Source: Rhizophagus irregularis (Eukaryota; Glomeromycota; Glomeromycetes; Glomerales; Glomeraceae). Taken from it: a DNA stretch of 64,000 nucleotides. The stretch lies in contig NC_089447.1 of assembly GCF_026210795.1 (NCBI RefSeq), positions 2,234,501-2,298,500 of the forward strand, in the 5' to 3' direction. Under the pieces are notes generated by a model. The model made no database searches. It saw nothing but the letters and a program-made list of their open reading frames with translations, and was not told the DNA's origin. A program made the translations under genes and the position numbers. How positions within the stretch are numbered: position 1 is the first letter of the stretch; the number at the start of each line of letters is the position of its first letter. Below, in pieces: positions 1-64,000 of this stretch.

Positions 1-2184
1 GTGAATACGTATCCAGTTTTCCTTCATGGTTGGTAAATTTTTTTTATGCATTTTTAACTGGTATCTATGAAAAAAAAATGGCTATTGTAAATCAAAGACG
101 AAAAGCAAGAAATATATCAATAAAAGCTAATGATCCAGTTCAAATTACCAAAATTGTTTCATTATTCTTATCCATTTTGATTAGCATTACCTTTCCTTCA
201 CTTCAAATCTGGTTTTCTACAATAATTGCCAGCCTTACACGAAAACCAAAAATGGCGGGTGATTTAACAAATCTTCTTGCTGTCTTAAAAGTTTTATCTC
301 ACTGTAAGGAACATGAACGAAGATTAGAAAAAGAGAGAATGAATAAAGTAGATCCAACAAAGCGTTTAAAAAAAAATTCTTACTTTTGGAATCTAGCCGT
401 AATAGACAATATAGACTTTAAGGAAAAAACTTTTTCCTATGGCAATATATTTGACATTACACGTGGCACATCACATGCAACTCTTCGAATGGTATTTTAA
501 ACACCTTTACAAACTCCTATTATTGAAACTAAACACGATGAAAAAGCATTGGTATCTCATCGAATTTTTGGAATAAATGTCACTGCACAGAAAATATTAG
601 ATCTTTATGATGAAATATTAGATGAATGTTTAGGATTTTATTATTCTAATAATGATCATGAAAACTTACAATTTGAGACAAATTTTGATATTTCTACAGT
701 ACATAAAAAACTTATTGAAAGAATGGATCGAGGATGTTTTGGAGACCCACAGCATGTAGTAATTTTGGAAGCGGGTGGTATTCCAAATACAAATGAGGGA
801 ATCTTTAATGCAGCAAAAATGTATAAAAATGATTTTTCGTTAAGTTCTGATGAATATTTGGATATCGTTGCTGATGAATCTATATTTCGGCGGTTAATAA
901 ATTTACGAAAAGAGTGGCCAAACCTTCGACCTATTCTTGGTTCATGGCATACTAACAAAGATATGGCATCAGCTCTTATTAGTATATTCTCAAGCTTACG
1001 GAATTTTTGATTTAGCTGCTGCAGTTGGAGTCAAATATATAGACAAATTGGAGAAGGTTGTTGACTATCGGGCTACAGTCCGGATTATAGAATTAATTTG
1101 GGTTTCAGTTGGTATAGCTTTACGAATACATTTAAAGTCAAAAAATATGCATAAATATGATATTATGGATGACAAATATGAAGAATACCAAATACTTAAA
1201 ATCTGGTATTTATTTTATAATTGGGCGGGTTTATTTATTGCACATAGAATTGGTATTCGAATAGGAAATTTTAATATTCAAAAGAATACTTTAGCTGCTT
1301 TTAGTCCCCTGCTTCCTTCAGCTGGAAAATCTAATTATGCTCAATCGGTTTCACATTTCTTTGGAATTCTTGAACAATACCCCAAATTAGAGGAAAAATT
1401 GCAAGTTGCAGGGTCTTTTAAAGTATCAGAAGATAGATTTGGACATTTTATGGCATTTGACGAAGCTCTAGAAACATTCGGAGTAAAATTTATTAAGCAG
1501 AATGTTACAGGTAATGTTATAGATCAGGAAAACCTTAAGCGACAAGTGAAAGCATCTCAGTCAGAGTATGAACGAATAGAATTATTTTTGAATGAATATT
1601 TGCATAACAATACCTCTACTAATCATGAACGATCAACAAATTTAAGAAAAGATGAAATGTGGAGTTTGGTGGAGAAATTGTTGATAGCTTTTGATACCAA
1701 AGATTTCAATCATTATAATCAAACACATGATCTTTTCCATACTTCATATCCAAAAGAGATTCATGCTGATGGAATAAGACGATTAAAGGAATGCTATAAG
1801 CGGGGACTTCACCGTATACATCTCATATATGCACAAGAAGTGTTAAAAAAGAAAAAAATTGATACTACAGGACGAAGGGTAAAAGAAGTATTAGTTACCA
1901 AATGTAAAGATATTGAAAAACCTCCCAGAAAAAGAAAAAACACAAATATTTTAGATAACCAACCTGGATCATCTGATGAAGCCACCAAGAAGCGAAGTAC
2001 GTCGAATTCCATCAAAAGAAGCTGTTGAAATACTTGCCCCGATGGTGGCCCATTAACACCACCTACTAAAGAAGAAGTACAACGATATCTTGCTGCACTT
2101 GAAGGTATATCTTCATCTTCAGATATTTGGGACGCAGCTCGATTAACTCAGTATTATAAAAATCGACATAAAAAAGCTAAATAA
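1..2184 (+). pseudogene. Decayed gene of an uncharacterised repeated protein family (5' end outside window)
   Basis: The frame is open from the first bases of the window, so the true start lies upstream. Three pieces belong to one protein. The first frame runs to an in-frame TAA at 498-500 and continues in the same frame after it. A frameshift falls near 990-1005, and the downstream frame runs from there to a TGA at 2026-2028 and then on, still in frame, to TAA at 2182-2184. Recognisable blocks are YGNIFDITRGTSHATLRMVF, VVILEAGGIPN, LRPILGSWHTNKDM and a basic C-terminus. I remember proteins of this kind as a large repeated family in Rhizophagus, perhaps related to DUF6589, but I cannot assign a function. 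The 498 stop fits a CAA-to-TAA change. No terminal inverted repeats were found. With two stops and one frameshift it is probably not functional. Confidence 0.6.
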
Positions 2185-2679
2185 TGGCAAGGAAAACGGT
2201 TAATAACAATATTTGAAATTATAAAATAAAAAAAAACATTTTAAATAAAAAAAACCTTATATTTGTTTACTAGTTAACTACATACTATATTATTTAAAAT
2301 TACAATGTCACTTTAAAGCTCTATTATCCGTTATATATCAAAACTAATATTAGTGATAGTGTATGCGACTCAACTGGACTCGCAAATCTGGGTACTTACA
2401 AAATTGTAATATTTCTTCCGTTTGGAGAATCCTTGCCATAAGTACGAAAATTAAGACCATATTTAACTAATTAAAATAAGACCAGAAGCAGAAAAAAGTA
2501 AGAAATTTCTTTAGAAATGTATAGTTTGAAACTTGGAAAACGAAGTTTATTTAGAAAGAATTCGCAGTTAATATATGACAATTTGACGTTAATATATTCC
2601 CTAACTTCTACGAATGATTGTTACACAAAACAATTTAATTAATGATCTGCACTCAATCAGACATATCGCCTGACTGTTA
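2185..2679. other. Non-coding AT-rich stretch
   Basis: About 500 bases between the decayed gene and the hairpin repeats. I see no reading frame of interest, RNA gene or clear repeat boundary. The left end of the MITE copy that begins near 2680 was expected here, but its terminal inverted repeat is not recognisable. Confidence 0.4.
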
Positions 2680-3199
2680 ATGGTTTTTGTGTAATAACTC
2701 TGCCAATATTGATCCTAAAGAGACGATCTTACCACCATTCGATTCGTCTTGATGAGACGGTTCTAATGGTATAAAATACATCGAAATCCAATTACTAGAT
2801 TAATTTCCAAAATTAAAAAAATATTAATGGTTTTTGTGTAATAACTCTGCCAATATTGATCCTAGAGAGACAATCTTACTACCATTCGATTCGTCTTAAT
2901 GCGACGAATCTAATGGTATAAAATACATCGAAATCAAATCACTAGATCAATTTCCGAAATTAAAAAATATTAAATGGTTTTTAAGTAGTAACTCCGTCAA
3001 TATTGATCACAGAGAGATAAGCTTACCACCATTCGATTCGTCTTGATGAGGCGATTCCAACGAGCTATTGATTGTCATTTTACAATCACTAGGTACCGAG
3101 AAATTTAGCAAAATGTTAAATGGCGCAGTAAACGTAAATCAAGAAATATAATAATGCTGATGCTTAACATTTTGTTGAATAACTCATCAGCCAGTGATC
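2680..3199 (+). repeat. Tandem hairpin repeats, left part of a MITE split by LINE-A
   Basis: Three units of about 146 bp follow each other. Each contains a near-perfect hairpin of the form ACCATTCGATTCGTC, a short loop, then its inverse ending AATGGT (at 2734-2770, 2881-2917 and from 3028). The same order of units, including the stretch up to TGTTGAATAACTC, recurs at 37090-37640. The right part of this element continues at 15554-15831, beyond the LINE-A insertion. Confidence 0.75.
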
Positions 3200-3216
3200 G
3201 CAAAAGGATAAAACTA
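3200..3216. repeat. Left target-site duplication of LINE-A
   Basis: The 17-mer GCAAAAGGATAAAACTA is present here and again at 15537-15553, flanking LINE-A. The paralogous MITE at 37610-37640 shows the uninterrupted site (AAAAGGATAAAACTACCACC), which confirms the insertion point. Confidence 0.85.
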
Positions 3217-3359
3217 AAAAACTAAAAAAACTCTCTCCTGTTGCCTTCACGACAATATTGCGACAAAAAATAAAAAAGATTTTTTCGAAGTATTTTTATT
3301 ATTTACTTCGCGTTACTATTAACTATTACATATTTTAGTTCTCCCTTCTACTTCTAGCT

Positions 3360-5361
3360 ATGACAACCAAACGAAACGCTAAAGCTTCTGGTTCTTCTGC
3401 TCCAAAACGTCCTGCCCAGAGTCCTCCTTCTGGCAACGTTCAAGGTCAAGGTTCTTCTGTTTCTACTTCAGGTTCTACTTCGCAACCTTTGACCGACAAC
3501 TCTGCAAAACGCACACGGGTATCTTCGAACCCGTTATGGACCAAGACAATATTTTGACTCCTCCTACTTCTCAGAATAATACTTCAACTTCGCTTCCTCC
3601 TCCCGTTGATACCAACGCGTCCCCTTCAGCTCCTGACTTTGGTACCTCCCTTGAGGACTCCCAACACTCCCCCTCTAACTCCACAGACAAAGGAAAATCT
3701 GTAGAAATTTTGCCTCCTGAGCCTGAACGTGCCGCGTCTCCCGACGCGTCTACTGCCACCATACAATCTTCCCCCCTTCGCTTTTATGCTGCGGCTGCGC
3801 CCTCCACTATCGAAGGATTTTGGACCCACTACAAGACCAATCGCGAAGCTTGCGACGCGACTGATCGTGAATTCTCCTCTTTTTCCTCTTATGGTAGTAA
3901 GGCTACCACTCAAGGATCAGGCGACACTAAACTTATCGTTGTCTACTTTCGTTCCAAGCCCGATATGGAAAAAGCTATTGCTGCGCCTATCACCTCCCTG
4001 CATGATCTACAGTTTCACGAACATGACCCATCTGCTAAAAAGGCAGATGAACAACTTCGTACCCTGGTAGTTACCGACATCCCTCTGCTGTCACCTGATG
4101 CACAATTAAGGGGCACCTTTTCCCGTTATGGTATTGTTACCTACTGCCGTACGCGTCTTTCAAAACTTTATCGAACTGCGTATATAGTTTTTGACTCCGC
4201 CACCTCCCTGGACCAATTTGAAAACACGTGGGCCGTTCTTCGACGGACATCGCTACGCGTCGCTCGCCTCCTCTCATTCACCTGACCAACGCGCTATTAG
4301 GCGCGCTCATGTTGCACTTCTTGCCGGCCTCCCTCGCGGTTCTGTTGCCGCTGATCTCTCTGAAATTGCCGAAGAAGTTTCCGCTAAAAGCGTCAACATT
4401 CCTTTCTCTTACAACTCTTATACACCCAAACCTTATGCATATGTACATTCTTCCGTCGCTACTAAAGAGTCAGCTGCTTTTGTATTACTTTGCTCTCAAA
4501 TCTATTGGCCTTACCTGGCACGAACCTACTGAAGTCTCTTCTCTTTGTCATCGTTGTGGCCGCCCCGGTTGTAATCCGGACAAATGTGCTTCATCACGTG
4601 CCCCACAACGTCCTTCTCGCCCATGGTCTAGCAATGATAAATTGCGTGAATTATATAACAAACACTTACCTCCCTCCCATCCTGCTAAACGTCACAATCG
4701 TTTTGCGCGTCCTGCTAATTCTACACATGCATCTTATGCTGATGCCGCTGGTAGAAAAGTTCCTTCCCAATCACAATCTCGCCCTAGATCTTCACGTTCG
4801 CGCTCTCGTCCTGACAATCGTCGTCATCCTCATCAACCTTCTCTATCTGAGTTGGATCACGACATTGCTGCAATGGATGTTCCGCCTTTGATGGATTGGC
4901 AACACATTACTGAACAAATTACTATTATACTCGAAGAAATTACTCACCTCACCACAGAATTTGCCCAACTTCAACATCGTGTCAAATGGTTGGAAGATCA
5001 ACACTCTTCTTCTCCTTCACCTATCCCCAAATTCCCGCAACCTCAGGATCCCCTTGTTCCTGTACCTGAGCCTATGAATCAAAGATGGGATAATGATGAA
5101 TCCTCTGGTCTTCGACGTCTGAGTAACAACCTTATGGATTTTAGTTCTCTTTCTTCGCCGCCAAATGGCCCCAATTTTATTGCTCAATCGCATATTCCTC
5201 TCCCTCCCCTTATGAGCATGATCCCTGGTCTCGCTACTTCACCACAAGATCGACTCTCCTCTCTTACTGCTACTGTTACTGAGCTTACTAAAACGGTTAA
5301 ACAAGGCATGGCTCAACAACAACAATTCTTGGCTGCTCGCGATACCGTGAACTCCCAATAA
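3360..5361 (+). pseudogene. LINE-A ORF1 protein (RRM-like, zinc knuckle, coiled coil), frameshifted
   Basis: Starts at ATG 3360 after about 140 bases of 5' UTR. The N-terminus is Ser/Pro/Thr-rich and low complexity. An RRM-like fold is suggested around 4055-4290 (LRTLVVTDIPLL... YGIVTYCRTR ... TAYIVFDS). A CCHC-type knuckle lies near 4545-4595 (CHRCGRPGCNPDKC), followed by an RS-rich basic stretch and a predicted coiled coil near 4905-5000. Such ORF1 proteins bind the LINE RNA and accompany it as an RNP. The protein is spread over several frames, with shifts near 3540, near 4230 and between about 4480 and 4520, so this copy does not encode a complete ORF1p. ORF2 follows 55 bases after its stop. 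Confidence 0.75.
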
Positions 5362-6604
5362 TTATTGATTACTATTATTCTCCTTTACTACTTACGCTCT
5401 TTATCATAGTGTAGTAATGATGGATAACAAAAAACATAATTTTTCCCCTCACCCTTCTCCTCTTATTAAATTCGGTCAAATTAATGTCAATGGTTTATGT
5501 TCTCCGGTTCGACAACAACATTTGCTTAATTTCTTTCTTCACTCATCTTTTGGTGCTTTGTCTTTGAATGATACTCGCCTTTCCCCTTCAAATGCTAAAT
5601 TTCTTTTTAAAAATGAACATTCCCTACATCATTTTAGGTCATATTGGGCCTGTTCGACTTCTTCTCGTCCCCATGATGGTGTTGGTATTTTGCTTCGAAA
5701 TCCCCTTTATAAACATGTACAAACAATTGATTCTTGGGAAGGTCACCTTCTTAAATTAGACTTATTTTTTCATCAAACAAAAATTTCAATTATTTCTTTG
5801 TATTATCCTCCTTCTGGTTCCGTTCATCAATCCATTTGTAATGATCTTATTGCCAAACTTCTTTCTTGGCTCGATCATGCCTGTACTAATAATCATTTTG
5901 TAGTTATTCTTGGCGACTTTAATATTGATGAGATCGCCCACTCTAACTATTCACCCAATCATTTTAAACTTCTTCGTTTACTTTCTTCTCGGTTTTTTAC
6001 CGATCATCAAGCTCATTCCACTACCGAAGGTCCTGATCCTACCTTTTATCATGCCAATGGATCTTCTAGACTGGATTATATTTGGTCTTCGCCTGGTTTT
6101 CCTGCTCCTGGTCTTTTCTCACATGTGGTTACTTGTCCCTATCTTCTGGATCGTCCTTTTACTGATCACAAAGTTCTTACAACTGTTTTTGACTTCAGTT
6201 CTTGTCTGGCTATTTTAGCTAAATCTCGTCTTAAACAAAAAAAAGAAATGCGTACTATTTTCTCTTATACCTCCACTTCAGTTGAACAATGGAATAATTT
6301 TACCGCTGAAGTTGATGATTCTCTTGGAGTATATTTAGACAAGCAATATCACCCTAGTTTTGATTTCTCCTCTCTTTCTCTTGATCGTATGTGGCATGCA
6401 TTGAAAGCTGCTATATTTAGTGCTGCTATTGAAACATTACCCTTTCAAAAAGTTTCTAATACACACCGACATTTGTACTCTCCTGAATTAACTAAACTTA
6501 TTGCTATTAACAAGTTTTTAGACCGATTTCTATTTCGCCTTACTACTCGTCATTCTAATCGACCTACTCAAATTGCGCAAATGACTGCTGCTTTGCTAAG
6601 GTTG

Positions 6605-6765
6605 CTTGCCGAAACCTGTTTGGCCTAATGCCGAAAGGTGAAACCTCTTATATAGTGCCGAAACGCCGAAACGCCGAAACTGCGAAATCTGTCAAAATTG
6701 CGAAACTGCCGAAACATGCCGAAACCTCTATAATAGGTTTCTCCGTAGTTTCGGCATAGTTGATC
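6605..6765. repeat. Left subterminal GCCGAAAC motif cluster of the hAT element
   Basis: The octamer GCCGAAAC or its near variants occurs about eight times, some in direct tandem, with inverted copies at the inner edge. A matching cluster lies at about 10918-11070. Clusters of short subterminal repeats are the usual binding sites of hAT transposases, so these are likely transposase-recognition sites. Confidence 0.75.
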
Positions 6766-7104
6766 ATAAGATTTGCATATAGTTACGCCAAGTTACACCA
6801 ATTAATAATATAATTTAGATGATCAAATAATCTACAGATAAAAGATTAAACTTCAATATTTTACCGTCGTCTTAGTTCTTTTAAGCTTTATCTAGTGTTA
6901 GAATTTTCATTTCTAACTCCCATATTAATATTATGATATTACACGTTTTTACAGTTTTTTTTTAAGGGGCTTATATTCATTAAAGGAAAATGCGTAACAT
7001 GCATTTAATAAACCCAATTCCGTCATCTCCTTTAACACTGAACTAAAGTTTCTTTTACTTTCTTCCGTTTTCTTAATAATAATATTAATAATAAACTGTT
7101 TCAA

Positions 7105-9404
7105 ATGACTGATCACATAGAAGATTCACCCATTAAAATGAAAAATAGAGGAGGTCGGCCACCTAATAGCATTTGGGAAGATATTAATAAAGGAGAAGCT
7201 GTTGGTTCTGGCAAATTTGCCGCCTCCTGCAAGTACTGTAAGAATACATGGTCATGCGGTGAAGTTTCAAAGCTCGAAGAGCATCTTTCAAACCATTGTC
7301 CAGATGCGCCAGCAGCAGTTGTTAGAAGGTATATGACTAAAGTAATGGAACGGCAAGATAAGTCCAAGTCATCCAAAAAAGAAAATACTCTGAAGGTCAA
7401 AGTAACATGGATGATTACCGCTGATTCAACAGAGCTTAACGAACAAAGATGTACACGAATTAATCGTGCATTAGTTAAATTTTTTATTGCGTGCGGAATT
7501 GCGTTTAGAGTAGTGGAACATCCCTTTTTCATCAATTTTATAAAAGAGCTTAATGCCGGGTACAATACACCAACAAGGGAAGTATTAGTAAATCAACTAC
7601 TTGAACGTGAATTAGCTCAAGTGAACTTCAAAGTTAATTCTGAGCTTGAAAAGGAAACGAATTTAACGTTAGGTTTGTTAAATTAAATAGGCTATCATAC
7701 GTCATTTTTATTTAATCTTACTTACTATATAATATTAATTTATAATTTAGCCTTTGATGGTTGGACGTCTGGTACACATCGTTCAATTTGGAACTTCATT
7801 GTAATGACTCCGTCGCGTAAAGAATATCTTTATCAACTTTCTGATTTGTCTGAAAATTCGCACACTGCAGAATATCTAGTTACGGTAATTGAAAAGGTTA
7901 TAGAAGGTATTGGAGAAGATCGAATATGTGCTGTAGTTTCCGATAATGCGGCCAATGTTCGTAATGCACGAAAAATTATACATGAGAATCATCCAAAGAT
8001 TGAGAATGTGCGATGCGTTGCACATTCTATCAATTTAATTGCATGCGACATCGTCGAGAGAAGTTTGGGGAACGTTTATTAAAACGTGTTAATATTTTGA
8101 CAACCTTTTTTAGAAGTTCTCATCAGGCTAATGCAAAACTTGCTCAAATAGTTAAAGAAAAAGGAATTAGTGGAGGAGGATTAAAATTATATTGCAAGAC
8201 ACGCTGGACTACTGCTAGTGAATCCGTAAATTCAGTAATAAATTTGGAATCAGCACTAGAAGAAATGGCCAGCGATCACGATAAAGTGCTAACAAATGAT
8301 AAAATAAAACCGATTATTCAATCGAGAAATTTTTTTTCAAATTTACGAGTTCTTGGGTTTGTTCTGGATCCTCTAAGAAAAGCGGTACTTTCATTAGAAT
8401 CGAGAAGAGCTACACTTGCAGATTGTTTCCTGAGCTTGGCAAGACTTGCAGCTACATTAAAAAAGTTACCCAAATCATTAAATCCTGCATTCCGAAGTCA
8501 TTGTATCAAAGTAATAAATGAAAGATTTGATGAATTCAATGATGATAAGTATATTACTTGTTTTTTTATGGATCCCAGATTTAGAAACGCGCCACTTAAA
8601 AAATGCGCCCTCATGAGAATTATCAAATGTGCAGCTTCAATCGGGAAAAATTTAGGTTTCGACCGTTACGAAGCTGAAACTTTATGTGATCAAATACAGA
8701 AATATATTAATGAGCAAGAGCCATTTGACCTAGATATCGGTTTTGCTAAAGATAATCCCGTGAATTGGTGGAAATATATTAATACCGAACCAGAACCAGA
8801 TGTCCTGCCAAGAATTGCAAGTTATCTATTTGCAATATGTCCTAACTCAGCAACTTGCGAACGTGGATTTTCGACTTTAGGATGGCTATTTCATAAACGT
8901 CGCTTAAATCTTAATGTGGATAAACTAGAATCCATGTGCAAATTAATTTTGTATTGGAAATCCAATTCAAAAACTGAACTTGGATTTTATGGAATTGATC
9001 AAAAAAAGAATACTCGTCTTAGTGATGATGAGATCAATATACGTATTGCAGAAGCTTTTGCAGAAGATGACGATGAGGAATATAATGAGGAGCAAGCTTC
9101 TACTCAGAGATTAACTACAAGCGGCGAAACAATACCTGAAGACAATTGCCGTGTAGTAATCGAAAGTCTATGGATTGATCAATTTGTTAATTTATCGCAT
9201 GATTCAATTACTAGTGAAATTGGCGATATTCCAAGAGATATATTGGATGATTCAGATGAAAATAATGCGGAAGATGATGAAGTTGATGATAGTGGTAATA
9301 ACAAGAGACCCGGAGAAGGTGACTATGATTATGATATAGATGATGTATTAGGTATGGATGACGGTGATAATAATGACGATAATTATGATGATAATGAGGA
9401 ATAA
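7105..9404 (+). CDS. hAT transposase with BED zinc finger (one intron, one apparent frameshift)
   Basis: About 740 codons. The N-terminal BED finger shows IWEDI, CKYCKNTW and HLSNHC. An intron at 7673-7750 (GTTTGT...TTTAG) joins NLTL to AFDGWTSGTH, the first catalytic Asp block of hAT enzymes. The second is CAVVSDNAANVRNA, followed by CVAHSINLIA and KTRWTTA. The C-terminal dimerisation block contains CERGFSTLGWLFHKRRLNL with the catalytic Glu. An Asp/Glu-rich tail ends the protein. Between about 8060 and 8075 the frame shifts by one base, so this copy is probably inactive unless that is a sequencing error. It excises and inserts the element by cut and paste, binding the TIRs and subterminal repeats. 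The start ATG is preceded by an AT-rich leader. Confidence 0.85.
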
Positions 9405-9576
9405 TAATAATGAGAAATAATTACAATAGTTAATCCAATGAGAATTAATTCTAATATCATGTGATTTAAATAATGATACTATTTAGGAAATAAATGATGT
9501 AATTATGCAGGGCAAAATATTCGCGATCAAAGTCCAGTTAACATATAATTATGCAGGCAATGCAGGCAATTGTAAT

Positions 9577-9735
9577 TTTATATTATATTTTAAAACATTG
9601 CAATTTAATTAAGGAATAAGGATAAGCATATTATATTTTAAAAATAGTGCAATTTAATTAAGGAATAAGGATAAGCATATTATATTTTAAAAATAGTGCA
9701 ATTTAATTAAGGAATAAGGATAAGCATATTATATT
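9577..9735 (+). repeat. 49-bp tandem repeat, about three copies
   Basis: A unit ending GGAATAAGGATAAG repeats with a 49-base period between the two genes of the hAT element. The last two copies are identical. It probably arose by slippage or unequal exchange. I see no coding capacity. Confidence 0.8.
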
Positions 9736-10073
9736 AGAATCAATAAGTTTTAAGGACTTCGTTAATTAAATTTATTACATTAGATCAATAAATTTTAAGA
9801 ACTGCGTTACAAAAAAAAATTTAGAACTGCGTTAATTAAATTTATTACATTAGAATCAAAACTGTGTTTATTTTGTTACAAATACTTTAATTATGTAGAA
9901 TGTTATTATGTTCATCAGTTCATGTTTTAAACATTATAACGAATTTTAAAATTATTATAAATATTATGAAATTTGAATTTTTTTTTCGCAATTCAAAACC
10001 AAATTGTATTTTAATTTTCAAATTGTATTTAATTTTCAAATTTCAAGTTACGAAAAAATCATAAAAATAAAAA

Positions 10074-10748
10074 ATGGCAGCATTAGTACCTTTTGTCCCA
10101 CCACCACCACCAGTATTCCAATGGACGATTAATGCAGCTAGGCAATTAATCGCGGAGCGAAGAAACTTACATCAGCAATTCGAAAGAATTGCAAACCGTC
10201 ATCATGTAAATGCATGGACAATAATAGCAAATAGGGTGTTCGTTGCAACGGGATTTGCAGCGACACCCAGGCAATGCCAAACAAAATGGAATGCCCTCAA
10301 ACGAGGTTATGAAAACCTCAGTAGGATAATAAATAATAATGATGACGACATTCCTATTATAAGCCCAAATAGTTTCGATAGAGCGTGTTTTGCTGATATG
10401 AACGATGAATTCTGGTTACAAACCGGTAATTATTATTAATTATTATTTTAAATTAATTTTATTTAGGCAATTCATTCAATTCATTAATATTTTTATTGGA
10501 TTTTAGATCTGTTTAGACGAGAGTATCGACGGCAGCATGATGCGCATGATCGACGTCGATATGAATATAGATTGCGAAGGGAAAGAAGAAGGTCGCGATC
10601 TAGGTCTCGATCAAGAAGTAGATCAAGAAGTAGAGATAGAAGACGAGATAGAAGTAGAGATAGAAGACGAGATAGAAGTAGAGATAGAAAACGGGACAGA
10701 AGTAGAGATAGAAGAAGAGGTAGAAGCAGGTCCCCACATAGAAGATAA
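10074..10748 (+). CDS. Trihelix/MADF-like DNA-binding protein with SR/RD-rich tail, second gene of the hAT element
   Basis: Exon 1 (10074-10425) starts with MAAL and carries a Myb/SANT-like trihelix domain. The spaced tryptophans are visible in FQWTINAAR, NAWTIIA and QTKWNAL, with the helix end KRGYENLSRI. An intron at 10426-10506 (GTAATT...TTTAG) is inferred because the downstream frame becomes one long Arg-rich tail of alternating RS, RD and RR repeats, ending at TAA 10746-10748. The total is about 144 residues. Myb-like accessory proteins are normal in PIF/Harbinger elements, where they bring the transposase to the nucleus and the ends. I know of none as a standard part of hAT elements. 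A role as targeting partner or RNA/nuclear-speckle-binding protein is inference. It could also be a captured host gene. Confidence 0.7.
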
Positions 10749-10917
10749 AGATATTATTAAATTTTAATTTTTATTATATTTTTAATCGTGTATTTTATTA
10801 GTTTAATATTAAATATTATAAAATAAATATTTACATACAAAAAATCATATTGTCTTTAATCTTTATTCTTATAAATTGTTTAAATGCCGAAACTCTAATT
10901 AAATCATATAGAAAGTA

Positions 10918-11070
10918 TTGCCGAAACGCCGAAACAGTTTCGGCAAGTTACGGCAGTTTCGCGATTTTGATAGGTTTCGCAGTTTCGGCATTTCTTGATG
11001 ATTTCGCGAAACTAGTTTCGGCAGTTTCACGTATGCCATTCTGCCGAAACCCTCTAGTTTCGGCAAGCAA
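10918..11070. repeat. Right subterminal GCCGAAAC/GTTTCGGC cluster of the hAT element
   Basis: Dense copies of GTTTCGGC with some GCCGAAAC, mirroring the left subterminal cluster. Likely transposase-binding region. Confidence 0.75.
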
Positions 11071-14000
11071 CCTTATGCTTTGCCCTCCCATCTTGATAAT
11101 CTTGCATCTTTACTTCCTGATTATTCGGTTCCTACCTATTCTACAACCCCTGCATCTGTATTTAAATCGTTTTTACGATCACAGAAGAATTTAGTTTCTG
11201 GCTTTTTATCTACTAAATTCGCCCAACATCTTACGGACTCAGTTGAATATTATACTGCACTACGTGACGAACACTTTTCAAACTCGCTCGGCACCTTTAT
11301 TGATTCTGCCTTATCAGTAGAAAAACGTTCGATTGTTCTTGACCGTGTCCTGGTTGTCCTGGACTCAACTCCTACTTTATTAACGGATCCTTCGGATATT
11401 AAACAAGCTGCTATTTCTCATTTTCAATCAATTGTTTCTCCTCCGTTGGTCCGCTACTCTTCCATCACTTCATTTCCCGCCCGATGGCAACAAGCTTACA
11501 CTCCTCTAGCCAACGTGTCTGCTTCATTATATGACCCTGTTTTGGCGCCTATTTCTCTACAAGAATGGTCTGCTGTGATTTCCTCCATGCCAAATAACAA
11601 AGCTTCCGGCCCTTCAAAAATTTCTTATGAGATGATTAAACATCTATCTGGTGAAGCCTTGGATTTCTCTCTTTTACTTGCCAATACCTGCCTTTCCCGC
11701 GGTGATATTCCTGCTGACTGGCGTGAAGCTGTGGTTTATCCTATTCCTAAACCCCATGATTTTGATGCTCAACTCAAGAACACTCGACCTATTACTCTTC
11801 TGGAAACAGTTCGAAAATGTGTAGTTAAGGTCGTCACGAAGCGTCTCTCCAACATCCTTGCTGATAATAAAATTCTCCAAGGTGGTAATTTTGCTGGTTT
11901 ACCTGGTGGTTCTACGGATGTCCCTATTAAGATGCTTGATGCGATCATTCATTAACAAAAACATGACTCTACTGATGATCAGGAATTATGGATCGTTTCT
12001 CAAGATATCTCTAAAGCTTTTGATTCTATGGACTTAAATATGCTTAAATTAGCTTTAGATAGATTACATATCCCTGCACTTTTAGTGCGATTTATTTTGA
12101 ATCTTTTTACACGACGAAATAATAAGATAATTACTTGTCATGGCGATACAGCTGCTTATAGAGTACGTGTTGGTATCGATCAAGGAGAAATCATTTCCCC
12201 TCTTCTTTGGGTTATTTATTTGGATCCCTTACTTACTATTTTGAATCAAGAAGCACGAGATCCTTTTATTTTAAAATCTTCAGCTCTTTTAAATTATTCT
12301 CCACTTGAATTTGAACAACATTCCTTACCCATTTCACATTTAACGTTTATGGATGATTCTACACTTATTGCTTCTTCAAAATCTGGGATAGAAGATCGTC
12401 TTTCTATTACTGCTGAATTTTATACTTTAAATAATGTTCAAGCTAATTCAGCAAAATATGTTCTTCTTTCATCCTCTTCGCCTTCTTCGGAGATTACTTT
12501 TGAACTTTCACCTTCCCTTTTAATTTCTGATATTTCTCTTTCCCTTTCTTCTTTACCTCTTAAAACTTCATTTCGTTTTCTAGGAGTTTGGTTTTCTTTG
12601 TCCGCCTCTTCTGATTTTGTTCTGAAACAAGCGCGCTCCATGGTTAAAGATATGGCTGCTCTCCTGGGACCAAAAAATTATTAGCACAACATGTGGCCTA
12701 TCTCTATAATGCTGTCCTTCTTCTGAGATTGGAGTTTCGTCTCCAAACTACTCTTTTCTCTGAAAGTACTATTCAATCAATTATCAAGCCTATGTTTTCA
12801 GTACTTAGAAGAAAAGCTGGCCTTGCTGCTACTACTCCATTAGCTTTGCTTTTCTTGAAACTTCCTTTCTCTCTTCAAAATGCCTTCTATCGCTTTCTTT
12901 CTTCCCACATTGCATCTTGGCAGAAAATCTTCACTCATCCTGATTTTAAAAGTTTTGCCCTTTATGCTATCTCCTATCTTCAAGGATTTTTGGGTGCAGA
13001 AAGCTGCCCGACTACTATTAATTTAGAACCATGGTCACAAGTCGTTTCTTTACAGACGCATACCTTGTTTAATTCATTATTATTCTCTTCACGTTTGAAC
13101 ATCACGTGGTCTCTTTCCTTCCGGCCTCTGAGGCGTAATCTACAACCTGCTTTGCCACTCCGATCTATTCTACCACATTCCATTTTTCAATCAAGTTGGA
13201 AACTCTGGAAAAATTTGAATATATTTGTGTTTGCTCAACTGGTTTCTCCTTGTGGACGTTATCTCATGAATTGGCCTGACCTTCGGTATCTTGGCATCGT
13301 TGGTCGTAAAGGACGAATTCCTAATTGGTTTAATTTTATTAATAATAACTTTCTTTCTTCTTCTTCTTCTTCTTTACTTTTGCCTTTGTATTTTATTAAT
13401 TCTTCTTTTACTCTAGCTTCTCCTTGTTTATTAGATCATACTGTTAAAGATTATTCCTTTTATCCTCAATGGGCTATTAATTTTGATTCTGCTACTCAAG
13501 CTTTATCTGTTGGTCGTGTGTGTATCACCTACAAGAAACAAAACTCGGCTATTATGTCTCATTGGCTTCCTATATCTGCCCTGGCTGATGAACGATCCTA
13601 TAACCCTTGTCCTGGTTGTGCTCTTAACATCCCTGCCTTATCCAAAAAATCTGCCATTAAGCAACGCTGTAACAGCGAAAAGTGTTTCTTCAATGTTACT
13701 CTATCAGAAACTGTGGGCTACCCTTCCAAAAATGCCAAAGTGTTTGCGGCTTACCTTCCCATTACTTTATCTACTTCATGGAGTTATGCTACTTCCTTGG
13801 CTCTTGTTCATTTATTGAACACGCCCTTATCCGCTTCTCCTGCTCTTTCTCCTTCCCATAAGGACAAAATAGATGATAATATCCTGCCGCTTTCTGTGCA
13901 ATCTATGTATACAGATGGTTCGTTCCATCCCACCAAAGATTCTTCGCCTTCTTCCATGACTTCTGCTTGGATTGCTCTTGATGATGATGGACTTGTTCTT

Positions 14001-15266
14001 GAAACTTCCTCCATGCATCTCCCTTCCTTTTTCCCTTCAGCTTTGCGTTCTGAAATTTCTGCTGTTCTATTAGGATTGAGCGCCCTCTCCTGTGATTCTT
14101 CAATCTCTATTCATACTGATTGTAGTCGATTAATTTCACTATGGACACAGTTTGTTGATGCTCCTTTCTCACCGAAGTTGCTTCGAGAACCCAATCATCT
14201 TCTTTGGCTTTCTATTCGACATTTTGTTATGGAACGTAGTCTCAAAGTTGACTTGATTAAAGTCCCTGCTCATGGCGATGATATCTACAATATACAAGTG
14301 GATTCTCTGGCAAAAGATGCACATTCGTCTTTACAACCCACTGCTCTACCCTCAGCATTTTGTTATGCTCCATGCTTGTTGACCTTTAATTCCTTGCCTA
14401 TTGACGTAAATATTCATCATTTTCTCCGCTCCATTGCAGATGCTCGTGCTCTTTTATCTTTCTGTTCGCTGGCACGTTTTACTGCTCTCGGACCTCCTTC
14501 ACTCTTTGATTGGGCTGGTATATATTTTTGCCTTTCACAAATTAAAGGTTTTGTTTCGCATAGGAATGGTCGTCCTGAATTTTGGATCTTCCGTATCAAA
14601 CTTCTTTTGGATATGTTGCCTACCTTAACTACTCTTCAACGACGCAAACCCTACTTATACTCTCCTGATTGGCTTTGTCCGCAGTGTAATTCTGCTCCTG
14701 AGGATTTGAATCATCTTTGGACTTGTCCTTACATTTTACCGGAGTTAAATCCGTGTTTAACACACCAATCTGAAGTCATTAAATTTAGAGACTCTTGTTT
14801 ATCTTCTTTCCTTTTCTTGAAATCTTTGGATATTTCTTTCCAGACTGAATTTCTTGCTTTGGATTGTTGGAACTATGAAGCTCCTTCTTCATCCTGTCTT
14901 TGGCTCACTCGAGGATTGTTGCCTGCGCATTTAACGGCCTTTTTGAATCAACACTTCCCTCTCTCTATTATATACAAAACTATTTCTCCTCTTCTTAATG
15001 ACTTCCAAGTCGAATTATATGGTGAAATTTGGCTATGTCGGAATGTTCTTTTCCATGCTTGGGAAGAGTCGCAGGGTATCTCGGCTGCTTCCAAATTACG
15101 TGGCCCATCTACAACTTCTTCTTCTACTGTTACTTCTTCACAAAATATCAACTCTTCTTTGGCGTCGGTTTCTCAGGATTCCTGGATTTCTTGGATTTCC
15201 TCTTCTATAATTCGGGGTGGATCATGGATCTCGCACTTGGATTTTCTGCGCCGCTTAACAGTTTAA

Positions 15267-15536
15267 CCTCTTAGGGTCTCTTTCTGGTAACGGACTGGAT
15301 TTTTGGACGTTGGATAGTTGACTCACACTGGCCTTCGGGTAAAGTTGGGGTATGCGATTCTGTAATAGTTTAGTTTTTCTTTGCTTTAATTTATTTTAGT
15401 TTAGATTTCTTTACTTGTATGAGTCGTGAAGCTACTCTTTTTATTTTTAGTTTATTTTCTTATTTTTGTAATATTGTTCGATTATACTTTCGAAATTTAA
15501 ATAACAATAAAATAAAATCATAAGACTGTTTGCACA
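15267..15536 (+). other. LINE-A 3' untranslated region
   Basis: About 270 bases after the ORF2 stop. The sequence matches the 3' UTR of LINE-B and the truncated LINE-B copy (minus strand, 28211-28460 and 28994-29260), including the terminal CATAAGACTGTTTGC. There is no poly-A tail; the conserved end is likely what the reverse transcriptase recognises. Confidence 0.75.
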
Positions 15537-15831
15537 GCAAAAGGATAAAACTACCACCATTCGATTCATCTCAGTGAGACGATTCTAACAAGCTATGATA
15601 CATCTTTGTACGATTATTAGATGCCAGTTATTTAATATATTCTTTATATAACTGTGATTATAAACGGTTTTTTTTAATATAAGATTTTTGAGGATAGGTG
15701 TGATAGTGACTATAGATAGATTGTGACTATATAGGATAGTTTTTAATAATAAAGTGTTTTGAACATTCAACTGGTGTGACTATATAGTAGAATGTGACTA
15801 TAACGGGAATGACTATAGAGGGAGTTGACTG
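15537..15831 (+). mobile_element. Right part of the hairpin-repeat MITE, with terminal repeat
   Basis: Starts with the right LINE-A TSD (15537-15553) and continues almost base for base like 37615-37903. It contains a hairpin unit at 15557 and ends in a terminal repeat GAGTTGACTG followed by TA (15832-15833). The matching inverse terminus CAGTCAACTC occurs at 27135. TA target duplication and CAGT-type ends suggest a Tc1/mariner (pogo-like) non-autonomous element. Confidence 0.7.
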
Positions 15832-15833
15832 TA

Positions 15834-16956
15834 TACCATTATGGTGGTAAAAAAAAATCAATTACTGTAGACATTTTCCAGGATATAATTTGAAAAGAGT
15901 GGGAAGGAATTGAACTGAAGATTTTTATTAATTTAATTAAAAGTATGCTCTCAAGATTAGAACAAATAATTAAGGGTAATGACAATAAGATAAATTATTA
16001 ATTATACATAGTCAAACTTTTTCACAATGTAATAAAGCATATACTATGTTTAAATTTTTATGAATTTTCAATGAATATTCGTTATACAAATAGACAAAAT
16101 ATTATTATAATTATTTTTTTCGCACACTGTACAACAATCAAAGCTGAAACTTTCTATTGGTTCCAATTTATTTGATAATATCAATAAGTCTAGTATTCAA
16201 AAATTTGAGAACAAAAAAAAATGTCAACTATTGCAAAACTTAAATATAATTCTACAGGATACTTTACAATTGAATTCAGAGCAAGTTAGTGCAGCAAATC
16301 AGTTATTTAACAAGTATTTTTCCAAAAAATAATATGACATTATTTTTATGTATTCATAATAATATTTATAATAATGATTATTTAAAAATAATAAAATAAA
16401 AATAAAAATTATGTATAACTATAAAAATTCTGGCAAAAAATCCTTTTAATTCATTAACCAGCAGAAATTAAATGATCAGCAAAAAAATCTTTAATAGTAA
16501 ATTTTCACATATGTTTTAATTTAATTAATTGATGGAACATCCCAATGTAATAGCGTTAACATTAATCCAGTTTGTATATTAATATTATATACCCTCACTA
16601 TACATTAAAGAACTTCTTCATTAATAATAAATTAATATGGAATTTATTTTAGTAAATTTTCTATAATTAAATTTATAAATATATTATTTTATTTAAAAAT
16701 TTTTTATAATTGTTTTAAAGCAAATTTATATTATATTGTTAAAGAATTTTTTTATTCACATTTTTACCATTTATCTTAATAAAATTTTGAGAAATTTCTA
16801 GTGAATTTGCATCTATTTTTTAATTTATAATTTATAAATTTCATGTCAAATTTTTCTTTAAAATCAATATTTATATTAAGAATGATTTTAACTTATTTCA
16901 TAGTGGTGAAATTCACCCAAGGTAAAGTTCACCTATATTACATAATTTATTAAAAT
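15834..16956. other. AT-rich spacer with one small coding remnant
   Basis: Mostly AT-rich with no recognisable gene. A 67-codon open stretch at 16132-16332 is listed separately. No RNA gene or clear repeat was seen. Confidence 0.4.
16132..16332 (+). pseudogene. Small coding-like remnant, unknown
   Basis: An open frame of 67 codons without an ATG at its start ends with ...QLFNKYFSKK and a TAA. The residue mix (Leu, Asn, Gln, Lys, Ser) looks like the C-terminus of a protein rather than random AT-rich DNA. I do not recognise the family. Confidence 0.3.
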
Positions 16957-17749
16957 TTAATTCGTGATCTGCCTGTGAAATATAAAAAATTTGATAAATT
17001 TATTAATGATCGGCGGTGATAATTGTTATATGAAAATTTGCTTCGCATCTGAATCTCTCATTTCTTAAAATTACTAGCCTTTAAAACCCGTGTTTATAAC
17101 AATGAACAAGTGTAAAAAATATGATGTTTCATTGATAAAAGTAGGAAAACTAGATGAAGAACTACATTTTGGAGCATTTGGACGTTTCTGGTGGAAGGCA
17201 CGTGACAATATATTATATCCTATACGCTTAGAAATGAAAACCCTTGTCACACTTAATAAAACTCACTTTATAATTACTGTAATTAAAGGAACTTCAGTTG
17301 CTGCCTTTCAACCTGGTTATATTTGTGAAGCAAATGGCATTACAAGTTCTGTTTACAATACTCCCTCTGGTGCGATTAACTTTTTATACCACATATTGGG
17401 GGTCTTCACAAAATTCGTGATTGAGATTATGATTGAGATTAGAGGTTAATCTGGTTTCACAAAAAACGTGATTGAGATTAAGCTTAATCTCAAGCTGATC
17501 GTGATTGAAATTTTATATGAAATTTCAATCTTACTCATCAAGTAAGATTAGAATAAGATTAGTATTAACTTCGTTAACCTGGCAAATTTTCTTGAATTTT
17601 TTTTTTCAATTTAAAAAATGTATGCATATTTTTTATTTAAATACTTTTTGAACACGAAACTATTGCAAAACGTGAACTTTTTTTTGTCATTTTCCTTAAA
17701 CCGTTTTCTTTTAAACACTAAAAGTTTGTGATCTTTTTAATAAAAAAAA

Positions 17750-18597
17750 ATGGAATCTACCTACGAAAATAAAAAAGATAAAAATACTGAGAAACCTTCA
17801 AGAGTCAGATGAACTGAACCTGCTATTAAAGCTTTATTGTCTTTTCTTCTTGAACATAAAGAAAAGCTTGAAGATTTAAAGTATAAACGTGGTGCTACAT
17901 CTAATCCAAAGAGTGTTTAATTGTGGAAAGATGCTGAAGCTTTTTTTTTGACTTTTGAATTTGAACAATCTTATAGTGTTGTTCAAATTGCTAACAAGTG
18001 GAAGAATTTAGTAGATAATTATAAGGTTTTTATTTAAAATTAAATTTTCTTTACTTATTATTTAAATTTATTAATAATTTTTTTTTTATTTAAGTCGCAA
18101 CTTGCAGCTTCAGAAAAAAGTGGTGGACATCCCATTGTTATTCAATATAAAGAAGAAATTGAGGCAATTTTGAATAAGGATAGGCCTACATTAAATCCAA
18201 AATCTTGTATTGATTCTTTTGTACCCTTACCAAGAATAGAAAATTTTGATCTTGCGCAAAAAGATTTTGAAGATAATAACAAGACAGAAATTACATATGA
18301 ATTCCCTAAAATTGGTAGAAAATATACAAATAAACGTGAAATAAAGAAGTTGATGTTAATGTAGATAATCAAAGCAAAAAAAAATCCAAAAATCATGGAG
18401 TTATTTTGAAAAATACTATTCAAAAGTGGATGGAGCAACAAGAAATTAGGCAAATAGAATTTGACAAAAGAAGAGAAGAAAAAGAAAAAAGAGATCAAAG
18501 GGAAAGGTTAGAATTGCTTACAATAAAACATCAATCAGATATGATGTTATTTGGTTTATTAAATAATATTACAGAATGTTTAAGGAAATTCAAATAA
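17750..18597 (+). pseudogene. Harbinger Myb/MADF-like DNA-binding protein, decayed
   Basis: ATG at 17750. The trihelix-like domain spans about 17800-18025 (TEPAIKALLSFLLEHKEKLEDL ... LWKDAEAFF ... VVQIANKWKNLVDNYK). An intron at 18026-18094 (GTTTTT...TTAAG) precedes SQLAASEKSGGHP. A Lys/Glu-rich coiled coil follows (QEIRQIEFDKRREEKEKRDQ). Two in-frame stops interrupt exon 1 (near 17810 and 17918) and the frame shifts near 18345. A further exon may lie at 18846-18973 (DDLPQFSSNFMYLQRNL). In active Harbinger elements this protein binds the termini and helps import the transposase. Confidence 0.65.
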
Positions 18598-19060
18598 TCA
18601 ATCAGAAAAAAATTTACAAGGTATTTATTATTAATTCCAATGGTAATATTAAGTTTATTTATATGTCATGTTCAAATTCAAATGTTTGTGTTGCGTTCAA
18701 ATCTTGATTTTTGCATCACATTTAAATTTTGATTTTTGCGTCACGTACAAATTCAAATTTTTATTTTACGATCAAAATCTGATTTTTTATATTAAATTCA
18801 ATTCTAATTTTAATTTAATTAATTTAATTTTAATTCAATTTATAGATGATTTGCCTCAATTTTCTTCAAATTTCATGTACTTGCAAAGAAATTTACAAAC
18901 ATCTTTACCATCTTTTGCACAATTGGATGATTCTGAATATAAAAATGATAGAAATGATAGCTCACGCACCTAATAATAAATAATGTAATTCTTTTAAATA
19001 TTTTATGAAATAAATTGGAAAATATATGTTTGTAATTTTTTTAATTCATTGATTTATTAC

Positions 19061-20173
19061 TTAATTATCATTTGTATTTAAATATCTTCTCTGATGATTA
19101 TTCCATAATAAATTACATATTGCATTTCTTATAGCATTACCTTCTGATGTTTCATTAACATTTGTTTCACTATTTACATCAGTTTCTGTATTATGATATT
19201 GTTCTTCTGGTGGTAAAAAATCGCGTCTTTCTTCACAAATATTATGGAGTATACAACAAGTAGTTATGATATGTGGTATTATTTCAAATGAAACTTCTAA
19301 ACTATGAAGAAGACATCTCCATCTACCCTTTAATAAACCAAAAGCTTGTTCTACTTTGATTCTTATTTGTGAATGTTTACGATTGAAATATGTTTGTTTT
19401 TGAATTAATCCTCTACCTATATCTTTATAAGGAACTATTAACCAACTAAGATTCGGATATCTTCCATCACCTAATATGTTTTTATTATTAAAAGTTGTTA
19501 CTAAATTATTAAACTTATTATATAGATTAAAATTTATTAAAATTCTACTATCATGTATAGAACCTGGCCAACCAACACATATATCTAAAAAACTTTTTTT
19601 ATGGTCAACTACTGCTTGTAAAACAATTGAATAAAATCCTTTTCTATTAAAATAATCTACAGGAAATAGATGAGGTGCTTTAATTGGTATATGACTACCA
19701 TCAATAGCTCCAATAACATTAGGAATTCTTCCAGTACCTTTGAATCCATTTGTAATTTCATTAATTTCTGATTCTGTATTTGGAAAAACAATTTTTTCTG
19801 CTAGAAATTTTGTAACTATTACATTAATAAAATCTCTTAATGCATAACTAAAAGTTGATTCTCCCATTCCAAACCTATTACCTATAGACCTAAAACATTC
19901 TCCAGTAGCAAGAAACCATAATGATGCACCAACCTTTTATTCCTATGCAAGTCCAACTATACCAGGTCCTGTAATTTCTCTTCTTAAATGTGGTATTATT
20001 TCACAGCATAACCATTCAAATGTAGACCTGGTTAACCTAAAATGTCTTTTAAATTCAAAATCTTGCATATTTAAACATATTTCATTAAACCAATACTGAG
20101 ATATTGATCTATTTAATCTTCTTAAATTGATGCACTTATTAATTTCTATTCTATTAAGTTGTAAATATAGCAA
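19061..20173 (-). pseudogene. Harbinger (DDE_Tnp_4/HARBI1-like) transposase with two nonsense changes
   Basis: About 370 codons in one minus-strand frame from ATG at 20173 to a stop at 19061-19063. Motifs: an N-terminal helix-rich part (FKRHFRLTRSTFEWLCCEI), then GAIDGSHIPI with the first Asp, CVGWPGSIHDSRIL with the second Asp, and VEQAFGLLKGRWRCL with the Glu. The C-terminus is CCILHNICEERRD. Two codons at 19943-19945 (TAG) and 19937-19939 (TAA) break it. Both would be Gln codons after one transition. Otherwise it is intact. Confidence 0.85.
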
Positions 20174-23100
20174 GTTTAAAGGTAAAATGTTAAAATTTTC
20201 TTCCTCTTCTTTTTATTCAGTTTGATAAGTAGCAATTAAATTTTCTTCAAATTCATTATATTTAATAAGTATAATAATTATTAATATACAAATTGAAATT
20301 TGGAATTCCCTGTTCATTACTGAGAAAATAATATGTAATTATAAAAATTTATGTAAAATTTTAAAAGAAAGTACGAAAAAAAAAAATTTTTAAATCATAA
20401 CGGTAAATCATTAATTTAATGTAACACAAAAATTTGTGAATCAAGATTGAAACGTTAATTTCAATTTCAAGCTGATCTCAATTCCAATCTCAATCCCAAT
20501 CTCAATCACAGGTTTTGTGAAGACCCCCATTATTCAGTTCAAAAACAAGATTTTCTGGTCTGTTAATATGTGGTTTTAATAATAAGAAAATTAACAAACG
20601 AATTTTGGATGATATTTTTTTTCAACTATTTACAATAATGGTCAGTAATTTACAAATATTTATTGGAATGATTGGAGTTTTAGATCAGGAGAATTTGGGA
20701 TATGTAGGTCTGGGATATTGGTCTTCTTTCATTTATAGAGTTGGTGAAGAAAAAATTTGAATATTATTTGTACAGCAAATTCATCAGCGACATTGTTCTG
20801 TAGCTTTATACCAAGATGAGCGAATTAAATTAAAATATAGCGGAAAAAATCCAGATGAAGTCTAGAAAGAAGTTTGGAAAAAAATTGAAGTGCTACAAAA
20901 TTAGGATGGAAAAACTTTATTTGGTATTAATCATGAAAAGACTCAAAATCTAGTGAATATTCTTCGAACGCCTTCTTGTACAATTAATGAATGGAACAAT
21001 GAAATTATGATGACACAATTATATAAACAACATTTATATAAGTTTACCCCTGCCAGCATCCCTTGGTATGAATTTTTACTTAATTGGAAAAAGTATAAAT
21101 GCAATATAATAGAACTATATAGCGCTCTTGAAAATATATATCCAGAAGAATATCAATTTAAAGAAAGAGAATTTCGTGCTTGAAAAGCACTACTACGTAG
21201 CATTGGATGTACTAATATTACACCATTTGATAAAGATAAATCGGATGTGAGTTATATAATTGCTTTGGAAAAAAATTTTTTTTTATTTTATTAATAACGA
21301 AATAATTTTTTAGAAGAAATTTTGGACTAAAGCTGAAAATCCAATTAATGATAAGCATGTTCTTATCTATTTGTATGAGAATAATTTTCTTGATATGTCT
21401 CTCCCAGATGACAATCCTAATCCTATTGTGAATAAATTTTGGTCTTGTTTTAACGAATCTTTAAAAGTAAACAAAAAAGGGATTGATGGAAAAAGAAGAA
21501 TTCTATCAATAATTGCGGATGATTTTTCATATGAAGAAATTAGGACAAACTTACTGGTTAGTTTATTGATTTACCCAGTTATTTTTTTTTTTGTTACAAT
21601 TTTACTTATTAATTTCCAATATAGGTCGCTCCTACTACAATTTTTGATGCTCGCAAATATGCTAGATTAAATGGTCCAGACACTAAGCAAATTGAGAAAC
21701 CTATAAGAACAGTAGCTAAATTATCGCAAGAAAAACTGGAACAATTTAGCATTTTTTTTGAAGACAAAGCAAACGTTATTATGTCATCTTACAAATCAGA
21801 TGCCAAAACTCAATTACCTGTTCTTTATCTAAAAAACACAAAAAAAGCACTTTGGGAGAAATTTCAGGAAACATATCCAAATGGTTTAAAAAGAACGATT
21901 TTTTATTGTTAGTTGGAAGAAAATCGCTACCAATATCGGGAAGATATGGAAGGATTTTGTGCAATTTGTAATACTTATGGATACAAAGTATTTGGATATT
22001 TGAAAAACCTAATTCAAAAAGAAGTTAGTTTGATGGAAATTCAGGTAAAGTTAGATTAATAATTGATATACAAAACAAACAACTTATTAACTAAATAATT
22101 TTAGAATAATTTCATTCAATGCGCTGAGAACTTACAACGTTACCTTAAAAAATCATATGAACAAAAGTTCACAATATCAGAAAATGGTACAACCAGACAT
22201 GATCTTTGCATTAATCATTGCTTGCTATACGCTTTTGGAATGTGTGATAAATTACATACTCAAATATGTAATGAATGTCAAGAGTTATTTACTTTCTTTA
22301 ATGATCTCAAAAAAATTATTGGCTTGAATTCTCTTGACGATTTGAAAATATATGAAGAAAAGCTAATCTACTATCTATCACATCAAACAAGAAAAGTTTA
22401 CTTGAATTCTTAATTCAATGTAATAATATTAGAATTAGATGAAAAAAGGGCAATTTTCTTAGTAGATTATAAAATGAAAATCTTACCACAAACTGCAAGA
22501 GAAACAAAGCAAGATTTTTATGGTAAAAAAGGGTGGTCTTTGCATTCTGTTCTAGTTTATACAAAATCCAGTAACAGCCAAATCTGTATTGAAGCTTTTG
22601 ATCACTGGTCGTGTGATGTGTGGTTTACTGCTTCATCTTTACATGGGGTAATAGAAGTTCTTGATAAGAAGCCTGAATGGATAAGCATCATTTTGGATAA
22701 TGGTCCCCATTATCACAATTCTGAATTAATGATAATATTGAGTTATTGGAAAGAATGGTACGATATAAAAGTAAATAAATGGGTATTTCTAGAAGCAGGA
22801 GAGGCGAAAACCTCTATCGATTCCCATCATGCACAGGTATATAAAAGTTCTAAATTTATTCAAAATTTTCTTACTTTATTAATTGTTGAATTAAATAAAT
22901 CTCACAATCAATCAAAAGGCGTATTAAATTGGGATTTGAAATAAGGAATGGTGAAAATATTCAAGAAGCAATTGAAGATATTGCTGGAATTCGTATAGCA
23001 CATTTAGAACCTGATAGAGATAATGGTAAATAATTTTTTTGTTAGAGAATTGATTTTATGCATAATTTAACACACTATTTGAAATAATAAAGAAAATAAA

Positions 23101-24351
23101 AAAAATAAAGTAAAAACAATTCCTGGAATTTCGAATTATTTTGAATGGAGGTGGCCAGAAGAAGAAGGATTAGATGGGTGTATACAAGCGAGAACCTTAC
23201 CTCAAATTGGCGAATGGAAAACCTTTACTCCAAATCAAATATCCAATTGGGCGAAAGCTGGAATGCACATGCCGCAACCTCAAATTTCCTTGCACACGAC
23301 ATCAAAATCCTCTTGGAAGATACCAATGCCACATAGTTCAAGTAAGTGTCTTGATTACATTATACAAATAAAATCAGATAATTGATAAATCAAATTTATT
23401 TACCAGATATTGGTATAAAGCGACTAAAGGTAAAACAACTGCAAGAGGAATTGGAAAATCGAGGAATAATGACAAATGAAAAAGAAAATCGTGCAGGAAT
23501 GATTGAAATTTTAGAAAATGAAATAGCTAAAGAAATGCAAACCAAAAAAATTGGTAAGTTTAAAAAGTCAATTGTATAAAAACGCCTAATAACAAGAATC
23601 TATTATAGATAATGAAGGGAGAATCTTAGGTAATATAACCAATACGTCATACGACAGGTAAAATAAAAAATTATAAAATATTCAAATATCGCTTAAGAAG
23701 AAAAGTTTGATATTTGTAAATCAAACAGCAACGTAAGTGCATTTCCTTTGCTATGTGGTTGGGCACCAAAGCATAATCAAAAATATGGTAAAAAGGGTTC
23801 AGGAAAAAGAATTGCACCTCAAGTTATAGTTTTATTAGAACGGTTCTTCTTAGATGGTAATGTTCACAAAAACAGAAGAATGAATGGGCATAATATGCGA
23901 GATAAACTAGTTGAAAAACAAGAAAATGGAGAATTAGCACGAGACATTGAAATTCCAGAAGTAACTTCTATTAATAATTGGATAGCAAGATTTGCCACAA
24001 AGTCCAAAAAGGACTTATCTGAACAAGCTATAGCTGGTTTTTATGTAGTTCGAGGCAAAAATTATCATTTTTTGTCATTCTTAATAATCAATAAAATACC
24101 TGGAATCTCACATTCCGGGAAGGCAAAGTCAAAAAATTTTTTTTAAATCGTTTTAATTAAATTCATAAAATAAAAATTCAGGATTTGTCACATTATAATA
24201 AGGAGTTTTTTTTTTGTATTACGCATTTAAGTCGTATTCATAACATGATCAATTTTTACAATTTGGAATCTTTTATTATATGATTGACATAAAATTCACC
24301 AAATTTGTCTAATTAATTTTTATGGTTTATTGGCGGATCACGAATTAAATT

Positions 24352-24539
24352 GTTTTGTTTTGAAAAAAATAATAATTTTATTAATAAAAATATTTATATA
24401 AAATATATATTTAAAAAAGCATATATAAATCATTAAAAAAAGATATTATTTTTGTTACAACAAAATAATAATTATTGTTTTAAAAATATTATCATTATTT
24501 TTGAAAAAAAAAAAATGAACCTTTAGCTGGTCTAAACAG
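24352..24539. other. AT-rich flank between the TTAA element and LINE-C
   Basis: Short AT-rich run with no feature. It may contain the 5' junction of LINE-C, whose exact start I could not fix. Confidence 0.3.
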
Positions 24540-24779
24540 AAGATAAAAAACAAAGTAATGAAAAACAAAAACTACATAATTTATTTGAAATGACAAACAA
24601 AAATACGAAAAATACGCGCAAAACAAAGACAGAAAAGGGAAAGTTACAACAAATTCAAAATTCCCCAAGAACACTTAAGAAAATAACAATGACGCGTCTC
24701 ACATACAAGACACGAACGTTAGACGCGCACAACAAGGGCAGGACGAACATAATAACAACAGTTTCACCAACACATTTAA

Positions 24780-27133
24780 CTTAACATTTATGGGGCATAA
24801 TATTAACGGTTTTGGTCCTGACGATTTTAAACTTAATGTTCTAATGGACTACTATACAAACAAAAGAGCTAACATTGTGGGCATATGTGATATGTGAAAC
24901 TAACAGAGATAGGAAAAACGGAAAATTTTGGAATAAGTAAAATCCAGAATATATTTCATTCTGGACCAACAAGGACAACAAGATTAAAGGATCCAGAGTT
25001 TGTATTGTAATTAATAGGAAATAAGAAAAACACCTAGGAAAGGTTAATAGGGTAGGTGCTTATTACATAGAAGCTCGGTTACTTTTTAAGAATTGCACAC
25101 TCGTAGTGAGCGTAGTGTACATGCCACCATCAGACATAGAGAAACAAAACGAATTGACTAATCACATTAAAAATGAGTTTATGAATCATAGTAAAAAAAA
25201 TAGATATTACGTTTTGATAGGAGACTTGAACTCGTATTTTGACAAATCAATGGATTACAGTGGCCCATCCAAACTCACTAAGAAAACTTCAAACATCATC
25301 ACATAGCTAGACGACTCTTTTTTTGTGGACACATTCAGAAAACTAAATCAAAAAAAGAAGCTTTACATGGACAAACAGAACTACATCAACCAGAATCGAT
25401 TATATATGGGCAGATCCGAAGCTTGAAGCTAAACTAAAAAAGAGCCACATATACCAATCAGCCAACGTCACAGATAGTGACCATAATATTACACTCGCAG
25501 AAATCTCTTTCACAGATATAATAGCTACTAATAACAAAGGTGGTAGAAGAGCTGAGAAAAACACAAGACGCATTATATATGATTATGAAAACACCACAAA
25601 TGAACAATGGAACAAATACGAAAACCACCTCAAAAGTCTCTTAGAGAAGCGAAAAGCCTTTGGTTATATAGAAACCCACAGACAAAATGAAAACACCCTA
25701 AATGAACTATAGGACATTATATGTAACTGTATACAACAGGCCTCACCCAAGCACATCCCACACAAAAAAGTAGGAGGTACCAAAACTAACCTCAATAGAA
25801 ATTATAAAGAAATAGAAGACTCTTCAAAAGAACATAAAGATCTTTTATACATAAGAAGTATAATGAGGAAACTATACAAGAACGAGTTGAAAGGAACAGA
25901 ATTAATCAAGGCGTCAGAAGGGATCAAATTGTTCAACCAACGGTATGGAACTAATATCTCCCAGCTAACAGAAAACACAGATTGGTATACGTGAAAATGT
26001 GATACTAGAAATTGGTTAAAGTTAGTCAGAAGAATGATTAAATTGAAAGATAAAGCTTGCAAAGAAGCAACAATAAAGAGGAGAATTAAGGAAAGGAACA
26101 ATATGATCACCACAGATCAACGAAAAATGATTAATAGTATACTAGACAAGACTTACTCCAGAATTAACCTGAACAGGATCCACATAGCCACAGACACACA
26201 GGAGGAAATCCTCTTGAATTCTAAAGAAGAAGTTCAAGCAGAAGCCATTAACACATTCTCATCAATATTCCGTTCAAAAAATCACAAATTTGAGAATCTA
26301 CCTGAACAATGGAAAGACATATATAAACCACGAGCTGATATTGACCTGCAAATTTATGATCATTTAGATGATATGCCGATAGAACAAGAATGGAACGAGA
26401 TGCTAAACACAATGAATGATAAATCAGCTCTGGGTATATCAAACATCAGCTACAAATTAATAAAGAAAGCAGATGCTGAAGTAAATGAATTATTCAGATG
26501 ATACACGGGTTTGTGTTATTATCTGCAGAACATACTAGTAAAATGGAAGATATCCCAATTGTATCCGATCCCCAAGATATACGATTGGGATTATAATTTG
26601 GCAAGAATGAGACCAATACTTTTAATTGAATGTCTACGCAAATGTGCGGTCAAAATTATTATAAAGTGCTTCAGTAGCATACTCAGCAGACACGCAATCT
26701 TAAAAGGACCAAATTACGCAGGCTTACCAGGCGAATTAACATCAATTCCACTAACAATAATAAACAGTATATTAGAGGACGCCCATGAAGAAAATAAAAC
26801 ACTATGGATCGTGTCTCAGGATATGGCGAAGGCGTTTGACAGCGTTGGAATGATCCCCCTGCAAAAAGCTTTGGAAAAGATTAAACTGCCACATACCATC
26901 ATTAACTTCATCATAAACATATACAGGAACCGTAAGATGAGAATTATTACGGTATACGGTTTAACGGACGCCTTCACTGCGCAGGACGGTATTGATCAAG
27001 GTGAGGTGATATCCTCCTGGTATGGAGGATTTTCTACGACCCTTTACTTCACAGAATACAAGAAGATGAATCGTTAGGTTATACAATAAAACTGGAATGG
27101 CTGAATAACGTAATCTGCAATGAGAAACGGAGT
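24780..27133 (+). pseudogene. LINE-C ORF2, left part (endonuclease and RT)
   Basis: The endonuclease is recognisable from NINGFG, VVYMPPS, VLIGDLNSYFD, RIDYIWADP and SDHNITL, spread over three frames with several stops. The RT region shows [47 protein letters not shown] and [10 protein letters not shown]. It stops at TA 27133-27134, where the composite element inserted. The sequence is related to ORF2 of LINE-A but belongs to a distinct, more Lys/Ile-rich family. Confidence 0.75.
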
Positions 27134-27172
27134 ACAGTCAACTCTCTTTATAGTCACACATTTGGGACAGTC

Positions 27173-27188
27173 CATATTTGGTGATTAT
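27173..27188. repeat. First of five copies of the target site CATATTTGGTGATTAT
   Basis: The 16-mer occurs at 27173-27188, 28195-28210 (first base T), 28650-28665, 28978-28993 and 36981-36996. It brackets each of four consecutive retroelements. Nothing else separates them, so each looks like a target-site duplication made at the same nick. Confidence 0.9.
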
Positions 27189-27684
27189 TTTACAAGTGTA
27201 TTGTACGTTTAGTGGCCACTACTTTCCGCACCCTCTATTGAAGGATATGGAGGTAGGTCGTTTGTATCCTCACCATCATTGAACCACCAGATGTCATCAA
27301 GGCCACCTTTTAACCAAGACAACTTATCCAGCACGTCCATCAATCAGGCATACCCCAGGGACCCGAAGGCCTTTGGATCGGAAGAACACCACCCTACTCG
27401 TCCTTTAATCCGTTGCATGATACTGTAATGGCTACTATTATAAACCCCTCACCACTACTACTGTCACGGAGGACTTTCGTCAGATAACTTTCAAACATCT
27501 AGACCCCTTCCATACCACCATATTAGGTAACAGGTCTCACTCAAAGGCCACTACAGCCCGCGATTACCTACCACCGATAGTACAGTTGTAATCCCCAAGT
27601 GGTATACTTTGTAGTGACCACCTGGACAGTAAGCTTGTAGGTGTTACCCAAAATCATCCCTTATGGTGGGTATCAACCACTAGG

Positions 27685-27800
27685 AATCACCAACCAGGGC
27701 CCATCAGAGAAGGGAATCGAACCCAATCACCAAGCTATCTGTCTGTGCACGAACACCTTGGGTGGTCTATGACCTAACAGAAGGTCAAACTACCACTAAG
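27685..27800 (-). promoter_or_regulatory. Second tRNA-like A/B box pair inside the SINE
   Basis: Minus-strand TTAGTGGTAGTTTGA (A-box-like) precedes GGGTTCGATTCCC (B box) by about 85 bases. With the 5' head this suggests a dimeric or composite tRNA-derived structure. It may be only a relic; spacing is at the long end for pol III promoters. Confidence 0.5.
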
Positions 27801-28104
27801 ACATTGCACCCTCAGCTTTACCATCTAGGATGACCATCTAGCCATTACCTGACCCCTGCCGGTATCGTAGCCGACCTACCCATTGACAGGAAGTTCCCTC
27901 CGGCGTATAGTAAGTGGACCTCAAGGACAGGACTGCGCACATGCCAATGGCCTCATAGGAAACGTTAGAAGGACACCATGACCCTTAGTTGAAATGTGCG
28001 GCCTAACCGTACACACTAATTCACCATGATGCAGTCCAACTACACTAATCCCTGTACCTTCACGCTATTGGTTGTAGCGTCCGCAGTAAAATTCTTTTTA
28101 TTTC

Positions 28105-28192
28105 CGTGGTCATGGGAATCGAACCTGCGACCTCACCATACTCAGGCTTAATGAGGGTCTCAGTGACTAACCACTAAGATAGGGTGACCAAC
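28105..28192 (-). promoter_or_regulatory. tRNA-like head of the SINE (internal pol III promoter)
   Basis: The A box TTAGTGGTTAG and B box GGTTCGATTCC are about 50 bases apart, with an acceptor-like pairing TGGTCA/TGACCA closing the structure. A long variable arm is possible (Leu/Ser-like), but I cannot assign an anticodon. It is not called as a functional tRNA because it is fused to the SINE body and lies exactly at the element's 5' end. Confidence 0.65.
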
Positions 28193-28210
28193 CCTATATT
28201 TGGTGATTAT

Positions 28211-28649
28211 GAGCAAACAGTCTTATGACTTTATCTTTTATTATTAAATTTAAACGAAAAGTACAATAAACAGATCGAACAATATTACAAGTATCAAATA
28301 TAGAAAATAAACATAAAAATAAAAAGAACTAGCTTCACGATTCATACAAGTAAAGAAATCTAAACAAAATAAAATTAAGTAAAGAAAAACTAAACTATTA
28401 CAGAAACGCATACCCCATCTTTACCCGAAGGCCAGTGTGAGTCAACTATCCAGCATGTCCTAAGATCCAATCCGTTACCAAAAAGAAATCCTAAGTAGAG
28501 GCTGAACTGTTAAGCGGCGCCAAAAATCCAAATGCGAAATCCAAGATCCCCCACGGATTATAGAAAAGGAAACCCAAGAAACCCAGGAATCCAAGGAAGC
28601 TGTCGCCAAGGAAGGTGTCAAAGAGTCAAGAGGAATGTTAGAGGAAGGT
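28211..28649 (-). mobile_element. 5'-truncated LINE-B copy (3' end only)
   Basis: This 439-bp piece is nearly identical to the 3' end of the full LINE-B at 28994-29430, including the terminal GACTGTTTGCTC. It covers the 3' UTR and the last codons of ORF2, then stops at the next copy of the 16-bp target site. This is a typical 5'-truncated product of target-primed reverse transcription. Confidence 0.85.
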
Positions 28650-28665
28650 CATATTTGGTGATTAT

Positions 28666-28977
28666 TTTACAAGTGTTTTGTAAGTTTAGTGGCCACTACT
28701 TTCCGCACCCTCTATTGAAGGCTATGGAGGTAGGTCGTTCATTGCATCATCCTCACTAAGCCATGATGTAACCATCCCTGCCACCTTTTAACAGGGACAA
28801 TTCAACACCACAACCAGAACGCAAGGACTTATCCCAGGGACCCGAAGGCCTTCGAATCTGCTGAACACCACCCTACTCGTCCTTTAATCCGTTGCATGAT
28901 ACTGTAATGGCTACTATTATAAACCCCTCACCACTACTACTGTCACGGAGGACTTTCGCCAGATAACTTTCAAACAT
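28666..28977 (-). mobile_element. 5'-truncated copy of the SINE-like retroposon
   Basis: 312 bp matching the 3' third of the SINE at 27189-28194, ending at ...CTTTCAAACAT. It shares the 3' terminus (ACACTTGTAAA on the minus strand) and is bracketed by the same 16-bp site. It differs from the full copy by many substitutions in its middle, so it is not a recent local duplication. Confidence 0.8.
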
Positions 28978-29259
28978 CATATTTGGTGATTATGAGCAAA
29001 CAGTCTTATGACTTTATCTTTTATTATTAATTTTAAACGAAAAGTACAACAAACAAATCGAACAATATTACAAATATCAAATATAGAAAATAAACATAAA
29101 AAATAAAAAGAACTAGCTTCACGATTCATACAAGTAAAGAAATCTAAACAAAATAAAATTAAGTAAAGAAAAACTAAACTATTACAGAATACGCATACCC
29201 CAACTTTACCCGAAGGCCAGTGTGAGTCAACTATCCAGCATGTCCTAAGATCCAATCCG

Positions 29260-32200
29260 TTACCAAAAGGAAATCCTAAGTAGAGGCTGAACTGTTAAGC
29301 GGCGCCAAAAATCCAAATGTGAAATCCAAGATCCCCCACGGATTATAGAAGAGGAAACCCAAGAAACCCAGGAATCCAAGGAAGCTGTCGCCAAGGAAGG
29401 TGTCGAAGAGTCAAGAGGAATGTTAGAGGAAGGTTGAAGAATAGAAGAAGGCCCAAGAGCTGACGATTTCATTTTTTTTGTAATGCCTTGAGCTAATTCC
29501 CAATGATGGAAGAAAATGGATCGGCACAACCAGATTTGAACATAAAGGTCAAAATGAAAGTCGTGCAAAGGTGTATCTAAGATAGACCATATGGTAGGTG
29601 AAGAAAAATAATTTCCAAGAAATTCAGTCAAAGATATCGGTATAAGTCCTCTTGTGAGTCGCAGGCAGGAAATTGAAGGAGGGTCACAATCCCAACAATT
29701 AAGAGCCGTAAATTCAGCAGCAAAAGAGTCTGGTAAAGGTATTAAAGATGATGCGGAAAGGAAATTATCAAGATAAGTAGTCCGAAGAGCCAATAGTAAT
29801 GTTTTAAAAGTTTGTAAAGGGCTAAATTCCGGTAAAATGTAAGGACAAGTCCACAAGTGGTCTAAAGTCTCAGGAGAAGAGTTACATTGAGGACAAAGCC
29901 AATCCGGATTATAAATATGAGGTTTTCGTCTCTGAAGAGTTGTAAGCGTTGGAAGCATATCTAAAAGTAGCTTGATACGGAAACCACAAAACTCGGAACG
30001 GCCATTCCGATGAGAGACAAAATGTTTATTGTTATTGAGACAAAATTTGGTGCAAGCCCAATCAATATCAGAAGTTGAAGAATAAGAATTAAATCTTGGT
30101 AATACAGCAAGAGTTAAAAGACTTTTGGCGTCAAAAATATCTCTAATAAATTTCCGGATATTCATATCCACAGGTAAGGAATTAAATTGTAAAATGCAAG
30201 GAGCCATCAATTCCGAGGGTGGACAAGAAGAAAGATCTGAGTCAGTATGAGCGGCTTTGGCTAATGCATCCACATGATTATTCAAAGGGACGTCAGCATG
30301 AGCAGGAACCTTGATCAAGGTAACATCCAGATTCTTTTGCAACATAATAGTGCGTATGGAGGACCACAAAAGGTGGTTGGATTCTTTAAGCATTCTGGGA
30401 ATAAAAGGAGCATCCACATATAAAGACCATAAAGAAAGTAATTGAACACAATCAGTGGCGACAGTTATCGAAGAATTCCGAGGGAGGGAGTCTAATCCAT
30501 GTAATAAAGCAAAAACTTCTGAACGTAAAGCAGAAGGAAAAATGGAAGAAATAATATTATAGTGAGATTCTAAAATAAATCCATCAGGATCTATAGCAGT
30601 CCATGCGTAGGCCATCGAGGATGTCGGATGACTAGGAGGAGAAAGGAAGGAACCATCAATATAAAGTGTAGACACCGAAGAAGGAAGTTGGATATCGGAA
30701 GTCCTAGACACTTGATCAGTTATAGGAGGTAGTTGAACCGGAGCAAAAAGCTGGAATAATAAAAGAGATTTGGCATAGCCTAACGAGGCAGAAAGTGAAA
30801 CCGAGCGAGTATCCGCGTGTATATAAGTACGTGGTTTCGTAGGATAACGGATCAAACTTGATAACGGAACATGAGAAAAACATCCTTCGGAGGGACATCG
30901 TTTAATCAAAGTCTTAGAAGTAGAGGATCGCGGAATAGCAGAGGCACAACCTTGGCATGCAGTAAAATCAGAAAGCAAGTCATCAACTGAAGACGCAATC
31001 CAATGTGAAATAAGAGCTTCATTACGTGGAGTAGGATAGGTAGTAATCACACGGCCAACAAGAAAAGAGTTAGTATTACGATTAAAAGAAATAGCCCATT
31101 GAGGGTTAAACCAATAATTTCGACTAACGTCGATAAAAGAAATGGAAGCTACTGTATGAGAAATAGGAATCTTAAATTGCGGTAAAACAAAAAAGGAAGA
31201 AGAATCAGAAATAACAATAAAATTAAATAAGAAAGTAAACCAAGCAGGCACAGATCCTTTGTTCGAAACTCGTTTAAGAAAGCGTAAGTCTTTCCATGAG
31301 AGAAGTCGAGAGCCACACGGAGAAACCAGTTGGGCAAGGAAACGAGTGCCAAAATTGTTTCGAACATTTTTCATAGAAGTAAATAAATCTTTCGGTAAAA
31401 TAGACCGGAGTGGAATCGCCGGACGTAAGTCTTTTCTCGGAGGTCGGAACAATAAAGACCACGTGATATTTAAACGAGAGGAGAACAATAAAGAATTAAA
31501 TAAAGAATGTGTTCGCAAGGAAAAGGTATGGGACCATGGTTCCAGATCAATAGTAGAAGGGCAGGCATCGCAGTCCAAAAAACCTTGAGATAAGTAATCA
31601 TATAATTAGCAAATAGCTTATATGAAGGGTGAGAGAAAATTTTCTGCCATGAAGCCACATGGGATGATAGAAATCGACCAAACGCTTGTTGAATAGAGAA
31701 AGGCAACAGAGTGAAAAGCGCGGAAAGAGGAGTGACTGAGGCCAAACCAGCCTTCTGTCGAATAAGAGAAAGCATTGGAGAAACCATGCGATTAATGGTA
31801 GATTCTGCAAATAATGTGGTTTGTAGGCGAAATTCTAGCCGCGGAAGTAGGACAACGTTATAAAGGTAAGCTACATGTTGTGCTAAAAGTTTTTTAGGAC
31901 TGAGTAGAGCTGCCATGTCATTAACCATGGAGACAGTTTGGTTATGAACAAAACGAGAAGAAGCTGAAAGGTTAAACCAAACACCTAAAAACCGAAAAGA
32001 TGTAGATAAGGCTAACGCCTTTAAAGTAAGAGTAGGATTCAGAATTAAAGGGGAAGAAGAAAGATCAAACTCTATAGTTTGTGAAAATTGTTCAGAAGAA
32101 AGAAGGATATATTTTGCTGAATTTGCTTGAGTATTATTTAAAGTATAAAATTCAGCAGTAATGGAAAGGCGATCTTCAATTCCTCGTTTGGATGAGGCAA

Positions 32201-34620
32201 TTAAAGTAGAATCATCCATAAATGTAATATGTGAAACAGGAAGATTGTGTTGTTCATATTCAATTGGAGAATAATCCAATAATGCAGAAGATTTCAAAAT
32301 AAAGGGATCACAAGCTTCTCGATTAAGTGTGGTAAGTAATGGATCCAAGTATATAACCCATAATAGTGGAGAGATGATTTCACCTTGGTCAATACCAATT
32401 CTAACTCTATATCCAGAAGTATTACCATAATGTGTAATAATTTTATTATTACGCCTTGTAAAAAGGTTAATGATAAATTTAATCAATAAAGAAGGTATAT
32501 GTAGACGGATTAAAGCCAATCTAAGCATGTTCAAATCAATTGAGTCAAAGGCCTTAGAAATGTCCTGAGAAACAACCCATAGTTCTTGGTCATCGCTTTT
32601 ATCAAAGCGTCGTTGATGAATAATAGCATCAAGCATCTTAATAGGAATGTCGGTGGAGCCGCCTGGTAATCCAGCAAAATTACCACCTTGGAGCACTTGA
32701 TTGTCAGCCAGGATTTTTGATAGTCGAGTTGTAACGACCTTAACCACACATTTTCGTACTGTTTCCAATAGAGTGATAGGTCGCGTATTCTTCAATTGTG
32801 CGTCAAATTCATGAGGCTTTGGAATGGGATAAACAAGCGCTTCACGCCAATCAGCAGGAATATCTCCATGAATGAGGCAAGCGTTGGCTAGTACAAGGGA
32901 CAAATTAAAAGCTTCTCCAGTTAAATGTTTGAGCATCTCATAAGAGATCTTGGAAGGACCAGAGGCTTTATTGTTAGGCATAGAGTTAATAGTATTTTTC
33001 CATTCATCGGTCAGAATAGGAGACATAACCGAAGTATATAAGGACGAATCAAAGTCAGAAAGAGGAATATATGCTCTTTGCCAACGCGGAGGAAACGAAT
33101 CAGTGGAAGAATACTGGACCAAAGGAGGAGTAACGACCGATTGGAAGTGTTTAATAGCAGCTTGTTTGATGTCGGAAGGATCAGTAAGTAATGTGGGCTT
33201 GGAGTCAATAACAACTAAGACTCGATCAAGAATGATAGAGCGGTGTTCCACTGATAGGGCTGAAGAAATAAAAGAGCCTGGAGATGTAGAGAAATGTTCA
33301 TCTCGAAGGGCAGTATAATATTCAATGGAATCTACACGATGCTGATGAAATTGTGTGGTAAGAAAAGCTGAAACCAAAGCTTTTTGTGAACGTAAAAATT
33401 TGACAAAGGTAGGAAGTGGTGCTGTACTATAAGAAGGTATAGTATAATCCGTTAAAAGAGACTTAAGGAGGATTAATTGAGTAGGTAAAGAATTAATCAT
33501 TTGTGAAATTTGAGCAGGACGACTAGGCCTAGAAGTGGTCAATTTGAACAATAATCTATCCAAAAATTTGTTGATAGCAATAAGCATTGTAAGTTCTGGA
33601 GAATATTTATGGTGATGAGTATTGGATACATGTTGGAATGGTAGAGAATCAATGGCACCGCCAAGAATAGAACGTTTAAGAAGCGTGCCAAAGTTTGTCC
33701 AATGAAAGAGCTGAAAGTGAAGATACTGAAGGATGATGTGTGGTCAAATACAACTCAAGACGCGAGTTCACTTCAATAGAAAATTTGTCCCAAGTATCAT
33801 CTTTCAAATTTTTGTAGAGAAAAATGGTGCGTTGTTCGCTTTTTTGTTTTAATCTAGCTTTGGCTAAAGTAGCGAAACAAGAACTAAAATCAAAAGCCGT
33901 TATAAGTACACGGTGATCAGTAAATTGATTATCATTCAACTTAGGACAAGTTTCAACATGAGAAAAAAGACCAGGAGCGGGAAAGCCAGGGGATGACCAA
34001 ATATAATCAAGTCTTGAAGAACCATTCTGATGATAAAAAGTGGGACTAGGACCTGAAATTGAAGAAATATGGGATTGATGATCCGTGAAATATCGAGAAG
34101 AAAGTGATCGTAAAATTTTTAAATGATGTTGAGGAAGATGTGAATGTGAAATTTCATCGCATTAAAATCGCCAAGGATGACTACGTGATAGTTATTAGAG
34201 CGGGCTTTATCAAGCCATAAATTAAGTTGGGCAAAAATAGCATCACGTTCTTTATAATGAATAGAGTGATAAGGAGGAAGGTAAACAGAAATAATAGAAA
34301 TTTTTGTTTGATGGAAGAAAAGATCTAATTTTAATAAACGACCTTTCCAAGGATCGATCTTCTGAACATGTTTATGTAAAGGATGGCGAAGCAAAAGACC
34401 AACACCATCATGTGGTCGTGAATTACAAGGGGAAGGAGCCCAATAGGACTTAAAATTATATAAGGAATGTTCATTTTGATAAATAAATTTAGCACCAGAA
34501 GAAGTAAGGCGAGTATCATTTAAGGATAAAACGCCAAAGGAGGAATGGAGAAAATAATTTAACAAATGCAGTTGTCGAACAGGAGAACACAAACCATTGA
34601 CATTGATTTGTCCAAAATTA
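29260..34620 (-). pseudogene. LINE-B ORF2 (endonuclease, RT, RNase H), frameshifted
   Basis: Endonuclease piece 34119-34592 (LSLNDTRL, VILGDFN) shifts frame near 34158 and continues with SRLDYIWSS and TDHRVL to about 33690, where a second shift leads into the RT frame (33587-31470). RT motifs: NKASGPSKISYEM, PIPKPHEF, DISKAFDS, GIDQGEIISPLL, FMDDS. A third shift in a T-run near 31585 leads to the last frame (31578-29260). RNase H there keeps its acids (YIDGS, RSEVF, ATDC, VDALAKAA) and the CPQC...HLWTC motif. The C-terminus runs about ten codons longer than in LINE-A. Confidence 0.85.
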
Positions 34621-34879
34621 ATAAGGGGGAAGAAGGAGAAGAGAGATTATTAGAATTATTAAAATTAGGTATCGCACTATTAGGGGGGTGAAATCCCTGT
34701 GATACACCCGATATAAATTGGTGTTCAATCATTAGAAGGGGAGGGTTTTGAAGGAGAGAAGAGTCAATTTTTCCATAATCGAACCAAGTTGGGCAGAAAG
34801 ATTCTTTTGTGTATTAGTAACATTAAAGATTTCGATTGCAAACGAAGCGTTAGCATCGGGGGTGGTATTAATAGGTCGG

Positions 34880-36845
34880 GAGACAGGTAAGGGGACATGT
34901 CGTCTTGATAGGATTGGAGCTGCCAGTCCTATTGGGCTGAGAAAAGCAGAGGAGAGACGTCCATAAGAGAAGAAGAGATATTGGGGGGAAGATTGAATCC
35001 AGAATTCGCGTCTTGGGGTGGAATATCATCCCATCCATGACTATAGGAATGAGTTTCTTGATCGTTATGAGGTGGGTACAAATCTGAGTCACCGGGATTA
35101 ACGCTATCATAATTCATCATCGATTCAAGCTCGGAAATTCTATAATCATGATTCGTGATAGTATCCTGCATCCAGGAAACAGTTTCGTCAAGAGATTTAA
35201 GGGTAGTAGCAATCTCTTTAATCTGCGCCTTTAATTCATCAATAATATGTTGAGGAAGCATAGGGGCAGGATTGTCCGATGGAGAAGTAGGTGATGGAGA
35301 ATTGACAGAATGAGGTTTGTGTGGAGGTCGAGTAGAACCGGAGGAATTTGTATTGTTCCTACGATTATTAGGATTAGTATTGTTCCGGTTGATATTTTGA
35401 GAAGTATTGGGACGAGAAGTGTTAGGAGTATTATTGTTGTTGTTGGAACGGGATGAAGAGGAATTATTATTGCGGGATCTAGAGTTGGAACGCGATCTTG
35501 AACGGGAAGTGGAATTGTCACGTGATTGGCGCGAATCCTGACGACCACGTCTAGGTCCAGCATTAAAACGAAAAAAGTTTGTTAAGGCGATCATCCACTT
35601 TCCGAGTAGGACGTGGATTACGTACAGAGGGAGAACAACCAGGACGCCCACAAACATGGCATAAAGTTTGTGCTTCATCGTGAGGGTGCCATGTTAATCC
35701 TTTGCCGCCGGAAAGCCACGGTCATTTCTTTGGCAGCTTCAAGGATTCAAATGAGGAGAAATTCAAATATACATAAGGGTTTAGGTTTGTAGGAATTGAT
35801 AGACAAAGGGATGTTAAGGGCACGCGTTGACTTGAGTAGCGATTTCTAACAGATCAGCTTCTTTAATATTCTTAGGATGCCGGCAAGGATAGCAACATGT
35901 TCTCTGCGGCTATCGCGTTGGGATTTCGAAAAAGATGCCGGGCAGACACGTAAAGAATTACCAAGGCAAATGATCGCCCAAATGTCATTAAATTGGGTAA
36001 CTGCATCCGTGGAAGAAAACTGGATATGACCATTATAATAATGTTTTCGAGGAGTAAGTTTGCACTTAATAACAGTGCCGTATCTGGAAAAATGCTTGAC
36101 GACTTGAGTCCTCAGTTAGGAAAAGCGGGATATCGGTGACGAACAAAGACTTCATCTCATCACTGAGTTTGGCATCTGCAGGGGAGTAATGCATAAAGAC
36201 CAAATCAAGGAGATCGGCACGTGGGAACTGACACAATCGGTATAATCATGCTGATCGTTAAAGAAGACAAGGATCTTTTTGTTATCGCCTGATCCTTCGC
36301 AACGTGCACGAGCGCCATAAGAAGAGTAACGGGAGAGTGAACAATCTACTTCGTCACACATGGAGCGATTGGTAGTGAATTTAGCTTTGAACGCGTCAGG
36401 CGCGTCGCGTAAATATGCCGCAGCATAGTAACGAGATGGAGCGGATTTTATAGCGGCAGCATTACCATCGGGGGATGGTCGTCGTTCTGGAATATCAAAG
36501 GCGACAGCTTTGCCTTTACACTGCTGGGGGTAGAGGGAGCATGGATAGAAGCGTCAACAGTTTCAACAGGAGTGGTAGTATTTTGAGGAGATGTAAGCAC
36601 TTGGACTTTGTTGACCGGAAGACCTGAGGGAGTGGTAGAAATAAGGTTGGGAGCTGAAGCAGAAGGTGAAGTTATATCAACATTCATAGCGTCATCGAGA
36701 CGAACGCGTGAACGTTTGTTGGGCGCGCCAGCGGTACTAGTGGGAGATAAAGGTCGGTCTCCAGAGGGAGTAGAAACAACAGGACGCGGTGGCGGCGGAA
36801 TATCCGGGTTAATAACAGAAGGAGCTGGAGTTGTAGACGTAGTTT
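34880..36845 (-). pseudogene. LINE-B ORF1 protein, degraded
   Basis: Pieces in several minus-strand frames match ORF1 of LINE-A: a Pro/Ser/Thr-rich N-terminus (36845-36448), a piece with RYSSYGARARCEGSGDNK, a CCHC-like knuckle near 35640-35670, an RS/N-rich stretch near 35400-35560 and a coiled-coil-like segment (IKEIATTLKSLDETVSWMQD) near 35170. No ATG opens the N-terminal frame, so the start is lost. Confidence 0.65.
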
Positions 36846-36996
36846 AGAGCTCAGTAAAGAGGAAAGCAACTGTGGAAATATTAATATTTTGAACGAGCAC
36901 TTAGAAATTTTCGAACGAAAATTTCAAAAATAAATTTTATTAGTATTTTCAAAAATTCAGGAAAGAGTTGCGATGATCCTCATATTTGGTGATTAT

Positions 36997-37903
36997 AAAG
37001 AGATGTGACTATATAAAAAATTTCTTATATTTGTATATCATAATTCCGGCCAAAAATTAACATAATTTTAGCCAGAATTATACTTAAAACTTTATTGTAT
37101 CATAACTTCGCCAATATTAATCGTAGAGAGATGATCTTACCGCCATTCGATTCGTCTTGATGAGACGGTTCTAATGGTATAAAATACGTTGAAATCCAAT
37201 CACTAGATTAATTTCCGAAATTAAAAAAATATTAATGGTTTTTGTGTAATAACTCTGCCAAAATTGATCCTAAAAAGACGATCTTACTACCATTCGATTC
37301 GTCTTGATGAGACGAATCTAATGGTATAAAATACATCGAAATCCAATCACTAGGTCAATTTCCGAAATTAAAAAATATTAAATGGTTTTTAAGTAATAAC
37401 TCCGTCAATATTGATCACAGAGAGATGAGCTTACCACCATTCGATTCGTCTCGATGAGGCGATTCCAACGAGCTATAAATCGACTTTTTACAATCACTAG
37501 GTACCGAGAAATCTAGCAAAATGTTAAATGGCGCAGTAAACGTAAATCAAGAAATATTATAATGCTGATGTTTAACATTTTGTTGAATAACTCGTCAGCC
37601 AGTAATCGGAAAAGGATAAAACTACCACCATTCGATTCGTCTCAGTGAGATGATTCTAACAAGCTATGATACATCTTTGTACGATTATTAGATGCCAAGT
37701 TATTTAATATATTCTTTATATAACTGTGATTATAAACGGTTTTTTTTAATATAAGATTTTTGAGAATAGGTGTGATAGTGACTATAGATAGATTGTGACT
37801 ATATAGGATAGATTTTAATAATAAAGTGTTTTGAACATTCAACTGGTGTGACTATATAGTAGAATGTGACTATAACGGGAGTGACTATAGAGGGAGTTGA
37901 CTG
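36997..37903 (+). repeat. Right part of the MITE, with four hairpin units
   Basis: Hairpin units lie at about 37139-37177, 37289-37325, from 37436 and from 37627, with stems ACCATTCGATTCGTCT...AGACGAATCTAATGGT in the best copy (one mismatch in 16). It then runs through CAAGCTATGATACATC to the terminal repeat. This segment shows the uninterrupted site into which LINE-A jumped in the sister copy. Confidence 0.8.
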
Positions 37904-40900
37904 TATAAAGATACGAACTGCCGCTTTAGCATACGCAGATGACACACAGTGGATAGCTAAAAGTAAAGTCGAAGCAACAAAAATATCACTAATTGCTAAT
38001 GAATTCTTTGACATTAACGATATTAAGATAAATGGAGGTAAATCTGAAATTATAGTTGTAAATCCAGAAGATAGCAATGAAAACGAAAGGTTTATAGAAA
38101 TAGGAAAAAATAAAGACAAAGTGTTTGCTAATAAAGGTTCAGATGCAATACGAATTTTGGGAGTGTGGTTCAAAGCAGATAAAGGAGACAAACATACAGA
38201 ATTGATAGTGAAGAAAGAAATTTTAACAATACTAGGGGCCATTAGACGTAAACACATAACTCACGCATAGATAATATACATTATAAATACCGTTTTACTC
38301 CCAAGGCTTGAATACAGATTAAAAACCACCATCTGGGAGGATAAAAAATACGAAGAAACCTTCAGACCAGTTATGAAGGTAGTCAAACATAAAGCGCGAC
38401 TCCCTACTAGTTGTCACGATAATATTCTCCTACATTCAGCACAAGGCAAGTTAAAAAACTTATGGAGAAACCAAATAGCCGCGCAGATTACAGAGCTCTA
38501 AATGCAAATGCACAAATAAGCAGGCAGATATGCTCAAAATGAGATTAAAAAAAGCACAATTAACGTTGAACATAACATCGTGTATCTTAATGATCAACCC
38601 CGACGTCACAGTCCCGAACAAGATGTTGAACAATCATGCGTACAACATGGCAAGGAAAGCACATGACTATTTGTTTAAATTCCATCCGTTAACGGAAAGC
38701 GAAGAATGGAACATACCAATAATCAGTCCAAACATGCAGAGACTTCATATACAAACAAGCGCCAGAACTGCAGAAAAAAGATAAGGAACTCGCCAATGCA
38801 GAAAAACGACGCTCTCCATACACAGAATTTTGCAACTCTTGAATTATGATGCATCGAACACAGTCACATGGCAGCAAATATGCGATTTTAATAGGAGACA
38901 AGCAAGAGGAAGGACTCTGAAATGATTTGTCACGCTATTAAGCCTAGTGCAACAGTTACCTCAACTTAAAGACTTTTGTAAGATAAGTGTGGAGTCCGTT
39001 AACTCAGAAAGCGAGTCAGGAATGGACAGAGAATTTTTAATTAACCTTCAAGCAATTAAAATGACAAAAAAGTTCCATCCACAGATGGCAGAAAAAAGGA
39101 GTTTGTTTATACACAACAGGATCACACGCTAGTAATAAGACAAATTAACAAAAAGAATCAGTCAGGAAAGCATACAATGCAGTATTGGACTACTAATGTT
39201 GATGACCAGAGAGATGACAATGGAGTAATAATTATACAACGTTGCAGTGGTTGCGCATTAAATGATAAAAAGGTCAACAAAGGAAGTCACGGCTGCTATT
39301 TTAATAGGAACCATTCAGATTTAGCTTGCATAAATAGGATCTCTAGTTGCAAAAACATTCCCAATACTAAAAGTATTAAAGATGTTCTGGAAATTAGAAA
39401 TTGTCCGAGAAACAATATATCCCAGAATGGATACCTGGTCTCATACAAATACACGATTATGATACAGCCCTCATTCAAAATACGTTATTAAATAAGGAAG
39501 CTGTGATATAACACACATCGATATTGCATCTTTTAAGATCACTGTTCAACTCAACTGACATGATCAACATATATACTAATGGTTCATTGACAACTCGGTT
39601 TAATGCGAATTCAAACACCTTTACAAAGCATATGGGCACAGGTTGGGTGATACTGAATGATAAAGAGGAGGTGATACTGGAATGTAGCAGCTCAATTACA
39701 GAATGGCCTTCATTCACACGCGCAGAACTAGGAGCCATCCTATCAGCTATACTTGTCCTACAAACAAGACAGAGAGTAAACATTTTTACAGATTCTCAAG
39801 CTGCAATAGACAGTATTAATCACACAAGAATAAATTTGACAAATGGAAAAAATAAAATACGAGTATGGTGTAAAAGTAATAACCACAGTATAGTCAGCAG
39901 CATAATTAACTTTGTTGATAGCAAACACTTAGAGTTAAAACTAACAAAAGTAAAAGGGCATTCAGGAATCAAAGGCAATGAAGAAGCAGACAGAGTGGCT
40001 AAGAATGATACAGAAAGACTAACTTGCATTACAATTAATGACTCACAACAAAAGGACTTAAAATATGATATATATTGGGATGGTAAAAGAGTTGACAGAC
40101 ACATTAGAAAATTTATAGATAATATATGTGAATCCGTACTAGAGGTAGCATAGTCCTTTAATCGTGCACACAGAACAATTTTTCAAGACACAACGTGTGT
40201 GATAGAAGAAAAAGTCACATGGGAATTACTTAAAAAAAACACAGTTCTTAATTGTACAACATCAACAATAAATGACAGATTTATTAAGCACCTGAAACTG
40301 ACAAATAATCTGCTACCAACTTAGAGATTATGAAAGAAAGGAGATATGATCTATATGGAGATGTAAAGTGCAGAATGTGTCTTGAAGAAAATGAAGACGA
40401 TGATCACATAATCTATTGTCAGCAACTTAGAGACAAATGGTTAATGGTGGTGAACAACACTATGCATAAATGTGATCAAATGCTTAAAGACTTACTTTCG
40501 CAAGAGAAATATCTCCAACTAAATCAAGAGGATACACAACTATTACTTTTGTGGAATAGAAATTTTTTTAGCCATACAATAGATCCTAATCAAGAGTTAC
40601 CTATTCCCTTCGTACATTTAATGCTAAAAATTTTTTTTCCTAAAGAAAAATATAGAGAAATCAAGCTTATTTTTAAGTCAGAAAAAGCTACACTAACAAT
40701 TACTACTCTTTTTTTAGAAATATTTATTAATGAATTTTATAAAATCATTTGGCAATCACATTGCAACTTAATAACAGAATGGGAACGCACAAAAGGAATC
40801 AAGAAGCAAGACTTAAGGAAGAAAATACCAGCACATCAACATATTACATATGAACGAACTCTAACTCAACAAATAGAAGGTGATACTTATGACTTAAAGG

Positions 40901-41082
40901 GAAGGAAAATTCTTAAACATAGTGAACAATGGTCAATTGCTCTTGGAAAAACTAGACAATATATAGACCAACTTATCAGAGAAGGAAATAGGGTGATTTG
41001 GAAGGTATATAATAATACTAAGATGTACAAATACAAATATAATTTTTCTTTTTGTTTAGAGGGTAGTGAAAGCACATACTAA
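37904..41082 (+). pseudogene. LINE-C ORF2, right part (RT catalytic box to RNase H and C-terminus)
   Basis: Begins with the RT catalytic box AYADDTQW and the conserved RILGVWF block, ending at stop 38268-38270. The RNase H domain is at 39524-40153: YTNGS replaces the usual YTDGS, so the first catalytic Asp is Asn, while TRAEL, FTDSQ and EEADRVAK are kept. A C-terminal CRMC...DDHIIYC zinc-like motif follows at about 40360-40430, and the frame ends at 41080-41082. Several stops and shifts lie between. Confidence 0.75.
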
Positions 41083-41166
41083 AGCCATATGATAATAATG
41101 ATCCTATATAATCTGATAGCTACTATGGGAGGATATAGGTGAATTTTATATTGGTGATGGTAGGGC

Positions 41167-42544
41167 AGGACCCCGCTTACTTCTAATAGAGGTCTCCGAA
41201 AATATAAGGTAAAATTTATATTAAAAAAAAATTTTAGGTCTCTTAATAGATAAAGGTAAAATTATATATATGACAAATAAAGGTCTCCGGATATGTAAGG
41301 TAAAGTTAAAATAGGTTTCCAGTTTTATAAGGTAAAATCAAATATAAGTTTACAAATGTTTCGGTAAATAATAAGGTAAAATTGTATATAAAATTTAATA
41401 TTTACCTTATATATACTAATTTGAAATATTGTACAACAATTATTACAATATTTGGTAATATACGTTTTATAATTTTTTCTCAAAATAAAAAATTTATTCT
41501 CTTCTTTATACTTGTAAAAACCATTTTATATTTTTAATTTTATTTGCATTAGCACTATCTTTTTGAAAATTATTACAAAAATTAGCTTTTAAAATATAAA
41601 AATTCGTACAGCAATTAGCAACTTCAGAATTTAATTTCAGTACTTTGGTTAAATCAAATCATATTTTACTATCTAAGAAAGTTGTTTAGTAAGGTCGAAC
41701 TACTTATATTTGAATTTTTATAGCAGTTGGAGTAATATTTATTGCATACGAGCATTTTTTTATTTTAATATTAACTTAAAATTTACGTTTTTTGTTTATT
41801 AAATTCGGAGCGTAATTTGGGCATTTTAGTCAAATGAAATCACCTTTTTAAGCTTAAGTAATATTGTTCGGCGAGATCGAAACTACCTGAATATTAATTT
41901 TCATAAGAATCAGTTTAATATTTACAGAATACGAGCAATTTTCGCACTTTTAATTTTTTTTTATTTTCCCGATCAGTGATTATAGGGCGTAATTTGGGCA
42001 CTTTGGTCAAATGAAATCACTTTTTCATGCTTAAGTAAAGTTGTTCGGCAAGGTCGAAAATATTTAAATAAATATTTTCATAGCAGTTGGATTAATACTT
42101 ATGGGGTACGAGCATTTTTTCATAATAATACCAATTACGAATTTATTTTTTTTAAAAAAAAATCAATTAGATTTTTTTAAAGAAAGTAAGTGAATAATAG
42201 TTTCGAAGTAAAGTTAAAGATGTGTGTCTTTAAGATTTTTTTTATAGTATTTTTGTAATTCAAAGTACTTTTTTTACTAATAAAAGTTATTTATCTTTAA
42301 AGAATAAGAATTAAACTTAGTAAAAATAAAAAATTTTTAAAATTTATTGTAATGATTATAAAATATTTTGTTTATTTAATATTTAAAAAAATTTAGGTCT
42401 CTGAAAATCTAAGGTAAAATTTAATATAATTTTAAAAGGTCACTATATATATATGGTAAAATTATGAGATAAGAAAGGTTGGTAAAATTACTAGTAAATC
42501 TGAAATTTTGCCCGGAGACCTTTATTAGAAGTAAGCGGGGTCCT
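41167..42544. mobile_element. MITE with AGGACCCC ends and 8-bp TSD, in the LINE-C 3' UTR
   Basis: Ends AGGACCCCGCTTACTTCTAA and its inverse continue with few mismatches through GGTCTCCG. The flanking 8-mers GGTAGGGC and GGTAGGGT differ by one base. Inside are three diverged units of about 175 bp (41630-42130) that are the inverse of the satellite unit at 42721-43268. No coding capacity. It belongs to the AGGAYCCC family also at 45181, 48273 and 55214. Confidence 0.8.
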
Positions 42545-42669
42545 GGTAGGGTACAGGAGCAATCTATAGGATGGGGAACTGGTTCAGAGTTTTAATAGAT
42601 TAGTTATATATTTAGCAGACACTCCTGTACTTTCGTATAACTAATAAACTCATGAATTGCACTACCTTG

Positions 42670-42688
42670 CAAAAAAAAAAAAAAAAAA
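42670..42688 (+). other. Poly-A tail of LINE-C
   Basis: A run of 19 A after GCACTACCTTGC marks the 3' end of LINE-C, in contrast to the tail-less LINE-A and LINE-B. Confidence 0.75.
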
Positions 42689-42720
42689 ATATATATATTT
42701 AAATATAATAATATATTATA

Positions 42721-43268
42721 CAATAATTCATAAGTTAGTTTTATTATAAAAAATGGATAAATCCTACAAGTATTAAGTAGATTTTATACTGCTAAACAAC
42801 TTTCAATTAATAAAGGAAGTAAATTTCATTTGACTAAAGTGGTGAAATTACGCTCTAAAGTTAGTAAATAGAAAAAAGAAAAATTTGAAAGTTAGTACCA
42901 TGATGAAAAACATAGTTTTCTCCATATGTATTATACCTATACCCAAAAGTAGTTTTGATCTTGCTGAACAATTTTCAATTAATTTAGAAAGTCGATTTCA
43001 TTTGACTAAAGTGGTGAAATTACGTGCTGAAGTTAATAAACAGAAAAAGAAAAATTCAAAAGTTAGTACTGATATGAAAAATGTAGATTTCTCCATATGT
43101 ATTATACCTACACCCATGAAAATTAATATACAAGTAGTTTCGACCTTTCTGAACAATTTTCAATTAATTTAGAAAGTCGATTTCATTTGACTAAAGTGGT
43201 GAAATTACGCGCTGAAGAGTTAATAAACAGAAAAAAATTTTGAAAGTTAGTACCGTTATGAAAAATGT
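42721..43268 (+). repeat. Satellite-like array, about 190-bp units (left part)
   Basis: Units contain TTTCATTTGACTAAAGTGG, GAAATTACGCTCT, GAAAGTTAGTACC and TTCTCCATATGTATTATACC. The array is cut in the middle of a unit at about 43268 and continues at 46251-46790; the material between is inserted. The open frame at 42885-43172 is a by-product of the repeats. Confidence 0.8.
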
Positions 43269-43272
43269 AAAG

Positions 43273-44411
43273 CATATGGGCTGATTTGTCTACCTTTAAT
43301 TAAAATATTAATTTTATTACATTTTTATTATACAAAATACTATATAATATACAGTAAATTGGAAATGAGTATTAAAAAATTTTTTTATACTATAATTTGG
43401 TAAATATTTCTTTTAAATTAATATAATTCTTATACTATATATGTTAAAAATTTGTATCTCAACTTAAAACGTAAATATCTCCAGATCTAGTAATCCAATT
43501 GGCAAGCTCTTTTTTCGTTCATATAGACCAGATCAAAGGCTTTCCAAAGAGCCTAAATTTATAAAAAATGGATCAGTAGATCCCAAGATATTTGCATTTA
43601 AGCATGTTAAAAAGTTCGTACTTCAACTTTAAACGTAAATATTTCCAGATCTAACAATTCAATCGGCGAGCTCTTTTTTCGCCTATAAACACACGTCAAA
43701 TGATCAAAAATAGGCAAAAAAAATGGCGCAAATCGCATAAACTATTTGCAAATTTATATAAACTATTCGCAAATTTGTATAAACTATTTACAAATAGTAT
43801 AGGTTAATTCGTAAATAGCCAAAAACAGCCAAGAATAGCCAAGAATAGCCAAGAATAGCCACTGCTTTTCGCGCCATTTTTTTTGCCGATTTTTAGCATT
43901 TCGACCTGTGAAAGTTCAGAACAAGGGGCTTTTCAACGAGCCTAAAATTATAGAAAACGGATCAGTGAATCTTGATATATTTGCATTTAAAGATGGTAAT
44001 ACAAACTCTGACATAAAATAATTATTTTTATTGTTTGAAAATATTTATTATGATACCATCTTTTATATGATATTTTTATTATACTTTTATAAATATTTAT
44101 AGCTACTAAGGCTATATAAATTTTTATTTTACTTTATATTTTATTAAAATATACTTACTTTTTAATAATATATATTAAAAATTCCATATATATGAGAAAT
44201 GGGTTTTTTATTAGTGAAATGGGTTTTTCACAGCTCTTTTACATTTAATAATTTAAGTTTTGCAAATGTAAATTTTTGTTCAACTTATTATTTAGTCAAG
44301 TGATCATCAATCAGATGATTTTTTGGTATTACAAAACAATTTTGAGTAACAAAAATTGTGAAAATCAATCAATAACTCTTTATAATGCAAAGTAGACAAA
44401 TCAGCCCATAT
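43273..44411. mobile_element. MITE with ends ATATGGGCTGATTTGTCTAC, inserted in the satellite
   Basis: A 20-bp perfect inverted repeat at 43274-43293 and 44392-44411. It split the satellite unit GAAAATGTA|GATTTCTCC. A LINE 3' end then inserted at its right terminus, repeating GACAAATCAGCCCATAT at 46234-46250. The interior has a tandem duplication (43449-43700) and a small palindrome (43706-43894). The superfamily is not clear because the MITE's own TSD is not distinct. Confidence 0.7.
43706..43894. repeat. Palindromic insert with AGCCAAGAAT tandem repeats
   Basis: AAAAATAGGCAAAAAAAATG at 43706 is inverted at 43871-43894 (one mismatch region), closing a hairpin of about 190 bp. Inside are four copies of a 10-bp repeat (GCCAAGAATA) at about 43828-43860 and repeats of AAACTATTTGCAAAT. 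It interrupts a duplicated block, so it is probably a tiny foldback element. Confidence 0.6.
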
Positions 44412-45656
44412 AACAATATGATTTTACATAGTTTTCATTCAGAAATTTCTTATTTCCCATCATCGAATAAAGCTGAGTTGTTAGCAGTCATTTCAGCATT
44501 GATTGTTTTACCAAGTAATAGTGAAGTCACTATTTATACTGATTCGAATAATATTATTACAGGATATTATGATATTATAGACAGAAATAATTTTATTATT
44601 TCACCAAGGAAATTTTTTAAGATTCAAACGAATAATATTTATTGGAGTATTCTTCGAGAAATTATTGTTACAAATAATCTTACTTTAGATTTCATTAAAG
44701 TTAAAGGACATAGTGATGATCAATTTAATAATTACATCAATGAGTTTATTACTCATACTGACGAATTATCAAATTTAGTTTTTAAGCCAAATAACCTGAT
44801 TAATTTAGACTATATTCCACAATGGAATAATATTATAATAGAATGTAATTTATGTCAATTTTTGAAGAAAAAATCAAAAGTACAACATTGGGAAAAAATT
44901 TTGAATTTGAATCGAAATGGTAAATATAGACACCCTCATGTTAATGTTGATTGGCATTATATATTTTTAATGCTTAATCGGGACATTGAAGATAAAGTTG
45001 AGTCAACATATTTTACATCTATATTTTCATCAAAACGGAAAAAACAATCAGTTAATCTTTTGACTGAAGAAATTCCTACTGTAGAAAAAAGGAAATATTT
45101 AGCTCATAAAATATTTGATAATTGGAAATGTTCCTTCTGTGAACAGCATGATGAAACATTTGATCACGTATGGATGTGTGAGGATCCCGAAAAATACATA
45201 TGGAAGTCATAAATGATCAGCAAGATTTTGGCCTAAAATAAGCAACTTTTCAGGGCCGGAATTATGATAATGCTAGCCAGTATCAAAACGGACAATAAAA
45301 TTTAGGCCAGCACTATCTAAAAAAGGCAAGATTTTTGTGAAAATTTAGGTTCTTTTTAAGCAAACTCAAATGTGACCTTTTTATGTATTTTTCGGGTCCT
45401 GATGTGTGAGTCACGTGCTGATGAAATGAATACTATTATTTGTGAAGTAAAAAAGTTTTTCGAAGAAACTTGTAATTCTTTGTTAGTAGAAGCAAAAAAG
45501 GATCCTATTATTGACATTGAGTTGATTAATAAAATGACATTTTGGGATCGAACCTATAGTAAAACGAAAATTACCTTCATGGATTTGATTAAAGGTATAA
45601 TTTCTTGTGAGTCAGCAGCGTATACAGCCTTAATTTTTGAAAACAAGAAATTATAA
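44412..45656 (+). pseudogene. LINE-D ORF2 C-terminal part: RNase H and zinc-like motif, split by a MITE
   Basis: The frame is open through RNase H residues KAELLAVISAL (Glu), IYTDSNNII (Asp) and VKGHSDDQFNNYI to CSFCEQHDETFDHVWMC at 45180, where the MITE lies. It resumes in the same frame after the second TSD copy at 45409 (ESRADEMNTIICEVKKFF) and ends at 45654-45656. Outside the MITE there is no stop. The N-terminal RNase H strand and the RT are absent because of 5' truncation. The ATG at 44385 lies in the flanking MITE and may be coincidental. Confidence 0.7.
45181..45400. mobile_element. 220-bp MITE of the AGGAYCCC family with perfect 8-bp TSD
   Basis: Ends AGGATCCCGAAAAATACAT and the inverse of AGGACCCGAAAAATACAT. 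The 8-mer GATGTGTG is perfectly duplicated at 45173-45180 and 45401-45408. The reading frame of LINE-D is continuous across the site once the MITE and one TSD are discounted. Non-coding. Confidence 0.9.
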
Positions 45657-46250
45657 GAAAAATTTCTGGTTTTATTAAAAAATTTTATTTTTAACAAAAG
45701 TTGGAACTTTTGGATTAATAGGTGCTTGAAGCAAAAAGAAAAAGAAAGAAGATTAAAAGTTAATCTCAAGAAAGTTAAAGAAAATCTTGATAAAGATAAA
45801 TAAATATATTGATCCTAATAGAAAAATTAATCAACTTAACCTTTTTAGTGGTTTAAAAAGTTTACGATCAAATATATACTTTGGAACGAATATGCAGGGT
45901 TTTATAGTTTTAGTTAACTACGCTCTTTGCTCTTTATTATGTACTTATTTTTAGGGGTTAGTAGTTGAACGGAGTTCAGTAGTATTAAGGAGTTGAAATA
46001 AAAAATTAATTTTACCCTAGGAGTCAGGTTTTTAGAGCGAGGTTGATAGAACGTCTTAAGTGTATGTTACTATAGTAGGTCTCAAATCCAGGTCATAACT
46101 TATATAGAAACTAGTTGGTTAGTATTCGTTAGTTTAGAATCAGGTACCTGCAACTATTATTATAAAATTTTGTATATTTGTATCGTTCTTTACAAATTTA
46201 ATCGCTAATAAAAAATAAAAATAAAAAAAAAAAGACAAATCAGCCCATAT

Positions 46251-46790
46251 GATTTCTCCATATGTATTATACCTACACCCATGAAAATTAATATACAAGT
46301 AGTTTCGACCTTGTTGAACAATTTTCAATTAATTTAGAAAGTTGATTTCATTTGACTAAAGTGGTGAAATTACGCTCTAAAGTTAGTAAACAGAAAAAAG
46401 AAAAATTTGAAAGTTAGTACCATTATGAAAAATGTTGGTTTCTCCATATATATTATACTTACACCCATGAAAATTAATATACACGTAGTTTCAACCTTGC
46501 TGAACAATTTTCAATTAATTTAGATAGTTGATTTAATTTGACTAAAGTAGTAAAATTACGCTCTGAAGTTAATAAATAAAAAAACAATTTTGAAAGTTAG
46601 TACTATTATGAAAAATATGGGTTTCTTTATATGTATTATACCTACACTTATAAAAAATAATATACAAGTAGTTTTGGCTCTGTTGAACAACTTTTAATTA
46701 ATAAAAGAAATTGATTTCATTTGACTAAAGTAGAGAAATTACACTCTAAAGTTATTAAATAAAAAATATAAAACTTTAGGAGTTAAACAG
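46251..46790 (+). repeat. Satellite-like array, right part
   Basis: Continues the 190-bp unit interrupted at 43268, with about three diverged copies (TCCATATGTATTATACCTAC, TTTCATTTGACTAAAG, GAAAGTTAGTACC). Confidence 0.75.
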
Positions 46791-47530
46791 CTAGTAGTGT
46801 TATAAAAACACAAATTTCTCTATAAATTTCATTTCTAATTTATGAAATTGAATTGTATGGGTTTAATAATATGTTTGGAAAAAAAGTTACAGTTTAAAAA
46901 AATTCATAAAAAATTTTTATTTACGTGTATAAAATTGTGAACGTAATATAAACAAAATTAATATAAAACTAAAATTATAATATTACTGGTGAATTTCACC
47001 AGAGATAAATTCACTCCTAGTGAATTAATTTTAAATTAACCACTGGTTAATATAAAATTAATCCTTATATTAATTTTTTTAATTTTTTCAAAAAGTAAAA
47101 AAATACTAGTTCTAAATGACATCAAAATATGGCCTTAATATTTAAGTTTAACTACATGCATTTTTGTAATTTTATAATTTAAACCATTTATTAGCATTTT
47201 TTACTATATTTTAAAATTGTGATAATTTGGAAAATAAAATTTTCGGCCATCATTTATTCATTTTATTATATATTACAGATATTTAATATTTATTTTTTGG
47301 CACAATATTTGAATATTTTAAATTAAATTTACCAGTTGAACAATGCCAAATTAGGAACTAATCAGGTGACCAAATTCCATCTAATTGGTTTCTATTTTTT
47401 TTAATTTTCATCGATAAACTTAATTACTATTAAAAAATATTGCAAAAAGAGAATATTTAGGTTTTAATTGGAATATTTAATAGAATACAATCAGGTATTA
47501 ATAGTTACCAATAGAATATTTACTATTCAT
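46791..47530. other. AT-rich spacer
   Basis: No gene or RNA seen. A short imperfect palindrome with GGTGAATTTCACC lies near 46988. Confidence 0.4.
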
Positions 47531-48046
47531 CAGGAAATTTGTTTAGGTGTAATTTAGTGTAATATTTTGGAGATGGTGTAAAATTTTGAAATATTATACT
47601 AAAAACATAATATTACAAAAGTTTACGTTCTTAAATTTGAATATTTATAATGATTTAATAATATCTCACTATCTACTGATTCAATCAAGACGATCTATAG
47701 CTCATTGGAATCAGCTCATCAAGACGAATCAAATGGTAGTAAAATCACATCTTTACATTTGATAGATGACTTTCTATTAATTTAAAATTTTATTGCATAC
47801 TATAGAGCGTTTTATTAACTATAGAAATGCGATTTTACTACCATTCGATTCGTCTTGATAAGCTGATTTCAATGAACTATAAATCATCTTGATTGGATCA
47901 GTAGATAGTGAGATATTATTAAATTACTATAATTATTTAAATTTAAGAACGTAAACTTTTGTAATATTACGTTTTTAGTGTAATATTTCAAAATTTTACA
48001 CCACCTCCAAAATATTACACTAAATTATACCTAAACAAATTTTCTG
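47531..48046. mobile_element. Foldback MITE, 516 bp, arms of about 200 bp
   Basis: Left arm starting CAGGAAATTTGTTTAGG mirrors the right arm ending CCTAAACAAATTTTCTG. The arms pair for about 200 bases around a spacer of about 80. Each arm carries the ACCATT...GATTCGTCTTGAT hairpin-type motif (inverse near 47735, direct near 47838). A second, interrupted copy is at 52752-54075. Confidence 0.8.
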
Positions 48047-48272
48047 ATATTTGATATATTAGTATACCAATTGATAACAATAAAAAATCTTCTGATTGCC
48101 ATACATTTTTATTTAAAATTTACAGTTTTATTTAAAATATTAAAAATATTTAATATATTAAAAATTGTTTTTATTGAAATACCAATTGCTAAATTGTTAT
48201 TTATACTATTTAATTATCTTACTATTTAGTATTTACTGATACTATTATATTTAAAGGAAATGACACTTATAC

Positions 48273-48568
48273 AGGACCCTGGATATCTAATATAAAGGTC
48301 ATAATAGACTTTTGGCCAAAAACACCCCTTTTTACTAAAACTCAAAAAATCGTTTTTTTTAAATATCTCAGCATTCAGTGATTCAATTTTAATGAACATT
48401 TTTTTATTTTGTAGCCCTCATTTAGCTCTACAATTTAAAAAAAGTTCATCAAAATTAGCCCACTGGATGCTGAGATATTTACAAAAAATGATTTTTTGAA
48501 CTCCTGAAAAATGGGACAATCTGCCGAAAGTGTGACTTATGACCTGTTTTGGAAATATCCAGAGTCCT
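48273..48568. mobile_element. 296-bp MITE of the AGGAYCCC family with perfect 8-bp TSD
   Basis: Ends AGGACCCTGGATATC and the inverse of AGGACTCTGGATATTT. The TSD ACTTATAC is perfect (48265-48272 and 48569-48576). The inner parts are themselves inverted (ATTTTTTGAACTC / ACTCAAAAAATCG), so the whole element can fold back. It inserted at the end of a decayed coding remnant. Confidence 0.9.
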
Positions 48569-48588
48569 ACTTATACCTTTTTTTTTAT

Positions 48589-48910
48589 TTTGATCCTCTT
48601 CCGTCTTTCTTATTTTTATTTTCATTATTTTTATGATTTTGATCCTCTTCTTTTTGATTTTCATTATCTTTTTTCTCATTTTTATCCTCTTCTTCATCTT
48701 GATTTTTATTTTCTTTTTTAATTTAATCAGCTTCTTTTAGTAAAAAAGTATTTATTCTCATTATATTTCTTAATAAACTATTTTGAGGATTTATCGTAAC
48801 TATTTTTCATTCATCTTAAAGCATTAATTAGAACATTATTCTCATTAGTTGTGTATCTAATATTATATTTCCAATTTCTTATATGTTGAACTTTGATGAA
48901 GCTGCATTAT
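48589..48910 (-). pseudogene. Decayed coding remnant with acidic/Asn-Lys-rich tail
   Basis: On the minus strand a frame reads NPQNSLLRNIMRINTFLLKE, one stop, then a tail rich in Glu, Asp, Asn and Lys ending GRGSK and a stop. Upstream in another frame FIKVQHIRNWKYNIRYTTNE is coding-like. The family is not recognised. It looks like the C-terminus of a degraded transposon or repeated gene. Confidence 0.35.
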
Positions 48911-49698
48911 CAATGTAATTTTAAAGAAAGTATATAGCTATATAAAATAAAAATAGTATTAAATTAAGATATACTAATTAGTAAAAATTACTTAAATACT
49001 TATGAAAGATGATCTCTATATATTTGAGATTCTAGATAATAATCTTACATTTGTTTGGATTGATTTTATTGGTCTCTAATTCCTCTGAAACTCTGAAATG
49101 TAATATCAATTTTCAGTCTGAACAGATCAAAGCTTATTGTCGTAAAATTTATCTATCAATTAGTCCTTTAACATTAATAATTTGTCAATAGTTTTGATCT
49201 TCTTTTTTATTTTTAAATAAATAATAGAAATTTTTTTTTTTTTTAATCACAATGCATTTGATAGTTTATTAAATAATAAAATTAAAGCTAATTACAACTG
49301 TATAAAACTCTAAATAACTATCTAATATCATTAATTATTAAACTACTCGTCATGCATAAAAGCACCTCACATGTGCACTGTCGGGTAATTGCTTTTGCTC
49401 AGAGGGTAAGGAAAGCTTTAAACTTCCTATCTTAATGTAAAATGCCCCTCTTTCTTCATAAGGTTATCACAGGACCCATTACATCATAATCAAAAAAGAA
49501 AAAATTATTATAAGTTCCTGTAAAGTAAGTAAAATCGAATATTCAAATCGTCCCTTCTTGATACTTTCAACTAGAACCGATGTTGGGCATTCCATTCTAA
49601 CCAAGTTGTAGTATCTTGCAAACATAACATTAATTAACAAGACCAACCAGCTGCAGTGAGGAAAGTCTGTACGCTTATTGGATTTTTCTAACAAGGTA
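48911..49698. other. AT-rich DNA without clear genes
   Basis: No convincing frame, RNA gene or TIR. The piece 49340-49695 is richer in GC and may be remnant sequence into which the next element inserted. Confidence 0.35.
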
Positions 49699-50753
49699 CG
49701 GTGCAGAACCTCTATAATAGGAACTTAAAAAAATTTAAATAAAATTTGATTTTATGATTGGATTTTAATTTTATAAAAAAATCAAACTCTATTTATTAAA
49801 AAGAATTGATTTATAAAATAAAAAAAAAAGTCTCGATTTTTCAGATTATGTAAACGTCACAAGATACATATATTAACCAATCAGAAATTAGGATTTTATA
49901 AGTTATATGATATAAAATTTATTAAGGTTGCTTGCCAAAACTTAGAGGTTTAAGCAAGATGGCATTTTACCGAAAAGTGAAATTCTGCCAAAACTATATT
50001 AAAGTTATATTAAAAAACTGGCAAAACTTTGAAGAAAGGCGAAACTGCCGAAACTTATTATAAATGCTAAAACTGCCAAAACTCTGCCGAAACTATAATA
50101 AATCTATAGTAAAATTTTGACAAAACTAATCGTAGGATTTTGAAGAAGTTTAAACAAGCAACCTTAAAATTTATATAGTAATATATTTATTTATTGTATT
50201 TCATTATAAACTGATGAATCAGGTATACGATGATGAGATTTGTATTTTATTATATATATTTTTTGACCAAATTAAAGTAAAATTACTTAGTTTTTGAATT
50301 CTTTCATTTATAAATTCATCTGAACTGTCTTTTAAATATTCACTTAATGATATATAATTATCATCTATAACATTAAATTGACTTATATTTAAACAACCTT
50401 ATTCATTAAATCTTTTTTTGCAGTTTTAAAATTTTTTTTCTTCTTGGCATATTAAAAAAAAAATCTGTACATTAAATGTGGCTAAAAAAACCTGTAATAT
50501 AAAAATTTAAACTAGTCTCAATTTTGACTAAATTTAATCAATATATTTAAATTACAGATTTTTAAACAGCTAAAACTCAGCCAAAATTTAATTTAGAAAA
50601 AAAATAACCGATAATTTTTAAAGCTAATGGTCATATCTATAAAAATTATCGGTTAAATTTTTTACTTTAATATAAAAAAATTTTTTTTTTAGGAATTTAT
50701 AATCAATCAATTGTTATTATACATAAATAGTTGAGTATAGAGGTTCTGCACTA
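49699..50753. mobile_element. TA-flanked element with pogo/mariner-like ends (GTGCAGAACCTCTATA)
   Basis: The inverted repeat GTGCAGAACCTCTATA is perfect at 49701-49716 and 50736-50751. TA lies just outside the element ends. A minus-strand coding remnant at about 50218-50450 (MPRRKKILKL, LSEYLKDSSDEFINERIQKL) may be part of its lost protein. A hAT MITE sits inside at 49923-50166. Confidence 0.65.
49923..50166. mobile_element. 244-bp non-autonomous derivative of the hAT element at 6597-11075
   Basis: Ends TAAGGTTGCTTGCC and the inverse TAAGGTTGCTTG match the autonomous hAT. The perfect 8-bp TSD is AAATTTAT (49915-49922 and 50167-50174). The interior is made of degenerate GCCGAAAC motifs like the hAT subterminal clusters and has no coding region. 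It would have been moved by the hAT transposase in trans. Confidence 0.9.
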
Positions 50754-51161
50754 TACTATTAAAGAAGGTCCCATTTACATGTAGAAGTTTGAATGTCAGT
50801 GTCAGGTATGGTATAAGCTATTAGATGTTTAGACACACAACGATAATAGCTAAACACTAACAATCTCCATAATCCAATGTCGATGATTAAACCCTTACTG
50901 TAAGTTCTATTCATATAATATAATTGTAATCATGTTAAATCTAATTTAAAAGTTGATTTAAAAGAAAAAATAACAAATAATAAAAAAAAGAAAAAATAAA
51001 AGTAAAAATAAAATTCTATGTATTTATCTATAAAAACTATTATGAACATTTTAAGCGTTAAATCTGACAGCTTGTCTCTATTCCTTAAAGCCTTTGGTGA
51101 ATATGAGTTGAATTCTATGAGATCAAGGTGCAGTGTCATCCATTATTTAAAGAGAGCAGTA

Positions 51162-51684
51162 CACAGTGAAATTCGATAAACCGGATATTCGATAAACCGG
51201 ATTTGGGCCTAAACTGGACTTTTTTGCTGGAACCAAATCACGTATATTAAAATAGGCTTGATATACCGGAGTTTACTAGTAAAAGCTCGATATTCGCTAT
51301 AACGGATCAATTTTCTAACCAGCTATAGTAAAAATGATTCGATAAACCGGATCACGTGACTGAGAACCAATAAAATTTAAGTAACGTGATGCGGTAAATC
51401 TTAAATTTGGCCGGAATTATAAAAATCTTAATTCCGGCTGAAGTTAAGTATTACTTATATATTCAATTAAAATATTTTATATTCATTTTCATGACCTCTA
51501 TTACTTAAAACTAGATGAAAAAATCAAATTATAGTGTATATTAGTTTTATTAGCATGAAAATTTTTTAAAAATTCAATATAATAGATTTTCAATATATCG
51601 AAATTTTTTCGCTAAACCGGATATCCCGATAAACCGGATATTTTTAGTAGAACCGATAGATCCGGTTTATCAAATTTCACTGTG
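51162..51684. mobile_element. 523-bp pogo/Tc1-mariner-type MITE
   Basis: Ends CACAGTGAAATTCGATAAAC and the inverse of CACAGTGAAATTTGATAAAC, with TA on both sides (51160-51161 and 51685-51686). The ATTCGATAAACCGGAT motif repeats several times inside near both ends. Non-coding. Confidence 0.9.
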
Positions 51685-51719
51685 TATATGCATTTTCACA
51701 GGGAAGGCACAACATTCAG

Positions 51720-52300
51720 CCTGTTGAATTTTTATTAGTTCTGATAAAATTTTCAAATCCAGTGTCACTTATTGGGTATTGCCTAATACGGAAGGCTTCC
51801 TCTGTATTTATTATTAATCGTAAATAAGTCAAGAGGTTTTAGAATGTGATCAAAAAGACGTCCAATAGGAGTAGAGAATGTGTTCAGAATTGTTTATTTG
51901 GTGATTTTCTTGTGAGCTTGATACGTTTCTTTTTCAGAAAGGACCTTAGAAAAAAGAAAGAGATTATATTGTTCATAGATTTAGAGAGAGCCAGCTGATA
52001 TATTTCTAGAGTGTCATTTAAGACCTTGTAAAGATATCGTCCATAAGATTTTCGTAAGTGTGGGGTAGTCTTTTCGTATTTCACTTGGACTTTCTCCAAA
52101 ATATCAAAGTAGGTAGGGTCACCTTTGTAGAGAACATTTTCCTTCATATATTGTAGAAACTTTTTGTCCAAAAAAAGTTTGTTAGAAGTCCGTCTTTCTA
52201 TATTGCTTTTATTCGTAAAAATTCACTTAATATTATTGCCAGTCTTGAGGTATTCACATTTTTAAGAAGGTGTCCTTTTCTTGTTTTGCTGGGCGATACG
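51720..52300 (-). pseudogene. Decayed coding remnant, unknown family
   Basis: A minus-strand frame at 51884-52171 reads KKFLQYMKENVLYKGDPTYF... and HLRKSYGRYLYKVLNDTLEIYQLALSK. Flanking frames add TSRLAIILSEFLRIKA upstream and STPIGRLFDHILKPLDLF downstream, with shifts and stops. The sequence is clearly protein-derived, but I do not recognise it. Confidence 0.45.
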
Positions 52301-52751
52301 TCAATATAAACAAAGTCCAAAAATTACAAGTTAAAAACATGTTAAAAATATGTGAAAAATAAAATGAAACTATACTAAAAACTCATAAGAGTTATTTCTG
52401 TCAAGATAAACTTGAAGTATAAGTGTATTATTTAAAGTATTAAAGTATTAGAAGTGAAAGTATATAAAAAAAATAAATAAAAATAAAAATTTTTGTTTAT
52501 AAAAAAAATGGTCATGAACAGTAGCGAAAAGAGTTTCCATCTATTAGATAGAAAATATTTATTAATAAGAAAAAATAATATTAAACAAAATAATTTAATA
52601 TTTACATCACTTTATTGGAAATTTATATGCCATTTTCTTTTATCATTTTCTATCCAATTTGTATTTTGACTTGCATTAAGAAGTTTCTTTTGTTATATTC
52701 ATATATTATATGTTTAATAATACTATCAGTTATTAGGAAGAATTTCTTCAT

Positions 52752-54075
52752 CAGGAAATTTGTTTAGGCATAATTTAATGTAATATTTCGGAGGTGATGT
52801 AAAATTTCGAAATATTACACTAAAAATGTAATATTACAAAAGTTTACACTCTTAAATTTAAATAATTATAGTAATTTAAGAATATTTTGCTATCTACTAA
52901 TTCAATCAAGACAATCTATAGCTCATTGGAATCAGCTCATCAAGATAAATCGAATGGTAGTAAAATCACATCTTTACGTTCAATAGATGACTTTCTATTA
53001 ATTTAAACTTTATTGCATATTATAGAGTAAAGATGGTCATCGGTCCTAAAAGACTGCAGTCCTACGGTTCTACACCATAAAAAGACAGACCGGTCTGTCT
53101 TAATGTAGGACTGCAGTCTTTCAGTCCTGTTTCATATATAATAAGACTGTTAGTCTTTTTATTTAAGGATCACAGTCTTTTTAAAACCGATTGGTCTTTT
53201 TTCTTTTTTTTTGCAAATAAAATTTTTTTTTCCCTAAACTTTATTAGAAAATCATTTTCGGTTTAATTCTAATTATATTTATGCAAAAATATTTTTTTAT
53301 AATCATGATATTGCGTTTTAGTTTTTTCTGAAGTCTTTCGAAATTATAGTTTCAAAAATTTAAAGTTTTGAGACAAAAAAACTTTAAAACGTAATATTTC
53401 GTCATTCAGTAATTATAAAGGGATGTAACTACCACCATTCAAATCATCTCAATGAGATGCGTAAAATGATATTAAAATCATGATTTTAGAATTAATAGAA
53501 AAAAATTATGTCAGCAAAACTATTTGATAACAAATTCAATAATTACCAGCTATATATCGATCCTAGAAATATGATTTAGATACCATTTGACGCATCTTGT
53601 TGAGACGATTCGAATGGTGGTGGTTTCATCCTTTTATGATCACTGGATGACAAGATATTCCGCTTAAACGCTTTTTCAGAGTTTGCATTTTGACAGGCAA
53701 TTCTACAAGTAGGGAGAAGTGATTGTCATTATCAATTGGTTTGGAATTGGTCAGTCTTTATATTATTTTATAAAGACCTTAATCAGATTAATAGATTTAT
53801 TTAATATAAAAATCATTTATTATATGAAGACCGGTATGAAGACTGGTCAGTTCTCAAGACCAGTGCTATTGCGTCACAAAAAAATGCAAGACCACAGTTC
53901 GGTCCTACAAGTTCTGAGACTGACCAGTTTAGGACTGAGTAAGACTGGTAAGACTGATGACCATCCTTACTATAGAGCGTTTTATCAACTGTAAAAATGC
54001 GATTTTACTACCATTCGATTTGTCTTGATGAGCTGATTCCAATGAGCTATAGATCATCTTGATTGGATCAGTTAC
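52752..54075. mobile_element. Second foldback MITE copy, interrupted by a hAT-type element
   Basis: The left arm from CAGGAAATTTGTTTAGGC is closely similar to 47531-47800. After TATAGAG at 53027 it is broken by the 942-bp hAT-type element and resumes at 53970 with TATAGAGCGTTTTATCAACTG and the right-arm start. Most of the right arm beyond 54075 is lost. Confidence 0.8.
53028..53969. mobile_element. 942-bp non-autonomous hAT-type element with GACTG-rich subterminal regions
   Basis: Ends TAAAGATGGTCATC and the inverse of TAAGGATGGTCATC fit the hAT YARNG pattern. The flanking 8-mers TTATAGAG and CTATAGAG are a TSD with one mismatch; the MITE copy at 47531 shows the unoccupied sequence CTATAGAG. 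Subterminal regions hold many AGACTG/CAGTCT and GACCGGT motifs in both orientations. The open frame at 53719-53994 follows these repeats and is not a gene. Confidence 0.85.
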
Positions 54076-54164
54076 TATTCACAAATAAGTTTGTAATCAA
54101 TTGTATCAGTATTTTAAGAATTTTAATTCTATCTATCACCAGTTTTAATTTTTAACATCTCCAC

Positions 54165-55059
54165 TAAGGCTCCGATTAGTTTAGTTCAGTACGGTTTTTA
54201 TCAAAACTAAAACTGAACTGAATTGATTGGTATCAGTATTGTTAATTACTGAAACCAATCAGTTTCAGTAATCATCAATACTGAAACTGACTGGTAAATA
54301 CCAAAAACTGAACTGATTTACCAATTCATTATTAGTTTAGTTTTTAACGTTTTTGCAAAACATTTTTTTAATTAATTAACTAATAAAAAATATTTCGATT
54401 AAATTATTGAAAAAAAATGTTACAAAACATTTTTTTTTAAATAAATTAACAAATAAAAATGGTTCGCAACATTTTTATTAAATTACAAAAAAAATGTTGT
54501 GAAACATTTTTTTTTAATTAATTAACTAATAAAAAATGTTTTGTAATGTTTTCTATTATATTATCGAAAAAAACGTTGTAAAATGTCTTTTTTTTAATAA
54601 ATTAACAAATAAAAACATTTTGCAACATTTTTATTAAATTATCAAAAAAAAAATGTTGTGAAATGTTTTTTTTAAAATTAATTAATTAATAAAAATGTTT
54701 TGTAACGTTTTTATTAAATTATCAAAAAAAAATATTATGAAACGTTTTTATTAAATTGTCAAAAAAATGTTTTGTGATGTTTTTTATCATGACACAAAAT
54801 GTTCAGCAAATCAGTTCAGTAAATTTACTGAAATGATCAGTAAAATTTACTGAAGTGATCGGTAAAATTTACTGAAATGATCAGTAAAATTTACTAAAAC
54901 TGATACCAAAAATATCAGTTCAGTAAATTAGTTCAGTAAATTGCAAAACCAATACTGAAACTAAAGTTACCGAAACTGATCAGTAAATTTACCAAAAGGT
55001 TCAGTTTGATAAATCAGAATACCAAAACCATTCTAATACCAAAACTAATCAGAGCCCTA
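54165..55059. mobile_element. 895-bp non-autonomous hAT-type element with tandem AAATGTT repeats
   Basis: Ends TAAGGCTCCGATTAGTTT and the inverse of TAGGGCTCTGATTAGTTT. TSD ATCTCCAC/ATCTCCAT differs in one base and fits the hAT target pattern nTnnnnAn. Subterminal TTTACTGA/TCAGTAAA motifs are abundant. The centre (54340-54780) is a diverged tandem array of about 105-bp units built on AAAAAATGTT. Non-coding. Confidence 0.85.
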
Positions 55060-55255
55060 ATCTCCATATCTACTACCTAATCGTATATCTTAAAAAGGTC
55101 TTGAAATATCAATCAAATATATTTTTTATTGACTTTAGCGTCTTCTATACAAGTATTGATAATCTGTAATAATATTTCCGTGGATCTGCTAAGTAATACC
55201 GCATGATTATCACAGGACCCCGGACATCTCTAAAACAAGTCATAAGTCACACTTT

Positions 55256-56149
55256 TAAGTAAACATGACATAGCAGTTTTTATCTTTATTAATTATTTAT
55301 CAAACTTTACAAATTTACATACAAGAAAAAAGAAAATAAAATAAAAACTAACTAAAAACAAAGCTATATAATCTTCTAGAAAGAAATTAAAATTAAAAGA
55401 AAATTCAAAAAGAAAAATCGCTAATACTAATACTTTCTAGATCTTCCTCCTTGATATATTCCAACTAAAGTAAAAGCAACTATGCTAACAAGATAACAAA
55501 TGACGCACTCACTATTAAAATCGACACTCCATCCTGCAAAAGCTGTTATCAAGTAGTACTGTTAGATAACCCATAAAACCTGAAATGTGATTAAACCAAG
55601 ATAATCCATATTGCATCGAGTTTTTTAACCAATCAGTTCTGGAGTCATGTGAACTAACATGAGTTAGAAGTGGTAAAGACAAATAAGGTAGGTACGAAGA
55701 TTTGGGCAAACTGGCAAACCTTTAGGCCTTGAGGAATTTTTAAGTTTTGAAGTAATGTTCATCACATGTTCCCATGATTCTTTATCATAAGAACGTAGAT
55801 TCCAAATTCTCTTCCAGAATTTGTTGATTAAGTTGTTTTGAATAGCAGCAATTACATTCATGGCAGTAAGACGAGGAATATTTAGATTCTCAAGTACTTC
55901 CAAAAAGGCAGAAGGCAAACAACCACAGACTAAACTATAAGAGGACCAGTTATTAGATAAGAAAGACCAACAGGGAAGAGAAGTGATTCTTTTAATTTGA
56001 ATGAAATAGTCACAATTAGCATTATCACCCACTTCTTTAAGTTTAGTTGTTAGTTGAGAAAATAGAGTTGTGTTAGTACGAAGAGTAAAATTTCTTCTGC
56101 AAAATTTTTGACCAAGGATTTACAAGAATAAGTTCAGCAGATTGGGATC
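55256..56149 (-). mobile_element. LINE-F: 5'-truncated LINE 3' end
   Basis: Minus strand. Coding part 56100-55510 (LRTNTTLFSQLTTKL, VGDNANCDYFIQIKRI, RLTAMNVIAAIQNN, WKRIWNLRSYDKESWEH) is a LINE ORF2 C-terminal region in two frames, followed by a 3' UTR. It is bracketed by AAGTCACACTTT (55244-55255) and AAGTTACACTTT (56150-56161). Confidence 0.65.
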
Positions 56150-56161
56150 AAGTTACACTTT

Positions 56162-56388
56162 TAGGCAAACATGGTATAGTAGCCTTTATCTTTATTAAAT
56201 TTTATCGAACTTTACAAATTAACATACATGATACATATGAAAAGAAAATAAAATAAAATACTAACTAAAAACAAAGCTATATAGTTTTCTAAGAAGAAAT
56301 TAAAATTAAAATGAAAATTTAAAGAAAATCGCTTAATACTAACACTTCCTAGATCTTCCCCCTTAATATATTGACAAAGTAAAAAAGT
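56162..56388 (-). mobile_element. Second, shorter LINE-F 3' end in tandem
   Basis: About 227 bases matching the 3' UTR of the LINE-F copy just before it, in the same orientation and after a second copy of the AAGTYACACTTT site. A third direct copy of the site at its right end is not visible. Confidence 0.65.
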
Positions 56389-56935
56389 GTGTTGCAACAG
56401 AATTGACGCATTTTTTGAGAGCTCAAAAAATCATTTTGTAAATATGCCAAATGTCCCCAGTAGTCGATTTCGATGAACTTTTTTTTAAAATTGTAGAGTT
56501 AAATGAGGGCTACAAAATAAAAAATTCTTCAAAATTGAATTACTAGATGTTGAGATATTTGCAAAATACGATTTTTTGAGTTTTAGTGAAAAGTAGTATT
56601 TTTGGCCAAAAGTCAGTTATAACTTGTTTTAGAGATGTCTGAGGTTTTATTACCACCTTTTAGTATATTTTTTTCTGCAATTACAGTTGATAACCTTTTT
56701 ATAATAATCTTAACTAACGTTTTTCTTAACATCTCTAAGAGTATTATAGGTTTTGTTTTAGTCAACATGTGTTCCATTTCATAGTCTTGAGTATAGGATA
56801 CAATAAGGCTTCTCTCCATTCACCCGGTATATCTTTTATTTGTAAACACATATTTGCTAATTTCAGCATTAAAGCCTTTATATTGGTATCCAAATGTTTT
56901 AACTCTTTAAGCATATATAGCAGTTATTTTTAAGT

Positions 56936-59160
56936 AGTAAGTAAAAGGAAAAACTTAATATTTTATATATGTAGAAAAGATATATTTTTTCATAATTTTT
57001 AGCTTTAATTTATTGTTTTTTCTTTATAAAAAATACATGCAAATAAAAAATAATTATGATGTAAAATAGTTGTAAAATGAATAATAAAATATTTTTTTTT
57101 TTCAAAATAACTAATTATATATTTGTTTTTTATCTTTTAAAATTATTTTATTAGATTTATTCTACTAAAATCTTTAAATGGTGAATAAAATCTTTTAAAT
57201 AAAGTAAAAGAATTTGGGATTCTCTTATGAAAGTATTTTTTGGTAGAAAATAAAATTTTCAGATCAGACTTTGTGCAGGTAACAAAATCGTGCATTACTA
57301 TTCCTGAAGATATGCTAATATTATCGTTTTACATTCATTTGAAAGCTGAGAATTTGCTCTATTGTAAGAATTAAAGATCAGGAAATTTGGATTACTAGAT
57401 AAGGTGTAATTAATGATTAAAGTCAAATTAAATTTAAAAATCAAAAATAAATATATTGGACGTAATTATTCACAATTCAGTGATTCAATTCATTTGATTT
57501 TAGGCTTATTAGATAGACCTCAATTTTCTCTTTCAAATAAATATAATTTCATTCATGTAGCTTACATCTACAGGTATTTAATAGATTTTTTTACATCAGA
57601 TTTTATCAAACTTATAAAATTTTATATTAATAATATAATTGATGATTACTGAACATCTACATATATTAAACAAATTATTTTAAATTTATTTTAAAGATAA
57701 AAGTTGGCATCACCTTAGGGAGCAAAGATCATTCAAATTGAATCACTACATGTGAAGTAATTAATGATCAAATTTAAATAAAATTCAATAAATATACTGA
57801 ACGTGATTATTGAACAACTAGTAATTCAATTTACTTGATTTTAGATTCATTAGATAGAACTTGATTTTCTCTTTCAAATGAATATAAATTTATTTATATA
57901 GCTTATTTCTACAAAGAATTATCAATGATTTTGTCATGAGAGTTATATTTGATATTTTAAATTTTATGATATTTTATATTAAAAAAAAATTAAAAATTAT
58001 ATAATTAATTAGTTTTTTTTTGCATTATCTAGTATAAATTTATTATTCTTATATAAATGATAATTTATATTTACTTTAATAAAATTATTTTTGTGTAAAA
58101 AAATTAGATTTCAAGAATTGACTCATATGTTATCCTGTAATACTGGTGGTTTATAAAGTATTAAATATGCTGTAAGCAAAAAAAATATATATCTGATATA
58201 TAATAAATTAAACTATAATTTTATATAGTTTAGTTAATGATAAAACTAAAATTAATTGATAATAAAACTGAAATTTTTGGCAAAAAAAGTTTAGATAGAC
58301 ATTATTAGAAAAAAGCATAAAAAACTCTAAACTATAATTAATAATCTTTTTAATTTAATAATACAATTACTTTATAATTACAAATTTATTAAATTTATTA
58401 AATATTTAAAATTTTAAAGAAATTAGAAAAAAAAATAATCATTTACTTTTAAAATATAAAAAAAAATCAAATATAGTATTATATAAAAAATCTTAGTTAA
58501 AAAGATACTACTTTATAATACAAATAAAGATTTAACTATTTGAAATTAAATTTAATAGGAAATTATAGAATCTTTATTAAAGATCCATAAATTTTTAAAG
58601 ATCCTTAAAGGATTCTATAACTAATTTAAGAATTTTTATGAATATTTTTTATCTATAAAGAAAAAAACAATTTTTTAAAAAAATTAACTAAAAAAAATAA
58701 AATATTAAGTTATTTTTTATTAAAATGCTATTAATATTTAATGTAAAAGTTTAAAAAAATCACTATTAATCTATTAATGAAGTATTATTTTTAATTCAAT
58801 GAAATTTTTTTGCTATCTAATATAAATAATAATAAATATATATTGTATATGAATAATATTCTAATATCATTAATAATTAAAAAATTAAATTTACTTTTTA
58901 TAATGTAATATTAAAATGTTTTACAATAATTTATTCTAAATGATTCCATTTTTTTAATAATTAATATATTATTTAATATTGATACTATTATTTACTAAAT
59001 AATTAAGCCCTAATTGCAGTTAAATTCTTTATTTTTTAAATCAAATGTCCCTTCTAAAAAAAGAGGGAAACAACTAAAATAATTTTACAATATTTTATTT
59101 TATACCCATCTTTCACAAATTTTAAAATATGAAATATATTTTTTGAAAGAAATAATTCTT
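56936..59160. other. AT-rich region with one tandem duplication, no clear gene
   Basis: Long A/T runs. A block at 57405-57620 recurs in diverged form at 57760-57930 (TTTGATTTTAGGCTTATTAGATAGA versus TTGATTTTAGATTCATTAGATAGA type). The 80-codon frame at 57413-57652 lies in this block and has no recognised domain. The stretch separates the transposon mosaic from the gene island. Confidence 0.4.
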
Positions 59161-59180
59161 ACCTTTTGAATAAGAACCAT

Positions 59181-60270
59181 TCAGCACAGTTTTTTCAATA
59201 TATTATTACATTCTTTTTCATTAAGAATATCTTTACTAATTTCTTCATAATTTCTTTTCAATTGTTTAACATTATCATTACTTTCAACTTGAATGATTTC
59301 TTGAGATTCCTTTGTATTTTCATTATTATTAGTAACATCCTTTTTTTCTTGATTAAAATTTAAAATTGGTAAAGACAATCTCTTATTTGTAAACCAATCT
59401 ACAGAACGATAATGAAGATGTAATACTGCTATAGGTTTTAGATTGACAATTTTTGTTACAGTAGCAGGTTGAATTTTTGCATGCATAGCATCAAATCCGG
59501 TTGTATATCCAATCTCTATATTTTTGATATCAGTTGTCTCTGGAAACTTTACTTGTTTTATCTCAAATTTTGTTTTACTTTGCAATGCATCTTGATCAAC
59601 AATAATCCCTTTGAAAAAACAAACTGTTATGGAACCAGGTTTTCCATACGTATTTTTTTTTTGTTGTTGTTGAATTGAAGATTTTTTTATAATAGGAAAA
59701 GGAACTTTAAAATTATTATTATTAGATAAATCATCGATTTTGTCAAAATAAGAGAATTTGAAGAAATAAACTTTGGTTCTTTCATTATTACAAAAAAATG
59801 ATCTTGTTCTTGAACCTGATTGTTGGTGAAGGTGTTGTACTTGATCAGACTGTCCATCTATAAATATACGAGAGATTATAATATTAGATGGTTTTGCCTG
59901 CTTAGCTTCAAATTTAACTGTGTAACGTTCTCCTGGCGTTATAACTGGAACATATGTAGTGAAATCACTAAAAAAATTGGAACAAATTTTATCAATTCAA
60001 TCACTTATAATTTAAAATTTAATGAAAAAAAAACCAAAGAAACATTTTTACCTGTGTTTTTTCGTTTGTGTTAAAGAATCCGTAACATAAGAAATACTAG
60101 TATTCTTTAACTATTTATTTAAGAGAAAATAAATAATTTTTTCTTTAAAAGAAAAAATTATTATTTTTAAATCTCAATCAACTTACATTAGATTCATTAA
60201 TTGGGAGATTATATTCTGGTAAAGGTTGTTCATTTACCAAAATTTCAAGATTAAATCCTTGTAAATGCAT
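59181..60270 (-). CDS. DUF7918-like protein, three exons
   Basis: Exon 1 60270-60187 (28 codons, MHLQGFNLEILVNEQPLPEY), exon 2 60104-60052, exon 3 59967-59181; introns start GTAAGT and GTAAAA and end AAAG and TTAG. The spliced product is about 308 residues. It has an N-terminal beta-rich region (RYTVKFEAKQAK, IISRIFIDG), a block with YGKPGSITVCFF, a conserved AVLHLHYRS and an acidic/Asn-rich tail. It matches the plus-strand gene at 61759 in exon number, intron positions and phases (0 and 2), so they are paralogues. Fungal DUF7918 proteins have this start and size; function is unknown. No stops, and splice sites are good. Transcription diverges from the neighbour. Confidence 0.8.
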
Positions 60271-61758
60271 ACTTTTTTCTTTTGATTTTATTATGAAAAA
60301 TTATAAATTATTGAGGAAAAAATAAATTATTTTTTTAATAAAAAAAAAATTTGAAGATTTAAGATTATTTTTTTTTATTATAAGCGGAAAATATCACTTA
60401 CTATATTTTACTACCAAAATTATTAAAAATTATTACAATTTACACAAAAATTTTAAAAGATTTTAAAAAATTTTTTTTTGTGAAGATCCAAAAATATCAA
60501 CGAAAAGAGCTTGTAATACGTAATCATTACTTTATAGATTACGGAATCAGGTTTAAGTGGCTTAGATAAAATGAATTTCATTTGATTGGCTGGACAAATG
60601 TATTAAATGTGTTTCTGAAGAAGGGTTTTACCTTTTTTTGTTGTACACCACACGAAATTTTCAAAATAAAAGGTTTGGTTTAATCTTAAATTATTTCATT
60701 TTTTTAAATTTTTTTTATTTTTAGAATTTTTCTTATTATTTAAATACTCATCCTAACCCTAACCTAACATACCCCTAACGTGTGACACATTATGAATGAC
60801 AAATAGAATCTTATTCGTGCAAAGTTGTTGGGTGTAATACATGGTTTTTCAAACACTACACTTACGTAAATCAACTCGTAAATTATTTACTCTATAAAAT
60901 AAATAATCCAAAGTTAATATGAAAGAAATCGAAAAATACATAAAGAATTCGTTATTTTAACGATGGGTCAGATCTGATTTAACAATTCATCGTAAACTCT
61001 TTCACTCATTAGTGCAGAATTACCGTGATATATTTTTTTTTTCCATCATCCCCAAATTAACCATTGAACATTGAATAAAAGTTTTATATCTTTTTTACCT
61101 TTTATATTTCATAAAATTATAGCTTTGCCGAATTTTAATTTTATTTTAAATTTTAAGGCTTGTAAAATAAACGAGAAGGTCATTTTCATAGATAATGTAA
61201 TTAGTATTTCTTACAGAAAAAAAATTATATTGAAAAAAAAAAATATTTTGGAGCAAAGAATTTTTTTTATTCATTTTTATTTCCATATTTTGTTTATACC
61301 GTCTTTAAAATGGATATATTAATTAATAACCAATCAAAGCTCGTTATTTTGCTGCGGCATAAAAGCTTTATTTTGTTTTGTGAGACCTTGTACTTTCATC
61401 ATGAATTTCAAATGAAATTCCAAAATCAGTAAAAGAGTTAATAGATTATAATGTGGCACATGACCATCTTAAAACTTGCATCAATATAAATGTGCTAGTT
61501 CCGAACACTTAAAATTTTTATTCCTACTAAACTAATATTTTTTTCGGAATTTATTAAAAGGTAGATATATTTGATTCTCCACATTTACGGACTATAATAT
61601 ATTTAGTTTAAATCTAACACGTGATTGATTAAAATAAACTATAAAAACAAATATGTGAAATATTTTTTCGCTTACTTTCTTAAAAATTTCTTTCCTATTA
61701 TTATTAAAAAAAAAGACTCAAATTCACTTTTTCAGATTTTATTGGATAATAATTAATT
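60271..61758. promoter_or_regulatory. Shared intergenic region of the divergent DUF7918-like pair
   Basis: About 1.5 kb between the two start codons. Very AT-rich, with poly-T and poly-A runs typical of nucleosome-free fungal promoters. A short CCTAACCCTAACCTAAC run lies near 60745. I cannot point to a specific factor site. The arrangement allows co-regulation. Confidence 0.4.
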
Positions 61759-62946
61759 ATGCGATTAGATGGGTTTCAACTTGAAGTTTTGGTAAATGGT
61801 CAACCTTTGGAAGAATATAATCTTCCGATAAATGAATCAAATGTAAATAATTGTTGAATTTTTTGTCAATTTGACGGAAGTGTGGACTTTCTTTTATTTA
61901 TTTACTTACTTATTTATTTATTATCAGCCCACAACTGATTCGTCTTATGTATTGGATGAATCAACAAGACAAAAAACATATAGGTAAGTAAGACAAATGG
62001 ATTATTAATGCAAGTCATTTTTTTTCTTCAATGTATAAATTTTTTAATCATTCATAATCATTATAGTGATGATGTAACATATATCGCTGTTAAACCGGAA
62101 ATGAAATATTCCATTAGGTTTTCTTCTTCAAGAGCATCTATGTGGTCTCCTCTAATGGCATATGTATATGTTGATGGAGAATATGATTATACTTATCGAG
62201 AAGTTTCAAATTCATCACCTCGAGAAAAAGATTGTTTTTGGAATAATACACTTAGTAAGAAATATTTTTTCAAATTTGAAATTTCTCAATTATATGAGAT
62301 AGATAATCCAGAAATACCTCTTCAGAGAAAACCATATGGTGGATTAGGAGCAATTTCAGTTTATTTTTATAAAGCGAGAGTTATACCTCAAACGCCAGTT
62401 TATATACCTAATTTTTCTGTAAATCAAGTAAAAGTAGCTGAAGCAAAATCAACTTGTGGTATTAAATTTACAACGGCATTTGAGGAAGCCGAAGGATTTT
62501 CTAATCGACAAGCTGTGGCAACAATGGAAAGACAAGGTGACGAACCCGTTGCTGTATTGCATCTACATTATCGTCCTGCTACTTGGCTTTCAATTAGAGG
62601 ATGCAATTTACCAGAAATCGACCAACCAAACCATCTTTCTCCAAGTGTTCCCGGATTGTTGGGAGATGTAAAACCATATTCTTTTAATATTAAAGGAGAA
62701 GAACCTCAAAGTCCTACAGTGGTAAAGACGAAATATAAAATTATTAGAGCTGCTGTTATACATTCAGATAATGTAATTGAAGTTACTGACGAAAGCGAAA
62801 ATAGAAATAATAATGAGGTTATCGATTTGGAAAATTATACACCAAAAAATAAACGAACATATACAAAGGAGGTTGATGTCATTGAATTGTTGGATTCTGA
62901 CGAAGAGGAAGAAGAAAATCCTTCCAAGATTCTTCGTATTGAATGA
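61759..62946 (+). CDS. DUF7918-like protein, three exons (paralogue of the gene at 59181-60270)
   Basis: Exon 1 61759-61842 (MRLDGFQLEVLVNGQPLEEY), exon 2 61928-61983, exon 3 62067-62946. Introns 61843-61927 (GTAAAT...TATCAG) and 61984-62066 (GTAAGT...TTATAG). About 340 residues. After the N-terminal strand come VTYIAVKPEMKYSIRF and AYVYVDGEYDY, a block GGLGAISVYFYKARVI, then VAVLHLHYRPATWL and an acidic tail (VIELLDSDEEEEE). The ATG is chosen because the encoded start matches the paralogue and the frame is closed upstream. No signal peptide; probably a soluble, possibly nuclear protein. Molecular role unknown. Confidence 0.85.
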
Positions 62947-63219
62947 TATTTTTTCTCGTGTTTTTATTTATTTAATTTATCTGTGATGTGAATATAATAA
63001 ATGTAAAATTTTTTATATCGGCTAATGTAAAACATTATTAACATTATTAGCCGGACTTTTAAATATGACAACAGTAGTTAACTGACGTAAATTCGACGTA
63101 AATCACTACCTGATTTAGATGATTTACATTTTGTAAAAAAAAAATTCAATCTCTTCATCTTGTTTTTTTAAATCAAATTTTATCAAAAATAAATCATAAA
63201 ATTTTAAATTATATAAAGC

Positions 63220-64000
63220 ATGAATTCATTGCTTATTCGTCGAAACTTTCAAAAACTTCAAAAAGTAACTTCACCTCATAATAATAAAATATTAAATTTT
63301 ATTTGTAAAAAGTCTTATTCGCGTGTCGTTGGTGAAGGTAGTAATATCGATATATTTATACATATATACATATATTTTTATTATTAAAACAATCAAATTC
63401 TTATTTTTTTCTTGATTTTTATATTTTTACATCTTTTAGAGTTTAAACTTAATGATAAACTTCATGGGTTTCGTGTTGAACAGGTATATTTTCTTATCGT
63501 AAATTTAAGAAAAGAAATTTTATATAATATTTGATTTTTAATTTTAGATAAATCATATACCAGAACTTGAACTAACAGCAACACAGCTTATACATGAAAA
63601 AACGGGTGCTTCGCATTTACATATTGCAAGAGATGATAACAATAATGTATTTGGTGTAGGTTTCTCCACACCTCCTATGAATAGCAGCGGGACTCCTCAC
63701 ATATTAGTAAGTAAATATTTTAAATTAAATTTCTTTTGTTATATAATTTTACAGTCGAATTTTTTTTAAATAATACAGGAACATACAACATTATGTGGAA
63801 GTAAAAGGTTTCCGGTGAGAGATCCATTTTTTAAAATGTTGAATCGAACTTTAGCAAATTTTATGAACGCTATGACAGGTATAATTTACATTATATTTTT
63901 ATTTGGTTGGTTAATTGTTTTCTCATTTTTTAAATTTTATTCAGCAAATGATTATACAATTTATCCATTTTCAACAACACATAAACTTGATTATGATAAT
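63220..64000 (+). CDS. CYM1: Mitochondrial presequence protease (CYM1/PreP, M16C), 5' part
   Basis: Five exons are visible: 63220-63337, 63440-63483, 63548-63706, 63779-63878 and 63945 to the window end. The N-terminus [16 protein letters not shown] is basic and Ser-containing, as in mitochondrial targeting peptides. The mature part reads [20 protein letters not shown], then HLHIARDD and the zinc-binding HILEH (HxxEH) split by intron 3, then [21 protein letters not shown] and [18 protein letters not shown]. This is the start of the first M16C peptidase half. The enzyme degrades cleaved targeting peptides and other short peptides in the mitochondrial matrix. Family members are about 1000 residues, so most of the gene lies beyond the window. 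All splice sites are GT...AG and no stop occurs, so the gene is intact here. Confidence 0.92.

Follow-up and report, generated by a model that had tools for sequence, protein, structure and literature searches.

Serial reuse of a re-created 16-bp target site very probably explains a stack of SINE and LINE copies in a DNA transposon of Rhizophagus irregularis

In the window analysed here (a stretch of 64,000 nucleotides, G000:C19:2234501-2298500, part of a 147-Mb, 32-contig genome), two SINE and two LINE copies lie one behind the other with a copy of the same short sequence at every boundary, which raises the question of how four retroelements came to occupy one place. The first-pass annotation described five identical 16-mers that bracket two SINE-like and two LINE-B insertions, all on the minus strand and with unlike truncation points, and the block coordinates given below agree with this bracketing. 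The identity held for four of the 16-mers, as CATATTTGGTGATTAT occurs exactly at 27173, 28650, 28978, and 36981, but the separator at 28195 (TATATTTGGTGATTAT) has one mismatch. We propose that the pile exists because the LINE and the SINE share a 16-base landing site, which every new insertion restores. Site-specific insertion of LINE-B and the SINE, with the target restored by each target-site duplication (TSD) and reused serially, is very probably the explanation of the stack. The features are as follows, with the strand given where one was assigned:

27135-27188: left end of the host DNA transposon, with TIR CAGTCAACTCTCTTTATAGTCAC... and TA at 27133-27134; it ends in target copy 1 and was aligned with the empty copies L020-L024
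27173-27188: target/TSD copy 1, exact
27189-28194, minus strand: SINE1 copy, full length, 1006 bp; the best other genomic copies are 95% identical
28195-28210: target/TSD copy 2, one base different
28211-28649, minus strand: LINE-B copy, 5'-truncated, 439 bp; 430 of 439 aligned positions equal the 3' end of the full-length copy
28650-28665: target/TSD copy 3, exact
28666-28977, minus strand: second SINE1 copy, 5'-truncated, 312 bp, diverged; 268 of 307 aligned positions equal the other SINE copy
28978-28993: target/TSD copy 4, exact
28994-36980, minus strand: LINE-B copy, full length, 7987 bp, broken frames, with Exo_endo_phos, RVT_1, and RNase_H domains
36981-36996: target/TSD copy 5, exact
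36981-37903: remainder of the host DNA transposon on the right side, which contains 147-bp internal repeats and is followed by TA (37904-37905)
37608-37624: second target site of the host transposon, GGAAAAGGATAAAACTA, empty here; LINE-B2 and SINE2 use the same site elsewhere

The odd base at 28195 may reflect junction variation and not a later mutation. In the sense of the element, this junction reads AAATAT-A-GGGTTGG, and such variation is possible because other full-length SINE copies vary at the same junction (AAATAT-GGGTTGG or AAATAT-AT-GGGTTGG). The window stack gave no usable signal for the order of insertions, and any order proposed for it is conjecture.

The 16-mer is not confined to this locus. 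At no more than one mismatch it was found at 721 places genome-wide vs. 9 for the reversed-pattern control, and chance is therefore excluded as the cause of its recurrence. Exact sites numbered 530, and 9-10 flanking bases were examined. Among the 100 of these that were listed, 68 had transposon sequence on both sides and were thus empty, 16 kept the left flank of the transposon with an element on the right, and the remaining 16 sat above or between elements; these flank labels were assigned by script, with two degenerate left flanks counted as transposon. The same 100 sites included 25 element 3' junctions, all of which were either GAGCAAACAG (LINE-B) or TTTACAAGTG (SINE), with AAGCAAACAG as the single LINE-B variant. 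Judged from its flanks, the 16-mer recurs across the genome as a constant position within a DNA transposon, and it is the evident target of LINE-B and the SINE.

The target lies about 40 bp inside one end of the host transposon. Five empty loci (L020-L024) become homologous at TA-CAGTCAACTCTCTTTATAGTCAC, which varies slightly among them and lies about 40 bp from the site, and they stay so for at least 500 bp across the 147-bp internal repeats. In L022-L024 the homology continues for about 1.1 kb, up to an inverted copy of the starting end, while L020 and L021 diverge earlier. Where both ends could be identified, the transposon measures about 1 kb, and in the window the transposon consists of 27135-27188 plus 36981-37903. 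Tc1/mariner-type transposons have TIRs beginning with CAGT and duplicate TA. All four copies with both ends seen (L022, L023, L024, and the window copy) have such TIRs and a TA beside each end, and the host looks like a non-autonomous DNA transposon of the Tc1/mariner type. An older LINE-like reverse transcriptase frame on the plus strand (26034-27132 and 37906 to about 38600) appears to be split by the host transposon. The reverse transcriptase frame runs to about 27132, a frame with IRTAALAYADDT follows at 37911, and from their motifs the two appear to belong to one LINE. The window thus appears to hold a nest of three levels, in which an old LINE contains the DNA transposon and the transposon contains the retroelement stack.

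The first-pass annotation had proposed that other insertions of LINE-B and the SINE be inspected for the same target motif, and the motif was present throughout. All 100 listed LINE-B 3' ends (of 114 counted) stood at ATAATCACCAAATAT with at most one mismatch (86 without and 14 with a mismatch); in a single case 6 extra bases come before the target. All 68 SINE 3' ends stood at the target as well, 57 exactly, 8 with one mismatch, and 2 with two; in the remaining copy the 10-nt tail is duplicated, still at the target site. Since all listed LINE-B and SINE 3' ends adjoin the target, their orientation is fixed too. A LINE-B copy at L040 carries Exo_endo_phos, RVT_1, and RNase_H in one frame of 1924 aa, and a comparison with solved structures gave hits to R2, LINE-1, and a further two reverse transcriptase entries. 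With insertion at a site and with endonuclease and reverse transcriptase in one ORF, LINE-B is, on sequence grounds, a target-specific APE-type non-LTR retrotransposon, for which cleavage of the target is predicted. In a protein search, 63 of 1302 initial candidates were scored and yielded 65 matches, most of them 84-96% identical. The frames that hold three of these matches exceed 1,900 aa, and in two of the three the match is free of stops; the family may therefore still be active.

The first-pass annotation had also suspected machinery common to LINE and SINE. This stands as far as site, orientation, TSD, and occurrence in mixed stacks are concerned, all of which are the same for both, but the two elements have no common 3' end, as their last 80 nt are without similarity. 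The SINE has no ORF of at least 150 aa. Because a common 3' end is missing, the case for trans-mobilisation of the SINE by LINE-B is built on the common site and orientation, which suggest that LINE-B would supply the machinery. Short motifs were found in common between SINE1a and the LINE-B 3' UTR, internal and reordered, with an alignment score above all 300 shuffles and with 9-mers that 0 of 500 shuffles matched. This motif similarity is weak and only a lead, because SINE1b shows less of it (23 of 500 shuffles as high for 9-mers and 13 of 500 for 10-mers) and SINE2 shows none of it with LINE-B2 (143 of 500 shuffles). Common 3' hairpins of the LINE and SINE tails were also considered and dropped, as five folds gave z from -1.47 to 0.72.

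SINE1 contains two B-box-like motifs, GGTTCGATTC, at sense positions of about 70 and 472, which we take to fit the B-box consensus. A tRNA scan of the SINE with ARAGORN in bacterial mode was negative, and an Rfam search gave no match; the support for a tRNA origin is weak. Position 341 is the starting point of three genomic matches of the SINE at 27189-28194, and close to it lies an internal GGGTAGGTC, similar to the SINE 5' end, GGGTTGGTC. With its two B-box-like motifs, the matches from position 341, and this internal copy of a 5'-end-like sequence, SINE1 looks like a dimer. Recurrent SINE matches of 74 nt (query 933-1006), seen in four loci (L026, L027, L028, and L034), were considered as repeated truncations, and this was rejected. 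They are read as BLAST breaks at a variable region because the L028 sequence continues past the break like the second SINE of the window; among the four loci, it is L028 that gives this reading.

Copies that match only SINE positions 1-737 or 1-802 led to a second SINE, SINE2, which, across roughly its first 730 bp, agrees with the SINE1 body at 660 of 717 aligned positions, with a short further match just beyond. SINE1 and SINE2 thus have a body of 730-800 bp in common and different 3' tails. In L025, L031, and L036, SINE2 stacks at the second site of the same transposon, GGAAAAGGATAAAACTA. The LINE at this site, LINE-B2, has the 3' end GACTGTTTGCACA, which was counted 123 times. Of these, 100 were listed; the second site adjoins 73 of them at no more than one mismatch and 12 at two. 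As for the other 15, one stands at the second site with a 1-bp deletion, and two are LINE-B-like at the first site. The rest were classified by eye: six have a sequence similar to the corresponding position of the 147-bp repeats, two fall in between, and four match neither. From this spread, LINE-B2 is less strict than LINE-B. Exact second sites numbered 291, and the 100 listed comprise 32 with transposon on both sides and 28 that follow a LINE-B2-like 3' end, the rest being flanked on at least one side by a SINE or other sequence, by flank labels assigned by script.

The ORF2 products of LINE-B and LINE-B2 align from the endonuclease to near the C-terminus and are closest in the endonuclease and reverse transcriptase, whereas the RNase H domain was matched in LINE-B only. 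Because the LINEs are sisters and the SINEs have a common body with different tails, we regard it as probable that one transposon family offers two dedicated landing pads, ATAATCACCAAATATG for LINE-B and SINE1 and GGAAAAGGATAAAAC for the sister pair LINE-B2 and SINE2, that the target was switched within one LINE lineage, and that the SINE followed by a change of tail. If this is true, the two-pad system would be a natural experiment on LINE target specificity and on recognition between SINE and LINE. A comparison of the sister LINEs, with their different sites and matched SINEs, would map the determinants of site choice and SINE recognition. The last 400 nt or so of LINE-B and LINE-B2 (window 28994-29434, minus strand; L037 8241-8633) are about 83% identical vs. 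66-71% for the coding DNA, despite the different targets. A second copy of the host transposon in the window (3200-15553) has a LINE-B2 insertion at the second site (about 3217-15536, plus strand) that contains about 4.5 kb of other DNA, and both of its TSD copies are GCAAAAGGATAAAACTA, a local variant of the second site.

Stacks like the one in the window were found at many loci. By the labels that a script assigned to the 100 listed LINE-B 3' ends (of 114), transposon sequence follows in 49, a recognisable element 5' end in 35 (23 LINE and 12 SINE), and other sequence, presumably truncated elements, in 15, with one left unlabelled. When neighbouring LINE and SINE 3' ends within 12.5 kb were joined, 16 clusters with at least three and up to eight ends were obtained on 12 of the 32 contigs. 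The clusters differ in composition. Thirteen of them have a single orientation; the other three, the largest included, hold both orientations, and each of these three is therefore more than one locus. An assembly error at the window, where the stack is known from the genome assembly alone, is highly improbable in view of so many clusters on different contigs, mostly of one orientation and each composed differently, and of stacks that carry an allele of their own. In L029, which belongs to the C12 stack, four full-length SINEs in a row are framed by two LINEs, with the target at each boundary between elements.

The alleles of the target are the evidence that best separates the possible origins of such stacks. 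In the C12 stack, all seven listed 3' junctions read ATAATCAACAAATAT (CACC to CAAC), the top site has the same allele, and this allele occurs in none of the 161 other listed junctions, one of which was read from L034. C5 and C27 are each marked by a distinct allele, found at five sites in the C5 stack and at three in the C27 stack, as judged from the junctions seen, with the lowest target outside the view and with C5 running into another LINE piece; one further listed occurrence of each allele, at C15 and C32, lies next to transposon sequence. In clusters C15, C16, C23, and C10 some junctions differ from their neighbours, which later mutation would explain. Copying of the target from local DNA at each insertion predicts alleles common within a stack, while 16-mers borne by RNA or template jumping predict none. 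Since a private allele was found at every junction seen in C12, C5, and C27, every insertion must have duplicated the site present at its own locus, with later insertions using that duplicate in turn. The proposal of the first-pass annotation that the same nick was used repeatedly, as each TSD restores the site, is thus borne out by three stacks and holds for many loci. Such stacks are a clean record of serial TSD reuse.

The same annotation had offered a single event as the alternative, in which the reverse transcriptase jumped among several RNAs at one nick. This would account for the mixed order of LINE and SINE, and template jumps of R2 are on record (PMC3414825), but jumps alone leave no target copy between elements, and the inner copies in the three other stacks carry the private allele of the stack and so came from local DNA. 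For the window stack, which has no private allele, the judgement is made by analogy with the allele-marked stacks, and one event of this kind is extremely unlikely. It is equally improbable that the 16-mer belongs to the element termini or was brought by read-through RNA of a source copy. The 16-mer does lie beside every listed LINE-B and SINE 3' end, which is literally the observation that the first-pass annotation expected to overturn its reading, but it does so as the target: 68 of the 100 listed copies have no adjoining element, three stacks have private alleles, and the sister LINE-B2, 83% identical over its last 400 nt or so, mostly adjoins another sequence. The alternation SINE, LINE, SINE, LINE could also have come from insertion of one pair followed by tandem duplication through recombination at the TSDs. 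This is very unlikely, as the LINE 3' ends are 98% identical (430/439) vs. only 87% for the SINEs (268/307), and all boundaries differ (1006 vs. 312 bp and 439 vs. 7987 bp). Recombination between TSDs may have trimmed or expanded other stacks. For serial reuse itself, an urn model with blind reuse of any copy predicted 19.5 occupied loci (sd 1.8), close to the 16 found, and a preference for occupied sites (P(≤16) = 0.055) is not claimed.

Sequence comparison establishes the constant site and orientation, the TSD, the empty sites, the repeated copying of a local allele, and the presence of two pairs at two sites. As for the mechanism, we hypothesize that serial reuse proceeds by target-primed reverse transcription. 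The APE-type endonuclease of LINE-B, as the presumed agent, would nick the plus strand of the window at CATATTTGGTGATTAT^AAAGAG in the multicopy transposon, and the freed 3' end would prime reverse transcription of LINE-B RNA. The RNA of the non-autonomous SINE would be reverse-transcribed in trans at the LINE-B nick. Cleavage of the second strand about 16 bp away would then duplicate the site, and, as the duplicated 15-17 bp would still be a target, every insertion would add one more landing site to a head-to-tail pile. The LINE-B system appears to recognise its 15-17 bp site even with one flank replaced by an element, and 530 exact natural sites were counted.

Among known site-specific LINEs, R2 has its own 28S site and belongs to a different clade from R1, and Tx1L of Xenopus inserts in a DNA transposon family. 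LINE-B is like Tx1L in being a site-specific APE-type LINE at one site of a transposon; we know of no SINE partner or two-site partition for Tx1L. Target-specific non-LTR elements, some of which target other transposable elements, are treated in a paper that cites work on the Tx1L endonuclease (PMC8869645), and elements targeting other transposons are known more generally (PMC8869645, PMC4640811). Utopia is target-specific for U2 snRNA genes, with one family occasionally in tandem (PMC4640811); unlike LINE-B, it has a restriction-like endonuclease and a gene as target. The first-pass annotation knew of no described case of such a stack, and here it has to be corrected: R1 in Drosophila 28S rDNA forms head-to-tail arrays with a 14-bp TSD between copies, explained by insertion into the TSD (PMC2718515), and non-autonomous R2/R1 SIDEs are interspersed in R1 arrays (PMC3414825). 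The R1 and LINE-B systems both have an APE-type site-specific LINE, a TSD between head-to-tail copies, and non-autonomous passengers in the same arrays. A stack of this kind is what one would expect when the TSD of a site-specific LINE restores its target, a behaviour known in R1. In contrast to R1, whose target is an rRNA gene, LINE-B uses a dispersed DNA transposon. The passengers differ as well, as the SIDEs of R1 arrays are LINEs with internal deletions and are described as distinct from Pol III SINEs (PMC3414825). The passages on R1 in these sources are silent on any further sister pair at a different site within the target (PMC2718515, PMC3414825). What goes beyond R1 is thus the dispersed-transposon host, the SINE partner, the allele-marked serial reuse, and the two sites with two pairs. 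A paper on transposable elements of R. irregularis lists SINE, L1-Tx1, and L1-R1 families, and the words 'site-specific', 'tandem', and 'nested' do not occur in its main text as available (PMC11075540). A literature search whose scope lay largely outside subscription journals yielded, among the papers listed, no published description that we recognised as the LINE-B/SINE system. Site-specific LINE proteins are under development as insertion tools (PMC11371274).

A last observation concerns the 5' junctions. The SINE copies at window 28977 and at G000:C17:3683200, which belong to different stacks, start at the identical base, ATGTTT..., and the resemblance of this start to the target end ATATG suggests microhomology at the 5' junction.
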